From: Lachnospiraceae bacterium
GTDB taxonomy: Bacteria > Bacillota > Clostridia > Lachnospirales > Lachnospiraceae
NCBI GenBank assembly: GCA_910574865.1
Contig: CAJTDN010000002.1
Coordinates: 372,001-436,000, forward strand
Direction of reading: 5' to 3'
Length of the DNA: 64,000 nt
Shown here: one piece after another, positions 1-64,000 of the stretch
Numbering within the stretch: position 1 is the first letter of the stretch
Layout of the letters: every line of letters begins with the position of its first letter
Translations under genes and position numbers: made by a program
The notes under the pieces: generated by a model
The model's database searches: none
Seen by the model: the letters and a program-made list of their open reading frames with translations, nothing else
Told to the model about the DNA's origin: nothing

Positions 1-1184
1 TTGAATACCATAGCGAACCCGTCGCCAATTTCCTTGGCTTCAATAAGCTCAATCAGATTCTCGTGCTTCAGATCGCTGTAAATCGGGAGAGTAGCTTTCA
101 ATCTGGAGATAGCATCTGCAGGATCGCCGCCGTACTGCTCGGTAGGAGCACCGGCGAACTTTACAAAATAACGCTGACCGTCTTTTTCAGTACCAAAGCA
201 GATGTTTCCGGAATCCTGGTCATCGTAAACCTTGAACACCGTTCCATACTCTTTCATAAAGCTGAAATCAAAAGTACTTTTCAGCTTGAAAGGAATCCCG
301 TCGATGTACTGCAGATAATACCCTTTGAAATACCATGTCGGCACAGGATTACGCATATTATCGTACCAAGACAGAACCTCCTTGGCTTGGTTCAGCATGG
401 TGTTCACTTCGTCCTGTCCGAACGGAATCGCCCAATATACAGATGAGAGAGTATTGCTTGAAATGTAAAGAGCAAGCAATCTCCAAAACTCCATAGGTAC
501 GTTATCATCAAAGTATCCGTTTACCATACCGGAAGCAAAGAGAGGAGCTTTCTGAGCGCACCAAACAATGCGGTTAAGTTCTTCCCACGGATCACCGTAA
601 TCGTTACGGTTAAAGTCGATAACGTGGAGCTGACCGCCTCTGTCGATCATCATATTGCCGATGTGGTAATCGCCGTGCTGATATACCTGCGGTCTGTTTT
701 TCAGCAAATGACGGTTCTCGTTTATGTAGTCGATAAATGCCTGTCCGTTCTCATACTTGATGGGGCACTCAACGTACTTTTTGATCTTATAATCCATTTT
801 ACGGTTAAAACGGATTTCCCAATCCTCCTGCGTTGCAGGAGCAGGAATGGAGTGGATCTTGCGAAGAATACGTCCTGCTTCCAAGCCATATACATATTGC
901 TCGGTATCAGAATAGCCCGACATGACCTGTTCTGCATCTTCGCCGTCAATCCAACTTTGGATGGAATAAACGCCATCCTCACAAGTGCCAAATTCAATGG
1001 GCTGGCACATAGGCACTCCAAAAGAAGCGACCTGTTTCATCATATTAAACTCAGACTGCTTTGTGTCGTGCTGTGCAATATCGGAAACACGCAAAAGATA
1101 CCGTGTGCCGTTTTCGTCGGTAACACAGTATTTTTTATCACTCGACCAGCCTTTGTTTATTGGTTCTTTCGTTACAAAATTCAT
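1..1184 (-). CDS. APH-family phosphotransferase with a second kinase-like region (partial)
   Basis: The reading frame opens with ATG at 1184 and stays open to the left edge, so 394 codons are visible and the C-terminus is missing. Residues about 1-285 are an aminoglycoside-phosphotransferase-type kinase: the Brenner motif HGDYHIGN (H170, D172, N177) is followed by VIDFNRND with D190, the metal-binding Asp. After that domain should end, the frame continues without a stop into residues about 300-394. This part resembles the N-lobe of a Ser/Thr-kinase-like fold: a beta strand pair around YGTVFKVYDD, a YFVKFAG strand with a candidate ATP-binding Lys, and an LKHENLIEL hinge-like segment. The family phosphorylates small molecules such as aminoglycosides or homoserine; the substrate here cannot be told. 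It lies 17 bp upstream of the S51-like gene on the same strand only if read from the other side, since that gene ends at 1202 and is transcribed first. APH identity is firm; the second kinase domain is inference. Confidence 0.8.
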   Translation of the reverse strand, partial: MNFVTKEPINKGWSSDKKYCVTDENGTRYLLRVSDIAQHDTKQSEFNMMKQVASFGVPMCQPIEFGTCEDGVYSIQSWIDGEDAEQVMSGYSDTEQYVYGLEAGRILRKIHSIPAPATQEDWEIRFNRKMDYKIKKYVECPIKYENGQAFIDYINENRHLLKNRPQVYQHGDYHIGNMMIDRGGQLHVIDFNRNDYGDPWEELNRIVWCAQKAPLFASGMVNGYFDDNVPMEFWRLLALYISSNTLSSVYWAIPFGQDEVNTMLNQAKEVLSWYDNMRNPVPTWYFKGYYLQYIDGIPFKLKSTFDFSFMKEYGTVFKVYDDQDSGNICFGTEKDGQRYFVKFAGAPTEQYGGDPADAISRLKATLPIYSDLKHENLIELIEAKEIGDGFAMVF

Positions 1185-1201
1185 ATCTTTTCTCCGTAGC
1201 T

Positions 1202-1870
1202 CTATCTGCCAAACACCTTGACATCACCGAGCAGTTTAAGGTTTCCATTATCCACGAGAATTGCGCCAGCTCGCACAGCGGTTGCGTACACGGTTTTACC
1301 ACGTTCAGCAAGTACCCGTTGTATCGACTCATCCTGTTCCGAAGTCCCCTCATAGTGAACTTCCAAATAAAAATCATTCAGATAAGGAAGCCCCTCATAA
1401 TACTTAAATTCGGGGTAATCATCATCGGGAGACAAATGGTACTCTGCTAACTGAATGACAGCACCGGCACTATAGCCCATCAGAATCCCATCATGTTGCA
1501 TCAAAATATCATACAAATCGAACTCTTTGATTCGATCCATCATTCTGTCCGGCAACCCGCCAAGGAAATAAACAATGTCTGCGCTTTTGATTTTTTGAGT
1601 TGCAGATTCCTTTGTGTCGGTAAAATAATTGATAAAGTTAATGTTTTCTTCCGGGATGCCATAAGTAGTAAAGCCTCCAACAATCCCATCGTGATATTTG
1701 CCACATTCCTTGCTATACAAAGCATTCCAATCCGACAAGGATTTTACACGGTTGTCTCTAAAGGAGAACGCTACGACCGCAACAGAATGATTTGGCTGTA
1801 TGTAGTTTTTCAATTCGTCATAGAGCCAAGGCGCATCTATGTCAAATCCTTCAAGTAAAATGTTAATCAT
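1202..1870 (-). CDS. Type 1 glutamine amidotransferase-like / peptidase S51 family protein
   Basis: A 222-residue protein of about the usual length for dipeptidase E-like (S51) proteins, which share the class I glutamine amidotransferase fold. The nucleophile elbow GYSAGA places the candidate catalytic Ser at residue 134, preceded by a strand and the YFLGGLPDR loop. S51 enzymes cleave Asp-X dipeptides or act as cyanophycinases, but many relatives have no known substrate. Its ATG overlaps the stop of the upstream acetyltransferase-nucleotidyltransferase gene as ATGA, so the two are translationally coupled and probably work together. Placed with APH-like and ANT-like genes on a mobile element, a role in detoxification or modification of a small molecule is plausible but unproven. 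Confidence 0.8.
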   Translation of the reverse strand: MINILLEGFDIDAPWLYDELKNYIQPNHSVAVVAFSFRDNRVKSLSDWNALYSKECGKYHDGIVGGFTTYGIPEENINFINYFTDTKESATQKIKSADIVYFLGGLPDRMMDRIKEFDLYDILMQHDGILMGYSAGAVIQLAEYHLSPDDDYPEFKYYEGLPYLNDFYLEVHYEGTSEQDESIQRVLAERGKTVYATAVRAGAILVDNGNLKLLGDVKVFGR

Positions 1871-3111
1871 TGATTTATCTCCTTTGCTTGTATTTGTGCT
1901 TTTTCCAGTACATCTGCAAAGCGCTGTATCGGCTCCGCAAGCGTCTCAGCGTAGTCGAATGTCTCTTTATCGTCTCGATATTCCAACGGACTTCTGCGAA
2001 CTATCAACGCATATCTAAGGGCATCCGGATTGGGGCAGAGATTGTTTTCCAACGCCCATTCTGCGGCTTTTGTCTTTGCGATGATTTTGCCGGTGCGAAG
2101 TGTATAGATGCACCGAGCTATATCCAACATCCAACTGAAGGAGTAGAAGCTCCGTCCGGTGCTTTGTGCGTATTTTCTGATTGTTTCATAGTGTCGTTTA
2201 ACGTCGGCATACAATTCGTGGAAAGTGGGATATTTCAGTTCCTTTCGTATATCCTTTCCGTACAAGAGGACGCTGCTCTCGACCAGCTCTGCCATGCCGA
2301 AGCTGTCAAACGCATAACTATCGGTAATTCGTTCTCCGCTTGTGCCCCAATATACTACACGGTCAGTTTTCTTTGAGAGGAACGCATCCAGGGTGAGCAT
2401 CCCGCCCTCAAAAGAACGGTAATAGGGATTATCGGGTTCATCTACAAGCATAGCTTGGCGAAGTCCAACGAGCGATTTTGCCTGTTCCTCCGTTATTTGC
2501 TTGCTTGTCAATACAAGAATATCAAGATCGCTCCAACCCAATCTGAAATCATTCAGTACAGACGAGCCATACATATAAATTGAAGGTTCACAATCCGAGA
2601 GAATACCGCTGATTTCACGAACCGTAGTATTGATAGCGAGCTGTCGTTCTTTTCGTTCTGATCCTGCAGGATGCAGGACATATTTCTGATTTGGGTAATC
2701 AAATTCTTCAATAAGCTCGTCTGCAACAAAACCATATTTTTCATACAATGCTCTTGGGGCGGTTCCTTTTTCATCGTCAGCACGGAAAGTAGATACCGAG
2801 ATTTCTTTTGTTCTGTCTAAATTGGTAAGAGCTTCATCCATGAGAATGGAAGCAACACCACGGCGACGGTATTCGGGCGAAACAGCGAGACAGCAGATCA
2901 TGTTGTGTCCTCGTGAGAACAGCATAACACCGGCAATCTCGTTTTCGTCCTTTATACAGATAGCCTGTCTCTTGCCCATGAACTTGAGAACGGTGGCTCG
3001 ATGCTCGTTTAGCTTCTCTTGCGTTTCCAGACCTGGGAAATTCCAGCGCACCTGTGTAACAAGGCTCATCCAATTTTCAATATCTTCCGGTACTCCATAA
3101 AAGAGCTGCAC
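1867..3111 (-). CDS. GNAT acetyltransferase fused to an aminoglycoside nucleotidyltransferase-like domain
   Basis: A 414-residue two-domain protein. Residues about 1-145 are a GNAT N-acetyltransferase: the acetyl-CoA loop LAVSPEYRRRGVASILM (about 75-91) and YEKYGF near 125 are typical. Residues about 165-400 match the ANT(9)/AadA-type nucleotidyltransferases: YGSSVLNDFRLGWSDLDILV carries the G-S and D195-x-D197 metal site, followed by a helical C-terminal half. Known relatives inactivate aminoglycosides by acetylation or adenylylation; having both activities in one chain recalls bifunctional resistance enzymes. Its stop overlaps the start of the S51-like gene as ATGA. The start at 3111 gives a complete GNAT domain. 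The fold assignment is firm; a resistance role is inference, since the drug-binding residues cannot be judged here. Confidence 0.85.
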   Translation of the reverse strand: MQLFYGVPEDIENWMSLVTQVRWNFPGLETQEKLNEHRATVLKFMGKRQAICIKDENEIAGVMLFSRGHNMICCLAVSPEYRRRGVASILMDEALTNLDRTKEISVSTFRADDEKGTAPRALYEKYGFVADELIEEFDYPNQKYVLHPAGSERKERQLAINTTVREISGILSDCEPSIYMYGSSVLNDFRLGWSDLDILVLTSKQITEEQAKSLVGLRQAMLVDEPDNPYYRSFEGGMLTLDAFLSKKTDRVVYWGTSGERITDSYAFDSFGMAELVESSVLLYGKDIRKELKYPTFHELYADVKRHYETIRKYAQSTGRSFYSFSWMLDIARCIYTLRTGKIIAKTKAAEWALENNLCPNPDALRYALIVRRSPLEYRDDKETFDYAETLAEPIQRFADVLEKAQIQAKEINQ

Positions 3112-3280
3112 AGCATTTCGCCTCCGTTCGTAATCAATTGGTTATCAAAGCAATCGCCTTACTCATAGATACAAAAATCCATAATAATTATAGCACAAAA
3201 ATATGAAAAATTCTACCGGCTTCACGAATAAAACAGAAAAATCGGGATTGCATCGTTCAAAATGCACTCCCGCTGAAATT

Positions 3281-4987
3281 TTATCGCTCCCAACTGTCTC
3301 GATTCTTCTTCTTGTTCTGCTTTTGCTGTGACTGCTGTTGCTGTTTCCGGCGAATGAACTCCCGAACAGAACGTGTATCTGATTCTTCATGGAGCAGATT
3401 TGCCACATCACGCTTGCTGTCGTGCATCAGCATCGGATCGTATTTCTCGCCGTAGGCAGCTTTCACACGGTCAACGGCAGAGCGTTCCTTTTCCTCACGA
3501 ACGGCAAGCCGTGCATCCATCAGCTCAGCGGCATCCATACCAGCGCCTTGTTCTTTCAGCTCGGCATACTGCTTCAAAGCTTCATCAAGCTCGGCAGAAT
3601 ATTTTTCTTCCTGCTCGGACAGCTTCTGCAGCGCACCCTCCAATGTGGCGATTTCTTTCTTCACCTCGGAAATACCCGCATCGTCGGCGCAGTCCAAAGA
3701 ACGAAGCAGAAAGTCTTTTTCGGTTTTCAGCTCCTCGATTTCCTCAGTCAGCTCGGTAATGCGGTGGGTAAGGTCATGCAGCTTGGGTATCAGATAGAAC
3801 GGCGTTTCCTTTTTCTCCGCAAGCAGATTCCTCCGTTCCTTGGATTTCTCCTTGATTTGTTGCACCAAACTCGCATAGCGTTCAAGCTCCGGCTTGACTG
3901 CATCAACACGCTTACCCATGCGGTTCTTACCTACACCAATATAACGAAGCTGATAGCTGAAAATCAGTATACTGCTGCGTAGCTTTTCCAATGCTTCCGC
4001 TATGGCAGGAACCGTATTCTTTACCGCTTGCATCAGCTTCTTGACCGTTGCTTTCAGCTCACGGAGAAGTGCATTGTCTGCCTTGATCTGACGGTTAATT
4101 TCACAGCGGTCAGAGATAACACCCTTTTTCTCCAACGCATGGGCAACCACACCCTCGTGAATAGTGGGCTGCTCGGTCAAGCCTCTGTCTGCATGGCTGC
4201 GGTGGTCGATGCGCTCGTCGTGTCCGTATCTATCTAAATAACAGTTGGTCACGTCTGCCCACGCCTTGCGCCACTCCGCAAGCTGTTCTTCGCTGTTCCA
4301 ACGCTCGGCAATGGGATTCTGTCTGCCGAACTTGGTGCTTTTGGGGTGTTTGTTGGCTCGTTCATAGCCGTGCTTCTCAGCCTCGGATGGAGGCATATAC
4401 ACTTTCTTTCGACCGACCTTGTACGGATATTGCTTTTCCCATCCGTCTGCCTGTGCCGCCTTGAACTCGGCGGCGGTAAAGCCTCGTTCCTCGCCGTTTC
4501 TGACACAGAGATATTCTTTCTCGGTCTTGTACTGCCAGTTGCCCTGTTCATCAAGCGGGCGCACCGTCAGCATAATATGAGCGTGCGGATTATGACCGGG
4601 CGGATGCGGATCGTGAATGGCAACATCAGCGCACATCCCCTCGGCAACAAAGCTGTTCTGAATAAAATCGGTTAGAAGTTCCTGCCATTGTGCTGGTGTC
4701 AGCTCAATAGGCAGAGCAGGAACGAACTCACGTGCAAGGCGGCTGTCCTTGGTCTTTTCGTTTTCTTCCACGGCGTTCCAAAGCAGGCCTCGGTCTTTCC
4801 ATTCGGCAGGAGCAAACTCCGGCAGAAATACATCTTGCCACACAAGCCCTTTCTTTCGTGTATAGTCGTGCCGTACTCCGTCATAGTCATTCAAGATGTT
4901 GGTACAGCTCAGATAAGCGGAAGCGGCAACCGCAGACCGTCCCGTACCTCGGCTGACCACTTTGGCTTCCAAGTGGTAGATCGCCAT
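3281..4987 (-). CDS. mobL: MobA/MobL family (MOBQ) relaxase
   Basis: A 568-residue relaxase. The N-terminal 200 residues hold the MobA/MobL domain: GRSAVAASAYLSC near residues 16-28, and the metal-binding histidine triad region HDPHPPGHNPHAHIML (H125, H128, H132, H135, H137), followed by TVRPLDEQGNW. Tyr5 or Tyr25 is a candidate for the nicking tyrosine. The C-terminal half is long, charged coiled coil (about residues 290-500), usual for this family. Relaxases of this type nick oriT and lead single-strand transfer using another element's conjugation pore; no such pore genes are present here, so the element is mobilizable rather than self-transmissible. A MOBQ-type nic core lies about 310 bp upstream. 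Confidence 0.93.
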   Translation of the reverse strand: MAIYHLEAKVVSRGTGRSAVAASAYLSCTNILNDYDGVRHDYTRKKGLVWQDVFLPEFAPAEWKDRGLLWNAVEENEKTKDSRLAREFVPALPIELTPAQWQELLTDFIQNSFVAEGMCADVAIHDPHPPGHNPHAHIMLTVRPLDEQGNWQYKTEKEYLCVRNGEERGFTAAEFKAAQADGWEKQYPYKVGRKKVYMPPSEAEKHGYERANKHPKSTKFGRQNPIAERWNSEEQLAEWRKAWADVTNCYLDRYGHDERIDHRSHADRGLTEQPTIHEGVVAHALEKKGVISDRCEINRQIKADNALLRELKATVKKLMQAVKNTVPAIAEALEKLRSSILIFSYQLRYIGVGKNRMGKRVDAVKPELERYASLVQQIKEKSKERRNLLAEKKETPFYLIPKLHDLTHRITELTEEIEELKTEKDFLLRSLDCADDAGISEVKKEIATLEGALQKLSEQEEKYSAELDEALKQYAELKEQGAGMDAAELMDARLAVREEKERSAVDRVKAAYGEKYDPMLMHDSKRDVANLLHEESDTRSVREFIRRKQQQQSQQKQNKKKNRDSWER

Positions 4988-5274
4988 TCGTTCTCACCGT
5001 CCTTTCGTCCTTGTTTTTGTTTCTTTTTCGCAAAAAGAAAATGGGTGTCGCAGGAGAAGCGATACCCGTAACTGCGATAAAACTGCCGGTGGCAGATTTT
5101 CGCAGGCAGGCGGCGAGTTGTTTCCAAAACGGAAACAACTGTTTTGATGATGAAGCAAAACATATAGCCGACTGCGTGGACAATGACAGCAGCGCCGCAG
5201 AGCTGTGGCATTGTCCATAAGGCTTCCGCAGAAGCCGCATCCGCCTCGCAGAGCGCACGGTTGCCGCAGGCAAT

Positions 5275-5312
5275 ACCACCGCCCCTTCGGGGTGGTGAGT
5301 AAGTGCGCCCTT
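5275..5312. other. Candidate origin of transfer (oriT) with MOBQ nic core
   Basis: An imperfect hairpin (CCACCGCCCC, loop TTC, GGGGTGG) ends at 5297 and is followed by TAAGTGCGCCCTT at 5300-5312. The core TAAGTGCGCCCT matches the nic region of RSF1010-type (MOBQ) origins as I know it, where an inverted repeat also precedes the nick. The site lies in the 377-bp gene-free stretch between the relaxase gene and the DUF3847 gene. The same stretch holds further inverted repeats: GTTGTTTCC/GGAAACAAC near 5117-5140, TGGACAATG/CATTGTCCA near 5178-5218, and GGCTTC/GAAGCC near 5220-5236. Nicking position is not shown by sequence alone. Confidence 0.7.
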
Positions 5313-5364
5313 CGGGATAAAAGAAACGGGACGCTCGGTTGCCCGAACGCCCCTCGTCTCATGT

Positions 5365-5562
5365 TTATCGTTTTAGCCCGCATAGAAAGTCCTCCAATTC
5401 GTCAAGGCTCATGGAAGCAACGTTCGGAAAGACCTTTTCCAGTATCGCTCCCTCCTGGATCAGCCGTCGTGTCCTCGCTTTTCGCTCCTTATTACGGTCA
5501 CGCATCTCTGCTTCCTCCAGTCTGTGCTTGGCTTGTAGTAATTTCTTCTCGTCTGTGATCAT
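5365..5562 (-). CDS. DUF3847-like small mobile-element protein
   Basis: A 65-residue, highly charged, helical protein beginning MITDEKKLLQAKHRL. A longer frame continues upstream to 5712, but AGGAGG lies 7 bases before the ATG at 5562, which fixes the start. Small proteins of this kind (annotated as DUF3847) regularly sit beside MobA/MobL relaxase genes in Firmicutes mobilizable elements; their job is unknown, possibly as a relaxosome accessory. It lies between the oriT region and the ParR-like gene, all on the minus strand. Confidence 0.7.
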   Translation of the reverse strand: MITDEKKLLQAKHRLEEAEMRDRNKERKARTRRLIQEGAILEKVFPNVASMSLDELEDFLCGLKR

Positions 5563-5611
5563 AGAAAAACCTCCTGTGGTAGTAAAAATTGGGTTATTTG
5601 ATAGCAGTGCA

Positions 5612-5710
5612 ATACCAAATATCCGTCCGTTTGGTATCATGCTTTTTTTGAAAATCGTTGTAGTAGCAAAAATGCCCCCGTTTAGTATCGCAGTAGTACC
5701 AAACGAGGGC
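5612..5710. repeat. Two inverted repeats upstream of the DUF3847 gene
   Basis: ATACCAAA (from 5612) pairs with TTTGGTAT (to 5637), and GCCCCCGTTT (5674-5683) pairs with AAACGAGGGC (5701-5710) with one mismatch. Several GTAGTA triplets lie around them. They sit between the ParR-like gene and the DUF3847 ribosome binding site and could be a protein-binding site or an attenuator. No function is assigned. Confidence 0.45.
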
Positions 5711-5720
5711 AATAGTAGTA

Positions 5721-6065
5721 TCAGAAACTGTCAGCAAAGTCCAATGCCGCCGAAATGTTCTCGTCATCCTCGTCGGGAATGACCTGCGGAACATCGTGTG
5801 TCAAAGGTGTAGAGTTGTAGAGTACGGTTTTTTCTATAATTCTCTGTATTAAACCAAGAAAAGCATCATCTTTTTCACGGGTTTCCAAATAAGGATCGGA
5901 AGCAAGCCGTGCCTGCCGTTCAAAATGGTCATTGATGGCGGTAACAATCGCCTTGCTATACGAGCGATACTGCTTTTTGTCCATCTGCTGTAAATGCTCG
6001 TAGGCTCGGCGGTCATCCTCATCCGCAAGATTTAAGCGCAGGCTAGTCGTGTAGATCTGCTTCAT
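5721..6065 (-). CDS. ParR/StbB-like centromere-binding or plasmid segregation protein
   Basis: A 114-residue protein with a basic, possibly ribbon-helix-helix N-terminal half (KQIYTTSLRLNLADEDDRRAYEHL) and an acidic C-terminal tail. Its start overlaps the stop of the upstream actin-like gene by 4 bases (6062-6065), the usual arrangement for parM-parR pairs, in which the small protein binds parC and the end of the actin filament. The identification rests mainly on size, the N-terminal pattern and this coupling. It could also be a generic mobile-element accessory protein. Confidence 0.6.
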   Translation of the reverse strand: MKQIYTTSLRLNLADEDDRRAYEHLQQMDKKQYRSYSKAIVTAINDHFERQARLASDPYLETREKDDAFLGLIQRIIEKTVLYNSTPLTHDVPQVIPDEDDENISAALDFADSF

Positions 6066-7003
6066 ACGATGCCTCCTTTTCTGTTCTGCTTCTGTTCAGC
6101 AAGCAGTTCATAGCCTTTTGCGGTAGCGCAAATATCGTCGTTGATAATCACACGGTCTTTGTCATAGCTGCCGAAGTTTTTGAGAATACAGCTTCCGCCG
6201 CCTACCACATACAGGCGCACCAGTTCCGGATCGTATTCATGCTCACGCAGTCTGCGGAAGATGCCCTCCGCATATTCGGTTGCGGTATCACGGATGGCGG
6301 TCAGATAACGCTGGCTGATGTCTGCCGTTCCGTGACGGATAACACGCTCAAGGACGGTTTCATCCACCGATACACCAAATTGCTTCATCAGATTTTCACG
6401 CACAGCAAGCATACACTGATTTGTGCCGTATTTTTCGGTAAAACACTTTTTCGCAAGAGGGCGGCACTCGTTGATATACATGACGTTCATCGTACCGTTG
6501 CCAATATCGCAGAGCATATTGATGCCCTTGAACTCACGGAGCTTGTCTGCAACCGCAGAAAAGCCCTGCGGAAAAATATCCGCACCGGCAAATTCAACGT
6601 GGTAGTCAACTCCCTTGAAAGTGAAGTCGGCGCTGTCGTTCTGCAGGAGGTATTCCCTGAAGCTGTCCTTCTGTTCGCTCACCCAAGTCAGAGGGAGTCC
6701 CGCCGCAAGGTGGACACGGGCAGAGATCAGCTTGCGGATGTTCAGCTCACGGGCAACAGCGGCAAGAGTAAGAATATAGTAGTCGCTGTCTGTCATTTTG
6801 TCGGAGATAAATTCCTTGTGTTCCTCACCAATGAGATAATATCTGCCCTCGTAGACAAGCAGATTGCTCTTGAAGGTCGGCTCCTTGTCGTAGGCGGCTA
6901 CGCCCGTCTTAAAGCAACAATGGGCAGTCTTGATGTTGCCATAGCCGTGATCGATGCCGATGATGATGGGATTGGTGTTGTTGTAGTTGTTCATAAAATT
7001 CAT
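6062..7003 (-). CDS. ParM/StbA-like actin-fold ATPase
   Basis: A 313-residue actin-like protein. The phosphate-1 loop IIIGIDHGYGNIKT is near residues 11-24, the phosphate-2 region MLCDIGNGTMNVMYI near 160-175, and the adenosine loop YVVGGGSCILKNF near 265-280. This is the order and spacing of ParM-type segregation ATPases. A longer frame reaches 7111, but AAAGGA lies just before the ATG at 7003, so that start is chosen. ParM filaments push plasmid copies apart; in an integrated element the pair may stabilise the excised circle. Three palindromes lie directly upstream and may include the centromere-like site. Confidence 0.85.
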   Translation of the reverse strand: MNFMNNYNNTNPIIIGIDHGYGNIKTAHCCFKTGVAAYDKEPTFKSNLLVYEGRYYLIGEEHKEFISDKMTDSDYYILTLAAVARELNIRKLISARVHLAAGLPLTWVSEQKDSFREYLLQNDSADFTFKGVDYHVEFAGADIFPQGFSAVADKLREFKGINMLCDIGNGTMNVMYINECRPLAKKCFTEKYGTNQCMLAVRENLMKQFGVSVDETVLERVIRHGTADISQRYLTAIRDTATEYAEGIFRRLREHEYDPELVRLYVVGGGSCILKNFGSYDKDRVIINDDICATAKGYELLAEQKQNRKGGIV

Positions 7004-7055
7004 AGAGATTCCTTTCTGCCGCTTTGCGGCGATACAAAATATTATCGGTTTTAGC

Positions 7056-7202
7056 AAAGTGCCAAGTTGGCACTTTGCCGCTGATAGTTGGTGAGTGGAC
7101 ATTTTGTCCACTCACCTCGAAAAGCATCAAGAATCAAAGTTTCAAAATGATACAATGATGCAAAACAGGCATAAAAAATCAAGTTGCCAAAATGACAACT
7201 TG
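7056..7202. repeat. Cluster of three palindromes upstream of the ParM-like gene
   Basis: Three inverted repeats follow one another: AAAGTGCCAA-G-TTGGCACTTT at 7056-7076, GGTGAGTGGACA/TGTCCACTCACC at 7090-7116 (12-bp perfect arms, 3-base loop), and CAAGTTG/CAACTTG at 7180-7202. They fill the space between the serine recombinase and the actin-like gene. They could be a parC-like partition site, operator sites for the ParR-like protein, or terminator/antiterminator structures. Confidence 0.55.
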
Positions 7203-7210
7203 AAACAGAA

Positions 7211-7240
7211 GAAGCGGATCGACATACATCAATCCGCTTC
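7211..7240 (-). terminator. Hairpin at the end of the serine recombinase gene
   Basis: GAAGCGGAT at 7211-7219 pairs exactly with ATCCGCTTC at 7232-7240, and the recombinase stop codon lies within the right arm. On the minus strand the stem is followed by TTCTGTTTC, a weak U-tract. It is a plausible intrinsic terminator for the recombinase transcript. Confidence 0.5.
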
Positions 7241-9323
7241 AAATATCGTTATGCTGTTTTTTTTGTTCGTTTTCCGTCGGTGCCTGTTCGTGCTTTGCTT
7301 CTCGTAAGTCTTTCTTCCGTTCGCCTTGCCGCTTGATCTGTGCCGCATACCGGCAATCATCTGAACAATATTTTACGCTGTTTCGTGTCGTGGTAAACTC
7401 CTTGCCGCAGTGTTCACAGGTAAGCTCACGGATACGCTCTTTTGCCGCTTCCTGCCGGTAATACTTCGCTCGGCAGTTCACATCACAGAACAGCTTTGCC
7501 GTTGACCTTGCTTCAAAGGTCTTGCCGCAGCACTTGCAGGTCTGCGTAATGGGAACGCCTACGGTGCGTTCGCCGGATTTCAGCTTTTGGTAGCGTTCAC
7601 GGCTACGGGAACGTTCTTTCTTCAAAAACTCCTGCCGCTGGATCTCTTCCTCGGTCAGCTCCGGTGCGGGAAGTTCAAAATGCCCGATAAACTTCAAATA
7701 AATTTCAACTTCCTGCACTCTGTCGCCTTTCACCTTTTCGGGAGCGTGAACGATGATCTTGTCGATAAACTCGTTAATCATCATTGTGGTCAGCTCGGAA
7801 AAGTCGGTGTATTTTCTTGCAAGCTCCATAAACTGCTCCACACGGACGGTATCTTCCTCAAAAGAGGATACCCGCTGTTCGGCTTCTGCCACGGATGCCT
7901 GCAAGGTTTTTTGCTCGGCTTCATATTCGGCAAGCAGGGTATCAAAGCGTTCATCGGTAATACGTCCGATGGCAAAGGATTCATAGAGCTTTTTGATGAT
8001 ATTGTCAAGCTCGGCAATGCGTTTCTTGTCCTTGCTCAGCCTGCGCTTGGTTTCTTTCGCCGCTTCCTTTTGCTTGATCTGCGAAGCGGCACGTACCTTT
8101 TCTGCAAATTCCTCTTGATTAGAGATAGCAAAGGTGCTGACGGTGCGGATGGTATTCAAAACAAGTTCCCGAACGGCTTTTGTGCGGATATAGTGACCGC
8201 AGCAGGCGTTAGTGCGCTTTTGATGCGCCAGCGTATAGGTGGAGCAATCGTAGAAGTCAGAGGGATAGGGGCTGCTTTCCGTGCCGCCTCTGGAACGGTG
8301 GTTGGTCATCTTTGCTCCGCAGTCAGCGCAGAACATAAGTCCCGTCAAAGGATTTGCTTCACCAAGTGTATCGTGGCGTCTCGGTGTCTTACGGAGCTTC
8401 TGTGCAAGCTCCCACGTTTCCTTATCCACGATGGCTTCGTGGGTGTTCTCAAAGATCAGCCATTCCTCTTTGGGATTCATCACGGGATTTTTGTCCTTGT
8501 AGGACTGCTTGTGAGAACGGAAGTTGACCGTGTGCCCCATATATTCGGGCTTGGAAAGAATCTGCCCAACGATATAACCACTCCAGTTATACGGGTTGGG
8601 AAATTCCTCCTTGCTTTTCCAAACGCCCTTGTTCTGTTTGCCGAAGTAAACGGCAGGGGTTTCCACCTTATCATCATAGAGGATACGGGCAATGTCATAG
8701 GGGCCTTTGCCCTCGATGGTCAGTCGGAATATTCTGCGGACAACCTCGGCGGCTTCCTCGTCGATATACCAACTGTACTTATCACCCGGCATCTTCTTGT
8801 AGCCGTAGATGGCGCAGTTTGTTGTAGGCTTGCCCGATTCGCCTTTTACACGGATAGCAGTGCGCTGTTTGCGGCTCAAGTCCCGTAAATACCATTCGTT
8901 CATGATATTCAAAAACGGCGCAAACTCGTTGCTGTTCTGGTCATCGCTGTCCACGCTGTTGGCAATCGCAATAAAGTGAACGCCGTGCTCACGGAAGAAT
9001 ACCTCCGTGTAAAAGCCGGTTTGCAGATAATCTCTGCCGATTCGGCTCATGTCCTTTACGATCACATGGACAACCTTACCTGCTTCAATATCCGCCTCCA
9101 ACTGCTTCCATGCGGGACGGTTAAAATTTCCGCCGCTCCAACCGTCATCGGTATAGTGCTGAATATTCGTGTAGCCTCTTTGCTCGGCATAGCTTTCGAG
9201 GTATTTTTTCTGATTGACAATGCTGTTGCTATCGCCAACCTGGTCATCGTCACGGGAAAGTCTCTCGTACAATGCCGTAATTTTATTGGGATCCTGTCCC
9301 ACAGTCTGTTTCACGCTCATCAT
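7239..9323 (-). CDS. Large serine recombinase (element integrase)
   Basis: A 694-residue large serine recombinase. Residues about 14-165 are the resolvase domain, with the catalytic Ser23 in YERLSRDD, the VKDMSRIGRDYL motif near 95-106 and FAPFLNIMNEWYLRD near 138. Residues about 170-300 are the Recombinase DNA-binding domain. A zinc ribbon starts at CADCGAKM near 340 with its second pair further on, then a long coiled coil (about 410-510). Unusually, the C-terminus adds two further zinc-finger-like units, CKCCGKTFEARSTAKLFC... and CEHCGKEFTTTRNSVKYC.... It integrates and excises the element, normally at a GA or similar dinucleotide core. Two ATGs stand in tandem at 9323 and 9320; the first overlaps the stop of the tnpW gene. 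GAAAGGAG lies 6 bases upstream. Confidence 0.93.
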   Translation of the reverse strand: MMSVKQTVGQDPNKITALYERLSRDDDQVGDSNSIVNQKKYLESYAEQRGYTNIQHYTDDGWSGGNFNRPAWKQLEADIEAGKVVHVIVKDMSRIGRDYLQTGFYTEVFFREHGVHFIAIANSVDSDDQNSNEFAPFLNIMNEWYLRDLSRKQRTAIRVKGESGKPTTNCAIYGYKKMPGDKYSWYIDEEAAEVVRRIFRLTIEGKGPYDIARILYDDKVETPAVYFGKQNKGVWKSKEEFPNPYNWSGYIVGQILSKPEYMGHTVNFRSHKQSYKDKNPVMNPKEEWLIFENTHEAIVDKETWELAQKLRKTPRRHDTLGEANPLTGLMFCADCGAKMTNHRSRGGTESSPYPSDFYDCSTYTLAHQKRTNACCGHYIRTKAVRELVLNTIRTVSTFAISNQEEFAEKVRAASQIKQKEAAKETKRRLSKDKKRIAELDNIIKKLYESFAIGRITDERFDTLLAEYEAEQKTLQASVAEAEQRVSSFEEDTVRVEQFMELARKYTDFSELTTMMINEFIDKIIVHAPEKVKGDRVQEVEIYLKFIGHFELPAPELTEEEIQRQEFLKKERSRSRERYQKLKSGERTVGVPITQTCKCCGKTFEARSTAKLFCDVNCRAKYYRQEAAKERIRELTCEHCGKEFTTTRNSVKYCSDDCRYAAQIKRQGERKKDLREAKHEQAPTENEQKKQHNDI

Positions 9324-9535
9324 GATGCGCTCCTTTCAGACTGTCGGCTCATTCGTGGTTTATTTATTATATCATATTTTTCGCAACTTGTGTGAACTTC
9401 ATTGCGAATAATTCGTAAAATTTTATCTTCCATTGTTTCGGTGCCGCTTTCATTGAACACGACCTTGACCTTGTAGGTCGTGCCGCCGATGCGGTGGGTG
9501 GTATAAGCAAAGTTCTTGTTTTCGTTTTTTACCAT
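9320..9535 (-). CDS. tnpW: Transposon-encoded protein TnpW family
   Basis: A 71-residue protein, MVKNENKNFAYTTHRIGGTTYKV and onward, with the IGGTTYKVKVVF...ETMEDKILRII pattern of the TnpW family found next to large serine recombinase genes in Clostridia elements. The start at 9535 is chosen because GGAGG lies 10 bases upstream; the longer upstream frame has no ribosome binding site. Its TGA overlaps the recombinase ATG (ATGA), so recombinase translation is probably coupled to it. The biochemical role is unknown; a recombination directionality or accessory role is possible. Confidence 0.8.
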   Translation of the reverse strand: MVKNENKNFAYTTHRIGGTTYKVKVVFNESGTETMEDKILRIIRNEVHTSCEKYDIINKPRMSRQSERSAS

Positions 9536-9664
9536 AGGCAAATTTCCTCCATAGATTGAAAAATTCACAATTTTCGTGTATAATGATGATAGTTCCGATA
9601 ACGTGTAACCATTTGACCGACAAAAACGGCATAGGGTATACAAACACATTACCGGCATGAAGAT

Positions 9665-9704
9665 AGCCCCCGAAACGCCTGTAAATCAAGGCATTTCAGA
9701 GGCT
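9665..9704 (-). terminator. RNA stem-loop below the Cys-rich VLP gene
   Basis: AGCCCCCGAAACGCC and GGCATTTCAGAGGCT form a 15-bp stem with a 10-base loop. In DNA there are three mismatches, but read as minus-strand RNA all three are G-U pairs, so the stem is complete on that strand only. It lies 19 bases past the stop of the Cys-rich VLP gene on the same strand. No U-tract follows, so it may be a processing or stability element rather than a classic terminator. Confidence 0.5.
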
Positions 9705-9722
9705 AATTCGTTACATAGCGTC

Positions 9723-10088
9723 TTACTGACGCTTCTTTTCTCTGTGCTTTCGCACTCTTGCCGCCGTTTGCTTACGTCTTGCTTCTGCGGCGCACTTGTC
9801 GGAACAGTAGGCACGTTTACCGTTCTTCTGAAAATGCTTGCCGCACTCCTTGCAGACAGCAAGGGGGATCGGCTTGAATACGGCTTGCAGTTCCTTATCT
9901 TCCGGCAGTACAGCCTTGCGGAAATAACTGCACAGCCTACTGCATGAGTAGCATACCCCGAACATATAGCACTCACAGTCCAGCGGCAGGCAACCGTATT
10001 CCTTGTCGTAGTTGGCGCACTTGGAGACAGCCAACTTCTTGATCTGTCTTTTCTCCTTTCTCGTCAGCTCACGATAGGTTTTGGTCAT
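9723..10088 (-). CDS. Cysteine-rich VLP domain protein
   Basis: A 121-residue protein with many cysteines. The N-terminal half carries KLAVSKCANYDKEYGCLPLDCECYMFGVCYSC, the signature of the Cys_rich_VLP family found in Firmicutes conjugative and mobilizable elements. The C-terminal half has a second zinc-finger-like unit, CKECGKHF...YCSDKC, then a basic tail. It probably binds zinc and DNA; its function is unknown. A clear ribosome binding site, GGAGGAAACTGCC, lies upstream of the start. Confidence 0.8.
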   Translation of the reverse strand: MTKTYRELTRKEKRQIKKLAVSKCANYDKEYGCLPLDCECYMFGVCYSCSRLCSYFRKAVLPEDKELQAVFKPIPLAVCKECGKHFQKNGKRAYCSDKCAAEARRKQTAARVRKHREKKRQ

Positions 10089-10247
10089 AGGCAGTTTCCT
10101 CCTTTCTTTAGCGTCGGCAGTAATATAATCACAGACGAAATATATTACTCCATCACCAATAGGAGAAATACGGGGTGTTTAGCGGAACTGTTTTTTCGGA
10201 AAATCAAAGAAAATTTGAAAAATAATTTTGAAGGGAGGTTTCCTGCG

Positions 10248-11207
10248 GTGTACGACGATCACAAACGATACGAAAATGACGGTCTTTATAATGAAGATAC
10301 CGATTATGAAGATGAATATGATGCGGACGATTCCGATTACATAGTCGATGACGAGGACGAGGACGAAGAGGAAAACGCCCTTTGGGATGATGCGGAAGAA
10401 GATACCGATGAACCTCCCGAAAAGAAGCGAAGGAAGCGAAAGAAGAAAGATCTTTTCGCTGACAGCGATACTGATGCTGAGAATGCGGAAGCCGAGGAAT
10501 ATGAAAAGACACGGCGCAGACTTGCAAAGGAACAGCGTATCATTGATGAAATAGAAGCCGATGCCGCAGAAAATCCCATAGAGGATGATGGAGATGATGC
10601 CGGGGAAGAGCAGCCCGAACGAAAGCTCCTAAAACGTGAGCTTCGGGCGCAGGCGTTGAAGCGGTTGGAGGATTCTGCACGAACGCTCAAAGATTACGAA
10701 AATCTTGTGGCGTGGTATGATCGGTTCGATGCCAACCGTCAGCGCAAAGAGCGATACCACGAGCTGTACCGGAGTGGTGACGATGTTCCCCTTGTCTACG
10801 GCGCATCCGAAGATGCTTTATGTTTCCCCGACACGCTGAACGATGTATTAAAGCGGCAGGAGCGCAAAGGCGATTTCATAGATACGATCTTTTACTGTCC
10901 ATACGATATTCACGAGCTTGTGACGGATGCGGATATGTCTGTCATCCTGCGGGAGCTGAACGAGGATCACAAGCTCCTCCTGTTCCTGTCTGCTCTGCGG
11001 CAGTACAGCTCCGTCAAGATCGCCGCTATTCGTGGGCAGTCAGACCGCAACATCCGCAAGGTACGGAATACGATGCTCAAAAAGATACGAAAAAAGCTGC
11101 TTGCCGCACTTACCGAAAAAGTGCAGGCACAGCAGCCCTTGACCTTGCTTGAAAAAGAATTTCTGAGCGAAAATGGCGTGGATATTGAAAAATACACGAA
11201 AAAGTAG
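10248..11207 (+). CDS. Sigma-70 region 4-like protein with an acidic N-terminal half
   Basis: The frame is open from an ATG at 10215, but GGGAGG ends 9 bases before the GTG at 10248, so GTG is the likely start and the protein is 319 residues. The first third is extremely acidic (runs of Asp/Glu with DEDEDEEEN) with a short basic patch KKRRKRKKK. The last 80 residues, LNEDHKLLLFLSALRQYSSVKIA...SDRNIRKVRNTMLKKIRKKL, resemble a sigma-70 region 4 helix-turn-helix, a pattern seen in sigma-like regulators of mobile elements. It may recruit RNA polymerase to element promoters. It is transcribed away from the minus-strand transfer genes. The HTH call is moderate and the role is inferred. Confidence 0.65.
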   Translation: MYDDHKRYENDGLYNEDTDYEDEYDADDSDYIVDDEDEDEEENALWDDAEEDTDEPPEKKRRKRKKKDLFADSDTDAENAEAEEYEKTRRRLAKEQRIIDEIEADAAENPIEDDGDDAGEEQPERKLLKRELRAQALKRLEDSARTLKDYENLVAWYDRFDANRQRKERYHELYRSGDDVPLVYGASEDALCFPDTLNDVLKRQERKGDFIDTIFYCPYDIHELVTDADMSVILRELNEDHKLLLFLSALRQYSSVKIAAIRGQSDRNIRKVRNTMLKKIRKKLLAALTEKVQAQQPLTLLEKEFLSENGVDIEKYTKK

Positions 11208-11267
11208 TATAATAGTAATATAATTGTGAATTATACGGGTTACAATATATAGTGGAGGGTTTTGACG

Positions 11268-12173
11268 ATGAAAAACCTGTTTCAGCGCACCAGTTCACAT
11301 TGGGTGCGATATAGTGAATATGAATGGAAAACAGCGGAGAACGGTATGCTGTACCTCACGCCTACCGCAACAGCACAGCCGGGTATTTACGACCCGCTGA
11401 GCGAATATCAACGGCTTATCCTGGATGCCATTGATATTGGTCGGATGGAATCGCAGAAGAAAACACAGCAGGAGATACAAAAGGCAATTCAACAGTTTGC
11501 GGTAAAATATGGCTTGCTTGGTCTTATGACAGCGCTGCCTACCACACCGAACTTTATGGATTATGAGGCTGTATATCTGCCGAAGAATCATTTTATCCGT
11601 GAGGAATCCATGTCCACGATGGACTATCTTGATTTGTTCTTTCCTTCTGTCAAGCCGGATGTGGTCAAGCATGGCGTGGAATCCATGTGGAATATAAGCA
11701 ATGACCGTGCGATGATGGCACTTGCTTTGACTATGTCAACAGATAAGCCGATGGCGGTCAATATGAGCTTCCAGAGAGAATACGCCGAGCCTTATGAATG
11801 GATAAAGCAGCAATTCATTGATATTGCCTTTACCTATCTGACTTCCGTGCTGTTCTATGAGGATTATGATACGATGACTCCCGAACAGCGGCTCTTGATG
11901 CAGCAGGGTATGGAAGCCTTTGGCGGCAATGCGCCGACCTACCGTATCGCTCTGCTCGACAAGCCGACGATTGTATGGGATTTCCACTCCCTTATGCTTG
12001 GAATACAGATGATGTTCAGTTTTATGCTGACCGACACGGAGAAGCCCATCCGTATATGCAAGCATTGTTTGCAGACCTTTGTGGCAAGCAGACCGAGTGC
12101 GATCTTCTGCAGCCCGCAGTGCAAGAATAAGTATAATGTTTATAAGAGCAGAACGAAGGAAAAGAAGGAATGA
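11268..12173 (+). CDS. Hypothetical protein with C-terminal zinc finger
   Basis: A 301-residue protein starting at the ATG at 11268, 8 bases after GGAGGG; the slightly earlier TTG is not preferred. No enzyme motif is recognised in the first 250 residues. The C-terminus carries CKHCLQTFVASRPSAIFC..QC, a Cys4 zinc-finger-like unit similar to those at the C-terminus of CGNR-type regulators and of other proteins on this element. It follows the sigma-like gene by 60 bp and precedes the AlbA_2 gene by 19 bp on the same strand, so the three probably form an operon. Confidence 0.6.
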   Translation: MKNLFQRTSSHWVRYSEYEWKTAENGMLYLTPTATAQPGIYDPLSEYQRLILDAIDIGRMESQKKTQQEIQKAIQQFAVKYGLLGLMTALPTTPNFMDYEAVYLPKNHFIREESMSTMDYLDLFFPSVKPDVVKHGVESMWNISNDRAMMALALTMSTDKPMAVNMSFQREYAEPYEWIKQQFIDIAFTYLTSVLFYEDYDTMTPEQRLLMQQGMEAFGGNAPTYRIALLDKPTIVWDFHSLMLGIQMMFSFMLTDTEKPIRICKHCLQTFVASRPSAIFCSPQCKNKYNVYKSRTKEKKE

Positions 12174-12192
12174 TGGGAAAGGAAACGAATTT

Positions 12193-13662
12193 ATGATAGA
12201 TAGATGGATTGCAGAAGCAACGGAATGCGATTTCAAGGTTGCTTTGGAAGTTAAAAAGCCGAAAAGCTGGCTCAAAAGTGTCAGTGCCTTTGCCAACGGT
12301 ATCGGCGGCACACTCTTTTTCGGCATTGATAATGACAGAAACGTAATAGGCTTGGCTGACGCACAGACCGATGCAGAGACGATCAGCCGCTTGATTAAGG
12401 AACGTATCACGCCATATCCGAACTTTATCCTCGCTCCCGAACGGGATAATGGCAAGGATATTCTTGTGCTGTCCGTTTCCGCAGGACGCTCCACGCCCTA
12501 TTATTACAAGGCAGACGGCATTACGGAAGCATATATCCGTATTGGCAACGAAAGCGTGATTGCCCCGTCGTATGTATTGAATCAGCTTCTTCTCAAGGGT
12601 ATGAACCGCACTTATGATGCGCTGGATTCCGAGTACGATTTCAAAGACTATGCTTTTTCCAAGCTGCGTGAACGCTACAAGGCTTGGACGGGCAACAGTA
12701 TGGAGGAAAAGCTGTTTGATTCCTTTGAAATGCGGGATGACCACGGCAAGCTGACCAACGCAGGCGCTTTACTTGCGGACGATGCTCCGATTAAGCACTC
12801 CCGTCTGTTCTGTACCCGTTGGAACGGTCTTGATAAAAGCGGCGGTATGGTGGATGCTCTCGACAGCGCAGAGTATTCCGGCAGCTTGATCATTCTGCTC
12901 AATGAAGGTGTGGGCTTCGTAAAGCGGAACATGAAAACTCGTTGGAAGAAAACCGCCAACTCCCGTATTGAAATGCCCGATTACTGTGAGCGAAGCGTTT
13001 TTGAAGCCCTTGTCAATGCGCTGATCCACCGTGATTATCTGATTTTGGGCAGCGAAGTCCATATCGACATTTACGATAACCGTCTTACCATTACTTCTCC
13101 CGGTGGTATGGCAGACGGCTCACGGATACAGGAACGAGATATTTCCAATATTTCTTCCACTCGTCGCAATCCCGTCCTTGCCGACGTTTTCGGCAGATTG
13201 GGCTATATGGAGCGTCAAGGCAGCGGATTTAAGAAGATCACAGAAGCTTACCGTGCCGCCCATAATTACCGTGACGAACTGGAGCCGAAGTTCTATTCCG
13301 ATGCCAGTTCGTTCCAAGTTACACTGTATAATTTGAATTATGGAACAGACGAAAATGGAGTTGTTGGAGAGGAAAAAGTAGCGCTCAAACAGGAAAAAGT
13401 AGCGTTTGAAGCAAAAAAGGTAGCGTTTGAACGCTCCATTTCTGAATTAAAGCTCAACAAGCCTACCAAAGATAATATTCTGTCCTTGTTTGAGAGCTTT
13501 GGATATGATGTTCCTTTTTCCCGTGCGGATGTAATTGAATTATGTGGTTTAGCGCCGTCCTCCGCAGGCAAGATGTTGAGCAAGATAAAAGAATTTGACT
13601 TAATTGTGCCTGTAACCGAACAAGGCAGAGGAAAATACATTTTCATCGAAGCCAAAAAATAA
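12193..13662 (+). CDS. AlbA_2/Schlafen-domain DNA-binding protein with RecG-like ATPase fold
   Basis: A 489-residue protein starting at ATG 12193 with AAAGGA upstream; the frame is open earlier but overlaps the previous gene. Residues about 1-130 are the AlbA_2 (Schlafen) domain: KSVSAFANGIGGTLFFGIDN is diagnostic, and YIRIGNESVIA near 115 ends it. Residues about 265-380 resemble the HATPase_c_4 domain of RecG-like regulators: VFEALVNALIHRDYL and GSGFKKITEAY. Then come three near-tandem units, EKVALKQ, EKVAFEA, KKVAFER, and a C-terminal winged-helix-like region ending in KYIFIEAKK. Such proteins are usually called transcriptional regulators or putative DNA-binding ATPases; some Schlafen-domain proteins act in phage defence. 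Confidence 0.8.
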   Translation: MIDRWIAEATECDFKVALEVKKPKSWLKSVSAFANGIGGTLFFGIDNDRNVIGLADAQTDAETISRLIKERITPYPNFILAPERDNGKDILVLSVSAGRSTPYYYKADGITEAYIRIGNESVIAPSYVLNQLLLKGMNRTYDALDSEYDFKDYAFSKLRERYKAWTGNSMEEKLFDSFEMRDDHGKLTNAGALLADDAPIKHSRLFCTRWNGLDKSGGMVDALDSAEYSGSLIILLNEGVGFVKRNMKTRWKKTANSRIEMPDYCERSVFEALVNALIHRDYLILGSEVHIDIYDNRLTITSPGGMADGSRIQERDISNISSTRRNPVLADVFGRLGYMERQGSGFKKITEAYRAAHNYRDELEPKFYSDASSFQVTLYNLNYGTDENGVVGEEKVALKQEKVAFEAKKVAFERSISELKLNKPTKDNILSLFESFGYDVPFSRADVIELCGLAPSSAGKMLSKIKEFDLIVPVTEQGRGKYIFIEAKK

Positions 13663-13711
13663 CGCAAGTATCAGTCACCCCCAAGGTGACTGATCACCCC
13701 ACCCAAAAGAT

Positions 13712-13749
13712 AATGCCCGTTATCAGCCATACAGCCGATAACGGGCATT
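13712..13749. terminator. Bidirectional terminator between the AlbA_2 and TnpV genes
   Basis: AATGCCCGTTATC and GATAACGGGCATT form a perfect 13-bp stem with a 12-base loop between two converging genes. A smaller hairpin, CAGTCACC/GGTGACTG, lies just before it at 13672-13692. Position and symmetry fit a shared terminator. Confidence 0.65.
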
Positions 13750-13752
13750 CAA

Positions 13753-14124
13753 CTAAGCATATACAAGTTCGGTCAAGATGATTTCCTCCGCACGGTTGCG
13801 GATGCTGTTCATGCGGCGCACCCATTCCATTTGGTCAGCCGCTTTGAGTGCTTCGGTCACGCCTTCCTGCTTTGCCATGGTGGAAACGATGTTTTCCATG
13901 CGCTCGTTGCAGGCTTGGTCAATCTCTGACAGATGCTTGAACAACGTACCTTCTACCACATAATTGGTGTAAAGGATTTTTCGATGTTCTTTCAGATAGC
14001 TGCGGCGCATACGCCCGTATTTGCCTATCTGATATTCGCCGTCATCCGGCAAAACAAGGTCGGGGATGAAATAATCGCCCACTTGACGGTATGTACCGCC
14101 CATTTCCTCAAATAGAGATTTCAT
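13753..14124 (-). CDS. tnpV: Transposon-encoded protein TnpV family
   Basis: A 123-residue protein with the TnpV signature: FEEMGGTYRQVGDYFIPDL at the N-terminus, GRMRRSYLKEHRKILYTNYVVEG in the middle and MEWVRRMNSIRNRAEEIILTELVYA at the end. TnpV proteins accompany large serine recombinases in Clostridia transposons and mobilizable elements; the role is unknown. AAAGGAGC lies before the start. Its place at the far side of the element from the relaxase suggests the element's right end is close. Confidence 0.85.
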   Translation of the reverse strand: MKSLFEEMGGTYRQVGDYFIPDLVLPDDGEYQIGKYGRMRRSYLKEHRKILYTNYVVEGTLFKHLSEIDQACNERMENIVSTMAKQEGVTEALKAADQMEWVRRMNSIRNRAEEIILTELVYA

Positions 14125-14268
14125 AGCATTTCAGCTCCTTTTTGTGTTGATTTTCAGCGGTTATAAGGCTTTTTCTGCTCCTTTCCTATAACTGCTTTTC
14201 AATTCACCACAAATGAGCCGCAGTCATATGTATTAGGTGGCAGAAACCACCCTTTACATATTACATCT

Positions 14269-14985
14269 CAGAAGGCATTTTTAGAGGACTATGCCAGAAG
14301 AAACAATTTCCACAACATCCGGCATTTTACGGACGACGGTGTGAGCGGTACGACCTTTGACCGCAAGGGATTTCAGGCCATGATCGCCGAGGTGGAGGCC
14401 GGGAAAGTCGCAACAATCATTGTCAAGGACATGAGCAGGTTCGGGCGTGACTATCCTGAAAGCCGGGCTTTACACAGACGTTCTTTTCAAGGACAAGGGC
14501 GTGCGGTTTATCGCTGTCAACAACGGCATTGACAGCAACAACCAGAGAGATAATCATTTCACTCCCTTTTTGAACATCATGAACGAATGGCTGGTGAGGG
14601 ATACAAGCAAGAAAATCAGAGCAGTCAAGAGGTCAAAAGGCATGAGCGGGAAGCCCGTCACAAGCAAGCCCGTGTACGGCTACCCATGGACGAGTACGAA
14701 AATTTCATCATTGACGAGGAAGCCGCCCCCGTGGTGAAGCAGATTTACAGTTTATGCCTTGCCGGGAACGGCCCGACCAAGATAGCCCGTATGCTTACCG
14801 AGCAGGAAATCCCCACGCCGGGAACGCTGGAATACCGCCGGACAGGGAGAACCCGCCGCTACCACCCCGGCTATGAGTGCAAGTGGGCGGCGAACACCGT
14901 GGTACATATCCTTGAAAACCGGGAATACACGGGCTGCCTTGTGAACTTCAAGACCACCACCCAATCCTACAAGTTTTTCCCATAA
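14269..14985 (+). pseudogene. Fragment of a second large serine recombinase, frameshifted
   Basis: Homology to a TnpX/TndX-like recombinase begins at QKAFLEDYARRNNF, so the first 30 or so residues, including the catalytic Ser, are missing. The frame reads TDDGVSGTTFDRKGFQAMI and VKDMSRFGRDY, then needs a shift near 14453, where an extra base splits DY from LKAGLYTDVLFKDKG. It shifts back near 14685, where YGYP and MDEYENFIIDEEAAP are out of frame. It ends at a TAA in SYKFFP inside the Recombinase domain, so the zinc ribbon and coiled coil are gone. It differs clearly from the intact recombinase nearby. Either it is left over from an older element, or the present element inserted into its 5' end. 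Confidence 0.85.
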
Positions 14986-15081
14986 TGGCGGGACAAATAT
15001 AGTGACAACTGGTAAACGGCAAACGTCGCCGTCACATCGTCCATGTCCACGGACACATCCTCGAAAAATTTTCTTTCTTTT

Positions 15082-15216
15082 ACGGTTGGCGGCTGCATCG
15101 CCGTGGAAAAAGAGCGCATCAGACATCCCTGGAAGGATTTTGAAAAAACAAATACTTATTATAACAAACTTATGCGGGATTTAAGGATTTCGCAATTCAG
15201 AAAGGATTTTCTGTAA
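15082..15216 (+). pseudogene. Possible C-terminal remnant of an unidentified gene
   Basis: In one frame this stretch reads TVGGCIAVEKERIRHPWK, DFEKTNTYYNKLMRDL and RISQFRKDFL before TAA. The composition looks like real protein rather than random translation, but there is no start codon, ribosome binding site or recognisable family. It lies between the recombinase fragment and the first MITE copy, in a 667-bp stretch with no intact gene. Confidence 0.25.
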
Positions 15217-15249
15217 ACCACACACCTTTATAGCACTTATGCTTTATTA

Positions 15250-15524
15250 GCGTCAGTGTACGGAGGGCAACACGCCTCAGCCCATGTGATTTCAAGGATT
15301 TTCAGCGTCATCTTCAATCGGCGTACGTCCTTGTACGCCTCATTCATCTTCCTTGAAAACCCTTGAAATCCCTATGGGTGAGGTCGCAGAGTCGTGAAGA
15401 GGCATATTTCCCCCCTTTCAAGGCACTTGAGCGACGCGTACAAGGACGTACGCGGAGTGAAAGTAACGACGAAAGGGGGGAAATATGCCCTTCATCGACC
15501 GTGTTGCCTTCTGTACACCGACGC
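15250..15524. mobile_element. 275-bp MITE, copy 1 (double hairpin, TA target site)
   Basis: A non-coding element bounded by terminal inverted repeats (GCGTCAGTGTACGGAGGGCA at the left; reverse complement GCGTCGGTGTACAGAAGGCA at the right), with TA on both sides (15248-15249 and 15525-15526). Inside are two large stem-loops. In the left one, ATTTCAAGG.TTTTCA pairs with TGAAAACCCTTGAAAT, with outer CCTCA.CCCAT/ATGGGTGAGG. In the right one, GGCATATTTCCCCCCTTTC pairs exactly with its complement. Each loop holds a copy of the palindrome-like GTACGTCCTTGTAC, in opposite orientation. A near-identical copy of the same length is at 26329-26603 and an end fragment at 38974-39017. The TA duplication points to an IS630/Tc1-mariner-type transposase acting in trans. 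Confidence 0.85.
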
Positions 15525-15548
15525 TATGTTCTCCTAATGTCTATAAAT

Positions 15549-15588
15549 TGTACCAAGCCACTAGCATAACGGCTAACAGCTTGGTACA
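15549..15588 (+). terminator. Hairpin between MITE copy 1 and the rhamnosidase gene
   Basis: TGTACCAAGC at 15549 pairs exactly with GCTTGGTACA ending at 15588, and AGCCACT inside pairs with AGTGGCT just after. CTCTTTTTGT follows on the plus strand, which would suit a terminator reading left to right. No gene on that strand clearly ends here, so the role is uncertain. Confidence 0.4.
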
Positions 15589-15652
15589 GTGGCTCTCTTT
15601 TTGTAATACCATACAAAAGGTTCGCCAATTGCATTTTCTCCTCTTTCCTCTC

Positions 15653-18652
15653 TTACGCCGTCAATGTTTTTACTTTCTCATACACAGCGCTTATCATCCG
15701 CTCTCCGCCCGGCATCATGGCCGCCAATTGGCTCAACGTCTTTTCCTGCAAATAATTTCGCATCGACGGCTCTAACGGCCGTCCCGTCACCTCTACAAAG
15801 GCATCTTCCCCTCCCGGGAGCGCCAATACCTGCAACAGGGTGGAGTTCATCGTGATTTTTCCGGCACACAAGTCGGTTTTTGTCTCATATGCAAAATGAT
15901 AGCTGCCCGACCCAAGTTCCACCTCGTCATCTTGTTCCGGCAATTCCAAAACCGCCGTCGTATTGGCCGGAATTTTCACGTCTACCATGATTTGCCCGTC
16001 GCGGCAGCTCAGATGCACTTCCACCGTCCCGTACATCGTCTCATAAGAAGCGTCCATTTGCGTGATACCTCTTGTCAGTAACGGCCGGATGAGGATTTTT
16101 TTATAGCCCGGCGCGAGCAGGTTGATGCCCGCCACCTTGCGATACAGCCAGTCCCCGATGGAACCATAAGTATAATGGTTCAGTGAATTCATGCCGGACT
16201 CGTCAAAATCCCCGTTCGGCAGTATGGAGTTCCACCGCTCCCAAATCGTGGTGGCGCCCTTGTTGATTGCATAAAGCCAACCCGGATATTCCTCGTTCAA
16301 AAGTAATTCTTCCGCCAGCCCGTGCTTCCCGTTTTCGCTAAGCACGTGGCAAAGGTACGCCGTCCCCACGAACCCGGTCGTCAGATGCCCTTTATGCTGA
16401 TTCAGATTATCCTCCAAAATTTTTACCACCCGCCTACGGTACTCCTCTTTCAGCAAGTCAAAATAAAGCAGCAACGTACATGCCGTCTGCGTCTCCGACA
16501 CCAGCCGCCCGTTCCTGGTCACGTACTCCTGGTTCAGTTCCTCAACGATGGCATCATACAGTTCCCCATAAACCCTGGCGTCCTGCCACTTTTCAAGAAC
16601 CTTTGCCGCGTCGCGGACACATTTGACCGAACAGGCATAATACACATTGGCTACCAGGTTCTTATCCGTGCCGCCGCTCATCAGGCGCAGGCTTTCGTCA
16701 CTGTCAAGCGCCAGCCAGTCGCCCCGTTGGAACCCGTTCATCCACAAAACGTCTTCCCCGCAGCTTCGCCGGACATATTCCACCCACTGGCGCATGTTGG
16801 CATATTGTTCCCGCAAAATTTCTTTATCCCCGTAAACAATATATGCCGTCCACGGAATGATGGTCGCGCAATCGCTCCACACGGCGGTTCCGGTAGCCGG
16901 CCCGACAATATTGGGCACGATATGGGGAACCCCGTGTTCGTCATCCGTCTCCACCGCCACGTCGCGCAACCATTTCCGATAAAACAACGCGCTCTGGTAA
17001 TTAAACATCGCCGTGCGGCAAAATATCTGCGCGTCCCCCGTCCAGCCCAGCCGTTCATCGCGCTGCGGGCAATCCGTCGGGATGTCGACAAAGTTGCCTC
17101 GCTGCCCCCAGACGATGTTCTCCTGCAGTCTGTCAACCTTGGGATTGTCACAAGAAAAGCGTCCTGCCCTTTCCATGTCCGTATGCAGCACGCAGGCGGT
17201 AAAACGGTCAATTTCCACATCCGCATCCACGCCTTCCAGACAGATATAGCGAAATCCCCGGTAAGTAAAGTGCGGCGCGACGACTTCGTCCACCTGCTCC
17301 CGGCCGTAAATATAAACCTCGCGGCATTTTGCCGTGCGTAAATTGGTCGTATAGAAGTTCCCTTCCTTGTCCAATGTTTCCGCATGGCGGATGACCAGCC
17401 TGTCGCCGGTAAGCGGCGGCAGCTTTACTTTTACGAATCCCGGAAGGTTCTGTCCAAAATCAATCACGATTTCACCCTTCGGGGTGATAATTTTCTCTCT
17501 CGCCGCCACTTCTTCGGTCACGCGCACGGGCTCAGACTCTTGTGCCACGATTTGCGTCACCTTTTCTTGCGCGTCAAACAACACCGCATGCCCCGCCGTC
17601 CACGCCGGATTTCCTCCATCCGCCACGGACTCGCCATCCTCCGCCACAAGTTCACCGCCCCTTGCCACGATTTTTTCTGTCACGGTTTTCTCTGTCACGG
17701 TTTTTCCGAAACGATTTTCCCCCGTAAAATCCTGGATTTCCCCGTGATACAGTTCACTTTCCCGGATGATGCCGGTGGTCACGTCCCAACCTTCGTCCGT
17801 CCCAAACACGTCCGCCGTCCCGTCCTCGTATTCGACGCGAAACATCGCCAATGCCGCCACCCTGTCCCCGTAGAAACAATTTTCCCCGTCACAATTCAAG
17901 TATCCCTTGTACCAGCCGTTTGCCACCGTAAGCTCTATCCTGCAACTTGGTTTTGCATAATAATCGGACTCCTCTGCCGTCCATGCGCCCCCGGGGTTGG
18001 CCCCCTTTGTTTGCACGGCCTCACCGTTTCCGTCCGCCACGGCTCCATTTGCCACGGCTCTGCCTGACAACAGCCCGGTAATGTCATAGGTCTGATACTG
18101 CAGCCGGTCGTGGTACGAAGTCCACCCCGGCGACAAATACATGTCCCCCGCTTTTTGTCCGTTTACGCATAATTCATAGACGCCCAGACTCGTCACGTAA
18201 GCGCGGGCGCGCGCAACCTTTTTCGTAATCTCATATTCTTTTGTAAAAATCGGGCAGGCCGTCTCCCCTGGCGGAAACTCATGGGTAATCCATCTCGCCT
18301 GCCAATTTACCTGCTCCAGTAAACCGGTTTCAAACCATGCCGCAATCTCGCCCGTCTCTCCCTGGTTGTCCCAAACATTCATGAAAACCTCGTACCTCGT
18401 AAACGGCCGTAATGTTTCACCCTGATAAGAAATTAATACGGACTCGTCGCTCTCCACCTTTCCCGAATCCCAGACAAATCCTTCCCCGTCCTTTTCGTTC
18501 TCCTGCCGCACCCATATCCGATAGGCATGCTGCATGACATTTTTCCGATCACTTTCCAATTTCCACGAAAACCGGGGGGACACGTCCAGCCCTAGCGGAT
18601 TCTTTCGATACTCTATGGTCAAATCCTTTAATCGCATTTTTCTCCATCCCAT
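15653..18652 (-). CDS. Alpha-L-rhamnosidase, glycoside hydrolase family 78
   Basis: A 999-residue cytoplasmic enzyme without a signal peptide. It has the GH78 order: N-terminal beta domain (KDLTIEYRKNPLGLDVSPRFSW), Bac_rhamnosid_N (ARAYVTSLGVYELCVNGQKAGD near 145), an (alpha/alpha)6 catalytic barrel and a C-terminal beta domain. The catalytic-acid motif DCPQRDERLGWTGDAQ is near residue 535 and the GATTIWERWNS motif near 805. It removes terminal rhamnose from plant or bacterial glycosides and fits the sugar importer upstream. Two segments, about 195-220 (ANGAVADGNGEAVQTKG) and about 312-350 (KTVTEKTVTEK, then GGELVAEDGESVADGG), are low-complexity insertions unusual for the family. ATG at 18637 (MRLKDLT) is an alternative start with GGAG 4 bases upstream. 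Confidence 0.92.
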   Translation of the reverse strand: MGWRKMRLKDLTIEYRKNPLGLDVSPRFSWKLESDRKNVMQHAYRIWVRQENEKDGEGFVWDSGKVESDESVLISYQGETLRPFTRYEVFMNVWDNQGETGEIAAWFETGLLEQVNWQARWITHEFPPGETACPIFTKEYEITKKVARARAYVTSLGVYELCVNGQKAGDMYLSPGWTSYHDRLQYQTYDITGLLSGRAVANGAVADGNGEAVQTKGANPGGAWTAEESDYYAKPSCRIELTVANGWYKGYLNCDGENCFYGDRVAALAMFRVEYEDGTADVFGTDEGWDVTTGIIRESELYHGEIQDFTGENRFGKTVTEKTVTEKIVARGGELVAEDGESVADGGNPAWTAGHAVLFDAQEKVTQIVAQESEPVRVTEEVAAREKIITPKGEIVIDFGQNLPGFVKVKLPPLTGDRLVIRHAETLDKEGNFYTTNLRTAKCREVYIYGREQVDEVVAPHFTYRGFRYICLEGVDADVEIDRFTACVLHTDMERAGRFSCDNPKVDRLQENIVWGQRGNFVDIPTDCPQRDERLGWTGDAQIFCRTAMFNYQSALFYRKWLRDVAVETDDEHGVPHIVPNIVGPATGTAVWSDCATIIPWTAYIVYGDKEILREQYANMRQWVEYVRRSCGEDVLWMNGFQRGDWLALDSDESLRLMSGGTDKNLVANVYYACSVKCVRDAAKVLEKWQDARVYGELYDAIVEELNQEYVTRNGRLVSETQTACTLLLYFDLLKEEYRRRVVKILEDNLNQHKGHLTTGFVGTAYLCHVLSENGKHGLAEELLLNEEYPGWLYAINKGATTIWERWNSILPNGDFDESGMNSLNHYTYGSIGDWLYRKVAGINLLAPGYKKILIRPLLTRGITQMDASYETMYGTVEVHLSCRDGQIMVDVKIPANTTAVLELPEQDDEVELGSGSYHFAYETKTDLCAGKITMNSTLLQVLALPGGEDAFVEVTGRPLEPSMRNYLQEKTLSQLAAMMPGGERMISAVYEKVKTLTA

Positions 18653-18744
18653 CCTGAAAATATATTTTTAGAAAATATGGGGTCAAAAATCATTTTGCCC
18701 CCACGACATTTGTAAATCATTTCATAACTTATTCCTTGATCGCA

Positions 18745-19488
18745 TTATTTGGAATAGGTTCCCGTCAATACCGCGTCAATACTGATATCCGAGCTTTGCC
18801 CGTTAAGCTCGACGCTCACGTTTGCCTTGTAAGAAAGATTTACATCCACTCCGTTGTCGGTCGCCGTCTCATAATCCGGCATGGCCTCGCATGCTCCCGC
18901 CTTTTCAAACTCAAAGCCGCCTTTCGCCACGTCCGACATTGTATAAGTACCCTTGTCAATTGAAATCTCGGCGTTTATCTGCGACACTACCAAAAACAAC
19001 TCACATGTGCCGTCCGCCGCACAATCCAGACGAAGCTCCACCGTAATCGGCACGCCGACTTCCACGGAAGGATTGGAAAGGGTAAACGCGCTTCCTTCTT
19101 CCTCCATAGTTTCGACCGTGACCTTTTCCTCGCCCCTTGCCAGCTCCGCCGTTTTCTTATCATCCGCGATTTTGAGCGAACCTTCCGTGCCGTCCGCATA
19201 GGTCAACGTATATTCACTCGTCCCCTCCTGCTTCCAGGTTCCGTCCAAAAGCTCGTCTCCGGTCGCGTCAACGAAGCTGCCGTCGTGCGCCAGGGTAATC
19301 GCGCTGCCCGTGCTGCCCCCGGCAAAACATACGGCGATTTCTATCGGCATCTCTTCATTTTCCGCCACGTAGGCATAATCCGCCTTATGCCTTAAGTTTC
19401 TGTGATTTCCAAGGCCGCCCAGACTCATGTCCAAAAGTGCGTCGTCCACATATTGATTATGGGCGCTTGGCGCCCGTCCTTTGGGCAC
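18745..19488 (-). CDS. Hypothetical beta-rich protein, probably 5'-truncated
   Basis: A frame of 247 residues with strand-rich, repeated patterns such as DGSFVDATGDELLDGTWKQEG and YTLTYADGTEGSLKI, resembling small extracellular beta-barrel or lipocalin-like modules. No family is recognised. The frame starts with GTG, has no ribosome binding site, and begins inside the GGGCGC/GCGCCC hairpin next to the permease terminator; an internal ATG before SLGGLGNHRN also lacks one. A signal peptide would be expected but is absent. It is probably the remnant of a secreted protein whose 5' end was lost. Confidence 0.4.
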   Translation of the reverse strand: MPKGRAPSAHNQYVDDALLDMSLGGLGNHRNLRHKADYAYVAENEEMPIEIAVCFAGGSTGSAITLAHDGSFVDATGDELLDGTWKQEGTSEYTLTYADGTEGSLKIADDKKTAELARGEEKVTVETMEEEGSAFTLSNPSVEVGVPITVELRLDCAADGTCELFLVVSQINAEISIDKGTYTMSDVAKGGFEFEKAGACEAMPDYETATDNGVDVNLSYKANVSVELNGQSSDISIDAVLTGTYSK

Positions 19489-19505
19489 TTACGTGCGAAT
19501 GTCGT

Positions 19506-19550
19506 TGCCCGGCCACTTAGCGGGGTCTTTTCGGGCTTAGTGGCCGGGCA
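19506..19550 (-). terminator. Terminator hairpin after the sugar permease operon
   Basis: TGCCCGGCCACTTAGC pairs with GCTTAGTGGCCGGGCA with one mismatch, 10 bases past the stop of the YtcP-like permease. On the minus strand it closes the importer transcript, so the rhamnosidase downstream would need readthrough or its own promoter. Confidence 0.6.
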
Positions 19551-19560
19551 GCCTCTTTAG

Positions 19561-20490
19561 TTACCCTTTCACCGCCCCGAGTACCATGTTTTCCTCCAGT
19601 TTCTTTATAAAGAACGGCATCAGGAGCAAAATTGGTATCGTGGCCAACACGATGACGACATATTGTACCAAATAGCGATTGTAATCCGGATTGGCATAAT
19701 TTAAGAAATCCTGGTTCCTGCTGATAAAGTCCCGGATTACAAGCTGCAGGGGCCACCATTCCTTCGTCCGCGGCACGTAGATGGACGCCTCGAACCATGC
19801 GTTCCACGCCATCAGGGCCGTGTTAATCATCGTGACAAGTACCAGCCCGCGCGCCTGCGGCAGCATGACCTGAAACATCATCTGGAAATGTCCCGCCCCG
19901 TCAATCTGCGCGGCCTCGACCGTCTCCACCGGCACCTGCAAAAATCCGTTCATCACCATCACCATGAACATCGCGTTGGTACAGCCCGGCAGGATGATGG
20001 CCAGCGGCGTTCCCGTCAAGCCAAGTGCGCGGACCACCATGTAGGTGGGAATCAGGCCGCCGTTAAACATGATGGAAACCAAAACCAGCATCATCAACGG
20101 CCCCCTGAGCTTCGACTGGCGGCTTAGGACATACCCCGCCAACACGTTAAGAACCAGCCCTAACAACGAGCCTCCTACCACATAAAATATCGTCACGAGG
20201 TAGGCGCGAATCACGCTGTCATCCTCCAATACCATCTTGTAGCCTTCCAGGTTCAAGTCACCCACCGGCCACAATACCAGGCCGGAATGGGCAAACAGCG
20301 CCTTGCCGTCCGATAACGAACTCATCAGCACGTGCCACATGGGAACCACGCAGCAAAATGCGATTGCCGCCAGAAGCAGACCCAAAATCACGTTGACAAT
20401 GTGCGCGCCGACGGACGTATTCTCCACCATGCCCTCTTTTCTTCTTAATCTGCCCACGGTCTTTTCTTTTTCCAGAAAATCATTTTTCAT
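19561..20490 (-). CDS. Carbohydrate ABC transporter permease, YtcP/LplC type
   Basis: A 309-residue membrane protein with six predicted transmembrane segments, about residues 30-55, 90-115, 125-145, 160-180, 205-225 and 275-295. The EAA loop VEAAQIDGAGHFQMMFQVMLP near 195-215 contacts the ATPase. The AFCCVVPMWHVLMSSLSD start and KLEENMVLGAVKG end are typical of YtcP/LplC proteins, which pair with LplB and a large lipoprotein to import oligosaccharides. No ATPase gene is nearby; this family commonly borrows a shared MsmK-like ATPase encoded elsewhere. It lies 19 bp after the LplB-like gene. Confidence 0.9.
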   Translation of the reverse strand: MKNDFLEKEKTVGRLRRKEGMVENTSVGAHIVNVILGLLLAAIAFCCVVPMWHVLMSSLSDGKALFAHSGLVLWPVGDLNLEGYKMVLEDDSVIRAYLVTIFYVVGGSLLGLVLNVLAGYVLSRQSKLRGPLMMLVLVSIMFNGGLIPTYMVVRALGLTGTPLAIILPGCTNAMFMVMVMNGFLQVPVETVEAAQIDGAGHFQMMFQVMLPQARGLVLVTMINTALMAWNAWFEASIYVPRTKEWWPLQLVIRDFISRNQDFLNYANPDYNRYLVQYVVIVLATIPILLLMPFFIKKLEENMVLGAVKG

Positions 20491-20509
20491 AATTCCATAC
20501 CCCCATCCG

Positions 20510-21502
20510 TCAGAACAGCGAAGCCCCGGAGGCCTTCTTTCCCAACTTGTTTGACACGATTAACAAAATCATTCCCAGCACGGACTGGAACAGTCCCGAC
20601 GCGGTCGACAATCCATAATTGGCCGTGCTGCCAAAGGACATACGGTATGTATAGGTCGACAGCACGTCCGCCACGTCATAGGTAATCGGCATGTACAACA
20701 AAAGAATGTTCGTTCCCACCGTCTTAAACACCATGCCGATGGCCATCGTCCACATCATGATAATCAAGGGTGTCACGGCCGGCAGCGTCACATGTAGGAC
20801 GCGCTGAAGCCGATTTGCGCCGTCTAAGGCCGCCGCCTCGTGTAATTCCCCGTTGACATTGTTAATGGAAGTAACATAAATGATGGAACCCCAGCCCATG
20901 CCCTGCCATACGCCAATCAACGTGTAAATGACCCAGAAAACCGGAATGTCGGGATTGGCCAGCCAGTTTTGCGCCTCGGATCCAAACAAGCTGATAAACT
21001 GCGTGATGGCTCCCTTCTCGCTTAAAAACTCCGTCGCCAAGGAACACATGACCACCGCCGACACAAAGTTTGGCAGATAGCTTAGCAGCTGAAACCCCCG
21101 CTTCATCCGCTTATGCGGAAAACTCGTCAGCACCAGGGCGAACAAGATTGTCGGAAAAAATCCCAGCGTCAGGCTCAAAATCGCCATCGCCACCGTATTG
21201 CGGAAAGCCAGGGCGAAGCCCGTCCCCGTAAACAAATCCACGAAATTCTGCATCCCGACCCAGGCGCTTCCAAACACGCCCTGCGTGATACTGTAGTCCT
21301 CGAACGCCATCAAGATGCCAAACATGGGCGCGTAATGAAAGCAAACCAGCCAGACCAGCACCGGGATAAAGATAACATAAAGAATGCCGTTCTTCCTCAT
21401 GTCCTCCTTCCAGGTCAGTTTCTTTATGTACATGTTTTTTTCCCGAGTGCCCCTCGCGGCGGGCCTTTTCACATTGGAAGCCGAGTGTTTCATTTCCATC
21501 AT
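20510..21502 (-). CDS. Carbohydrate ABC transporter permease, LplB type
   Basis: A 330-residue permease with a charged N-terminal tail and six membrane segments. LVCFHYAPMFGILMAFEDYS near residue 60 and the EAA loop HEAAALDGANRLQRVLHVTLP near 225-245 identify an LplB/YteP-type subunit. It ends GKKASGASLF, like many family members. With the YtcP-like permease and the lipoprotein it forms a sugar importer. Start: two ATGs in tandem at 21502 and 21499, with AAGGAG about 10 bases upstream. Confidence 0.9.
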   Translation of the reverse strand: MMEMKHSASNVKRPAARGTREKNMYIKKLTWKEDMRKNGILYVIFIPVLVWLVCFHYAPMFGILMAFEDYSITQGVFGSAWVGMQNFVDLFTGTGFALAFRNTVAMAILSLTLGFFPTILFALVLTSFPHKRMKRGFQLLSYLPNFVSAVVMCSLATEFLSEKGAITQFISLFGSEAQNWLANPDIPVFWVIYTLIGVWQGMGWGSIIYVTSINNVNGELHEAAALDGANRLQRVLHVTLPAVTPLIIMMWTMAIGMVFKTVGTNILLLYMPITYDVADVLSTYTYRMSFGSTANYGLSTASGLFQSVLGMILLIVSNKLGKKASGASLF

Positions 21503-21528
21503 TCCTTCCCGTCTCCTTCCACATTTTT

Positions 21529-23319
21529 CTATTGATTTTTATTCACGGCCGATTTATCTGACGCTCCATATAGCAACTCCAGCGCCTCCTGGTAATATTC
21601 GGCCATTTTTCCCGAACCGTATTTTTTCGTGTCCTTCACGAACCGCTCCCAGTCCGCGTCCTTGTTCACGTCGTAGCTGCCCGTTCCCATGATAATGGTC
21701 GGAATGGTTCTGGCCAGATACTGGTCCAGATTGGCCTTTAACTTGTCTATTTCCTTCTGGTTTTCCGTGGTGACCGCACGCTTCACACTATCGCGCAGGG
21801 CCGCGCTATTTTCATAGTATTTCCATGCGCTTGTCGCCTGCCCTACGAATCGGTCATATCCTTTGTCCAGATTCACGTTATCCGTCAGGCCGATACATCT
21901 GCCAAGCGTCACCGCGATGGATTCCGGCTTGTCTGAACTAAATACCATGTGAACCGTCCCTTCCTCGTCAACCGTGTAATTTCCTTCCGTGATTCCAAGT
22001 TCATCATATAATTCACTGCCAAATTCTTCATACTGTTCCTTATTCAAACCATAATTTTTCAGCATGCTTCCCTCTTCGGAAAACAGAAAGTCCACGAATT
22101 CCATAAATGCGATGACTTCGTCATCTTCCAGTTTATTCGTCAGGCCGATTCCGCCTCCCAGCTTCGTCGTCCTCATGTAGGCATCCGGCTCCTTGTTCTT
22201 CTGGGCTTCCCCGCCATACACGTCATTAATCGGAAGTTTTGCCCCGTACACCATGATACCCTTGGTATACTCGTCGCCCGCGTCCAGCTGGTTTCCGACC
22301 GCGGAAGGACGTCCCTGCCACAATCCGACCTTTCCCTGGTACACCTTCTCCGTGTCTATCGCAAAAAACATGTCCGACGTGTGCTCGGAAAAATTCTTGT
22401 CAAGCCATCCTTTCTGATACCAATTGCTCATGCACTGCAAGTATGCCCTTGCAGTGTCACTGGTATAGCCATCGACCACCTTGTCCCCGTCGATATGGAT
22501 GCCCATTCCGCCCCCGCCGCCAAAGCCGCTGGACAAATCCCCCGTCTCCAGGTACCCGAGATAATACGGTGCGTAGCAGTAGCCGTCCGTGATGCCCAAA
22601 TCATCCATGGCCTTGGCGAAAATGTCGAACATCCACTCCCAGTCGCTGATGTAAATCGGTTCGTCGCCGCCGCTTGGAAAGACCACGTCGTCCTCCCAGC
22701 TCTGCGGATCGGATTCATCTGCAAAACCATACGTGAACGCCTTTCCCGTCTGCGGGTTCTTACCATACTTTGCCACCCAGTCCCGCCGGTAGACATACCC
22801 CTCGAACGGGTCATCCTGCTCCTTCGCGATTCCGTGCAACGTCAAAACCTTCTTCTCCCCGTCGACGATGGAATAAATGTCCTCGGCCACGTCCGGGTTC
22901 GCCTCCAGAAACGCCGTGTAGTTAGGCATGTGTTCCTTATACAAATCAGTCAAATCCTGAAGAACCCCACGCTGGTACAATTCCGCCGCCGTGGTCGTAC
23001 TCATGGACAAATCCATGATGTCACAATACTCTTCCGTCCCCAACAACGTATTAAAATCATCCTGCTCCGATCCGGGCGGTGCCGTGAAGAAATCAATGTC
23101 AATCTTCTTCCCGTTAAACTCATAGTTCGCCTCGATATACTGCAGCACCGGATTTTCCTCGTATTCATCATAGAACTTCGCGTCCTCCGCCTTGGGAATC
23201 CAGTAGGACATCTGCCATGCGTCCCCGCTTTCGCTCCCTTCCTTTTTACAACCTCCCAGTCCCAGTGCCGAGACGGCCAACGCCCCCGCCATGATTATGG
23301 ATACTACCTTCTTTTTCAC
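21529..23319 (-). CDS. Large extracellular solute-binding lipoprotein (LipO-like)
   Basis: A 596-residue lipoprotein. The frame continues upstream, but GGAGG lies 7 bases before the GTG at 23319, giving the signal peptide VKKKVVSIIMAGALAVSALG with lipobox LGLGGC and the lipid-bearing Cys24. The mature part is an extracellular sugar-binding cluster B-type fold of the large size that pairs with LplB/YtcP permeases; Trp- and Asp-rich loops such as DWEWMFDIFAKAMDDLG and GLWQGRPSA fit this. It would capture rhamnose-containing oligosaccharides if the neighbouring GH78 defines the pathway. It lies downstream of an AraC regulator and separate from it by a terminator. Confidence 0.9.
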   Translation of the reverse strand: MKKKVVSIIMAGALAVSALGLGGCKKEGSESGDAWQMSYWIPKAEDAKFYDEYEENPVLQYIEANYEFNGKKIDIDFFTAPPGSEQDDFNTLLGTEEYCDIMDLSMSTTTAAELYQRGVLQDLTDLYKEHMPNYTAFLEANPDVAEDIYSIVDGEKKVLTLHGIAKEQDDPFEGYVYRRDWVAKYGKNPQTGKAFTYGFADESDPQSWEDDVVFPSGGDEPIYISDWEWMFDIFAKAMDDLGITDGYCYAPYYLGYLETGDLSSGFGGGGGMGIHIDGDKVVDGYTSDTARAYLQCMSNWYQKGWLDKNFSEHTSDMFFAIDTEKVYQGKVGLWQGRPSAVGNQLDAGDEYTKGIMVYGAKLPINDVYGGEAQKNKEPDAYMRTTKLGGGIGLTNKLEDDEVIAFMEFVDFLFSEEGSMLKNYGLNKEQYEEFGSELYDELGITEGNYTVDEEGTVHMVFSSDKPESIAVTLGRCIGLTDNVNLDKGYDRFVGQATSAWKYYENSAALRDSVKRAVTTENQKEIDKLKANLDQYLARTIPTIIMGTGSYDVNKDADWERFVKDTKKYGSGKMAEYYQEALELLYGASDKSAVNKNQ

Positions 23320-23434
23320 GATGATTCCTCCTTCTTTCCTATTGTTTCTCTGGCATTTCCTTATCATTTTGATAAAAAGATTATAAAAATGAAGTCCAAG
23401 ACACATATAGGATGATATTTTTCCTTTTTAGGAC

Positions 23435-23479
23435 AAAACCGCCGCCTGGAGAAAACTCAAACTCCAAGCGGCGGTTTTT
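23435..23479. terminator. Terminator between the AraC gene and the sugar importer
   Basis: AAAACCGCCGCCTGGAG and CTCCAAGCGGCGGTTTT form a 17-bp stem with one mismatch, flanked by A- and T-runs on either side, so it can act in both directions. It lies 37 bases past the AraC gene stop. Confidence 0.75.
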
Positions 23480-23515
23480 GCCGTCACCATCACTTTATGG
23501 CCGGAAGAAGGCGGA

Positions 23516-24751
23516 TTACATCTTGGCCCTCATCAGATTCCGATATTGCTTGGGCGTCCTGCCCTGGTATTTTTTAAACAAACGGGAAAAATAATTCTCA
23601 TCATTGATGCCCACGCGCTCCGCCACCTCCGAGATTGTCAAATCCGTGGTGGAAAGGTAACGGATGGACGCGAACACTCTTTTTTCATTCATATAATCCA
23701 CCACCGACTGCCCCACTTCCTTCTTGAAGCGGGTGGCCAGGTAGCTGACGCTGACATTGCCGTTTTCCGCCAACTCTTTCAAGGTGACCGGCTCTTTCAT
23801 ATTACATTCGATATAATTGATGGCGTCGCGCACAATCTGCGAATAACTTTGCAGGGAATGGTTGCGCACCAGCAGGCAATATTTCCGAATCATCTCGTGC
23901 CCCAAATCCCTCATGTCCTTGGCAAACACGCACTCCTCGATTTTTTTCGCGAAGGAACGGGAAAGCCGGTCTATATGAGCCGGGTGCACGGCCGCTTCCT
24001 GAACCGCCTTTCGGTAAAGCGTGTTGGAAATAATCATCATGTTCTTCGTCTCCCGCAGCGTGCCGTACCCCTCCCGCTGGTTCACATGGTGGAACACAAG
24101 CCTCTTTTGCGCCTCGAACGCCTCCTCCATGTTCCCACGTCTGATCGCGTCCAGCATCTCATCCTCTTTCCGATAACGCTCTTCCAGTTCCCGCATAGTC
24201 AACGTGGAGCTTTCCTTTTCTTGCGGCGCCGCGGGTTGAATCACTTGTCCGTAATACTCTTCGACACGGTTCACCTCCACCGCCCCTTTGTTTCCATAAA
24301 TATAATGGACCTGCAAAAGGATCAGGCTTTCAAAGGATGCCATCTCCTCCATCCAGGGTACGCCGTACAAGTAATCTTCCAGTTCCTTTTCCTGCAGAAA
24401 CGTAAGCTTGTTCTTCTCCATGATTCGCGACACAAGCTGTTTGAGCGGCTCCGTCAAAAACGGGCCGATCCGCATCATCTCCTTCCCTTCCCCGTCCGTA
24501 TACACGCCAGGTATCAGGAACGTGTAATAAAGCAGGCCGAACTGGTCCGTAACCACGTAGACCGTGCCTTCCTCGCAATATCTCAAACTGTTTTGTAATG
24601 CCGCCTCGTAATCGAAGTCATGAAAAAAATACTCGCGCAAGCCCCCGTCAAATTCATGAATCTTCTCTTCCGTCAATGACATTCTCTGGGTGGACACCCC
24701 GAAAACGCGCATCTGCTCTTCCAATTGTTTTATCAAATCCATCTTCTTCAT
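23516..24751 (-). CDS. AraC family transcriptional regulator
   Basis: A regulator of about 411 residues. The last 100 residues are an AraC/XylS double helix-turn-helix: EPVTLKELAENGNVSVSYLATRFKKEVGQS and LTISEVAERVGINDENYFSRLFKKYQGRTPKQYR. The first 300 residues are a sensor region of the type found in YSIRK/YesN-like regulators of sugar loci, without a response-regulator receiver domain. It directly precedes the importer genes on the same strand, so it is likely to control them in response to the sugar. The ATG at 24751 is taken as start; GTG at 24760 and ATG at 24742 are alternatives, and no strong ribosome binding site decides. Confidence 0.88.
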   Translation of the reverse strand: MKKMDLIKQLEEQMRVFGVSTQRMSLTEEKIHEFDGGLREYFFHDFDYEAALQNSLRYCEEGTVYVVTDQFGLLYYTFLIPGVYTDGEGKEMMRIGPFLTEPLKQLVSRIMEKNKLTFLQEKELEDYLYGVPWMEEMASFESLILLQVHYIYGNKGAVEVNRVEEYYGQVIQPAAPQEKESSTLTMRELEERYRKEDEMLDAIRRGNMEEAFEAQKRLVFHHVNQREGYGTLRETKNMMIISNTLYRKAVQEAAVHPAHIDRLSRSFAKKIEECVFAKDMRDLGHEMIRKYCLLVRNHSLQSYSQIVRDAINYIECNMKEPVTLKELAENGNVSVSYLATRFKKEVGQSVVDYMNEKRVFASIRYLSTTDLTISEVAERVGINDENYFSRLFKKYQGRTPKQYRNLMRAKM

Positions 24752-24833
24752 CCCCGTCACAAAACAGATTCTTTTCTTTCTATTTTACGGGTATTTTCCA
24801 TATTAATCAATCATGAATTTGAAAAAATAAAAT

Positions 24834-25366
24834 TCACCCACATATCAACTCGCCCGAAACCCGTTTCCGCAGCTCGTCCATGCTCCAGCGGCATCCCTCC
24901 GACTTAATCTCCCTTACGACCTCGTACTCCGACCACAGCCCGATTACGCCGTCCGCCGCCAGTTTGAACAGCTTGCCAGATATCGTCGCCGCCTCTTCCG
25001 ACGCGAGGAATGCCAAAAAGGGAACCATCCCTTCCGCCGTGCGCTTCATCGCCTCCGGCGCGAAAGATTCTTTTCCGCCATTTCCGGCTCGCCCACGTCC
25101 CCGAACACCGGTATGGCCTCGCCGCCCTTTCTGACGATTTCATCCGCCGTCGTCTTCGCGTCCCCGTTGAATTTTTCCAGTTCTTCACGCTCCTCAGGGG
25201 TAAAATCAAGCCGTGTCCCTTCGAACGCGTTGATGGAAGACCCCGGTTTCCGGTTGTTCGTGATGACCTTGCATCCATGTTCGGCCAGGCAAAGGGCGAT
25301 ACACCTTCCCACGCCTTGCCCCGAACCCGTGACAATTGCCGTTTTTCCCGCTAAAACTTGTTCCAT
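24834..25366 (-). pseudogene. Short-chain dehydrogenase (SDR), internally deleted and frameshifted
   Basis: The N-terminal part, MEQVLAGKTAIVTGSGQGVGRCIAL, has the SDR dinucleotide motif TGxxxGxG and continues to IPVFGDVGEPEMAEK. The frame then breaks, and a second frame carries the C-terminal part, RTAEGMVPFLAFLASEEAATISGKLF and onward. The middle of the protein, including the NAG motif and the catalytic Ser and YxxxK, is missing, so about 100 codons were deleted. The gene cannot encode an active enzyme. A ribosome binding site, AGGAAGGATGTC, is still present before the start. Confidence 0.8.
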
Positions 25367-25559
25367 GACATCCTTCCTCCGTTTTTTATATTTCCTTGTA
25401 ATCGAATAAGGAAAATTTTTTCCTCACCCACGAATCCGCGTATAAACAAAGGCAGCACGTTTTACGCACTGCCCTTTGACATACTAACGCTCTTCATATT
25501 GTATCTAAATTGCTCCGGGAACGAATAGGATGATTTTTTTGTATTTTAGGAGAAAAGCA

Positions 25560-26739
25560 TTATACTTTACCAATTATCTCTTCCACCACACTATTTCTCT
25601 GATAATCTTTTCCTCCAACAAACCAATTGTATTTGTAAGAAAAGCATGTTCCTAGAATCCCGGCAATTAAAATCAAATTTACAAGAATCCCCAACCACTT
25701 TTTCCTTATCACCTTGCCATTAATTTCCCTTATAAAGTCAATCAGCAGCCAAATCAGATTAAAAAACACCAAGCCGATAACAAATGCAATCAACGTTATC
25801 CTATAAACAGATGCCTTGTCTATATTCTCCAATACGGAACTTGAAAATGCCATTCCACCGGTAAACGCCAATACGATAGCCGCAAATATCCCCAAAATCG
25901 TAATGTACTCTTTCTGCATGTCCTTTTGCTTTTCTTCCACCTGGTTCGATAATTTTTTCACATCCTCAATCGACTTTTCAAAGCGTTCTTTTAACATTGT
26001 TTCAGATTGGCAAATCTTGTTCTCCAATTCTTCTACAAGTATTTTGTTTCTTTCTAACCCTGACAAGGCCTCATTCGCCATGGTTTTTGTATAATTAATT
26101 CTTGCGATATCCAAACTGGCATGGTCATACAACTTGATAATCTCTTTTTTAATATTAATAAGTTTTCCATTTTCATCACGATTTTTATTTGGAACATACC
26201 TATCTTTGATTGTCTGGATGTTTTGTGCCAAAACATCCAGACTCCCGATACTTGATTCTCCGTCAATCAATGTCAACGTTGAAAATATGTCTGAGTAAAA
26301 ATGACGAAAGTTGTCTCCATTACACCTAGCGTCGGTGTACGGAGGGCAACACGCCTCAGCCCATGTGATTTCAAGGGTTTTCAGCGTCATCTTCAATCGG
26401 CGTACGTCCTTGTACGCCTCATTCATCTTCCTTGAAAACCCTTGAAATCCCTATGGGTGAGGTCGCAGAGTCGTGAAGAGGCATATTTCCCCCCTTTCAA
26501 GGCACTTGAGCGACGCGTACAAGGACGTACGCGGAGTGAAAGTAACGACGAAAGGGGGGGAATATGCCCTTCATCGACCGTGTTGCCTTCCGTATACCGA
26601 CGCTATGATATACAGATTCAAGACGGATGAAAAAATCGATTCTATTCTTTCGCTCACTTAAAACATCTTGCGACTTGGACAAATCTTTAAGAATGTCATT
26701 TAACAAATCTCTTCTTTCTTCTTCATCAAGTATTTTCAT
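25560..26739 (-). pseudogene. Coiled-coil membrane protein (Panacea-linked toxin candidate), split by a MITE
   Basis: The gene starts at 26739 with MKILDEEERRDLLNDILKDL and reads to RLESVYH, where MITE copy 2 (26329-26603 plus one TA) interrupts it. It resumes with RCNGDNFRHFYSD and ends at 25560. Removing the element and one TA gives an in-frame 300-residue protein: tat-cat-agg-tgt reads Y-H-R-C across the join. The protein has a helical N-terminal half, a coiled coil (about LVEELENKICQSETMLKERFEKS to EEKQKDMQKEY) and three C-terminal membrane segments. It begins 4 bases after a Panacea-domain gene. In known PanAT pairs the partner is a toxin, sometimes membrane-active, so this is a candidate toxin, now inactivated. 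No known toxin family is recognised. Confidence 0.8.
26329..26603. mobile_element. 275-bp MITE, copy 2, inserted in a coding sequence
   Basis: Same length and near-identical sequence to the copy at 15250-15524, differing at a handful of positions. TA lies on both sides (26327-26328 and 26604-26605). Its insertion splits the membrane protein gene described above, and removing it with one TA restores the frame, which defines the element's ends and the two-base duplication directly. Confidence 0.9.
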
Positions 26740-26743
26740 GCCA

Positions 26744-27163
26744 TCATCCTTTGCTTCTAATCAACTCACGGGGAATCACATGATGATCTCCTATCCCTTC
26801 CCTATATATCAGATTCCACGCCTTGCCCGGAGCGTGCGTGTCATTTACCATGTCCCAAGGATTCAGCACGCGTTTCCTCTCCACAATCGGATTGATAATT
26901 CTTTGATAATCCTGCTCGACCTCCACGTCGTACCGCACTTTGATTGGCAAAGCTCCAAATCCACAATACTGCCGATATACCACCGGAACGACAGGGCCAA
27001 ACTGCCAGGCCTCTATATCTTCCATAAACGCTTCTTTTCCAATCTGCAAAAATTCCCTTTGTACGTAGTAAAGAATCTTCTGCAACTGCAAATTGGAAAT
27101 CGGACATCTTTCCTTCGTGCACTTATCAATGATATATTTTGCCACATCTAACGCGCAATACAT
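26744..27163 (-). CDS. Panacea-domain (SocA/GepA-like) putative antitoxin
   Basis: A 139-residue protein with the Panacea (formerly DUF4065) signature: ISNLQLQKILYYVQREFLQ near residues 22-40 and EDIEAWQFGPVVPVVYRQYCGFG near 48-70. Panacea proteins are antitoxins that neutralise many unrelated toxins encoded next door, and are found in plasmid, prophage and defence contexts. GGAGG lies 8 bases before the ATG at 27163. The partner gene begins 4 bases downstream and is broken by a MITE, so this antitoxin is now probably an orphan. Domain identity is firm; antitoxin activity is by family. Confidence 0.85.
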   Translation of the reverse strand: MYCALDVAKYIIDKCTKERCPISNLQLQKILYYVQREFLQIGKEAFMEDIEAWQFGPVVPVVYRQYCGFGALPIKVRYDVEVEQDYQRIINPIVERKRVLNPWDMVNDTHAPGKAWNLIYREGIGDHHVIPRELIRSKG

Positions 27164-27255
27164 CCTCGCTTCCTCCTTTCCATGCCCTTCCTTTCACCTT
27201 TTTATCATTATACCGCAAGAACATGTGTTCTGTCAACCTCTTTATGAATTTTTTC

Positions 27256-28506
27256 CTACCTTTTCACCCATTTCCCAAACAGCGTCTTTTTATAGCGCAC
27301 CCGCTCTTGTATCGCCTCGTTATAGTCCCCGGCCTTCTGCAGGTATTCCATGCCCTTCTTGATGTCCTCCGGCACGCCCAGCCCCCTGGCATGGATGAAT
27401 CCCAACATGAAAAAGACTTCCTCGTTTTTCCGGCTCACCAAATCCAGGAACTGCCGCGCCTTCACGTAATCCTGCTGCGTGCCCAGGCCATAGAAATAAC
27501 ACTTGGCCAGGTAGAGCGCGCCCCAGTTGCTCTTATGGGCATGGGCATAGCTAAGCAATTGAAATGCCTTCACGTAATCGCGCGCCACGCCCCTGCCGTT
27601 AAAGCACATCTCGCCAAGGGTATTGGCACACCCCACCTTGCTGCCGCTGTCGCGCGGTTCCGCCATTCCCCTTTCAAAACAATGCACCGCATAGGCCAAA
27701 TCCCGCGGCACCACCTTTCCCTGGTCATACGCATAGCCGACATCATACCACGCCAGCGGCTCGCCGCCCTCAAGGGCCTGCTGGTACCAGTAAAAGGCGC
27801 CCGCCTTGTCTCCCGCCTTGTCCAATTGCTCCGCGTAAAAATACTGCAAGTACGGATTTCCCGTCTCCGCCCCGATTTTGTACAAGTCCCTCGCCTTTTC
27901 CGGCTGGGGAAGGATGATGTCCTCGTCCCCCTGGCGGTAATAGCGGTCCAAATTATTTGCCGCGAAATAAATGCCGCCCCGAAGCGCCTTCCAAAACCAC
28001 TCCTCGCACTGGGAAATGTTTTCCCTCAAATATGCCTTGTACTCCATGCGGTTGGCAAACGAATTTTCTCCCTTTTTCTGGATGCGCAAAAAGTCCCACC
28101 AAAAATAGCTGTTGGCAACGGTATACTGGCAAAACGCATCCCCCGCCTTCGCGCATTCCAACACGCGGTCAAACGCCTCCTTAAGGTCTGCAAACGGCAT
28201 ATTAGCCTCCACGGAAGGGGTCAGTTCCCCGCTGCGCAGGCAAATCAGCACGCCGAGGGCGCTGCCCTGCTTCACGGACTCATGGTACAGCTTCGTGGCC
28301 CGCCTGTCATCCTCCGGGAAATGATGGCCGTCCCACACGTATCCCGGCCCGCACAAACACCGCGCCAAGAAACAGCTCGCGTCACCGTCCCCGGCGGCGG
28401 ACGCCCGCTCCAAAATCTGCAGCCCTTCCGCCCCCTTTCCGGCCCGCATGTCATAATAAATATACTGCAACGCCTGCTCTACCTCGTCACTAAAACATCT
28501 TCCCAT
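27256..28506 (-). CDS. Sel1-like repeat (TPR) protein
   Basis: A 416-residue soluble protein built of Sel1-type helical repeats. Clear units are NPYLQYFYAEQLDKAGD, EPLAWYDVGYAYDQGKVVPRD, VGCANTLGEMCFNGRGVARD, NWGALYLAKCYFYGLGTQQD and VFFMLGFIHARGLGVPED. The N-terminal part has weaker units. There is no signal peptide. Sel1 proteins are scaffolds for protein complexes; no specific partner can be named. It lies about 100 bp downstream of the large membrane protein gene on the same strand, and the two may belong together. Confidence 0.85.
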   Translation of the reverse strand: MGRCFSDEVEQALQYIYYDMRAGKGAEGLQILERASAAGDGDASCFLARCLCGPGYVWDGHHFPEDDRRATKLYHESVKQGSALGVLICLRSGELTPSVEANMPFADLKEAFDRVLECAKAGDAFCQYTVANSYFWWDFLRIQKKGENSFANRMEYKAYLRENISQCEEWFWKALRGGIYFAANNLDRYYRQGDEDIILPQPEKARDLYKIGAETGNPYLQYFYAEQLDKAGDKAGAFYWYQQALEGGEPLAWYDVGYAYDQGKVVPRDLAYAVHCFERGMAEPRDSGSKVGCANTLGEMCFNGRGVARDYVKAFQLLSYAHAHKSNWGALYLAKCYFYGLGTQQDYVKARQFLDLVSRKNEEVFFMLGFIHARGLGVPEDIKKGMEYLQKAGDYNEAIQERVRYKKTLFGKWVKR

Positions 28507-28609
28507 TTTAAACTACTTCCTTTCCTTATATTATATTAGTATTATTCTCTTAGCCAGTACCAACCGCGACCGCAAATCGGCATGTTTCTTTATGCGATTG
28601 TGCGCAATG

Positions 28610-29929
28610 TCACGGCGTATACTCTTTCCATTCCGACCAGTTCGGCGTAAAACGCCGGTCATAGTACTCCATAAGCCACTCGGCGGCCTGCCGGTCGCCG
28701 CAGCGGGTCTTGTAATAGTGCAGCCGCCCGTCCACCGGCCACGTCATCTGCACGAGACACCGTCCGTCGTTCTTGTTCCCGGCCGCCACGTCCATGCATA
28801 GGCAGCCACCCGGCAAAAGCAGGTTCACCGCCTGATAGGTGCCGTTCACCAGGCCGTCCGCCACCACTTGCACGTCTGCCCGCTCAAACGTGTCGTGGCT
28901 CTGGAACACCTGCGCCGGCGTCAGCAGGGAGAGCCGTCCCGGCACGTTCTGCCCGGCCGCGCCGTTCACCGTCCCGGAAGAACCAAACTCGGCGGTTTGC
29001 GGCAAAACGACCGAATGTAGGCCACCCCATCCGCCATACCCGCCATTTTCCTCGGCATATTCTTGCCGCGTCTCCCTCTGGCCCTTGCGCCGCCGATATT
29101 CCCGCAAGACCTTTTCCCACTCCTCGTCCGACTTCTTACGGTACTGCGTATGTTGGTCATATGGCAAGATTATCGCGTCCGGCGCACGAAGTTTCACGCA
29201 GTCCAGCAACATGGGCAACTCTTTCGGGTTTTTCAACTCGAACATCCACTCCTGCCTCCGATCATCCAGAACAATCATCTGTATGACTTGGGTCACCCGG
29301 GTTCTGCCCCCCTGTTGGTGGTAGGTCTTCTCGTTTCGCCAAAACACCACCCGAATACGGGAAACGTCCGCGACCACGTCACCGAACACCCACCTCTTCC
29401 CGACTGCCACCTTGTCAAACCATTGGCCGTTTTCCGCGATGTCCTCATCCACCATGGCAAACAACTCCCGCACGTCTGGCGCCTCGTCAGGGTAGGGCAT
29501 CTGGGAACGAATCGCCTTGGCCAGGCCGCTCTTCCCCGGACAAATCGCGTCCCGCAAGGCAACGTAAGCCTCATATATCCCGGCCACAAAAAATCCCACC
29601 ACGAACACGGCCGCCGCTATCATCTTTATGTATTCTTCCGTCTCCTGGTAATATTGGACTTCCTCCAAGCTCGCCACGATGTACACGGCCACGCAGGCCC
29701 CCAGCGCGAAGAACAGCGCCGTCCAGCCAAGCTTCGTTAAATGGTTCCGGCACCGCTGCAGGCAATAGCCTTCCTCCGGCCCTTTTGGCTCGTGCTTTTT
29801 CTTTAACGCCATCAATCCCAGAATCACCGGAATCGCCCAGAGGCGCAACAGCAGGGCCAGCGAAATGTATATCAGCACGTTCCACGGCCATTTCAGCCAC
29901 AATATCGGCTTTACTTCTTTTTCTTCCAT
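28610..29929 (-). CDS. Hypothetical membrane protein with a large cytoplasmic region
   Basis: A protein of 439 residues. Three or four hydrophobic segments lie in the first 145 residues: NVLIYISLALLLRLWAIPVILGLMAL, GWTALFFALGACVAVYIVASL and MIAAAVFVVGFFVAGIYEAYVAL. They are followed by about 290 soluble residues, including RRQEWMFELKNPKELPMLLDCVKLRAPDAIIL, which looks like a PH-like or stress-reporter beta domain, and a Gly-rich linker GGYGGWGGLHS. No family is recognised. AAGGAG abuts the first ATG (29941), so the second ATG at 29929 is preferred. Confidence 0.6.
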   Translation of the reverse strand: MEEKEVKPILWLKWPWNVLIYISLALLLRLWAIPVILGLMALKKKHEPKGPEEGYCLQRCRNHLTKLGWTALFFALGACVAVYIVASLEEVQYYQETEEYIKMIAAAVFVVGFFVAGIYEAYVALRDAICPGKSGLAKAIRSQMPYPDEAPDVRELFAMVDEDIAENGQWFDKVAVGKRWVFGDVVADVSRIRVVFWRNEKTYHQQGGRTRVTQVIQMIVLDDRRQEWMFELKNPKELPMLLDCVKLRAPDAIILPYDQHTQYRKKSDEEWEKVLREYRRRKGQRETRQEYAEENGGYGGWGGLHSVVLPQTAEFGSSGTVNGAAGQNVPGRLSLLTPAQVFQSHDTFERADVQVVADGLVNGTYQAVNLLLPGGCLCMDVAAGNKNDGRCLVQMTWPVDGRLHYYKTRCGDRQAAEWLMEYYDRRFTPNWSEWKEYTP

Positions 29930-29972
29930 GTCAGCAACCATCTCCTTTTCATACCACTAAAATTTTCCATAG

Positions 29973-30022
29973 CAAAAAGGTGAGAAATCCTCAATAACCC
30001 CGAAGGAACCCACACCTTTTTG
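29973..30022. repeat. Inverted repeat upstream of the membrane protein gene
   Basis: CAAAAAGGTG and CACCTTTTTG are exact complements, separated by 30 bases. The right arm gives a T-run on the plus strand. It lies between two divergent genes and may be a terminator remnant or a binding site. Confidence 0.35.
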
Positions 30023-30094
30023 ATATTTAGCTTTTTCTAATTATATCAACAAACATTTCCCATGTAAAGACTTGATTTCGGTCGGAATTTTTTG

Positions 30095-30123
30095 TTGTCA
30101 AATACTACGTTCCTTGATATAAT
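30095..30123 (+). promoter_or_regulatory. Sigma-70 type promoter of the brnTA locus
   Basis: TTGTCA (30095-30100) and TATAAT (30118-30123) are separated by 17 bases and lie 23 bases before the brnT start. In known BrnTA systems the antitoxin represses this promoter. Confidence 0.7.
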
Positions 30124-30146
30124 GAACGAAAAGGGAGATATTATTC

Positions 30147-30428
30147 ATGTTGAAATTTGAATGGGACGAGAATAAAAACACCAGTAATAAAGAAAAACAC
30201 AAGATCTCTTTTGAAACGGCGGCACATGTTTTTGATGATCCCTATTACATTGAAATGTTTGATTTTGAACATAGTTCGGATGAAGACAGATATATTGCAA
30301 TTTGAAAAGTCGGAGACGTACTATTCGTAGTATTTACCGAACGAAAAGATACAATTCGATTAATTTCAGCCAGACTTGCAACCCCTGCAGAAAGGAGCCT
30401 TTATTATGACCAAAACATTCACTATTGA
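30147..30428 (+). pseudogene. brnT: BrnT-family toxin gene with an in-frame TGA
   Basis: The frame starts at ATG 30147, 9 bases after AAGGGAG. It encodes MLKFEWDENKNTSNKEKHKISFETAAHVFDDP and DEDRYIAI, the DUF497/BrnT pattern. Codon 53 (30303-30305) is TGA where the family has Gly (IG.VG.V), so GGA to TGA is the likely change. After it the frame continues without further damage: KVGDVLFVVFTERKDTIRLISARLATPAERSLYYD, to a natural stop at 30428, 93 codons in all. BrnT is an RNase-like translation inhibitor; truncation removes the conserved TER...RxISAR region, so the toxin should be dead. The end overlaps the antitoxin gene. Confidence 0.85.
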
Positions 30429-30585
30429 AAACGGTCAGAAACCCACAGTGGAGCAGCTTAAAGAAATTGAAGAGGCCAAGAAACATCCTATCACTTTTGA
30501 CGAAGACTGCCAAGAGCTTTCCCCTGCCATGATGAAAGCTTTTCGAAGTTCCGTCGTACAGCGAAACCGTAAAAAGAAAACCTGA
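30406..30585 (+). CDS. brnA: BrnA-like antitoxin
   Basis: A 59-residue protein, MTKTFTIENGQKPTVEQLKEIEEAKKHPITFDEDC and onward, ending in a basic tail VVQRNRKKKT. AAAGGAG lies 8 bases before the ATG at 30406, inside the end of brnT. The ITFDEDCQELSPAMMKAF segment is the toxin-binding pattern common in BrnA-type and related antitoxins, which are usually longer and carry a ribbon-helix-helix; here the DNA-binding part is short or reduced. The frame is intact although its toxin carries a nonsense codon. Confidence 0.7.
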   Translation: MTKTFTIENGQKPTVEQLKEIEEAKKHPITFDEDCQELSPAMMKAFRSSVVQRNRKKKT

Positions 30586-30678
30586 ACATTTCATCCTCGG
30601 CAGCGTCATGAAGCAATCCATGTAACCCACTTGCTCCTAACTGCCGCGAGTGGATTGAAGCAAAAACGAGGTGACACG

Positions 30679-31398
30679 ATGTTACACATTGCAATTTGTG
30701 ATGACGACAAGGCGGCCGTAAAAGCCCATCAGAAAATCGCCGAAACCTGCCTGAAACGACACGGGAGCGTCGGCGAATTCAAGGTTTACACCACCAGTGA
30801 CAATCTGCTCTACGACATTTGCGAAGACCATTTTTTCTTCGACCTGATTTTATTAGACATCGAGATGCCGGGGAGCACGGGCATGGAACTCGCCAAGGCG
30901 GTCAAGCCGTACCTGCCGAACGTGAAAATCATTTTCATCACCTCGCACGTCGAATACGCCATCGACGCTTTTGAATTATCCATTTTCCGATACGTGCCCA
31001 AAAACGACATCGAAGCGCGGCTTCCCGCCGCCATCCGGGACGCGGTTTCGTTAATCGAGCTGGAAGACGAAAAAGCCTATACCATCCAGACGAACAGCCG
31101 CCTTGAAAAGATTCCTTACAAGGAAATCTATTATATCGAACGTGACGGGAAATATGCCGCCATCACTGCCGCCGGCGGGGTGTCCAAGGTGCGGAAAAGC
31201 CTGCAGCAAATCCACGAGGAGCTTGACGCGGATGAATTCATTTATATCGACCGGGGCTGCATCGTGAACATGATACATATCATGCAAATCAAGGACGGCA
31301 TGGCGGTGCTGAAAAACGGAGACGCCCTCCCCGTCAGCCGTTCCCATTTGCAAGAGGTAAAAAATCAAATCAACCATTATTGGGGGGCGCACATATGA
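30679..31398 (+). CDS. LytTR-family response regulator (AgrA/VirR-like)
   Basis: A 239-residue response regulator starting at ATG 30679 (GAGGTG upstream); the earlier frame lacks a ribosome binding site. The receiver domain has the acidic pair CDDDKA (about 7-10), the phospho-acceptor Asp in LILLDIEMPG (about 57) and Lys near IIFITSH. The LytTR DNA-binding domain follows: IPYKEIYYIERDGKYAAI, VRKSLQQIHEELDADEFIYIDRGCIVNM and DALPVSRSHLQEVK. Its stop overlaps the start of the kinase gene as ATGA. It probably regulates a nearby exporter or peptide gene, such as the ABC genes at 35.5-37.4 kb. Confidence 0.92.
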   Translation: MLHIAICDDDKAAVKAHQKIAETCLKRHGSVGEFKVYTTSDNLLYDICEDHFFFDLILLDIEMPGSTGMELAKAVKPYLPNVKIIFITSHVEYAIDAFELSIFRYVPKNDIEARLPAAIRDAVSLIELEDEKAYTIQTNSRLEKIPYKEIYYIERDGKYAAITAAGGVSKVRKSLQQIHEELDADEFIYIDRGCIVNMIHIMQIKDGMAVLKNGDALPVSRSHLQEVKNQINHYWGAHI

Positions 31399-32693
31399 CG
31401 AATCCACTGATTTTATGTTCAACTGTCGCGGCCGGCGGCGTGAGGGCCGTCGTCTGCCTATTTCTCATTTCCCGCCTGCTCCAGGCGAAAAGGCCAAAAA
31501 AGAAAGGCATAATGGCGGCATTTTTCGGCTTCGCCGTCCTTTCCGTCTTGCTATCCGCGACGGGACTGTCCGATTTTTACCGCATGGTGCTCGAGACCGT
31601 CCTGCTTGCCGCCTGCGCCAGACGTTTCCAGGAAGCGGACTCCAGGATGAGCTTGTTTGTCGGTATTTTTTATGAAATCGCGGTTTCCTTCTGGCAATTC
31701 CTCGTCGCGGCGTGGACGGGCGTCTTCTTTCGTTCCCCGGCTTTTCTTGATTCCACGACAGGGTACGGGCAAATCGCCGTCTGGCTGTTCCACGCATTGT
31801 TGGCTGCCGCCGCGTTATATCTTTGGAAACACCCCGGCATGGCGGAGAAGGAGGCCTTCCGCCTCGCGTCCATCATCGCCGTGGCGGGCTTCATCGCGGT
31901 CGTGACATTGTCAGAGCAGACCACGCTTCCCATCAAGGACGACATGCTCGACATGTGGACAATCCTGGCCGTCGTGCTGATGATGTCCGTCCTCGTGTTC
32001 AACATGAACCGGCAATACGAGATGGAAAAAGAGCTTGCAAGGTTAAAATCCGAACAAGCCGAGTTACTGGAGCGCGATTACTCCACGCTGAACCAGGCCT
32101 ACGCGATGAACGCAAAGCTGTTCCACGACTTCCACAACCATATCGGCGCGCTACGCCAACTCCTTTCCCACGGAAAGCCCGAGGAAGCCATGCGATATTT
32201 AGACGACCTGCAGGCTCCCGTGCGGGAAATGGCCGAAACCACATGGACGGGCGACGAGACGGTGGACTACCTCATTAACAGCAAGGCACACGCGGCCATG
32301 GCCGACGACATACACTTCCAGGCACAAGTGGAATTTCCCCGTCACACGAACCTGCGAAGTGCTGATTTGTGCGCCATTCTTGGGAACCTCTCAGACAATG
32401 CCCTGGAAGCCGCGCGGCAGGTGCCCAAAAAGGACGGTCGGTTCGTCCGCCTTACCATCCGCCGCATCCACCAGATGCTGGTCATCAAGGTGGAAAACGG
32501 ATTCGCCGCCCCGCTTGTCGAAAAGGACGGCGAACTAAAAACGTCAAAAGAAGGAAACGGGCTGCACGGATGGGGTCTGAAAAGCGCAAGAACCGCAGCC
32601 GAAAAATACGACGGCACGGTGCAGACCTCCCAGGAAGGCGACACGTTCCGGGCCGTCGCCACCCTCTCCTACCAGGGCGTGCCGACCAGGTGA
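31395..32693 (+). CDS. GHKL-family sensor histidine kinase (AgrC-like)
   Basis: A 432-residue kinase. Residues 1-210 have six or seven membrane segments. The phospho-acceptor region reads LFHDFHNHIGALRQLLSHGKPEEAMRYLDDL near 245-275, and the ATPase domain has CAILGNLSDNALEAAR (N box) near 335 and GNGLHGWGLKS (G box) near 375-385. This is the AgrC/CitS type that senses peptides or small ligands. The frame begins with ATG overlapping the regulator's TGA. No AgrB or AgrD gene is seen nearby, so the signal is unknown. Confidence 0.9.
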   Translation: MTNPLILCSTVAAGGVRAVVCLFLISRLLQAKRPKKKGIMAAFFGFAVLSVLLSATGLSDFYRMVLETVLLAACARRFQEADSRMSLFVGIFYEIAVSFWQFLVAAWTGVFFRSPAFLDSTTGYGQIAVWLFHALLAAAALYLWKHPGMAEKEAFRLASIIAVAGFIAVVTLSEQTTLPIKDDMLDMWTILAVVLMMSVLVFNMNRQYEMEKELARLKSEQAELLERDYSTLNQAYAMNAKLFHDFHNHIGALRQLLSHGKPEEAMRYLDDLQAPVREMAETTWTGDETVDYLINSKAHAAMADDIHFQAQVEFPRHTNLRSADLCAILGNLSDNALEAARQVPKKDGRFVRLTIRRIHQMLVIKVENGFAAPLVEKDGELKTSKEGNGLHGWGLKSARTAAEKYDGTVQTSQEGDTFRAVATLSYQGVPTR

Positions 32694-32786
32694 ACCGATG
32701 CTATGATTAATCACGCCATCTGCAATGATTGCTACTTCTTTCCCGTCCCACCTTTTCACTCACAATATCCACGTTTACATTTACCG

Positions 32787-33875
32787 CTAAACCAGTATAA
32801 ATGCCAACGTGGGTATTAAAAACAGAACGGTTCCGATTAGCAGCACGACAATCCTGTTTCCAATCTTTTCCGAGATGAAAAAGAGAACCAAGGTCGCGAG
32901 TAGCAGGGACAATGTAACTTTACGGGTCAGAACCCCCTTTCTCCCGGTGACGGAAACCGTAATCAGCTTATCCATGGAGGAACCTTTTTCAATGGCCCCA
33001 CTGGAAGATAGGATTAAAAGCATTGTCAAGAGGGCGATTTCCAGCTGCAGGGCGTATTTCTTCATGGCCTTTTCTTCCAACAACGCCTTCCATGGTGTCC
33101 GATATACATACTCCACCGCCAGCCCCTCTTTTTCCTGCAAATCCTTAAGCATATGGTACTCATCGTTCACTTGTAACAGCGCGTTATGTTTTGTCTTATT
33201 GGACGGCATTTGATTCAGAAGCAAATCCCGGTACATTTCATCGATTTCCCCGTTTTCACACCTCTCCATAATGGCCAGACGTTCGGACTCGCGTTCCTGG
33301 AACGCGGCTTCCTCCTCTTCCAAATAGTGTTCTTTTTCCACAGAAAGAGCCCCCTCCAACCGAACGGCATAAGCACGATAATAAAACTCGACACTGTCAA
33401 TATAATAATTTGTGTTGAAAAACATAAAGACCTGAATGCCAGCAAACACAAGAAGAACAAAAACCCCCTTGCCGATTATCATTTGCTTATAGGCTTCAAA
33501 CAACCATAAGCCTTTCGCACCTTTCTTTCTTTTTCGCTCCTTTTGGCGGGCGATGATATTTGTTTTCCGCAATTTCCATCTTCTCGAAAGAGTGGGCGCG
33601 TTCTCGTTTTCATAGAGAAAATAGGAAAACAGCATCCCGACAACGAAACAAAAGAAAAACATGATAAAGCCACTTGCAAGGTTGCTTACGGGGTAAGAGA
33701 AAAAATTCATGTTGCTATAATTTGCAATGATGGTATCCGAAACAAGCAGGGGAATGATATTCAGGTACTTTAAAGGCCCGAGATAGGAATTTTCATAAAT
33801 GCCATACCACAACACAATCTCCACCCCCCAGATTCCGACTCCCGTCAAGGCGGCCAAAACAAAAGCTGACATCAT
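32787..33875 (-). CDS. Hypothetical polytopic membrane protein (ABC-2 permease-like), possibly N-truncated
   Basis: A 362-residue protein with membrane segments at both ends, and between them a long, extracytoplasmic-looking helical region (EGALSVEKEHYLEEEEAAFQERESERLAIMERCE) flanked by hydrophobic stretches near 145 and 285. This layout, with GRKGVLTRKVTLSLLLATLVLFFIS, recalls ABC-2 type permeases that move lantibiotics. The frame begins with ATGATG right after another open frame (RRNVWNFKYKIKKMLPEKDRVE, ending TGA), which could be the true N-terminus after a frameshift. No ATPase gene is adjacent on this strand. Identity is tentative. Confidence 0.5.
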   Translation of the reverse strand: MMSAFVLAALTGVGIWGVEIVLWYGIYENSYLGPLKYLNIIPLLVSDTIIANYSNMNFFSYPVSNLASGFIMFFFCFVVGMLFSYFLYENENAPTLSRRWKLRKTNIIARQKERKRKKGAKGLWLFEAYKQMIIGKGVFVLLVFAGIQVFMFFNTNYYIDSVEFYYRAYAVRLEGALSVEKEHYLEEEEAAFQERESERLAIMERCENGEIDEMYRDLLLNQMPSNKTKHNALLQVNDEYHMLKDLQEKEGLAVEYVYRTPWKALLEEKAMKKYALQLEIALLTMLLILSSSGAIEKGSSMDKLITVSVTGRKGVLTRKVTLSLLLATLVLFFISEKIGNRIVVLLIGTVLFLIPTLAFILV

Positions 33876-34001
33876 TCAACGCGGTCTTTTTCCGGTAACA
33901 TTTTTTTAATTTTGTATTTGAAGTTCCATACGTTTCTCCTTCTATCCCACCCTTTTTCTCCTGCCCCTTTATCGTCCCCTTCCCTTTTCATGGACAATCC
34001 G

Positions 34002-34580
34002 TCACAAATGAAGCTTGACCGCCTTCTCCCAGTCCCCGTTATAGTAATTTTCCTTTGATATTTTATAGAAGGTGTATGGATTGCCGCCCATATAGCCCTC
34101 GATAGAATCTGGCATTTTTCTACCGATAAACCAGTCAGGGGTATCCGCAATCAAGTGGAGGTAACTCTTATCAAAATCAATCTCCCCGATTTCAGGACCG
34201 CTCTCCATCGTGTCAATGTTTAAACGGAACACGTCATAAATCCATTCCCCCTTTTCTGTTTTTCGGACATAAAAAGTATAGGTATCATCTATCACGCAGT
34301 TCGCCAACGTATCTTGCCCATAATTCATGATTTCATCCCCCCTGACACCCGTAAGCTCGGTCTTCGTGTCGGTTTCCATGTCCCACAAAAAGAGGGGGGA
34401 ATCATCGTTTTCTATGTCGCGTTCCCCACACAAAAGTTTTCCATCGTACTCGCCAAGGAAATAATAGTGTGGTTCCGAACCCCCGTACCCCGCCGTGGCC
34501 CGCTTTGCCCCGCAGCCGGATAGTAACACAAGGCAACCAAGGCAGATGAATAAAAGATATGGATAAAAATTTTTTCTCAT
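34002..34580 (-). CDS. Hypothetical lipoprotein
   Basis: A 192-residue protein with signal peptide MRKNFYPYLLFICLGCLVLL and lipobox LSGC (Cys23). The mature part is beta-rich and Asp/Tyr-rich (YYFLGEYDGKLLCGERDIE), of the type found beside bacteriocin-export or sensing operons. GGAGG lies 9 bases before the ATG. The family is not recognised. Confidence 0.65.
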   Translation of the reverse strand: MRKNFYPYLLFICLGCLVLLSGCGAKRATAGYGGSEPHYYFLGEYDGKLLCGERDIENDDSPLFLWDMETDTKTELTGVRGDEIMNYGQDTLANCVIDDTYTFYVRKTEKGEWIYDVFRLNIDTMESGPEIGEIDFDKSYLHLIADTPDWFIGRKMPDSIEGYMGGNPYTFYKISKENYYNGDWEKAVKLHL

Positions 34581-34603
34581 GGAAAGTTTCCTCCTTCAAT
34601 CAG

Positions 34604-34632
34604 AATCCCCCGAATCTTCCATCCGGGGGATT
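34604..34632 (-). terminator. Terminator-like hairpin between two secreted-protein genes
   Basis: AATCCCCCG and CGGGGGATT pair exactly around an 11-base loop, 11 bases past the stop of the upstream gene (34643) on the minus strand. The U-tract is poor. Confidence 0.55.
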
Positions 34633-34642
34633 AAAGAACTCA

Positions 34643-35107
34643 TCAATTATATGCATTTGTGTTATATTCCCTATAATCCATGTCATCGGAACCAAGCCCA
34701 TGCCGCCCCACCACCGAAAGGACACTAAACAAGTACGTTGATTTCGTATGCTTGTGCTCATAAGACTCCCCGCGAACATAACCAATCGTACCAAAGGAAT
34801 CCGACGCGGAGTTCCATGTTACAACATCAGCGTAAGCGGAAATAGCCTTTACATTTTGCGCATACTTTTCCATATCCTCTTTAGTTGGAAATCGATAATC
34901 CATAAGACCAAAGCTCGTAGACACTAACGCCCAAGGTCCTCCAAAGTCAGTGACACAAGTGATAAGATACCAGTATCCATTCCTATCTTCCACAACGCCA
35001 CTGAGAAACCCTCTGTTATTGGCCTGGGGAGCAATCAAATCATCCCCCTCCGCAGCCCGCACGGGCAGATGGAAAACAGTACAAAGAACAAGACATAAGG
35101 TTAACAA
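34643..35107 (-). CDS. Hypothetical secreted protein without a clear start
   Basis: A frame of 154 residues beginning with a signal peptide (LTLCLVLCTVFHLPVRA, probably cut before AEGDD) followed by DDLIAPQANNRGFLSGVVEDRNGYWYLIT. The only in-frame start is TTG at 35107; a TAG lies 12 bases further upstream and no ribosome binding site is visible. Signal peptides usually begin with Met-Lys/Arg, so the natural start has probably been lost by mutation (KFCTLL is encoded right after the TAG). It may be a young pseudogene. Confidence 0.45.
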   Translation of the reverse strand: MLTLCLVLCTVFHLPVRAAEGDDLIAPQANNRGFLSGVVEDRNGYWYLITCVTDFGGPWALVSTSFGLMDYRFPTKEDMEKYAQNVKAISAYADVVTWNSASDSFGTIGYVRGESYEHKHTKSTYLFSVLSVVGRHGLGSDDMDYREYNTNAYN

Positions 35108-35304
35108 GGTACAAAATTTCTATAAATTTTAGTATTACTAAACCCGTTCGCGGTCAAAATCCTACCATTCGCGGACACTTTCGCACCGGCTCCTTGTTTC
35201 TGTTATGATAGGAACACAGCAAAGATAGGCCAGGACAGCCGCACCATAAAGTCCCAAGTCTTTGGTACGGCAGTCCTCTAAACAAAGAAAGCGAGGTAAC
35301 GATA

Positions 35305-35481
35305 ATGCGTCATGTATGGATTCGTGGAATCATGGGTTTAATCTGGTTGGGAGCAGCCGTCGTAAGCGGCTTTTCCGGTGGTTTTGAAACGACTCTCCTC
35401 TATCTCGTCCTGGGCGGGGTATTCTTTTATTCTGCCTACGCGACATGGAAAAAGGAAAAAGACGACAAGGGGGACAAGTGA
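35305..35481 (+). CDS. Small membrane protein in an ABC exporter operon
   Basis: A 58-residue protein, MRHVWIRGIMGLIWLGAAVV and onward, with two hydrophobic segments (IMGLIWLGAAVVSGF and TTLLYLVLGGVFFYSAYA) and a charged tail KKEKDDKGDK. GCGAGGT lies before the ATG at 35305. It ends one base before the ABC ATPase start, so it is co-translated with it. Similar small proteins accompany ABC exporters next to AgrC/AgrA-type kinases; the function is unknown. Confidence 0.65.
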   Translation: MRHVWIRGIMGLIWLGAAVVSGFSGGFETTLLYLVLGGVFFYSAYATWKKEKDDKGDK

Positions 35482-35482
35482 C

Positions 35483-36190
35483 ATGGGAAACCCTCTTTTG
35501 ACCGTCAAAAATTTAAGCGCGTGGTACGACCGAGGCAAAATGGTACTGGACGGCTTTTCCCTGGAACTGGCCGCACACGAGGTAGTGGGCTTAATCGGGC
35601 TGAACGGGGCCGGAAAAACAACTTTTTTGAAAATATTATCCGGCCTGCTCCCCTCTTTCCGCGCGGAAAACATCTTGTTTCGCGGCCAACCCGTCAACCT
35701 GCGGAAGCGGGATTTCAAGACCAGCCGCTACACCGTGTTCGCCGAGGATGATTCCTTTCCGTATTTCACGTTCCGGGAATATTTGTCTTACGTCTGTTCT
35801 GCTTATGAGAAAGACATACCCGACGTGTCGGAACTGGTGCACGGGTTTCATTTTGAAAATGATGCCGATACCTTGTTAAAGGACTTGTCAACCGGCAACC
35901 GCAAAAAAGCGTTTTTAATCACAGCTTTTGCCCTGCAACCGGTGCTGCTTTTCCTCGACGAACCGGTCAACGGGCTGGATTTTCAAAGCACGGAATATTT
36001 ATACCAGCAGATTGCAAGATACAAGGAACATGGGACGGTTTTATTTTCCTCCCATGTCCTGGAGAGCATCACGCTCACTTCTGACCGGGTATTCGTTTTG
36101 GAAAATGGGAGCATCCGGCAGACATTCGAACGCGGGCAGATTGATGCCGCGAACATTCGGGAGGCTTTACGTTATGAACATGATATTTAA
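35483..36190 (+). CDS. ABC transporter ATP-binding protein
   Basis: A 235-residue ATPase. Walker A GLNGAGKTT is near residues 39-47, a signature-like LLKDLSTGNRKKAFL near 130, Walker B LLFLDEPVNGLDF near 150, and the H-loop in FSSHVLE near 185. The signature LSTGN differs from the usual LSGGQ, as often in exporters of this type. The ATG at 35483 is one base past the small membrane gene; the longer upstream frame overlaps it and is not used. The permease gene overlaps its last 17 bases. Confidence 0.92.
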   Translation: MGNPLLTVKNLSAWYDRGKMVLDGFSLELAAHEVVGLIGLNGAGKTTFLKILSGLLPSFRAENILFRGQPVNLRKRDFKTSRYTVFAEDDSFPYFTFREYLSYVCSAYEKDIPDVSELVHGFHFENDADTLLKDLSTGNRKKAFLITAFALQPVLLFLDEPVNGLDFQSTEYLYQQIARYKEHGTVLFSSHVLESITLTSDRVFVLENGSIRQTFERGQIDAANIREALRYEHDI

Positions 36191-37388
36191 GGCATTTGCC
36201 AAAAAACTGTTTGGAGTAAAATGCGAGAAATTAAAACGAACCGTCTTTCTCTGCCTAGTCGTATTTTGGGGATTGTACATCGCCGACTGGAAAATAAAAA
36301 TCGCGCCGTCCGTCTTATACCTGATGGCAAGTGCTTTCACCGGCGGCGTGATGTGGCAAGCTCTCACTTCAAAGGACAATGCCGCCAGCATGAAGAACCT
36401 ATTCATGCTGCCGTTTGACCGCCGCAAGTTCGTCTTCTCGTACGTGGCTGCCCTGGGTGCCTATACATTTTTCACAAAAACAGTGATGCTCCTGGCCGTC
36501 GTATGGGCCGTGGCCGCCTGGAATCCCGTGGAAATCCTTGCAAGTATCCTTTGCGCGACAAACGCCGTCCTGATGGCCGCCGTCATGTATGTCTTTCGGA
36601 AATATTGGTATGTGGGCGTTCCTTGGGCTGCCATCGCGATAATCGTCATCTTATTTTCAGGAAACATGCCATGGTTCGTGCCATTTTGTGTTGCCAACGC
36701 CGTCTTGGCATTCCTGCTTTTGCAAAATGCCGACGCTTATTCCTTTTACCCGCAAGAGAGCGGACTCGGCCACGCTGGGAAAAAGCATGTACGCCATTCC
36801 GTTTGGCGGTACTTTTTCCGGTATATGAAATGCCACAAGAATTATTTGGCAAACACCGCCATCATGTGGTGCGTGGGTCTCGTGTTACCGCTCTTTTTCA
36901 GACAAGTGTGGGGATCGTTTGCCGCGTTCATCGGCTTTGCCATCCTCTCCCTGAACACGCCGGTCTGCATCCTGCTGTCTTGTGAACCGGCACTGGAACA
37001 AGCCGTCCGCTTCCTGCCCGGCCAGAAAAAAGCGTTTTGCATCCCCTATTGCCTATTCATTTTTTCCTGCAACATGATTGCCAACGCAATCTACCTCTGC
37101 AGCACGCAACTTTTAAATGGAGGCGTTACACCCGCGACAGTAGCGGCAGCCCTTTTCTTCGCCCTGCAAAGCGCGGTTTGCTCCGTCTTGTTGGAGTGGT
37201 TCTATCCCATCAGGGGCTGGAAAATCGAAAGCGACCTCTGGCACCACCCACGAAAATACGCCGTCCCGGCAGGCTTGCTGCTGCTCGCGGGCGCGGTCGG
37301 GACATGGCCGGCACTGGTGCCCGTGCTGACGGGCTTGCTGGCCACGGAAGTCATCATATTGCTTGTCGGATGTTGGAACTCGGATTAA
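36174..37388 (+). CDS. ABC-type exporter membrane subunit
   Basis: A 404-residue polytopic protein with about ten hydrophobic segments. GGGAGG lies 9 bases before the ATG at 36174, within the end of the ATPase gene; the 17-base overlap indicates coupled translation. FKAFAKKLFGVKCEKLKR at the start is cytoplasmic. MWQALTSKDNAASMKNLFMLPFDRRKFVFSYVAAL resembles ABC-2 permeases that move peptides or lipids. The substrate is unknown. Confidence 0.8.
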   Translation: MNMIFKAFAKKLFGVKCEKLKRTVFLCLVVFWGLYIADWKIKIAPSVLYLMASAFTGGVMWQALTSKDNAASMKNLFMLPFDRRKFVFSYVAALGAYTFFTKTVMLLAVVWAVAAWNPVEILASILCATNAVLMAAVMYVFRKYWYVGVPWAAIAIIVILFSGNMPWFVPFCVANAVLAFLLLQNADAYSFYPQESGLGHAGKKHVRHSVWRYFFRYMKCHKNYLANTAIMWCVGLVLPLFFRQVWGSFAAFIGFAILSLNTPVCILLSCEPALEQAVRFLPGQKKAFCIPYCLFIFSCNMIANAIYLCSTQLLNGGVTPATVAAALFFALQSAVCSVLLEWFYPIRGWKIESDLWHHPRKYAVPAGLLLLAGAVGTWPALVPVLTGLLATEVIILLVGCWNSD

Positions 37389-37409
37389 AGATTGTTAATT
37401 TATATTTCG

Positions 37410-37433
37410 TATCGGGTGCATATGCGCCCGATA
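37410..37433 (+). terminator. Palindrome after the ABC exporter operon
   Basis: TATCGGGTGCAT and ATGCGCCCGATA are complementary with one G-U pair, 21 bases past the permease stop. There is no U-tract, so termination is uncertain. Confidence 0.4.
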
Positions 37434-37491
37434 GCCACGCGCCGGGGAACGGATGGGAAAAATTAAAGAGCACATGAAGATTCCTCCCTTG

Positions 37492-37600
37492 TAAAAGGGG
37501 CTGTCGGGTAATGCAGAAAACCCACAATATATGGCGGCGAATCCAGATGCGCCACGGCATATATCGTGGGCCTGCAGTCATTTCCCGACAGCCCCTTTTA
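37492..37600. repeat. 109-bp long hairpin repeat
   Basis: TAAAAGGGGCTGTCGGG at the left end pairs exactly with CCCGACAGCCCCTTTTA at the right. Pairing continues inward imperfectly (CCCACAATATATGGC with GCATATATCGTGGG). The sequence has no coding content and could form a single long stem. It looks like a MITE or the joined ends of an insertion sequence. Confidence 0.6.
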
Positions 37601-37629
37601 GGTTCGCGCTTCGAGTGGCGAAACACTCG

Positions 37630-37703
37630 CTTATAACTGTCTCACTCAGGGCCGAGATATGCCCACTCATAACTGTCTCCGTTAAAGGTCGAGATATACC
37701 TAC
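37630..37703. repeat. Degenerate direct repeat in a gene-free stretch
   Basis: Two copies of about 36 bases, each with ATAACTGTCTC and then CGAGATAT, follow one another in the gene-free interval 37389-38155. A 17-base palindrome CCATATTCGGAATATGG lies further on near 37743. No coding sequence or RNA gene is recognised here. Confidence 0.4.
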
Positions 37704-37910
37704 TGTTAAAGCCAATGGCATTAACCTACACATAGCATACCCCCATATTCGGAATATGGCAACTGCTTTTTGGATTTTTCCCGATTCTCCCCCCGATTCT
37801 ACTGCCAGTCGGTTGCCATTTTCCCGCCCGGACGTTATAATCGTATTGTATCGGGAGCAAAATCCGTTTTGCCCCCATGATACCCACGGGTTGATACGCG
37901 CTTCGCGCCC

Positions 37911-38074
37911 TAGTGTAGTGACCAATTTATTTTCAGCCAAATGACGATGGATATTTCCGCATCGACAAGGCGGTCGATTGAGGCGATGCGGTGGCATCGG
38001 CGATTGAGACCAACGCAGTTCGATGCGAAAATAGACAAGTCAGTTTGGCGAAATATAAATAGGTCACTACACTA
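37911..38074. mobile_element. 164-bp MITE-like element
   Basis: TAGTGTAGTGACCAATTTAT at the left end and the complement of ATAAATAGGTCACTACACTA at the right give terminal inverted repeats of about 30 bases with few mismatches, continuing to CAGCCAAA/TTTGGCG. The ends are TA, so the target duplication may again be TA. The interior is non-coding and partly self-complementary (CCGCATCG/CGATGCGG). It differs from the 275-bp family. Confidence 0.65.
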
Positions 38075-38155
38075 GTATCTTGTCCCATTGACTTTCAGCA
38101 AAACGGCGCAAGACACGAACGCGTTTCACATACGAAAACAGAAAGCAGGTGACCC

Positions 38156-38932
38156 ATGATGTTTGAAATCGACAAGACCGTTTTCGGGGAATTTCTCGCA
38201 AGCCGACGAAAGGAAAAGGGATACACGCAAAAAGACCTTGCCGCGAAACTATTCGTCTCGGACAAGGCCGTCAGCAAATGGGAGCGGGGCCTTAGCATGC
38301 CCGACATTTCCCTCTTGATTCCCCTGGCGGAGCTATTGGACGTGACCGTCACGGAATTATTGGAAGGGAGGAAGTTGGAAAATGCCACGGAAATGGACAC
38401 GACCCAGGTGGAAGTGCTCGTGAAAAAGGTGTTGAAATTCTCGGAAGAGACCCCCGAGCAGAAACGCGCGCGGCAAACGAAGCATTTTATCATTTTCGGC
38501 GGCTGCACGCTCCTCTCGGTACTGGAGCTTTTCGCCGCCATATGGTATCTGGCCGCGGCCGGGGTAAACCACCTCTCTACCAACCTGCTCGTGATGGAGC
38601 TGTTAAGCTTCATCTTCGGTATTTACTTCTGGTTCTTCATGAAAGAACGGCTGCCGGCCTACTACGATGAAAACAAAATCAACGCGTATTCCGACGGCAT
38701 TTTCCGCATAAACATGCCCGGCGTGGCTTTCAACAACCGCAACTGGCCCTACATCGTGAAATGCGGGCGGGCGTGGACCGCCGTGACCCTGCTCACCGTC
38801 CCGTTGGCCGTCCTCGTGTCGTCCACCACACACGATTTCTGGCAGAACAACGCGTTCTGGATGGGGGTGCTGGTCGTCTACCTGCTGACGCTCTTCCTCC
38901 CCATGTATGTCGTGGGACGGAAATATTCATAG
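38156..38932 (+). CDS. XRE-family regulator with C-terminal membrane segments
   Basis: A 258-residue protein. Residues about 8-65 are an XRE helix-turn-helix: LASRRKEKGYTQKDLAAKLFVSDKAVSKWERGLSMPD. A charged linker follows, then four to five hydrophobic segments (ILFGGCTLLSVLELFAAIWYLAA type) from about residue 105 onward. Membrane-bound XRE proteins of this kind occur beside ABC exporters and are thought to sense membrane or peptide stress. AGCAGGTGACCC precedes two tandem ATGs; the first is used. Confidence 0.88.
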   Translation: MMFEIDKTVFGEFLASRRKEKGYTQKDLAAKLFVSDKAVSKWERGLSMPDISLLIPLAELLDVTVTELLEGRKLENATEMDTTQVEVLVKKVLKFSEETPEQKRARQTKHFIIFGGCTLLSVLELFAAIWYLAAAGVNHLSTNLLVMELLSFIFGIYFWFFMKERLPAYYDENKINAYSDGIFRINMPGVAFNNRNWPYIVKCGRAWTAVTLLTVPLAVLVSSTTHDFWQNNAFWMGVLVVYLLTLFLPMYVVGRKYS

Positions 38933-38973
38933 AACGGGATATTCCTTATTGATTTCATCATGGTTTTGCGTTA

Positions 38974-39017
38974 GCGTCGGTGTACAGAAGGCAACACGGT
39001 CGATGAAGGGCATATTT
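38974..39017. mobile_element. 275-bp MITE, copy 3, end fragment
   Basis: GCGTCGGTGTACAGAAGGCA followed by ACACGGTCGATGAAGGGCATATTT is the right end of the MITE in inverted orientation, preceded by TA at 38972-38973. Only about 44 bases remain; the match ends before the right hairpin closes. The rest was deleted before the glycan-cluster gene at 39039. Confidence 0.8.
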
Positions 39018-39038
39018 TTTCCAAATAATCAACAGCAA

Positions 39039-40373
39039 TCAGGCTCCCCCGAAGAACCACACGGAAAGCTTGTGCACCGCCCCCGATATGATGACGTCGT
39101 AAAACGGGGTCAAAAACATGGGGTACAAAAGCACCACCATGGGGACGGGCACCTTACCCTTGACGTCCTCCTTCGTCTCCTCCACCTGGTCGGCCACCAC
39201 CGTGTCCCCCATCGCCATAAACATCATGACCATGCTGATATAATAGTAGAAAATGCGAAACATGTAGCGGCCGTAATCCACCTTCAAAATCATTTCCGGC
39301 AGCACCGTCGCCACGCCGACAAAAAGCACCAGATAGGCGAAACGGCGCGCCGCGTCTTTCTGCCCGGACAAGGCGTTATCACCCCCCGCCGTTTTTTTGC
39401 CCTTGCCAATCAATTTTTTAAAAAAGGACAAGCCGATGACGATGTATGTGGAAAACAAAAGCAACGCCGTCGGAAATTCCTTATAATTGAACACGTGGTA
39501 CTCCCACTCTTCCTCGAACACGTCCTTTCCAAGTATCTCATGGTTCAAAAGCGAGGTGGCGTAGCCCTTCCCATCCTCCGACAAGGCCTTGGCCGATGCC
39601 ACCACCTCGTCAAAAATTTCCGGGCCGTTGACATGGCTGAACAATTCAAAATACAAAAACAACACGGAAATGCTCAAAAACGTCAAGGCAAAAATCACGA
39701 TGTATTTCTTCCGTTTCTTTCCCCGGCACGTCAAAATCTTGTAAAACAACGGCACGAGCATCAAATTCGCACTGACGAACACGAACCCCTGGTGAATCAT
39801 CACACAAATGATGGAAAACGGTATCACCAGCCACTCCCATTTTTCCTCGACGAGAAGAATCATCCCCAAGGTCGTCAAAATCATCAAATACACGTCCAGC
39901 CGCCCGAACAATTCGTCCGACCAAAACATTTGGAAGGCAAACACGCCCAAAAAACAAATCAGGTAACGCATGTTATGCTCGTCCTTCTCCCGGCAACGCT
40001 TTAGGCAAACCGCAAACAGAACGAACAATAATGCCAGGTACAAAACGGTGGACCATAGGCTGAACGTATAAAGCGACCGATAATTCATCAGGTTTTTCGA
40101 GGTCAAACCGTCAAAAAACGCCCACAGCGTCCCCATCAGGCCGCGCGAAATAAAGCCATATTTGTAGGACAAGGCAAACGGCGTCGTATTGTGCATGCTC
40201 ATCTCGAACGAAAAATAACGCACCGAACTGGAAGCCGCAAAAACCGCCAGTACCGCCAAAAATGCCGCGTTTTGAGTTTTGGCACATTTCATTTTGCGAT
40301 TTTTCTCCTTGCCACTTTCATTCTGGCCATTTCTATCGACACCACTTTCACCCTTGCCATGCCTTCCTCCCAT
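39039..40373 (-). CDS. Polytopic membrane protein, paralogue 3 of a tandem family (EpsG/GT-C-like)
   Basis: A 444-residue protein with about ten membrane segments and a Lys/Gly/Asn-rich cytoplasmic N-terminal tail. Motifs shared with its two upstream neighbours are NTTPFALSYKYGFISRGLMGT near 60-80, FGRLDVYLM near 180, MIHQGFVF near 210, LFSHVNGPEIF near 265, NHEILG near 295 and KVDYGRYMF near 370. The layout of loop-borne Asp, Arg and His between membrane helices recalls EpsG-like polysaccharide polymerases and GT-C glycosyltransferases, but no named family is certain. AAAGGAG lies 5-6 bases before the ATG. Antisense frames in this gene are shadows. Confidence 0.75.
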   Translation of the reverse strand: MGGRHGKGESGVDRNGQNESGKEKNRKMKCAKTQNAAFLAVLAVFAASSSVRYFSFEMSMHNTTPFALSYKYGFISRGLMGTLWAFFDGLTSKNLMNYRSLYTFSLWSTVLYLALLFVLFAVCLKRCREKDEHNMRYLICFLGVFAFQMFWSDELFGRLDVYLMILTTLGMILLVEEKWEWLVIPFSIICVMIHQGFVFVSANLMLVPLFYKILTCRGKKRKKYIVIFALTFLSISVLFLYFELFSHVNGPEIFDEVVASAKALSEDGKGYATSLLNHEILGKDVFEEEWEYHVFNYKEFPTALLLFSTYIVIGLSFFKKLIGKGKKTAGGDNALSGQKDAARRFAYLVLFVGVATVLPEMILKVDYGRYMFRIFYYYISMVMMFMAMGDTVVADQVEETKEDVKGKVPVPMVVLLYPMFLTPFYDVIISGAVHKLSVWFFGGA

Positions 40374-40413
40374 TTCTTCTCCTTTCCGCGCCTTCCCCCG
40401 CTCGACTTTTGCC

Positions 40414-41766
40414 CTACCACAAATGCAAAAACGCCTCGTTAATCGGATTGCTGATATTTTTCAAAAACCCGCAGATGTGCACGTCCCAGAATGGCATGAA
40501 CAGCACCGCGTACAGCAAAAGCAGCATCGACCAACTGTATGTTTCCCGTACCCGGGCCATCAAGCCGAACAACTGCGCCTCCACGACTTTGTCGCCCATC
40601 GCCACCAGCGTCAGCACGATGATTACGTAATAGATGATGACGGCAAAAAACCACCGTCCATAATCCACCTTGCACACAAACAACGGCAATATCGTAAACG
40701 CCCCCCACGCCACGATTCGATATTTCCATTTTGCCGCCTTGTCCTTCGCCTGTGAAAGAATGCCCCGCATCAGCTTCACGCCAAGCACGATATAGGGCGA
40801 AACCAACAGCAAAAAGACGGGCGTTTCAATCCAGTTTTGCACGTGCAGCGGCCACTCCTGCGCCGAGAAGCCCGTCCCCAGCAATTCCCGCGCGATGAGC
40901 GTCTCGTCATATTTTCCCTTGTAAGAAAGCTTCTTCGCCATGGCCGCGACCGCTTCACAAAGCGAATCTGCGTCCCCCCGCAGGTCCAATCCCCTTTGGA
41001 AAAGCCATGAAAACCAGAAAAACAACAGAACTGCCACCACCAGGCTTACCCCCGCCAGAATCCAGTACGTGCGCCGCGCCCTTCCCTCGACAGACAATGC
41101 CTGGTACGCCAGCAGCACCAACACAAGGTTCATATAGAGGAACATATAATCCTGGTGCACCAACATTCCCAGCATCGACAACGGCACCGCCAGCCACCGC
41201 CTCTTTCCCTTGACGAAGGCCACGGCACAGATGAGGCTAAAAGCCAACATGTACATGTCAAGCCGGCCAAACTGGCGTTTGGAAAAAAACATTGATATCG
41301 TCAGCAAGGCACAAAACAAAATCACATATTCCAAATCTTGTAAATGCCGCTCCTGGCATCGTTTCAAACACAACCAGAAAAAATAAAATAGAACCAAATG
41401 AAATAGTATGGTTGCTATAAGTGAAAAATTCATGACAGCCTCATACTTCATCATATGAAACGGCATGATTTGATTGAGAAGCTGGTACAGCGTGCCGACA
41501 AGCCCCTGGGGAAGGAATCCATATTTGTAAGAAAAGGCCAGCGCCGTCGAATTACACGGGTTCACCTTCTCGTCATAGAAGCGCAAAAACATCCCGAACG
41601 AGACCACCAGCAACACCAGCATGTACCTGACCCTTGCCCGCCCCAAAGGGGACGCGTCTAGATGCCGCTTCCAGCCCATGTTGAAACGTTTCTTCCTGCC
41701 CACATCGAACGCCTTCCCTTCCATGCCAAAACGCCTCCTGGCTCCCACATCCTCCGTCCTCTTCAT
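40414..41766 (-). CDS. Polytopic membrane protein, paralogue 2 of a tandem family (EpsG/GT-C-like)
   Basis: A 450-residue paralogue with about ten membrane segments. It has NSTALAFSYKYGFLPQGLVGT near 70-90, FGRLDMYML near 190, MLVHQDYMFLYMN near 220 and KVDYGRWFF near 385. It lacks the LFSHVNG motif of the other two (LFQRGLDLRGD instead) and is the most divergent. The first 45 residues are basic with repeated RRFGMEGK/KRFNMGWK units. AGGAAGGAG lies upstream of the ATG at 41766. Spacing to the next gene is about 40 bp. Confidence 0.75.
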   Translation of the reverse strand: MKRTEDVGARRRFGMEGKAFDVGRKKRFNMGWKRHLDASPLGRARVRYMLVLLVVSFGMFLRFYDEKVNPCNSTALAFSYKYGFLPQGLVGTLYQLLNQIMPFHMMKYEAVMNFSLIATILFHLVLFYFFWLCLKRCQERHLQDLEYVILFCALLTISMFFSKRQFGRLDMYMLAFSLICAVAFVKGKRRWLAVPLSMLGMLVHQDYMFLYMNLVLVLLAYQALSVEGRARRTYWILAGVSLVVAVLLFFWFSWLFQRGLDLRGDADSLCEAVAAMAKKLSYKGKYDETLIARELLGTGFSAQEWPLHVQNWIETPVFLLLVSPYIVLGVKLMRGILSQAKDKAAKWKYRIVAWGAFTILPLFVCKVDYGRWFFAVIIYYVIIVLTLVAMGDKVVEAQLFGLMARVRETYSWSMLLLLYAVLFMPFWDVHICGFLKNISNPINEAFLHLW

Positions 41767-41784
41767 GGATTATCGTCTCCTTCC

Positions 41785-43020
41785 TTACCAGAAATGGAAA
41801 AACCACTCGTTTGGATAGGCCGAAAAGACCGCCACGATTCGATTGATGGTCACGTCCCGAAACGGTGTCAACAACAAGGGATACGCCAAAAGCAACGCCG
41901 ACCAGGAATATTTCGCACGAATCTCCTGCGTCATCAGCTGTAGCTGTGTCCGCATGATTTCATCCCCCATGGCCAAAAGCACCAGCACGACCACGGTATA
42001 ATAACAGATGAAGGCAAAAATCCATCTCCCGTAATCCACCTTGAGAATGAAGTCCGGCAACAGCGTAAGCGCCCCGACAGCCACCGCCAAATATTTCAGC
42101 TTCTCCTTCTTCGTCCCGGCCTGGCGGACGACGTTTCGGAAAAAGCGCACGCCCAGCACCAAATATGGGGAAAACAGAACCAAGAAAAACGGCAGCTGCA
42201 AAAAATTTTGCAAATGATACGTCCATTCCCGCTTCGACAAGTCCACGCCCAAAATCTCATGGTCAATCACGTCCTCATGGTATTTTCCCTTTTCACAGAG
42301 CGACTTGGCCGCCGCCACGACGTCCTCGTATATTTCCTCGCCATTGACATGGCTAAAAAACTCAAACCACAAAAACAACGCCGATATCACGACGAAGGTG
42401 GCAACAAACAATTTCCAATATTTCCTGCTCCGCTTACCCGCGCCGGACATCGCCTTGTAAAAAAGCAGCACCAGCACGATGTTGGCATACATGAAGACAT
42501 AGCCCTGGTGAATCATCACGCAGACCGCCGCCAACAAGACGACCAGCCATTCCGCCCGTTCCGTGAGAATGAGCACCGCGCAGAGCAGGCTCAGCATCAC
42601 GAGGTACACGTCAAGACGGCCGAAATTCCATTGTGCGCAAAAAGTCGGCACGGCAAATATCGTCAAAAAAATCATCAAATTCTGCAGCAACGATTTATTT
42701 TGCTGGCGATAGGCGCGATAACATTTATAAAAAAAGAAAAACAGCAACGCATAAAAAATCCAGGTGATTACCATCGTGAAACGCATGACCGCCGCATACT
42801 TCATCTGGTTTCCCGGCAAGACCTTGTCCAAAAACTGGTAAACCGTGCCAATCAGCCCCCGCGAGATAAACCCGTATTTATAAGAAAACGCCAGCATCGT
42901 CGTGTTGATTTTATTGACCCGCTTCCCATAATATAAGAAAAATAAAATGACGGAAAACGCGGCAAACACGATGAAAAACCGCCTGCGTTCCCTCTGTTCC
43001 TTCTTCTCGTCCTTCCCCAT
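41785..43020 (-). CDS. Polytopic membrane protein, paralogue 1 of a tandem family (EpsG/GT-C-like)
   Basis: A 411-residue paralogue with a short charged N-terminus and about ten membrane segments. It has INTTMLAFSYKYGFISRGLIGT near 35-55, FGRLDVYLV near 145, MIHQGYVFMYAN near 180, FFSHVNGEEIYED near 240, DHEILGVDL near 270 and KVDYGRWIF near 345. It is closest to the 39039-40373 protein. It starts 6 bases after the acyltransferase gene, so it is in the same operon. A role in building or polymerising a surface glycan is inferred from the neighbours. Confidence 0.75.
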   Translation of the reverse strand: MGKDEKKEQRERRRFFIVFAAFSVILFFLYYGKRVNKINTTMLAFSYKYGFISRGLIGTVYQFLDKVLPGNQMKYAAVMRFTMVITWIFYALLFFFFYKCYRAYRQQNKSLLQNLMIFLTIFAVPTFCAQWNFGRLDVYLVMLSLLCAVLILTERAEWLVVLLAAVCVMIHQGYVFMYANIVLVLLFYKAMSGAGKRSRKYWKLFVATFVVISALFLWFEFFSHVNGEEIYEDVVAAAKSLCEKGKYHEDVIDHEILGVDLSKREWTYHLQNFLQLPFFLVLFSPYLVLGVRFFRNVVRQAGTKKEKLKYLAVAVGALTLLPDFILKVDYGRWIFAFICYYTVVVLVLLAMGDEIMRTQLQLMTQEIRAKYSWSALLLAYPLLLTPFRDVTINRIVAVFSAYPNEWFFHFW

Positions 43021-43026
43021 GTCACA

Positions 43027-44289
43027 TTACGTCCTTTCAAAATCCCTTCCTTGTCTTACGAACCAGTCCTCCAACCTTTGCACGATTTTCCACGTGCAGA
43101 TTGCTTGTATCAGTTTGTCATAAAACGGCTCCAATAAAAGCGCGTATAGTTTTTGCGCAACAATTCCCACCCCGAAGCAAACCAGCAGGTAAAGAAGCGT
43201 CCACCCCAAAAACAAAGGCAATGGATAAAAGCGGAACTGCCCGTCCACCTTTCCAAAATGCCAAAACACGCCCAGCACCGTCTCATGTAGCAAAAACACG
43301 AACACCGTCGATTTGGCCAACACGTTTATGCGGCGCGAATGCCGGATCTGGATTTGCGAAAACAGCATGAACAAGGCCATTCCCATAAAAAACTGGATGA
43401 TGCTGTATTTGCCAATCAACCGCCGGATAATTTCACAAGCAACCGAATCCTCCATCACGCCCGGCAATTTCGCGTACCACGAAAATGCCACCGTACCAAT
43501 ATAACAGATTCCAACAAAAAATACCAGTCGTTTTTTATCACCGCGCAATCCCAACAGCCTTTGAAAACCGGTTCGCTTCTGATACCCGAGATAAAAATAA
43601 GCAAACGAAAACGCCAACAAATCATTTCCCATCCATACGTTGTTAAGCATTCCGTTTATCGTAAACAGGATACCCGGCACGAGGCAAATTGCACGCAATC
43701 TTTTCAGGCTCACGGAAAAAATCACCCGGTTTAACAACGGATACGCAAGCAATAACGCCAGATATCCGTAGGCGAACCACCAGGAGCCCTTGATCAAGAA
43801 ATCCTCCAGGAAATAATTGCCCTCCTGATGGCCGTAAAGCCCCCGCAACACGGCAATCTTTATCACGTAAAGGGTCAGTACCATCGCCCCGAACGAAAGG
43901 AATTTGGAAATGACCGGGCGGCGTTTCGCCTCCAACAAAAAATAAGCGGAAAGCGCGACATAAGCGTAGTCCCCGGCAATCGTCCAGGCGGAAAGTAAAA
44001 GCCCCGGCCCGACGTTTGCATTATAGTCCGAAAAAAACACCCCGTTGTAAATCATCAGATGGTACACCGGAATCGTGCACATCATGAGAATCCGCAAGAG
44101 TTCAAAATTGGATTGCCGCTCTTTCTTCGGCACTTGCACGCTCATTCCTCGAACCACCCCTTTCCCCTTTTTTGTGTTTTTTGCCAAGCCGCGCCTGATG
44201 TCGGCGCGCGGATTGTCCCTTTTCACTTCTTTTGCCAGGCCACGCTTGGCATCGGTGCGCGGACTGCCCCACACGTAGCTTCCATTCAT
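43027..44289 (-). CDS. Acyltransferase family 3 membrane protein
   Basis: A protein of 420 residues. After a basic leader of about 55 residues comes an acyltransferase-3 domain: RQSNFELLRILMMCTIPVYHLMIYN with the catalytic-type His, then ten membrane segments. Such proteins add acetyl or other acyl groups to surface polysaccharides. GAGG lies 6 bases before the ATG at 44289. The leader contains an imperfect tandem repeat, AKRGLAKEVKRDNPRA and IRRGLAKNTKKG, which is unusual. It lies between the second acyltransferase gene and the tandem membrane family. Confidence 0.85.
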   Translation of the reverse strand: MNGSYVWGSPRTDAKRGLAKEVKRDNPRADIRRGLAKNTKKGKGVVRGMSVQVPKKERQSNFELLRILMMCTIPVYHLMIYNGVFFSDYNANVGPGLLLSAWTIAGDYAYVALSAYFLLEAKRRPVISKFLSFGAMVLTLYVIKIAVLRGLYGHQEGNYFLEDFLIKGSWWFAYGYLALLLAYPLLNRVIFSVSLKRLRAICLVPGILFTINGMLNNVWMGNDLLAFSFAYFYLGYQKRTGFQRLLGLRGDKKRLVFFVGICYIGTVAFSWYAKLPGVMEDSVACEIIRRLIGKYSIIQFFMGMALFMLFSQIQIRHSRRINVLAKSTVFVFLLHETVLGVFWHFGKVDGQFRFYPLPLFLGWTLLYLLVCFGVGIVAQKLYALLLEPFYDKLIQAICTWKIVQRLEDWFVRQGRDFERT

Positions 44290-44319
44290 GAACCACCTCA
44301 CGCTCGATGAAACACTCCT

Positions 44320-45492
44320 TCACTTTTGTCGGCTTCCCTTCTCAAAAATCAGGTGGAACACCCAGGCCACCAAAAGCGACAGCGCGATATGTCCAAGCCA
44401 CACCCATGGCCTGGAATAATCCAGCGAAAGTCCCAGCCCGATATCCGCCATCCGTATCACGAGCTTGGTCGGAATGTCGCACAAGAAAATCGGCATGGCC
44501 ATGCCGCCTAACCACACGACCGGCTTCAGCGAACAAAAACGGCGAAGTACCCGTCCATAAATCGTCAGGTAGAGTGCCGGCACCCAGATGACACCATTCA
44601 CCCACACCTCCACGTTGACGGGCAGTTCAAAATATAACGCCAAAATTCCCGCCGCCAACACGACGACGGAAACGATGAGACCCACGACCCGCTTTTCGGA
44701 CAATGCTTCCTTGTCCGGCAATGCTTCTTCCGGGGTGCCCCCGGCTTCCTGCTCCTTCGATGCGGGCAAATTTCCCGCATTCGACAAGGTAATTTTGGCC
44801 ATCAGCACGCCGAGGAAGAATCCAAAATATCCCCTTCCATTGCAAAAGTACAAAAACGGAAACTCAAGCGGATGTAATAAAAGCAGAATTCCCAGCACGA
44901 CCATTCCACCATAAATCAGATTGCGCACACGTTCCCGTCTCACATGCGTGGCAATCAGATAGTACAAGACGTAGCAAACCAGCAAAACACTCGTGAACCA
45001 GCTCGGCCCGTTGACCGCCATCGCGTCCCCGTCCGACAGAAAGCCGCACTGCAACCCCACGCAGCTTAAAAACAATGACAATGGAGAATAACGCAGGTCG
45101 CCGCCATCGGCATGCAGCGGGAACTCCCCGAAGACCAATTTTCCCGCCCACTCCAGCACGAATACGAGAACGGCCGTCACGATCATGATGGGAAACAACT
45201 TCTTCACCTTGGGCAACATATACCGTTTGAACGTCAGTTCATGCGCCGAAAGCCGCTTTTCATAAACATAAAACATCAAAAAGCCGGAAAGCCAGAAAAA
45301 GGGGTAGGAGGCATAAAACCAATATTTGGCAATCGTTCCCAAAGCGGGCGTAAAAAATTCTCCCAAGTCCGCCCCGGTTCCAAACAACAAATTATAATGC
45401 AGGAGATATGCCGTCAGGGATGCCACGATTCCCCGCATCCCGGTAATCTGCGTAAAATTTTTCCGATTTGTCCTCGTCTGGGAACTCTCCAT
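44320..45492 (-). CDS. Acyltransferase family 3 (OafA/YrhL-like) membrane protein
   Basis: A 390-residue protein with ten membrane segments. TQITGMRGIVASLTAYLLHYNLLFG carries the R-x10-H motif of acyltransferase-3 proteins, and FYASYPFFWLSGFLMFYVYEKRL follows as in OafA. It probably O-acetylates a cell-surface glycan. GAAAGGA lies upstream of the ATG at 45492. It is the first gene of the minus-strand cluster that includes the other acyltransferase and the three paralogues, and shares its upstream region with the divergent polytopic gene. Confidence 0.85.
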   Translation of the reverse strand: MESSQTRTNRKNFTQITGMRGIVASLTAYLLHYNLLFGTGADLGEFFTPALGTIAKYWFYASYPFFWLSGFLMFYVYEKRLSAHELTFKRYMLPKVKKLFPIMIVTAVLVFVLEWAGKLVFGEFPLHADGGDLRYSPLSLFLSCVGLQCGFLSDGDAMAVNGPSWFTSVLLVCYVLYYLIATHVRRERVRNLIYGGMVVLGILLLLHPLEFPFLYFCNGRGYFGFFLGVLMAKITLSNAGNLPASKEQEAGGTPEEALPDKEALSEKRVVGLIVSVVVLAAGILALYFELPVNVEVWVNGVIWVPALYLTIYGRVLRRFCSLKPVVWLGGMAMPIFLCDIPTKLVIRMADIGLGLSLDYSRPWVWLGHIALSLLVAWVFHLIFEKGSRQK

Positions 45493-45508
45493 AAAATAAA
45501 ATCCTTTC

Positions 45509-45537
45509 TTGACATCTCCATCTTTTTCGTATACCCT
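45509..45537 (+). promoter_or_regulatory. Promoter of the DUF6311-like gene
   Basis: TTGACA (45509-45514), a 17-base spacer and TACCCT (45532-45537), 43 bases upstream of the start codon, in the space between two divergent genes. Confidence 0.5.
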
Positions 45538-45579
45538 TTTGATAACGGATTATTCGCAAAAATCAGGGGGAAACAAGCA

Positions 45580-47613
45580 ATGTCCATATGGCAAAAAGCC
45601 AAACAACAATATCATGCCCGTCCATCGGCATCCTTTTTTGCCGGCTGTCTCATCGGCGGCCTGGTTTTTGTCTGCATTTATGGCATCCGCGTCCTTGACG
45701 TCACGAACGACGCGTGGCTCTTGGATTCCAGCCAGTGCGAAAAACTGTGGGACTTGACCCAGCATTACCTCGGCTGGGTCTATTACCGTAAATCCCCCTG
45801 GCATTTTCCCTTCGGGCTTTTGGATGACCTGTACCTTGACAGCGTCTCGATTCTCTACACGGATTCGATTCCGCTCTTCGCCATGTTCTTTAAACTGTTG
45901 TCGCCGATACTGCCGGAAACGTTTCAATATTTCGGCATCTTCGGCCTGCTTTGTTACGTCCTCATGGGCGGATTCGGCGTGCTCCTTATGCGCCGCATGA
46001 CCCCGCACGTGCTGCCGCAATGGATTGGCGGAGCCTTTTTCGTGCTCTCGCCCTGCCTCTTAAAGCGGACGTTCTACCACACCGCCTTGTCGGCCCATTT
46101 TCTAATCCTCGCGGCATTCTGCCTTTGGGCATATCGCGAGGAAATATTGGCAAAACCACCGAGCATGCCAAAAAAGGACGCGCCCGGGATTGCTCCCGCC
46201 AAGGCAATCACCGCCATGCGTGGCCGCTTATTCCCACGCCTGCGCCACACGCTCTCCTGGTGCGCCATTTGTGCGGCCTCGTTCCTCACCAACCCCTACC
46301 TGACCCCCATGGTTTTCGGGGTACTGGCATGCTCGCTTCTGCATGAATGGCTTCTAAAGCATGATTTTTGGGACTGGCATCCCTGGCTCAAGTTACAGAA
46401 TTGGCGCGACTTTCTCGTCGGTCTTTTGACACCTGCCGCCGCCACGCTGTTGGCGGGCTACCTTTGCGGCGCGTTTTACGGAAACGTGTCTGCCGCCTCC
46501 AACGGACTTAGCGAGCTCTCCTTTAATTTACTACAACTTGTCAATCCTGCCAACTACCTTTTGGACATCCAGGATTTTATTTACACATGGGAAACGCAGA
46601 ACTACTCCGCGTTTCTCCCCATCCTGCCGTCCTTTTCCGAATGGCAGGAAGAGGGATTTTCCTATCTCGGCCTGGGCGTGATTTTAATGCTTGTCCTGGC
46701 AGGGGGGCTTTCCGCCATCCGCACCCTTCATCGCCAAAACACGGCGAAACTCGCGCGTAAATCCGATGCCCGCGCCCTTCATCGCCAAAATACGGCGAAA
46801 CTTGCGCGCAAAGCCGACATTTCCACAATGCCCGAAAAAAACGGCCGCTCCTCCACAAGGAAGGGACTGGCGCTTTGCATCCCCGTCCTGATTTATTTCA
46901 CCGTCTTTACCCTGCTGGCCCTTAGCCCCCGATTCACCATCGGAAACGTGAAGCTGCTGGAAATTCCCTATCCCGACTTCATTTATGACACGTTGAGCAT
47001 TTTCCGCTCCACTGGGCGTTTCGCCTGGATGCTGCATTATGGCATCCTCGCCCTCGCCCTGCTGGCACTTTGCCATCTCTTTTGCACGGCCAGGCACGGA
47101 AAGCTGGTTCTCTCCCTCACGCTTGCGACCCTTCTTTTCGTACAAATCATCGACCTGATGCCAGGACTGTCCGACAAACACGAAGCCTACACGAAGGAAT
47201 TTGCCGACTACGTCTCCCCGTTCCAATCCTCGGGCTGGAAAATCTTAGGAGAAAACGCGACCCAAATCATGGTTTGTCCGCCAACGGGCACGTTCGGGCT
47301 GTACAACGCGCCCGACACCTCGTGCCACCTGGAGCAATACGCCCTGCAATACGGGCTTTCCTTAAACGTCACCTATATGAGCCGCGACGTTTCCAAAGCG
47401 GCCGACAAGGCGGCCAGAAAACATCTGGAGACACGAAAAAACGGGGAAAAGCACCCCGAAATCATCTACGTCTTTCTCCAGGAAAGCACCGTGCCGCCCG
47501 CAACGGAAAGCGGCCTGAACTATTACAAACTCGACGGCTGCATCATCGGGACAGACTTAAACCTAGATGCTTGCACCGGCGTGGCGGCGTACACGCCGCC
47601 AACGTCTTACTAG
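45580..47613 (+). CDS. DUF6311-like polytopic membrane protein (putative GT-C glycosyltransferase)
   Basis: A 677-residue protein starting at ATG 45580, 9 bases after AGGGGG; the longer upstream frame overlaps the acyltransferase gene and is not used. It has 11-13 membrane segments. YYRKSPWHFPFGLLDDLYLDSVSILYTDSIPLFAMFFKLLSPILPETFQYFG near 70-120 and RRMTPHVLPQWIGGAFFVLSPCLLKRTFYHTALSAHFLILAA near 135-175 match the DUF6311 family, which has a GT-C layout with acidic residues in the first large loop. The soluble C-terminal 120 residues are outside the membrane. A 17-residue unit (ALHRQNTAKLARK with variants) is repeated in a cytoplasmic loop. It probably works on a lipid-linked surface glycan. 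Confidence 0.8.
   Translation: MSIWQKAKQQYHARPSASFFAGCLIGGLVFVCIYGIRVLDVTNDAWLLDSSQCEKLWDLTQHYLGWVYYRKSPWHFPFGLLDDLYLDSVSILYTDSIPLFAMFFKLLSPILPETFQYFGIFGLLCYVLMGGFGVLLMRRMTPHVLPQWIGGAFFVLSPCLLKRTFYHTALSAHFLILAAFCLWAYREEILAKPPSMPKKDAPGIAPAKAITAMRGRLFPRLRHTLSWCAICAASFLTNPYLTPMVFGVLACSLLHEWLLKHDFWDWHPWLKLQNWRDFLVGLLTPAAATLLAGYLCGAFYGNVSAASNGLSELSFNLLQLVNPANYLLDIQDFIYTWETQNYSAFLPILPSFSEWQEEGFSYLGLGVILMLVLAGGLSAIRTLHRQNTAKLARKSDARALHRQNTAKLARKADISTMPEKNGRSSTRKGLALCIPVLIYFTVFTLLALSPRFTIGNVKLLEIPYPDFIYDTLSIFRSTGRFAWMLHYGILALALLALCHLFCTARHGKLVLSLTLATLLFVQIIDLMPGLSDKHEAYTKEFADYVSPFQSSGWKILGENATQIMVCPPTGTFGLYNAPDTSCHLEQYALQYGLSLNVTYMSRDVSKAADKAARKHLETRKNGEKHPEIIYVFLQESTVPPATESGLNYYKLDGCIIGTDLNLDACTGVAAYTPPTSY
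46720..46821 (+). repeat. In-frame 51-bp tandem duplication
   Basis: Two adjacent 51-base units in the DUF6311-like gene encode TLHRQNTAKLARKSDAR and ALHRQNTAKLARKADIS. Differences are few and mostly third-position, so the duplication is fairly recent. Confidence 0.85.
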
Positions 47614-47657
47614 TATCGAACGCACCTCGCCAAGTGTCCATTATAATCGTTCGACCG

Positions 47658-49010
47658 TCATGCTGTCAACACCTCTTTTTCCTTCCTCTTCTGCGTGAAA
47701 TACAAGACCAGCGCGACCGCCGTCGCCAACACCGTGGACACCACGTACGCCCACATGATACCATGAATCCCAAACAAGAAATTCATGACGTAAAGCGAGG
47801 GTATCAAAAGCGCCCCCTGCCGCAGCACGGAAAGCACGATGGCGCGGGTCGGCCTGTTCGTCGCCTGAAGGTAGCTGGTGACCAAATACCCGATGCCAAT
47901 CAGCGGGCTGGTCAGCATCAAAATCGTCAGCATCTGCACGCCCAGTTCCGCCACCACGGCCTCCTTCAAAAACATGCCAATCAGCCCCTGCCTAAACACC
48001 AGGCACAAAACCATGACCGAGAATCCCGTTCCGAACAACAAAATCAATAATTTCTTGATGATTTCCTTCAGGCGGGCAAAATCCTTCGCCCCATAGCTAT
48101 AGGATAGCAACGGCTGACATCCCATGCAGACCGCCATCACCAGAAAATCGTTAATCATCGTCCCCTTACCAGCGGCCGCCATCGCCGCGATGGCATTGGT
48201 TCCATAAGATGCCAACAATTGGTTGCTAAATGTCGAGGCAAATCCCGAAAGGATACTGCCGATGCCGTTTGGCAGGCCGATTGCCAGCACGCGCAGCAAG
48301 GCCTTCGGCTTTTTCATGGCATATCGAATGTCCAGCGTGACAATATTCCCCTTCCGCAAAATATAGATTGCCAAATAAACGGTGGCCGCCACGTTTCCCA
48401 GCACCGTGGCCATAGCCGCCCCGGCCGCACCCATACGAAATACCAGGATGAACAAGGGATCGAGCACGAGGTTAATCACGGTTCCCATCAAATTACTAAC
48501 CAGGCTCTCTTTCATCGCCCCTTCCGCGCGCACCAGCATCGCCAGCGTATTTCCCAGCAAAATGAATGTCGAACCGGCAATCAGCACGTTATAATATTCT
48601 TTAGCCGGAATCCATGAATCTTCCGGGGTTCCCAAAAATGCCAACACCGGATTTGCCGCGACGAGAAGAATCACCGTCACTACCACGCCGCATAAACAAG
48701 TAAACCAGATGCTGACGCTGGAATAAATCTTGCCCTCCTCCAAATCTTTCGCGCCAAACGCGTTGGCAATCGTCGTGCAGCCTCCGTTTCCCACCATCGT
48801 GGCGACCGCCGCCAGAATGGAAAATACCGGGCCGACCAGAGAAATTGCCGCCACCTGGGCAGTATCATTTAACATCGCGATAAAAAACATGTCCGCCAGA
48901 TTATAAAAAATCATTACCAGGATGATAACGACCGACGGCACCGCCATCACGAAAATCGACTTCCATACCGGACCACTCTTGAAATACTTTTCATTTTCCA
49001 TCTGTTCCAT
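47658..49010 (-). CDS. MATE family efflux transporter
   Basis: A 450-residue protein with 12 membrane segments. VWKSIFVMAVPSVVIILVMIFYNLADMFFIAML at the start and VLDPLFILVFRMGAAGAAMATVLGN near 195-220 are MATE signatures. It exports cationic drugs or metabolites using a Na+ or H+ gradient. GAGG lies 8 bases before the ATG at 49010. A TetR regulator is divergent from it and likely controls it. TAACGACA (49092-49099) and TGTCGTTA (49151-49158) between the two genes are exact inverted repeats and could be operator half-sites. Confidence 0.92.
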   Translation of the reverse strand: MEQMENEKYFKSGPVWKSIFVMAVPSVVIILVMIFYNLADMFFIAMLNDTAQVAAISLVGPVFSILAAVATMVGNGGCTTIANAFGAKDLEEGKIYSSVSIWFTCLCGVVVTVILLVAANPVLAFLGTPEDSWIPAKEYYNVLIAGSTFILLGNTLAMLVRAEGAMKESLVSNLMGTVINLVLDPLFILVFRMGAAGAAMATVLGNVAATVYLAIYILRKGNIVTLDIRYAMKKPKALLRVLAIGLPNGIGSILSGFASTFSNQLLASYGTNAIAAMAAAGKGTMINDFLVMAVCMGCQPLLSYSYGAKDFARLKEIIKKLLILLFGTGFSVMVLCLVFRQGLIGMFLKEAVVAELGVQMLTILMLTSPLIGIGYLVTSYLQATNRPTRAIVLSVLRQGALLIPSLYVMNFLFGIHGIMWAYVVSTVLATAVALVLYFTQKRKEKEVLTA

Positions 49011-49133
49011 TTTCTTTTCCTCGCTTTCCTTTTGTGGTTACACGCCATCCATCATTTTGATTCACGCACCGTACCAGCGGGGGAGAATCTGTAACGACAC
49101 ATTTACAAACAGTGACGCTTTAACCAAAAATAG

Positions 49134-49162
49134 TTGTTTTTCTATCCGTTTGTCGTTATAAT
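49134..49162 (+). promoter_or_regulatory. Promoter upstream of a leader hairpin and the tetR gene
   Basis: TTGTTT (49134-49139), a 17-base spacer and TATAAT (49157-49162). It would start transcription near 49169, 160 bases before the tetR start, and the transcript would meet the hairpin at 49203 first. Confidence 0.6.
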
Positions 49163-49202
49163 ACTAAAGGAACGCGAAAAAAACAATCCGCAGATATCAC
49201 AG

Positions 49203-49256
49203 AAAGGTTGGTTATCCAACACTTCCTTTGTGTCGTGCCGGATAACCAACCTTTTT
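49203..49256 (+). terminator. Terminator-like hairpin in the tetR leader
   Basis: AAAGGTTGGTTATCC and GGATAACCAACCTTT pair over 15 bp and end in TTTTT, the form of an intrinsic terminator. It lies between a good promoter and the tetR gene, so it may attenuate that transcript or end a small RNA of about 90 bases. ACAC/GTGT extends pairing in the loop. Confidence 0.65.
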
Positions 49257-49328
49257 ATGAAAAGTGCCTTTTTGTCACTTCCGCGTTTCGATATGGTAGC
49301 ATTTCTATAAGGAAGGATGGTAACACCC

Positions 49329-49913
49329 ATGGATTTACGAGTAAAAAAAACGGAAAAAGCGATTCGCGGCGCATTTTATAAATTAATTCAAACCAAGCCG
49401 ATGGAAAAAATCACCGTGAAGGAACTCGCGGAACTGGCCGAGATTAACAAGACGACATTTTACGCGCATTATGAGACGATTTATGATTTGGTCGCCACGA
49501 TTGAACAGGAAATCACCGACTCCGTGATTGAAAACCTGGATGAATTCCAAATCCTGTTTGACAATCCAAGAACCTTCGTGTACGACCTATATCACGTTTT
49601 TGCGTCCTTCCACACGGACAGCTTTTCCCCGTTCAACCCGTCCAGCCAGGACTTTTTGAGGAAACTAAGCGACGCGATTTACGACGAGGTTTGCCGCCGC
49701 GGCTTTCTTTCCCCGCCTGCCGACGGGGACGAGGACGCGTCCCTGCCGGAGCGATATGCCAGCTTTGGGACGCTTCTCACTTTTTTAATCAACGGCCTTT
49801 TTGGCCTGAGCAAATGCTTTCCGAATGGAATTCCTGACAAGGATCTGGAATTTTTGGCGACATTTGTGGAAAGCGGCATACACGCCATCACGCATCTTCA
49901 ATTGCCTGACTGA
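49329..49913 (+). CDS. TetR/AcrR family regulator
   Basis: A 194-residue regulator. The N-terminal helix-turn-helix reads AIRGAFYKLIQTKPMEKITVKELAELAEINKTTFYAHYETIYDLV (about 11-55), and the C-terminal half is the ligand-binding part in the style of the TetR_C_7/8 proteins of Firmicutes. AAGGATGG lies about 8 bases before the ATG at 49329. It is divergent from the MATE gene, the usual arrangement for an efflux pump and its repressor. Confidence 0.88.
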   Translation: MDLRVKKTEKAIRGAFYKLIQTKPMEKITVKELAELAEINKTTFYAHYETIYDLVATIEQEITDSVIENLDEFQILFDNPRTFVYDLYHVFASFHTDSFSPFNPSSQDFLRKLSDAIYDEVCRRGFLSPPADGDEDASLPERYASFGTLLTFLINGLFGLSKCFPNGIPDKDLEFLATFVESGIHAITHLQLPD

Positions 49914-50049
49914 TAGCCTCCGCCAGCTTTTCCATGCCCTCTATCGTGGCCTTGTCGCTAAAGGAAACCATCGCCCGCGGCGGCATCGCCATTCCCGCGG
50001 CCACGCTGTCCACCGGATTGTCACAAGCGCCCCTTCGAACGAAGCCAGC
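49888..50049 (-). pseudogene. Possible C-terminal remnant of an unidentified gene
   Basis: On the minus strand, one frame reads DNPVDSVAAGMAMPPRAMVSF and SDKATIEGMEKLAEAISQAIEDA before TGA. It looks like the end of an enzyme, perhaps PLP-dependent, but the fragment is too short to identify. It has no start, overlaps the last 26 bases of tetR and abuts the truncated GH2 gene. Confidence 0.3.
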
Positions 50050-50093
50050 ATGAGCCGCCCCGTCCAGGCCAATAAAAACACAATTCCAACAAC

Positions 50094-52550
50094 TTGACCA
50101 ACAAAACGACCGCAGTCGTGGATCTTCCCCACGACGCCACGATTGGCACGAAACGTACCACTGACGATCATACCTATTTTCTAAATGTAGGCTTTCACGG
50201 CAGCCACTGCATTTACCAGAAGACGCTTTTCATTCCCGAGGAATATCGCGCCATGGCCTTGTATCTGGAATTCGAAGGGATTTACCGGGATTTCACCGTG
50301 ACCCTAAACGGACACGAATTGTTGAATGAATCCTTTGGCTACATCCCTTATGCCGTGCGAATCGAAGATTTCGTTCTTTACGGAAAAGACAATGTACTCA
50401 AGGTCGAAATCGACACCCCGTTTGACAACCACAACCGCTGGTATGCCGGCACCGGCATTTATCAGGACGTGTATCTGCATGTCGCGCCTAAAGAACACAT
50501 CCGGCTGCACGGCGTGCGCGTCACCACGATCTCGCACGAGCAGCCGCGCGTCCTCGTGGAAACCGCCGTTGCCATCGGAAGTACCATTCTTCCAGGCGCA
50601 GATTCTTCCACGGAAACGGGACGTCTGGCAGCGGCAGCGACAGCGAAGGATACCGACACACAAATTCACATTGAAATTCTGGACGGGGACAAAGTGGTCG
50701 CAACCGCCGATGGGACAAGAGCCGAACTGGAAATCCCGGACGCGAAGCTGTGGGATGCGGCGCACCCGTACCTTTACACCGCCCGCGTCACATTGACAAA
50801 GGACGGACACCCCTTGGATACCGCCATGCAGACCTTCGGAATCCGCACCCTGGCGTGGAACGCCGAGCAAGGCTTTCTTGTCAACGGGGTGCGCACGTTG
50901 TTAAAGGGCGGATGCATTCACAATGACAACGGCGTGATTGGCATGGTGGCAAACCGGGTCACGGAAGAGCGGCGCGTGAAAAATCTAAAGGCAAGCGGGT
51001 TCAACGCCCTAAGAAGCGCCCACCACCCGATGAGTCCCGCCCTCTTGGAAATGTGTGACAAATACGGCATGTACGTGATGGACGAGTCCTTTGACACCTG
51101 GTACCGTATGAAACAAATCAACGGCTTCCACCTGCGGTTCATGGAATTTTACGAGGACATCACCGCCCGCATGGTACGCAAGGATTATAACCACCCTTGC
51201 GTCATCATGTATTCCATCGGCAACGAAATTAACGAAATCGGTTCCCTCAAAGGCGTCCGCGTCGCCAGACAGATGATGGAAATCATACGTTCACTGGACG
51301 CCACGCGCCCGCTGACGCTTTGCCCAAGCATGAAAATGGCCCGCAACTTTCTGGCCGACACCCCTTATGCGGAAATGGACGAGGACGAATACATGGCCCA
51401 GGGAGCTGAATATGAAAGGAAAGATGCAGACCATTATGTCTGGCTCTATACGAAGGCCATTTCCAACATTCCCGGCAGCGCGGCCGACCCCTACCCGAAA
51501 TGGGTGCAGGAAGCCGACGAGGCGGCCACGTTTCCTCTGTACAAGGACTTGGAGATTGCCGGATATAATTACTATTCGGACAAATTCGACGACCTGCACG
51601 CCCTGCATCCAGAGCGGGTGTTGTTGGGAACCGAGACTCGCGGACATTTGATTTATGATAATTGGAATTATATCAAAAAGCATCCCTATGCCATCGGCGA
51701 CTTCATCTGGACCTTGCAGGACCATATCGGCGAAGCCAATGTAAGCGGAAGGCATTATGAAAACGAGGAAGTCTTGGAGGATGCCGCTTCTTTCTGTAAG
51801 GGTCGCGGTTATCCTTGGCTTCTAAACGACGGCGGCGTGGTAGACTTACTCGGCCACACGCTTCCCGCCATTCACAAATTCCGTCTCTGCTGGGAGGAGG
51901 AACACGGGATTTATCTTGCCAGCCAGCCGCCCGTCCATGACGGCGTCGCCGCGACCTACGGCTGCTATAAATGGACCGACACGATTGACAGTTGGAGTTA
52001 TGACGGCCATGCCGGACGACCCACTTTCGTGGATGTCTATTCCGACGCGGCAGAGGTGGAAGTGCTAATTAACGGGAAGTCTTTGGGCAGAAAGACGCCG
52101 GTGGAATTTTTCGCCAAGTTCCCTTGTACTTACGAGCCGGGCGAACTGACGGGCATCGGCTTCAATGAAGCCGGAGAAGAGATATACCGCGCGACGCTTC
52201 ATAGCGCCGGAAGTGAAACCCGCGTCCGCATCATGCCGGACAAAACCGTCCTGAAAGCGGACACGCAGGATTTCTGCTTCCTCAACATTGATATCACGGA
52301 TGAAAACGGCACGATTAAGGCTTTGCCGGAACGCGAATTGACTATCACGGTGGAGGGAGCCGCCACCCTGCAGGGCTTTGGAAGTGCCGAGTGCGTGACC
52401 GCTGAAAACTATTGCGACAACGTGCACACCACCTGCAACGGCCGCGCGCTGGCGGTACTGCGAAGCGCAAACGCCCCCGGGGATGTCACCGTGACCGTCG
52501 GCTGTGACGGACTGCCCGAAGCAATCGTGCACCTGACGGCCAAAGCATAA
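50094..52550 (+). CDS. Glycoside hydrolase family 2 (beta-galactosidase type), start lost
   Basis: About 818 residues of a GH2 enzyme: sugar-binding domain (VVDLPHDATIG, GIYRDFTVTLNGHELLNESFGYIPYAV), immunoglobulin-like domain, TIM barrel, then C-terminal beta domains (DGVAATYGCYKWTD, EVLINGKSLGRKTPVEFFAKF). The acid/base Glu is in MYSIGNEINE (near 390) and the nucleophile Glu in LLGTETRG (near 513). The frame has no ATG before the domain begins; its only candidate is a TTG at 50094 without a ribosome binding site, and a TAA lies seven codons upstream. Family members usually start 12-30 residues earlier. An ATG at 50050 opens another frame that ends at the junction, so a frameshift is possible. 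Probably non-functional or poorly translated. Confidence 0.75.
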   Translation: MTNKTTAVVDLPHDATIGTKRTTDDHTYFLNVGFHGSHCIYQKTLFIPEEYRAMALYLEFEGIYRDFTVTLNGHELLNESFGYIPYAVRIEDFVLYGKDNVLKVEIDTPFDNHNRWYAGTGIYQDVYLHVAPKEHIRLHGVRVTTISHEQPRVLVETAVAIGSTILPGADSSTETGRLAAAATAKDTDTQIHIEILDGDKVVATADGTRAELEIPDAKLWDAAHPYLYTARVTLTKDGHPLDTAMQTFGIRTLAWNAEQGFLVNGVRTLLKGGCIHNDNGVIGMVANRVTEERRVKNLKASGFNALRSAHHPMSPALLEMCDKYGMYVMDESFDTWYRMKQINGFHLRFMEFYEDITARMVRKDYNHPCVIMYSIGNEINEIGSLKGVRVARQMMEIIRSLDATRPLTLCPSMKMARNFLADTPYAEMDEDEYMAQGAEYERKDADHYVWLYTKAISNIPGSAADPYPKWVQEADEAATFPLYKDLEIAGYNYYSDKFDDLHALHPERVLLGTETRGHLIYDNWNYIKKHPYAIGDFIWTLQDHIGEANVSGRHYENEEVLEDAASFCKGRGYPWLLNDGGVVDLLGHTLPAIHKFRLCWEEEHGIYLASQPPVHDGVAATYGCYKWTDTIDSWSYDGHAGRPTFVDVYSDAAEVEVLINGKSLGRKTPVEFFAKFPCTYEPGELTGIGFNEAGEEIYRATLHSAGSETRVRIMPDKTVLKADTQDFCFLNIDITDENGTIKALPERELTITVEGAATLQGFGSAECVTAENYCDNVHTTCNGRALAVLRSANAPGDVTVTVGCDGLPEAIVHLTAKA

Positions 52551-52559
52551 TAAAACGTT

Positions 52560-53018
52560 TCACGTCCGCTTTCTCCCCATCTTCATAATATATTCCGTCG
52601 TACCTTCCTCCAAACATCGCTTACCCGTGGGTTCAAACCCATGGCTTCGATAAAAGCGGACGGCCTTGTCATTTTTCTCCAAAACCCACAAGGTATCCGC
52701 TCCCCGTTCAGAAACGGCAAATTCCAACAACACCCCGCCGACCCCTTGGCTTTGGAAGAACGGCTCCACATACAGTTCTTTCACTTCCTTCCCGGACAAG
52801 CAAAGGATACCTTTTACGAACGCGTCGTCATAAACCCAGTACCCATCCAGCTTGTCCGGCGCGGACAGCAATTCTTCCACCAGCGGCAACACCTGCATTT
52901 CCCCAAATGAAACCTGGTCATTTTGAAAAATGGGGCGATACTGCGTTCTCTTCGTGAAAATAAGGATTTCCGCGATTCGCGAAACATCACTTGGAACAGC
53001 CTTTCTAACATACTTCAT
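52560..53018 (-). CDS. GNAT family N-acetyltransferase
   Basis: A 152-residue acetyltransferase. VKELYVEPFFQSQGVGGVLLEFAV (about 80-103) is the acetyl-CoA loop and LEKNDKAVRFYRSHGFEPTGKR the C-terminal motif. GGAGG lies 9 bases before the ATG at 53018. It is the last gene on the minus strand after the sugar and glycyl-radical operon and may be unrelated to it; the substrate is unknown. Confidence 0.85.
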   Translation of the reverse strand: MKYVRKAVPSDVSRIAEILIFTKRTQYRPIFQNDQVSFGEMQVLPLVEELLSAPDKLDGYWVYDDAFVKGILCLSGKEVKELYVEPFFQSQGVGGVLLEFAVSERGADTLWVLEKNDKAVRFYRSHGFEPTGKRCLEEGTTEYIMKMGRKRT

Positions 53019-53099
53019 GGCAATTTTCCTCCGCATAAAGGATACGCTTTCACAACGATATTTCTAATTAAGTATATCAAATAAGCTTGTTCTTAACAA

Positions 53100-54014
53100 T
53101 CAAAAGTTTTCAAAAGACAATTTTCGTCCATCCGCCAGATAATCACCTTCCTCCGACCATACGGTTCCCATAATATACCATGCTCCATTCATTTTTACAA
53201 ACTGGTTTGCATACTGCACATTCTGGCACAAATCCGGGCAGTCATTCGGAAGCAGGTTAAAATCCGGTACAAAATGATATGGCCCCCATATCGAATCGGA
53301 AACCATGTAATAGCTTGTCTGACGTAGTTTTTCGCCGTACTTTTCTATCATCCAATCCGCGAACAAATCATGAAAGCATGAAAACAGCAAGACATATTTC
53401 CCCCCTATGTAATAAATCTGCGGGCACTCCAACTCCTGACAAATCGGCTCGACCTGCACCTCCCCAATCACCCTCCACGCTTTCATATTCACGCTCCGGC
53501 AAATGGCGACCGTCCCGCAGGCATCTGCCAAAGCCGTCTTGCTGGTCGCGCAAACCAGTGCATATATATTTCCATCATGCCGTATCAACTTGGCGTCCCG
53601 CCAGTGGCAAAATTTTCGAAGTCCCCGCCCCAGCGGGGCGACCACCTGCGTATCTGGCAATATCACCGGATTTTGCGGCAGTTTTTCCCAATGATACAAG
53701 TCATCCGAGACGGCGATTCCGATTTTTCCGTCATACGAATTCCACCGCCCCGTATAACTCATCCAAAAACGACCTTTCCATTCTATTACCGACCCCGTAG
53801 ACAAACATTTTTCATCCCATTCGCCCGCCCTTCCTTTAGACAACACGATACCATGCCGCTCCCAATGTACCAAATCCTTGCTGGTCGCATGGGCTATGTC
53901 CCAGGCGGTATGCCGCTCCTCCGACATCGGACATGTCAAATAAAAGCAATGGCAAATATCATTTTTCACAAAATACCACGAATCTCCGATATGGTTTTCC
54001 TCATGTCTCAACAT
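53100..54014 (-). CDS. Five-bladed beta-propeller glycosidase (GH43/GH32-like)
   Basis: About 304 residues of a beta-propeller hydrolase. The blades show WDIAHATSKDLVHWERHGIVLS, FWMSYTGRWNSYDGKIGIAVSDDLYHWEK, KFCHWRDAKLIRHDGNIYAL and ECPQIYYIGGKYVLLFSC, the pattern of families 32, 43 and 68, with candidate acid residues in RDAK and ECPQ. There is no signal peptide, so it acts in the cytoplasm on imported sugar. The ATG at 54014 is taken; the frame is open up to 54101 and overlaps the dehydrogenase stop. The true family and sugar specificity cannot be settled by reading. Confidence 0.75.
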   Translation of the reverse strand: MLRHEENHIGDSWYFVKNDICHCFYLTCPMSEERHTAWDIAHATSKDLVHWERHGIVLSKGRAGEWDEKCLSTGSVIEWKGRFWMSYTGRWNSYDGKIGIAVSDDLYHWEKLPQNPVILPDTQVVAPLGRGLRKFCHWRDAKLIRHDGNIYALVCATSKTALADACGTVAICRSVNMKAWRVIGEVQVEPICQELECPQIYYIGGKYVLLFSCFHDLFADWMIEKYGEKLRQTSYYMVSDSIWGPYHFVPDFNLLPNDCPDLCQNVQYANQFVKMNGAWYIMGTVWSEEGDYLADGRKLSFENF

Positions 54015-54093
54015 ATTTTCACCCGCTTCTTTCTCGAATGCTAACACCGCTTTTCTCGTGCAGGCACCCATGCACTTTCCAATGCCTATTTTT

Positions 54094-55113
54094 CTACTCA
54101 AACATCAACGCCACTTTCAGTGCCCGCTTTTCCTGAATTGCGGCAAATCCCGCTTCATATTCCTCAATTGGAAGCCTATGGGTTATGAGTTCGTCCGTTT
54201 TGATTTTTCCTGACAAAATTCCTTCTGAAATCACGTCATGCGTTAACATTTCACATTCCTCAATCGGCCACTGCACGAACTGTAAAGAAAAATTACGCAT
54301 ATCCTTCAAGTCCAACTGCAGGTTCGAACCCGTTCCCAAACCGTACACCACGATTTTACCGTCCGCCGCGACAAAATCCATGCCTTGTCCAATGGTATCC
54401 GTACTTCCAATCGTGTCCAGGTAAATCGTGACACGTCCACCGTAGGTCTCTTTCAACCTTGCCTTTTCCATTGCGTCCTTATTCCAAAACACGTCAATGG
54501 CTCCCAATCTTTCCGCCACTTCCAAACTGCCCTTTCGGTTTCCCAACATCGCAACATTTTCTATTCCCAGTAGTTTTAAATTACTCAGAAAACATAACCC
54601 TACGGGACCGTCCCCTACAATCAGCACGACTTCCTCATTCCGTATCCCAATCCGTTTGATTGCACTGCAGGTTTCTTTCAACGTAATCATAAGCGATGCC
54701 TGTTCGGGCGTAATCCTTTCTGAAACCACTTGTTGCGTCAACCCGCTTTTATTTTCCAGTCCGTCCCGCCGCATGGCCCTAGTGTCAATGACAACGCCAT
54801 ACTCCGCAAATCCGCCCCACGCACTGTAATATTTTTCATTGTCCAAAAGACTTGCGCGAATCACCCGATCCCCGATTTTATAGGTAGTTACTTTGTCGCC
54901 CACGGCCACGACGCGTCCCGCGCTTTCATGCCCCAGCATCAATGGAAAATTAGGTGCTTCCGGTAATTCCCCCCTTATGATTTCCATATCGGTTCCATTA
55001 CAAATCATACAGCATTCCATCTTTACCAACGCCTCATATGCGCCTATCTCCGGCATCGGAATGTCCGAGACAAGCTCTATTTTTTTATCTGACGTGACAA
55101 CAAGGCCTTTCAT
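54094..55113 (-). CDS. Zinc-dependent alcohol/polyol dehydrogenase (MDR family)
   Basis: A 339-residue medium-chain dehydrogenase. The catalytic zinc site has CMICNGTDMEIIRGE (Cys near 36) and GHESAGRVVAVGDKV (His and Glu near 62). The Rossmann motif VVLIVGDGPVGLCFLSNLKLLG is near 170-190. The structural zinc lobe with its four cysteines is missing, as in some sorbitol and threonine dehydrogenases. It probably oxidises or reduces a sugar alcohol or keto-sugar of the pathway. ATG at 55113 has GGAGG 11 bases upstream. It lies between two glycosidase genes in the operon. Confidence 0.88.
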   Translation of the reverse strand: MKGLVVTSDKKIELVSDIPMPEIGAYEALVKMECCMICNGTDMEIIRGELPEAPNFPLMLGHESAGRVVAVGDKVTTYKIGDRVIRASLLDNEKYYSAWGGFAEYGVVIDTRAMRRDGLENKSGLTQQVVSERITPEQASLMITLKETCSAIKRIGIRNEEVVLIVGDGPVGLCFLSNLKLLGIENVAMLGNRKGSLEVAERLGAIDVFWNKDAMEKARLKETYGGRVTIYLDTIGSTDTIGQGMDFVAADGKIVVYGLGTGSNLQLDLKDMRNFSLQFVQWPIEECEMLTHDVISEGILSGKIKTDELITHRLPIEEYEAGFAAIQEKRALKVALMFE

Positions 55114-55190
55114 CTTTCCATCCACCTCCATCTTCTTATAGCGCCGCTTCTCGACGACCATCCCCCTAGCGTCCTCCCACGGCCTGCCAT

Positions 55191-57329
55191 CTATTCTTGG
55201 CAGTTCAATATTACGACATGTTCTCCCCCAAGCCCCCAGGGAATCCATTCACAAGGAACGTCATCCAAAAGCATCTCGGAATGTCCGCTTGTTTCCTGTG
55301 TGTAGACGGCAAGCGTCATCTGACAATATCGCAGGTTCTTGATATGTATTCCTTTCAGTTCTTTTGGAATGCATGGCTTGAACAAAATTCCCCGTTCCTC
55401 CAGCTTCAGTCCAAACACTCCGTATAACAGTATGGAAATATATCCCATCGCGTGCCACGTCTGTCCCGGCCACCGCCAATTCACCCCCGTGTCCGTGTCC
55501 AACACCTCGTAAAACGTTTTCTGAAACACCGCGTTTCGAACCTGCTGTGCAATCAGCTTCATCAAGAGCGCGCGATTTCCATTTGCCGCGGCACACTGTG
55601 CATACCCCGTATAATATACCGGCCACGCCGCATGCGTGACGTGGCTCTTCTCTTTGCGTCCCGGCATCAGTGGGATTCCGTATTCCGTGAGAATTTCCTT
55701 CTCCAGTACCTTTAAAATCTGTTTTTTCCGTGTCTCTTCCGCCACCCCGAATCGTTCCAGAACCGCCGCCTCCTGGCCGCAGCTTTCCCATGTCCCCTCT
55801 AAAAAAGCCCGGCTCCCGACCGGTCCCGAGGTGTAATATTGATATCGGAAATTCCAATATTGCTTTCGAATCATTTGAAGCAGCGTCCGATGCCTTTCCC
55901 CATATTGAATCGCCTCACTTTGAGCCCCCTTTTCCATTGCTCCAAACATCCCTGCAAATTTTGCGGCCACCCGATACGCCTCCATAAAATAAATTTCCGT
56001 ACTAAGCGCGTACCCGCCCGCCTCCGTATCCGCAAACGCGTCGTTTGCCGAGTTATACTCCGCATGCATCAGCCCCCGTTCCGTATCAAAATAAGATTCC
56101 GCTTCCCGCATTTGCTCTTGTATACGCGGCCACATGCCACGAACGGTTTCAATATCGTGTGTCGCAAGGTAATACTCCCAGCTGCTTATGACGGGTGCCG
56201 CAATCCCATCCACCGCATTGTCCTTTCCGTTCTTCATAATATATTGTAGGGTTTTCTTAGAAACCTCCGGCTCCCAAAACACGCCGCCCCTCAAAAAAAT
56301 CTGCATGGTGTCCCGCCTCCATACTCCAAAACCCATGCTTTCCCCTTGAAACGCCCCGGCCGACCACATGCCCTTCTCTCCTGGTAAGGCAAATTTAGAA
56401 GAGCAGGCATCCGCCAATACGTCCAAGGCTACATGGTAAGCCGCATCCACGGACGGGATTCCCGTCGTGATTTCCGGAAACCGCATTTGCCGTTTCCCGC
56501 GCCAAACATTTTCATGATTTAAAATCCTCGTCATGTCCCCCATCGGGGTGTGTCTCCATTCAAATTCCTCCATCACGCGCGGCGGAGAACAAATCGTATA
56601 AGCATCCAAAACATACGCGTCCGGCTTTCCATAGGCGTTATCCGACAGCCGATTCTTTCGGATACAATAATTGGTACTCTGATATACCATCTCGCCGCCC
56701 CTGTCCATCCCTTTGTCCACCGGCAGTCGTCGTTCTATTTCCGCTTCCACCTCTTTGGGATATTTAGACGCGCGCAGGCCATACACCGTGAGACAAATTA
56801 AAAATCCATTCTTCTCCCCCTCAAAGGAGCCCGCCAGGCCACTCCGTGCGGCCACTGAAACGTGCCCCTCCGCCTCCTGCTTTTGCGTCCGCTTCCCGCA
56901 ATAGTCCCCTGACGGAAGCCATGCCTTGAATCCTTTCGCGTCCAAATATATGTGTATTTTAATAATGCCATCGTGATGCTCCAAAAAAACCGGCTCTTCC
57001 TCCCCAACCGTCAGCATACTTGAAATGGCATCCCAGACAACGCGCTCTCCTAAAATAGAGCATTCTATCTGTCGCGCACATCCCGCGTCCACCACGAGCT
57101 CTACTTCGTAACGATTCGTCTCCCGCTGAAATTGCTCCTTTGGCACGCGGACAATTTCAATATCCGGCCAGGTTGCCGGTCTGATTTCAAACGGCAGGAA
57201 AATTTCAAAGGGCCGTTCCAATGACCGATACCTCCACTGTCGCTTCCAAACTCGATATTTTTCCGTTTGTCCCCCATCAAAATCGCACTCCGCCCTCCAC
57301 TCCGGGTTATTTTTTTCGTTCTTTTCCAT
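55191..57329 (-). CDS. Putative (alpha/alpha)6-barrel glycosidase
   Basis: A 712-residue protein with no signal peptide. The N-terminal 250 residues are beta-rich. The C-terminal two thirds look like a six-hairpin glycosidase: GFGVWRRDTMQIFLRGGVFWEP near 340, GALPVISSWEYYLATHD-like segment near 385, AEYNSANDAFADTEAGGYALSTEIYFMEAYR near 440 and TGVNWRWPGQTWHAMGYISILLYGVFGLKL near 635. This recalls GH65, GH94 and related families; WRRDT and NDAFADTE carry candidate catalytic acids. No family is certain. AGGGGA lies 7 bases before the ATG at 57329. It follows the activase gene by 36 bp and probably cleaves the imported glycoside. Confidence 0.7.
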   Translation of the reverse strand: MEKNEKNNPEWRAECDFDGGQTEKYRVWKRQWRYRSLERPFEIFLPFEIRPATWPDIEIVRVPKEQFQRETNRYEVELVVDAGCARQIECSILGERVVWDAISSMLTVGEEEPVFLEHHDGIIKIHIYLDAKGFKAWLPSGDYCGKRTQKQEAEGHVSVAARSGLAGSFEGEKNGFLICLTVYGLRASKYPKEVEAEIERRLPVDKGMDRGGEMVYQSTNYCIRKNRLSDNAYGKPDAYVLDAYTICSPPRVMEEFEWRHTPMGDMTRILNHENVWRGKRQMRFPEITTGIPSVDAAYHVALDVLADACSSKFALPGEKGMWSAGAFQGESMGFGVWRRDTMQIFLRGGVFWEPEVSKKTLQYIMKNGKDNAVDGIAAPVISSWEYYLATHDIETVRGMWPRIQEQMREAESYFDTERGLMHAEYNSANDAFADTEAGGYALSTEIYFMEAYRVAAKFAGMFGAMEKGAQSEAIQYGERHRTLLQMIRKQYWNFRYQYYTSGPVGSRAFLEGTWESCGQEAAVLERFGVAEETRKKQILKVLEKEILTEYGIPLMPGRKEKSHVTHAAWPVYYTGYAQCAAANGNRALLMKLIAQQVRNAVFQKTFYEVLDTDTGVNWRWPGQTWHAMGYISILLYGVFGLKLEERGILFKPCIPKELKGIHIKNLRYCQMTLAVYTQETSGHSEMLLDDVPCEWIPWGLGGEHVVILNCQE

Positions 57330-57365
57330 CAAAGTTTCCCCTTGCCTTCCATTTCCATGCATCCC

Positions 57366-58325
57366 TTAATTCCACTCCACGCACACGCCCGTCCTTCTAA
57401 ATTCTTCCAACATCCATTCCTGCCGCTTCATATCCGGTTTCTCAAACCGAGACATATCAAGCCCCAAGGAACGATATTTGGATTCTCCTAACGTATGGTA
57501 CGTCAACAACTGAATTTTTTTCAGGTGCCCTCCCATCCCGCCAAGTATTTTTAACATCGCCCCGACTTCCTCTTTCGTATCATTTACTCCATGAACGACC
57601 GGGATTCGAATCCAACAGTCGGCAACATGCGTAAGCCGTTTTAGATTCTCACAAATTCGATCATTCGGCATGCCCACATACTTTTTATGCGTGTCTGAAA
57701 GCCCCGCCTTCATGTCCACTAAAAACAAATCCGTGACCGGAAGTACTCCCTCTATTTTGTCCCAAGGAAGATGCAGGGCCGTATCAACACATACATGAAT
57801 CCCTCCCGTCTTCATTTTAGATGCGAGACAAAACACCTGCCGCGCTTGTAAAAGGCACTCTCCGCCGGAAAACGTCACCCCGCCAAAGCCAGGAAAGTTT
57901 TCCTTGTCCCGCATACATTCTTTTTCAATCTCGGAAAGTGCAACATGTCTTCCATACAATTCCAGTGCGTTGGCCGGACAAGCCTCCACGCATCGTCCGC
58001 AGGCAAGGCACCCCTCTCGTATCCACTCGTGCCGCCCGGCCTCCTTGTCACGGAATGACTCTATTTTGCCGTAATTCGTCACTTCTATTTCTTGTAACGT
58101 TTTTTTTATCTTGTGGAGTTGCGTTGGGCAAACCTCTCCGCACGTGCCGCAGCCTATGCAACGCCCCGCGTCAAACCCAACCTGCCCTTTCAGGGAAACC
58201 GTCTCCGGATTATGGCACCATGCACAATGGAGATTGCATCCTTTAAAAAATACCGTCGTCCGTATCCCCGGGCCGTCATGCAGGGAGAAATGTTGAATAT
58301 TCGTTATAAATGCGGTTTCAGCCAT
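57366..58325 (-). CDS. Glycyl-radical enzyme activating enzyme (radical SAM)
   Basis: A 319-residue radical SAM protein. CNLHCAWCHNPE (about 30-41) is the CxxxCxxC cluster motif. Two ferredoxin-like clusters follow, CIGCGTCGEVCP and CLACGRCVEACP, as in activases of the dehydratase and decarboxylase glycyl-radical enzymes but not of pyruvate formate-lyase itself. FSGGECLLQ (about 150) binds SAM. It makes the glycyl radical on the adjacent enzyme. Its start overlaps the last 8 bases of that gene, so the two are translated together. Confidence 0.94.
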   Translation of the reverse strand: MAETAFITNIQHFSLHDGPGIRTTVFFKGCNLHCAWCHNPETVSLKGQVGFDAGRCIGCGTCGEVCPTQLHKIKKTLQEIEVTNYGKIESFRDKEAGRHEWIREGCLACGRCVEACPANALELYGRHVALSEIEKECMRDKENFPGFGGVTFSGGECLLQARQVFCLASKMKTGGIHVCVDTALHLPWDKIEGVLPVTDLFLVDMKAGLSDTHKKYVGMPNDRICENLKRLTHVADCWIRIPVVHGVNDTKEEVGAMLKILGGMGGHLKKIQLLTYHTLGESKYRSLGLDMSRFEKPDMKRQEWMLEEFRRTGVCVEWN

Positions 58326-60570
58326 TCCGCATGGTTCGCTCGATAACTTCATCTTGTAATTCCTCACTTAATGAAACAAATGGCGCGCTATACCCGCACA
58401 CGCGTACAATAAGATTCCTATGACTGTCCGGATCTTTTTTCGCCTGCAGCAATGTTTCCTTGTCCACCACGTTAAAATCCAGGGCATTTCCGCCACAATG
58501 TACAAACGCCTCCAAAATCTTCACGAAAACATCCGTCTCGACGGCATTTTTGCTAATCGGCATCTCCAAATAAGATACGGCACAGCCCGGATAATCCTTA
58601 AAATCAATGGAACGCAGGGACTGCATCAAGGTGGAAGCGTCAATTTCCTTCGTGCTTTCCATCGGATTGCATCCTCGGGAAATCCTCTGCCCGGCATGTC
58701 GGCCGTCCGCCGTGGCCCATGTATGTTCCTTCAACACGTCATAGAAAAAGAACGCAAATAGCGACGCTTCAAAATAACCGCCCCGGGCGTTTGGCATGCC
58801 GGAACCATGTATTGCCAAATCGTGGAACACCCGCCCGGCAAAGCTTGCCATTTCCTCGTCATCCTGCCCATACTTGGGCACTTTGTTCTGCAGATACAAC
58901 CGCCACGCCTCCTGCCCGGCAAAATCCGTTTTGAGCAATTCTTTCATCTGCGCCATCGTCAGCTTTCGCTCTTCATATACCACTTTCCGAATCGCATATA
59001 ACGAATCTATGAAGGTGCCGATTCCGGTAAGGGAAAAACTGGTCGAATTATAACGCGCCCCGCCCCTCGTCACGTCCATTTTCTTGTCTATACAAGCCTG
59101 CATGGTCGCGGAAAACAACGGCATCGGATTGATTTCGGCCCAAATCTGCTCAAATCTGTTATAATGCCCGGCACATGCAAATAAAAATTGAGAAACATTG
59201 TAAATTACGTTTTCATAAAACCCTTCGAACGTATCCGCCTTGTCCGGCCTTTTTAGCACGATTTGCTCCCGACTCCAAAAATCCAGCTCTTCCGGGAACA
59301 GCATGCCGCTTAATATTTGTGGAAGGTTCAGATACAGAAACGCCCGTGAATTACATTCATTGGACAAAACGGGTTCCTGGCATCCTCCGGCCAAATAAAG
59401 GCGGCAGTCCGCCAACTCTTTTCCGGCCCTATGGTGTGCCTCAATCAACACGTCGTCATTCAGAATCGACAATGCATTTCTGCCCAACGCCGCTATCTGC
59501 GCCACCATTCTTTTATACGCCTCCGGATGGACGGCAGAAATGCGTACTTCCAACTTTGGACTCGATGTCTCGTACTTGATAAATGAATTTAAAATCAAGC
59601 GTGTCACTTCATTGAAAATGACATTCCCGTCCGCGTCACACCCGCCGATTACAAGGGATGCATTTGTTCCGCTTGTTTCCGCAGTATGGCTCCACCTCGC
59701 ATCCGTAATCAAAATAAGACAATCTATCAGGTTTTGTGCCTCTTCCTTCGTGAGCGCGCCCTCCTTGACATCCTTTTCATAAAACGGATACAAAATCCGG
59801 TCGTAATGCCCCATCACCGCAAACCCGCTTCCTTCCATCGACGTGCACAACTCGCGTGTAAACCAAACAGAGCACAGTGCCTCGTAAAATGTCCCGGCCG
59901 GGTAACGCGGAACTCGTTTCGCCGTGTCCCGGATTCTTTCAAGTTGCTCGCGCACGGCCGCATCCGTTTCACCTTCCAACATTTTCTCTGATTCTTTTGA
60001 AAACCGTTCTCCCAGAAGAATCGCCGCGTCACATGCCGCCAACGCCGCCTCCAAAAATTCCCGCTCTCCTGAATTTTTCTCTTTCTCATGCCCCGCTTGC
60101 ACGGTTTCTTCCAGTTTTTCCGCAATTTCGTCACGAATGCTTTGAAATCCCCGGTGCATGACCGCCTCGACATCTGCATAATGATGTGAATAATCCACCA
60201 TCATCTCGGCAAAAATCAAGTCTTTTTCCACGTAGGGCGCGCGCCAGTCATCAAATTCCTTTACCGGATAATGGGTCTTGGAAGTCCAACATCCCAATCC
60301 CGGTATTGGCGGAAATGCCCCTGCCACTGAATTGCGTTCCCGTCCCGTAATAATTTCCGAATAGAATGGACAATACCGAAATACTTTGACCTCGCACTTC
60401 CGTGAAACAACCTCATATGTCCACTTCTTCTGCACCATGGCAGACACTCCGCCCGACTGGCGATACCGTTCATCCAGTTCCGCTTCCAACGCGGACACGT
60501 CCGCCGGATAGGTTCGGTAAAACTCCTCACTCTCCACCCTGAATTTCTGTTCGTCAAATACAAACGCCAT
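58318..60570 (-). CDS. Glycyl-radical enzyme (PFL-like), substrate unknown
   Basis: A 750-residue glycyl-radical enzyme. The radical motif RVCGYSAPF puts the glycyl at Gly726, 24 residues from the end. The active-site loop is LAGGCQEP with thiyl Cys397 and Glu399; most dehydratases have GCVE, so Gln398 is notable. The N-terminal half has GRERNSVAGAFPPIP near 77-90 and the middle AETSGTNASLVIGGCDADG near 297-315. The Cys-x-Glu pattern suggests a dehydratase, decarboxylase or C-S/C-N lyase rather than formate-lyase. GAGG lies 8 bases before the ATG at 60570. It is fourth in an operon of sugar importer, activase, glycosidases and dehydrogenase, so its substrate is probably a sugar-derived polyol or acid. 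Confidence 0.92.
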   Translation of the reverse strand: MAFVFDEQKFRVESEEFYRTYPADVSALEAELDERYRQSGGVSAMVQKKWTYEVVSRKCEVKVFRYCPFYSEIITGRERNSVAGAFPPIPGLGCWTSKTHYPVKEFDDWRAPYVEKDLIFAEMMVDYSHHYADVEAVMHRGFQSIRDEIAEKLEETVQAGHEKEKNSGEREFLEAALAACDAAILLGERFSKESEKMLEGETDAAVREQLERIRDTAKRVPRYPAGTFYEALCSVWFTRELCTSMEGSGFAVMGHYDRILYPFYEKDVKEGALTKEEAQNLIDCLILITDARWSHTAETSGTNASLVIGGCDADGNVIFNEVTRLILNSFIKYETSSPKLEVRISAVHPEAYKRMVAQIAALGRNALSILNDDVLIEAHHRAGKELADCRLYLAGGCQEPVLSNECNSRAFLYLNLPQILSGMLFPEELDFWSREQIVLKRPDKADTFEGFYENVIYNVSQFLFACAGHYNRFEQIWAEINPMPLFSATMQACIDKKMDVTRGGARYNSTSFSLTGIGTFIDSLYAIRKVVYEERKLTMAQMKELLKTDFAGQEAWRLYLQNKVPKYGQDDEEMASFAGRVFHDLAIHGSGMPNARGGYFEASLFAFFFYDVLKEHTWATADGRHAGQRISRGCNPMESTKEIDASTLMQSLRSIDFKDYPGCAVSYLEMPISKNAVETDVFVKILEAFVHCGGNALDFNVVDKETLLQAKKDPDSHRNLIVRVCGYSAPFVSLSEELQDEVIERTMRNG

Positions 60571-60596
60571 CAAAGACACCTCGCTTTCTTTTTCCT

Positions 60597-61418
60597 TTAG
60601 CGTCCGCCCATTCCCGTCAGGGCAATTCCTTGTACCAGGCCTTTCTGGAATATGACATAAAAGATAACGCCCGGCAGGATGCTGATCGTCGTCGCCGCCA
60701 TCAATGCCGACCAGTCCGTTCCATATTGCCCGCTAAACATATAAAGCCCCAAAGGAAGTGTTTTATATGTGTCCGTCGAAGTCACGATTAACGGCCAGAA
60801 AAAGGATTTCCATGAATTTACAAACGTAAAGATTGCCAGAGAGGCCAGCCCGGGCTTGGACATCGGCAGGATGATCCTTGTGAATATGCCGAATCTGCTA
60901 CATCCGTCAATTTTGGCCGCCTCTTCAATCTCCACCGGAATGGAAAGGAAAAACTGTCTCAGCATAAAGACTCCGAATGCCGTAAACGCGGGCGGGATGA
61001 TTAATGCGGAATAGGAATTGTGCCACCCCAGTATCCTAAGAATCATATACAGCGGGATAATCGTCACTTGTAAGGGCACCATCAGTGTCGCGAGATAGGC
61101 AAAAAACAATTTGTCCCTACCTCTAAATTTCAACCGTGCAAAAGCATAGGCGGCCATCGCCGACGTCACCACCGTCACCACCGTCGTCGCCACTCCTACA
61201 AAAATCGAATTAAACAAATACCGCCCAAACGGAAATGCATTCCATGCCCTCGCATAATTTTCTACCGCGAAATAACTGCCAAACAGCGCCGCCGTATTCT
61301 GAAGCACCTCCTCCTTCGGCTTTAAAGAAGTAGAAAGCATATAAACAAGCGGTATCAGGAAAAGGATTGTGACCAAAGTTATCAGCACGATTGACAATAC
61401 TTGTTTTTTTCGTCTCAT
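60597..61418 (-). CDS. Carbohydrate ABC transporter permease, MalG type
   Basis: A 273-residue permease with six membrane segments. The EAA loop IEEAAKIDGCSRFGIFTRIILP near 185-206 and the ending GLVQGIALTGMGGR are standard for MalG/UgpE proteins. GGGAGGGG lies 6 bases before the ATG at 61418; the ATG two codons earlier has no room for a ribosome binding site. It forms the importer with the preceding two genes and borrows an ATPase encoded elsewhere. Confidence 0.92.
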   Translation of the reverse strand: MRRKKQVLSIVLITLVTILFLIPLVYMLSTSLKPKEEVLQNTAALFGSYFAVENYARAWNAFPFGRYLFNSIFVGVATTVVTVVTSAMAAYAFARLKFRGRDKLFFAYLATLMVPLQVTIIPLYMILRILGWHNSYSALIIPPAFTAFGVFMLRQFFLSIPVEIEEAAKIDGCSRFGIFTRIILPMSKPGLASLAIFTFVNSWKSFFWPLIVTSTDTYKTLPLGLYMFSGQYGTDWSALMAATTISILPGVIFYVIFQKGLVQGIALTGMGGR

Positions 61419-61431
61419 GTTCATCCCCTCC

Positions 61432-62340
61432 CTAACTTTCGTAATTTACAAAACGTTTTTGCTGTTTCATCAGAAACGCGGTCACGATTAAAACACAGAA
61501 AAACAACACCCACGCGATTGCCGACGCATATCCAAGACGCTGGTACTTGAACGCATTGTTATATAGATAAAGAACCAACGTATTCGTCTCATTATTCGGG
61601 CCCCCCATCGTGGAAACGAAAGTCTGGTCAAATACCTGAAACGAACTAATCACGGTCATCACGACGGCAAAAAATATGGACGGAGACATGCACGGCAGTG
61701 TCACACGAAAGAATGTCTGCACGGCGTTCGCCCCATCAATTTTGGCCGCCTCCTGCACGGACTGCGAAACTCCGAGAAGTCCCGATATGAATATGACCAT
61801 GTTATACCCAAATCCCTGCCACACGCTGACAATCGCGACTGCAATCATGGCGGTCGCGGTACTGCCAAACCAGTTTGGTGCCTCTCCTCCAAAGAAGCGG
61901 ATCACGGAATTTACCAGACCACCGTCGCTTAAAATCCATTTAAAAATCATGGTGGAGGACACGATACCAATCATCATTGGAAGGAAAAATGCCGAACGGA
62001 AAAATTCATTTGCCTTTTTCAGGCTGGTAATCCACACCGCCATCCCCATGGCAATCAATACGTTAAAGGCAACATAGGCCGCCACGTAGACCAACGTGTT
62101 TTTCATGATTTTCCAAAACAACACGTCCTCGGTAAACAATTTCACGAAATTGGCCGCCCCGACAAACGCGCGCTCCCCCGTCAACGGCCAGTCATACAAG
62201 CTCATCACCAATGAAAATATCATCGGAACCATTGTAAATATCAAGAATCCAATCAGATTCGGAGCCAGAAATACAAGTGCCACTCCGAAATCACTTTTGC
62301 TTTTTCTTTTAGAACCGGACTTTTTTCCCGGTACGCTCAT
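61432..62340 (-). CDS. Carbohydrate ABC transporter permease, MalF/UgpA type
   Basis: A 302-residue permease with six membrane segments. FLAPNLIGFLIFTMVPMIFSLVMSLYDW near the start and the EAA loop VQEAAKIDGANAVQTFFRVTLP near 200-221 identify it. It ends about 14 bases before the MalG-type gene. AAGGAGG lies 9 bases before the ATG at 62340. Confidence 0.92.
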   Translation of the reverse strand: MSVPGKKSGSKRKSKSDFGVALVFLAPNLIGFLIFTMVPMIFSLVMSLYDWPLTGERAFVGAANFVKLFTEDVLFWKIMKNTLVYVAAYVAFNVLIAMGMAVWITSLKKANEFFRSAFFLPMMIGIVSSTMIFKWILSDGGLVNSVIRFFGGEAPNWFGSTATAMIAVAIVSVWQGFGYNMVIFISGLLGVSQSVQEAAKIDGANAVQTFFRVTLPCMSPSIFFAVVMTVISSFQVFDQTFVSTMGGPNNETNTLVLYLYNNAFKYQRLGYASAIAWVLFFCVLIVTAFLMKQQKRFVNYES

Positions 62341-62408
62341 GCACAAGCACCTCCTTCATCGAGCGGGCGGGGGATTCACGAATCCCTCCGCCCCCCACCG
62401 CAAACATG

Positions 62409-63704
62409 TCATTTCAACAATGCATCCACCTGGGCTTGTATGTCCTTCGCCGCCTCTTTTGCGGCAGCCTCCCCGGAAAACACCGCGTCCATGCCGGAAT
62501 TCAAAATCGTGCTCACCTCGGAAAAATTCTCCGTTACATGGTAGGGAATTCCAATGTCAAGAGATGCCTTGATTGCCTCTTCCAAGCCGTCCTGTTCTGA
62601 CATCGCCTCATAATAGTAATCACGGACAGATTCTCTGGAGGGCAGCGCGCGACCGTTTTCCGCCAAAATCTGCTGCGCCGCCGGCCCCGTCAAACTCTGC
62701 AGTGCCAGATAAGCCTCCTTTGGGTGCTTGGTCGTGTTGCTCACCGCCAGTCCGGAACCATTGATTGTCGTCACATGCCGTTGTGCCGCCGGAACAATCG
62801 TGTAACCGACATTGAAATCACAATAATTGATTACATTGGGAACGCACCACGGCCCATCAATCAACATTCCGATATTCCCCGCCTCAAACTGCTCCCAGTT
62901 CCAAACCGTATTGGCCGTATCCGCAATCTTTGGCGCATACCCCTGCACATTAATCAAATCCGCCAGTGTCTGCAACGCGTCCGTCGTCTCTTTATCAGTG
63001 ATTTCAAACGTTCCTTTCTCATCAATAATCTCTCCGCCCAGTGATAAAACTTGTGGAATATAATAATCGCAGCTAGAGCAGAAAACGGTTCCATAGTTCC
63101 CATCAACAGACAATTTTTCACAGATTTCCATGAATTCTTCCCAATCTGTTTCTTCGTCCGGATATTCTACCTTGTACTTGTCAAAGAGATCCTTATTATA
63201 ATACATGACATATGGGCCAAAGTCATAAGGAAAAGCATAAACCTCATCGTCAAACGTAAAGCAGTCCAAAATTCCCGAATAAAAATCACCCACGTTCACT
63301 TTTTCATCGTCCTTGATGTATTCTCCCAGTGGAAGCATGGAATCTTTGTAATCCGACGCCCGTGAAAAATGCATGTACATCAAGTCCGGCGCGTTCCCGC
63401 TTGCCAGTTCAACCGGAAGCTTCGTCCAATAACTCGTCCAATCCGTGTTTTCAATCGTAATTTTAATATTCGGGTATTCTTTTGTCACATTGTCGGCAAG
63501 CTGCTGCCAGATTGCAGCTTCCGCCTCGCTCTCGCACTTGTTTAACCAACGCAGTTCCACGATATCCTCTTCGCCGTCAACCTGCCGCGTCCCGTCCGTA
63601 CCCGTCCCGTCCGCCTTTGCGTCATCACCCGAGCTTCCACATGCGGCCAACGACAGCATCATCAGCATCGCCATGACAAATGCCATTATCTTTCTTGTTT
63701 TCAT
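62409..63704 (-). CDS. Sugar-binding lipoprotein (extracellular solute-binding protein family 1)
   Basis: A 431-residue lipoprotein. The ATG at 63704 with GGAGG upstream gives signal peptide MKTRKIMAFVMAMLMMLS and lipobox LAAC (Cys22), then a Gly/Asp linker. The mature part has the SBP family 1 pattern: ANDLMYMHFSRAS-like region near 120, YALPYDFGPYVMYYNKDLFDKY near 160, DGPWCVPNV near 300 and a late LALQSLTGPAAQQILAENGRALPSR. The upstream part of the frame to 63893 is untranslated leader. It captures the glycoside that the operon degrades. Confidence 0.93.
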   Translation of the reverse strand: MKTRKIMAFVMAMLMMLSLAACGSSGDDAKADGTGTDGTRQVDGEEDIVELRWLNKCESEAEAAIWQQLADNVTKEYPNIKITIENTDWTSYWTKLPVELASGNAPDLMYMHFSRASDYKDSMLPLGEYIKDDEKVNVGDFYSGILDCFTFDDEVYAFPYDFGPYVMYYNKDLFDKYKVEYPDEETDWEEFMEICEKLSVDGNYGTVFCSSCDYYIPQVLSLGGEIIDEKGTFEITDKETTDALQTLADLINVQGYAPKIADTANTVWNWEQFEAGNIGMLIDGPWCVPNVINYCDFNVGYTIVPAAQRHVTTINGSGLAVSNTTKHPKEAYLALQSLTGPAAQQILAENGRALPSRESVRDYYYEAMSEQDGLEEAIKASLDIGIPYHVTENFSEVSTILNSGMDAVFSGEAAAKEAAKDIQAQVDALLK

Positions 63705-63848
63705 CTTTCTTCCTCCATATATTTTCCGGTAGTACCAAGAACTACCTGTTTTCTGCCGCGTCCCTCTCTTCTTAACGTCAGAGAAGTCCGCCTTTATCAG
63801 GGAGCATAATCTTATACTCCCAATTTCTACGTTCCATCCACCTTTGTA

Positions 63849-63864
63849 TGTCAACCGGTTGTCA
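63849..63864. promoter_or_regulatory. LacI-like operator 1
   Basis: TGTCAACCGGTTGTCA is a near-perfect palindrome centred on AACCGGTT, typical of LacI-family operators. It lies about 10-25 bases downstream of the predicted transcription start of the operon, where binding would block elongation. Confidence 0.65.
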
Positions 63865-63879
63865 TATCGTGGTACACTT

Positions 63880-63908
63880 ATCATATCAGCCATTTTAATT
63901 TATGTCAA
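63880..63908 (-). promoter_or_regulatory. Promoter of the glycyl-radical sugar operon
   Basis: On the minus strand TTGACA (63908-63903), a 17-base spacer and TATGAT (63885-63880). Transcription would begin near 63873, giving a leader of about 170 bases before the lipoprotein start. The -35 element overlaps operator 2. Confidence 0.75.
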
Positions 63909-63916
63909 CCGGTTTT
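63903..63916. promoter_or_regulatory. LacI-like operator 2
   Basis: TGTCAACCGGTTTT shares ATGTCAACCGGTT with operator 1, 54 bases away (about five helix turns). It covers the -35 element of the operon promoter, so repression by looping or direct block is likely. The regulator gene is not in the window. Confidence 0.6.
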
Positions 63917-64000
63917 TATATTGCATATTAAACAAATATTACTCTCTTTTTTTGTTTCATTTTAACATATTTCCTTTCTTTTTCTAATTTTCACTTGACA

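Follow-up and report, generated by a model that had tools for sequence, protein, structure and literature searches.

Organization of the operon

The window, by which we mean the whole 64,000-nucleotide stretch of Lachnospiraceae DNA that was analysed, carries a single operon on the minus strand between positions 52560 and 63916. ORF and domain calls bore out the eight genes, the strand and the gene order given by the original prediction, and a GNAT gene is added to them. The order is a lipoprotein (SBP_bac_1), permeases A and B (BPD_transp_1 in each), a glycyl-radical enzyme or GRE (PFL-like and Gly_radical), its activase (radical SAM with two Fer4 motifs), an (alpha/alpha)6 protein, a dehydrogenase (ADH_N/ADH_zinc_N), a beta-propeller enzyme (Glyco_hydro_32N) and the GNAT protein. 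Microcompartment and amino-acid genes are absent from the operon, as had been claimed.

63853..63914, no strand: two LacI-type operator palindromes, AACCGGTT, at 63853-63860 and 63907-63914, 54 bp apart
63880..63908, minus: sigma-70-type promoter, TTGACA-17-TATGAT, 11/12 match, first hexamer overlapping one operator
62409..63704, minus: sugar-binding lipoprotein of an ABC importer, lipobox LAAC; ORF opens at 63893
61432..62346, minus: ABC permease A, sugar type, BPD_transp_1
60597..61424, minus: ABC permease B, sugar type, BPD_transp_1
58318..60579, minus: glycyl-radical enzyme, 753 aa, with C400-Q401-E402, H132, and G729 in RVCGYSA
57366..58367, minus: radical SAM activase, CNLHCAWC and two 4Cys ferredoxin-type motifs; TIGR02494 291.4 bits against a cut-off of 174.35
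55191..57362, minus: unclassified (alpha/alpha)6 glycosidase/phosphorylase-like protein (GHaa6), fold seen in a structure model
54094..55113, minus: zinc-type medium-chain alcohol/polyol dehydrogenase; ORF opens at 55248
53100..54014, minus: beta-propeller GH32-like glycosidase (GHprop), with D40, D169 and E225 (numbering of the ORF opening at 54101)
52560..53036, minus: GNAT acetyltransferase, matched only in same-genus loci

The lipoprotein most likely starts at the ATG at 63704, which has the RBS GGAGG, and the dehydrogenase probably starts at about 55113 (Met46), both correcting the ORF openings listed above. The propeller enzyme probably starts at about 54014 (Met30) because its relatives begin there. 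The ORFs of the lipoprotein and permease A are 62 bp apart, those of the two permeases 7 bp, and those of permease B and the GRE 17 bp; the GRE and activase ORFs overlap, 3 bp separate the activase from the (alpha/alpha)6 gene and 63 bp separate the propeller gene from the GNAT gene. The dehydrogenase ORF overlaps both of its neighbours, and with the corrected starts it would lie about 77 bp from the (alpha/alpha)6 gene and the propeller gene about 79 bp from it.

The predicted promoter is strong and is overlapped by the LacI-type operator pair, and a LacI gene (L041 16158-17141) is encoded divergently, immediately to the right of the window. Over the scanned region there were 24 promoter-like matches against 17.1 (sd 4.7) in shuffles and 21 terminator-like matches against 14.0 (sd 3.5), and none of the terminator-like sites listed for that region lies directly behind the last operon gene. 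The window's operator pair was also found in four other loci (L042, L043, L052 and L057) and as a single copy in L054. When the region upstream of the first gene was scanned for palindromes, 6 of 15 loci gave matches, and only L052 and L057 among these had the window's operator.

The glycyl-radical enzyme falls below the cut-offs of the named families tested

The enzyme is a member of the GRE superfamily, scoring 61.8 bits with Gly_radical (cut-off 22.2), and its predicted structure has the GRE fold. An alignment of 26 sequences shows G729 and C400 without variation, and the eliminase motif Cys-x-Glu is present as CQE, with E402 in at least 90% of those sequences. The activase adjoins the GRE in all 21 loci compared, as expected of a dedicated activase. 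The GRE falls below the cut-off of every NCBIfam GRE family, as the original prediction implied, and its top identity to aligned structures is 26%. In a tree of 77 sequences, reduced from 112 rows by removing fragments, near-duplicates and over-sampled groups, with SH-aLRT support only and a midpoint root, it forms a well-supported clade that has its own residue set. A scan of viral_contigs for relatives gave 7 pattern matches and no relative.

The nearest named family, by sequence and by phmmer in PDB, is hydroxyproline dehydratase (HypD), and it is also the best NCBIfam equivalog; it was rejected at 326.4 bits against a cut-off of 1100 (NF043068), while the three members that were found score 1417-1501. 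Our enzyme keeps Cys-x-Glu and the histidine of HypD H160. On the other hand, HypD Asp278, Asp339 and Phe340, whose roles are described in PMC7077986, align to Gly252, Thr305 and Asn306. Several of the identities dismissed by score were separated on the tree as well. Choline TMA-lyase (CutC, TIGR04394) was rejected at 245.9 against 1050 bits, and sulfopropanediol dehydratase at 310.3 and 241.3 against 1000 bits (NF048011 and NF048009). The 12 NCBIfam models matched by the GRE include none for isethionate sulfite-lyase (IslA), and phmmer gave 208 bits to 7kq3. YbiW/PflD was rejected because the formate C-acetyltransferase model PRK09983, which we take to be the PflD model, gave 222.1 against 1109, and YbiW and PflD sit among other eliminases in the tree.

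A diverged glycerol/propanediol dehydratase acting on a small diol from an aldolase branch was also considered, since it is of the same superfamily, shares the eliminase fold and Cys-x-Glu, and glycerol dehydratase ranks second among the profile matches in PDB. This is very improbable: the PFL2/glycerol dehydratase subfamily model TIGR01774 gave 323.3 against 678.2 bits, the branch in the tree is separate, and motifs in the pocket region are replaced, with YLEMP standing here for NQKFHP and RA for HD. Moreover, a different GRE in the window's genome (L001) is above the TIGR01774 cut-off and groups with glycerol dehydratase.

It could also be argued that the GRE is not an eliminase at all and that it is a C-C lyase, a decarboxylase or an enzyme of some other radical reaction, because many of its alignment columns are unlike those of known eliminases. 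We consider this improbable because Cys-x-Glu is kept, pyruvate formate-lyase was rejected at 81.3 against 994.2 bits (TIGR01255) with GGCQE in place of the Cys-Cys pair, and the aryl-decarboxylase models gave 159-201 against cut-offs of 1100-1150. We read the GRE as a new subfamily whose candidate activity is C-O bond elimination on a sugar or polyol that is not phosphorylated; the elimination is read from a two-residue motif, and the type of reaction is fixed by none of the residues.

Conservation of the neighbourhood and the place of the glycosidases

Neighbours were counted by best BLAST match (E <= 1e-8) on the strand of the GRE, LacI alone being counted on either strand, so that the GH32 and aldolase genes of L048 were left out. 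Among 21 loci including the window, the GRE and activase were found in 21, the dehydrogenase in 20, the permeases in 19 and LacI in 15, with weak LacI matches (22-26%) in 3 of the 15. By similarity, no ABC genes were found in two loci (L061 and L062). The genomic context of the clade is clear in Blautia, Murimonas, Diplocloster and other Lachnospiraceae. The neighbourhood recurs well beyond the genus, and the gene set, found around this GRE in other genomes, is therefore not a chance arrangement. Uptake by an ABC transporter, the zinc dehydrogenase, the GRE and its activase make up the constant part. Neither of the two outcomes that were to count against the original prediction, clustering of the enzyme with an assigned family and poor conservation of the neighbourhood, occurred. 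From the deep relatives (L064, L069, L071, L076, L077, L087, L188 and L189), with Pfam run on some of their neighbours, no common substrate emerged.

The glycosidases are less constant. By sequence GHaa6 is under the Pfam gathering scores (GH116, 23.6 against 26.3; GH78, 21 against 24.5), and at the level of fold, with GH94, GH133, GH65, GH63 and GH100 as candidates, no one family was singled out by Foldseek or VIA-align 2. GHprop, a 333-aa ORF, scores 79.5 with Pfam GH32N (cut-off 22.1), and D40, D169 and E225, which we take to be its catalytic triad, are invariant in 7 of 7 sequences. NDPNG is a motif of GH32, and GHprop has a GDSW block in place of that block; no GH32C match for the C-terminal beta-sandwich was found by Pfam.

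One tentative reading is that an imported glycoside is hydrolysed in the cytoplasm, that the polyol, cyclitol or aglycone so released is the substrate of the GRE and that the sugar enters glycolysis. GHaa6 or GHprop is present in 14 of the 21 loci, and the alternative front ends, an esterase and two GH folds that are unrelated, would all release one common alcohol. The seven other loci, whose flanks were partly searched for GHs of other families, are two short contigs (L054 and L056), two with an S9-type esterase (L063 and L067) and three with none of these (L066, L072 and L073). Five of them have sequence beyond the operon and neither glycosidase, and L073 has the transporter, dehydrogenase, GRE, activase, LacI, an aldolase and a kinase. 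The glycosidases look like interchangeable front ends, and so the glycoside reading is only partly supported. Cleavage of a glycoside in the cytoplasm, as it had been proposed, is not borne out as a constant part of the neighbourhood.

Kinase and aldolase genes

A kinase and an aldolase, which were outside the view of the original prediction, are added in several of the loci; 7 of the 21 have both a PfkB kinase and a class II aldolase. In the window's genome a PfkB-aldolase pair is located elsewhere (region L141) and does not adjoin the operon, and the operator AACCGGTT is absent from that region, including upstream of the pair. The operator as a tie between the unlinked pair and the operon was rejected, SAACCGGTTS occurring 23 times in the genome and its reversed control 35 times. 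The PfkB kinase is far commoner than the GRE (52 of 397 genomes), and therefore the kinase link may reflect general sugar metabolism; its p value also takes no account of how closely the genomes are related. In 20 regions around the kinase in other Lachnospiraceae, a cluster of xylose-isomerase-like TIM barrels was found in 8 and one of AraC-type regulators in 7, one representative of each having been identified by Pfam. These loci suggest ketose metabolism and point to no named sugar.

Proposed pathway and its significance

We propose, with a probability of roughly 0.55, that a carbohydrate or polyol is imported by the LacI-controlled ABC transporter and is then broken down by radical chemistry. 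The basis of this proposal is observed, namely, the gene content and its conservation, the predicted fold and the motifs of the GRE and its separation from the named families. The activase would put the radical on Gly729, Cys400 would remove a hydrogen from a carbinol carbon of the unphosphorylated substrate and Glu402 the proton of the hydroxyl group, and the adjacent C-O bond would break to give a deoxy-keto product. The zinc dehydrogenase would reduce this carbonyl product, or interconvert a hydroxyl and a keto group, with NAD(P)+ being regenerated; it could also act ahead of the GRE. In several lineages the PfkB kinase would phosphorylate C1 and the class II aldolase would split the ketose 1-phosphate to dihydroxyacetone phosphate and an aldehyde, and GHaa6, the GH32-like enzyme or the esterase would release the substrate from different conjugates. 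We infer the direction and order of the steps, the C-O elimination and the kinase/aldolase link. In line with what had been claimed, the open-licence PMC literature yielded no description of a pathway that has this gene set.

A more daring reading, which we regard as unlikely, is that the substrate of the GRE is the intact, unphosphorylated carbohydrate as the ABC importer delivers it, whether an anhydro-sugar, a glycoside or a sugar conjugate. The enzyme would then cleave a C-O bond of the ring or of the glycosidic link with neither water nor phosphate taking part, as an unphosphorylated counterpart of YbiW/PflD, and the deoxy-ketose would pass to the dehydrogenase, C1 kinase and class II aldolase. 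The dispensability of GHaa6 and GHprop in the locus and the nearby kinase and ketose-type aldolase are in its favour, and known GREs open the ring of anhydrohexitol phosphates, as reported in PMC12441222 and reflected in the PDB titles 8id7 and 8id0. Against it, YbiW and PflD are not sister to the clade, and a 1-deoxyketose would have no C1 hydroxyl for a YdjH-like kinase. If true, it would be a second, PTS-independent radical glycolysis.

Returning to the proposal of ABC import and radical breakdown, the operon suggests an unfamiliar anaerobic route for a sugar or sugar-like compound, conserved in gut bacteria around an oxygen-sensitive radical enzyme. GREs catalyse anaerobic reactions that matter in the gut, and many of the abundant members lack an assigned function (PMC11574389). 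If a carbohydrate reaction is shown, it would extend the chemistry of the GRE family, and two GH groups now at or outside family borders could be assigned. Since the genomic context of the clade is clear, binding and feeding tests could identify the substrate.

Comparison with known systems

The anhydroglycolysis of YbiW/PflD is like the system described here in having a GRE and activase in sugar catabolism and C-O cleavage of a sugar-like ring, according to PMC12441222. An aldolase gene, fsaA, is close to ybiW. The substrates of YbiW/PflD are phosphorylated by the PTS, according to that source and as seen from the frw PTS genes beside pflD, whereas our operon has ABC import; their aldolase is of the FsaA type, whereas ours is a system of zinc dehydrogenase and class II aldolase; and their clade and residues are other than those of our GRE. 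The ydj cluster of E. coli (YdjG-YdjL) also brings together a PfkB kinase, a class II aldolase and zinc dehydrogenases, and the nearest solved relatives of the aldolase and kinase queried here are YdjI and YdjH, respectively. The ydj cluster is without a GRE, and its identities to the aldolase, kinase and dehydrogenase are 38%, 22% and 23-27%, respectively.

Gene content and putative control of the operon

The original prediction of a single minus-strand operon (window 52560-63916) joining a sugar-binding lipoprotein (SBP), two permeases, a glycyl-radical enzyme (GRE), its activase, two glycosidase-like proteins and a zinc-type dehydrogenase was confirmed, as gene calls and domain and family profile matches found the gene set present as described. 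Features of this region and its flank include:

63908-63880: promoter TTGACA-17-TATGAT, by sequence match
58318-60579, minus strand: GRE, 753 aa
57366-58367, minus strand: radical SAM activase
55191-57362, minus strand: (alpha/alpha)6 glycosidase/phosphorylase-like protein (GHaa6)
53100-54014, minus strand: beta-propeller GH32-like glycosidase (GHprop)
50094-52550, plus strand: GH2 beta-galactosidase-like gene, convergent with the operon (GalB model, 386.8 bits against a cut-off of 900)
49317-49913, plus strand: ORF upstream of the GH2 gene, TetR-type regulator-like by eye
47658-49010, minus strand: ORF upstream of the GH2 gene, MATE-type transporter-like by eye

One of two AACCGGTT palindromes, spaced 54 bp apart, overlaps the promoter and the other is next to it, and a divergent LacI-family gene lies just past the right edge of the window. 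LacI operators are typically palindromes with a CG centre. The AACCGGTT pair is also found in L042, L043, L052, and L057 (L042 and L052 represent one contig, as do L043 and L057), and a single copy is in L054. From these sequence features we read the operon as being under putative LacI control. Loci L063 and L067 have their own common palindrome, ACAATCCGGATTG, about 72 bp upstream of the SBP ORF, that differs from the window operator.

The GRE belongs to a separate clade

In a quick maximum-likelihood tree that used 77 of 112 GRE rows, the window GRE fell inside a clade of 32 rows (SH-aLRT 100, branch 0.96; support at its inner forks is partly weak) that is separate from hydroxyproline dehydratase (HypD), glycerol dehydratase (GDH), CutC, YbiW, and PflD. 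A second GRE group of about 670 aa with mostly a CWEP Cys loop, comprising most of L088-L129 (e.g., L088 1698-3809, L106, and L125) from Lachnospiraceae, other Clostridia, and Methanobrevibacter, branches away from this clade.

The Cys-x-Glu of the window GRE is C400-Q401-E402, and H132 aligns with the His of HypD and GDH. H258, R261, N368, and Q401 are invariant in 20 of 20 core members and D701 is present in 19; at these five columns 18 other GREs carry R (18), Q (17), G (18), V (16), and Q (18), respectively. HypD requires Asp278 and Asp339, according to PMC7077986; in the alignment the window GRE has Gly252 and Thr305 at these positions.

Among 61 related genomes, GREs 88-93% identical to that of the window were found in the same-genus genomes G001 and G002, followed at 41-43% by G024 and by two copies in G026; among the matches listed, further long ones were at most 32% identical. 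The G002 copy is in two pieces, as overlapping ORFs in different frames (L057 9968-12255; L043 9525-11815), due to either a frameshift or an assembly error. The GRE was found at E <= 1e-95 in 7 of 397 family genomes and its profile at 1e-150 in 3 of 391 class genomes, the window's own genome included in both. Of 132 stretches confirmed in a scan of species genomes, the best 80 were kept, making 78 loci; the first 25 (L052-L076) are at 35-93% identity to the GRE, with hosts that include Blautia massiliensis, Murimonas (record flagged unverified), Diplocloster, and Mediterraneibacter.

Conserved neighbourhood and glycosidases

Neighbours were counted in 21 loci including the window, among them the near pairs L059/L060 and L068/L070 and the short contigs L054 and L056. 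The activase is present in 21, the dehydrogenase in 20, both permeases in 19, and the SBP in 18; a similarity search did not find ABC genes in L061 and L062, and upstream in L062 are a ketohexokinase-type gene and one with a SIS domain. LacI is present in 15 (12 at >=54% identity to the LacI query and three at 22-26%). In L046 an ORF of 768 aa (5311-7617, plus strand), in which a LacI-type DNA-binding/sugar domain is fused with an ABC solute-binding domain, adjoins a GRE operon.

A GHaa6-type gene occurs in 11 loci and a GHprop-type gene in seven, with either one in 14 of 21. The GH32-like triad of GHprop (D40, D169, and E225), which we take to be catalytic, is present in 7 of 7 aligned proteins; the alignment and Pfam showed neither the usual NDPNG block nor a C-terminal domain. 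GHaa6 scored under the Pfam cut-offs, and its structural model (pLDDT 79.7) matched amylo-alpha-1,6-glucosidase, GH94, GH78, GH65, neutral invertase, and GH63 chains. Since these matches are spread over several families at 9-16% identity, we place it in no single family. Seven of 10 aligned GHaa6 proteins have about 180 or more extra N-terminal residues; the copy in the window is short, and so are the two relatives closest to it.

Deep GRE relatives (L080, L078, L071, L076, and L188), from Clostridia and one Victivallales genome, adjoin GH2, SASA-type esterase, GH43-like (below cut-off), and BNR-repeat genes, and therefore the link to glycans may be older than the window GRE clade. Near another deep relative, L069 2326-3997 has two ORFs that by eye resemble a KDPG-type aldolase and a PfkB kinase of the KDG type.

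A kinase and an aldolase accompany the GRE in some loci

The 21 loci also have PfkB in eight (the L048 copy at 26%), an aldolase in six, and an S9 esterase in two; clustering and Pfam added a seventh aldolase, on the opposite strand in L048. Kinase and aldolase occur together in L048, L053, L055, L058, L059, L060, and L073. The order in L073 is SBP-permease-permease-dehydrogenase-GRE-activase-LacI-aldolase-kinase, followed by MutS and MutL, and we read this operon, which has no glycosidase, as a compact route. In L058 a DUF2961 gene (20629-21966, plus strand), of the GH172 type, adjoins the kinase and aldolase, and the GRE neighbourhood also has a GH32 gene, which hints at fructofuranoside-type substrates.

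All four aldolases tested scored above the cut-off of TIGR00167, the ketose-bisphosphate aldolase subfamily (246-253 bits against 215.6), and none of the four reached an equivalog cut-off. The best NCBIfam match of four PfkB kinases was IolC, far under its cut-off (79-90 of 300). The closest solved structures are YdjI for the L053 aldolase and YdjH for the L059 kinase; their E. coli annotations are octuluronate-1-phosphate aldolase and octuluronate kinase, respectively.

An aldolase and kinase pair with 80% and 56% identity to the L053 pair lies elsewhere in the window's genome. In that region (L141 4996-11108) a GH43 gene is near this unlinked pair and on the same strand, with two lipoprotein-like ORFs between them on the other strand. 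The kinase was found at E <= 1e-30 in 52 of 397 family genomes: 6 of the 7 with the GRE against 46 of 390 others (Fisher p 2.4e-5, relatedness ignored, and both draws of 397 genomes assumed to be one set). The GRE genome without this kinase, G139, carries a different PfkB and an aldolase close to its GRE. Genomes that lack the GRE use the pair too, and in several of their loci it is accompanied by a xylose-isomerase-like TIM barrel and by a regulator of the AraC type.

Proposed chemistry and comparison with known enzymes

By analogy with established eliminases (PMC7077986), the activase would activate the GRE and the Cys and Glu would act as they do in those enzymes. The GRE would then eliminate a C-O bond adjacent to a carbinol. 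We predict an unphosphorylated substrate from the ABC importer and from the lack of any sugar kinase gene in the window operon. Searches of titles and abstract openings in the open-licence PMC literature found no description of such an operon. In biochemical terms the closest precedent is provided by YbiW and PflD, which open the ring of anhydrohexitol phosphates, as described in PMC12441222 and as PDB entry titles also indicate.
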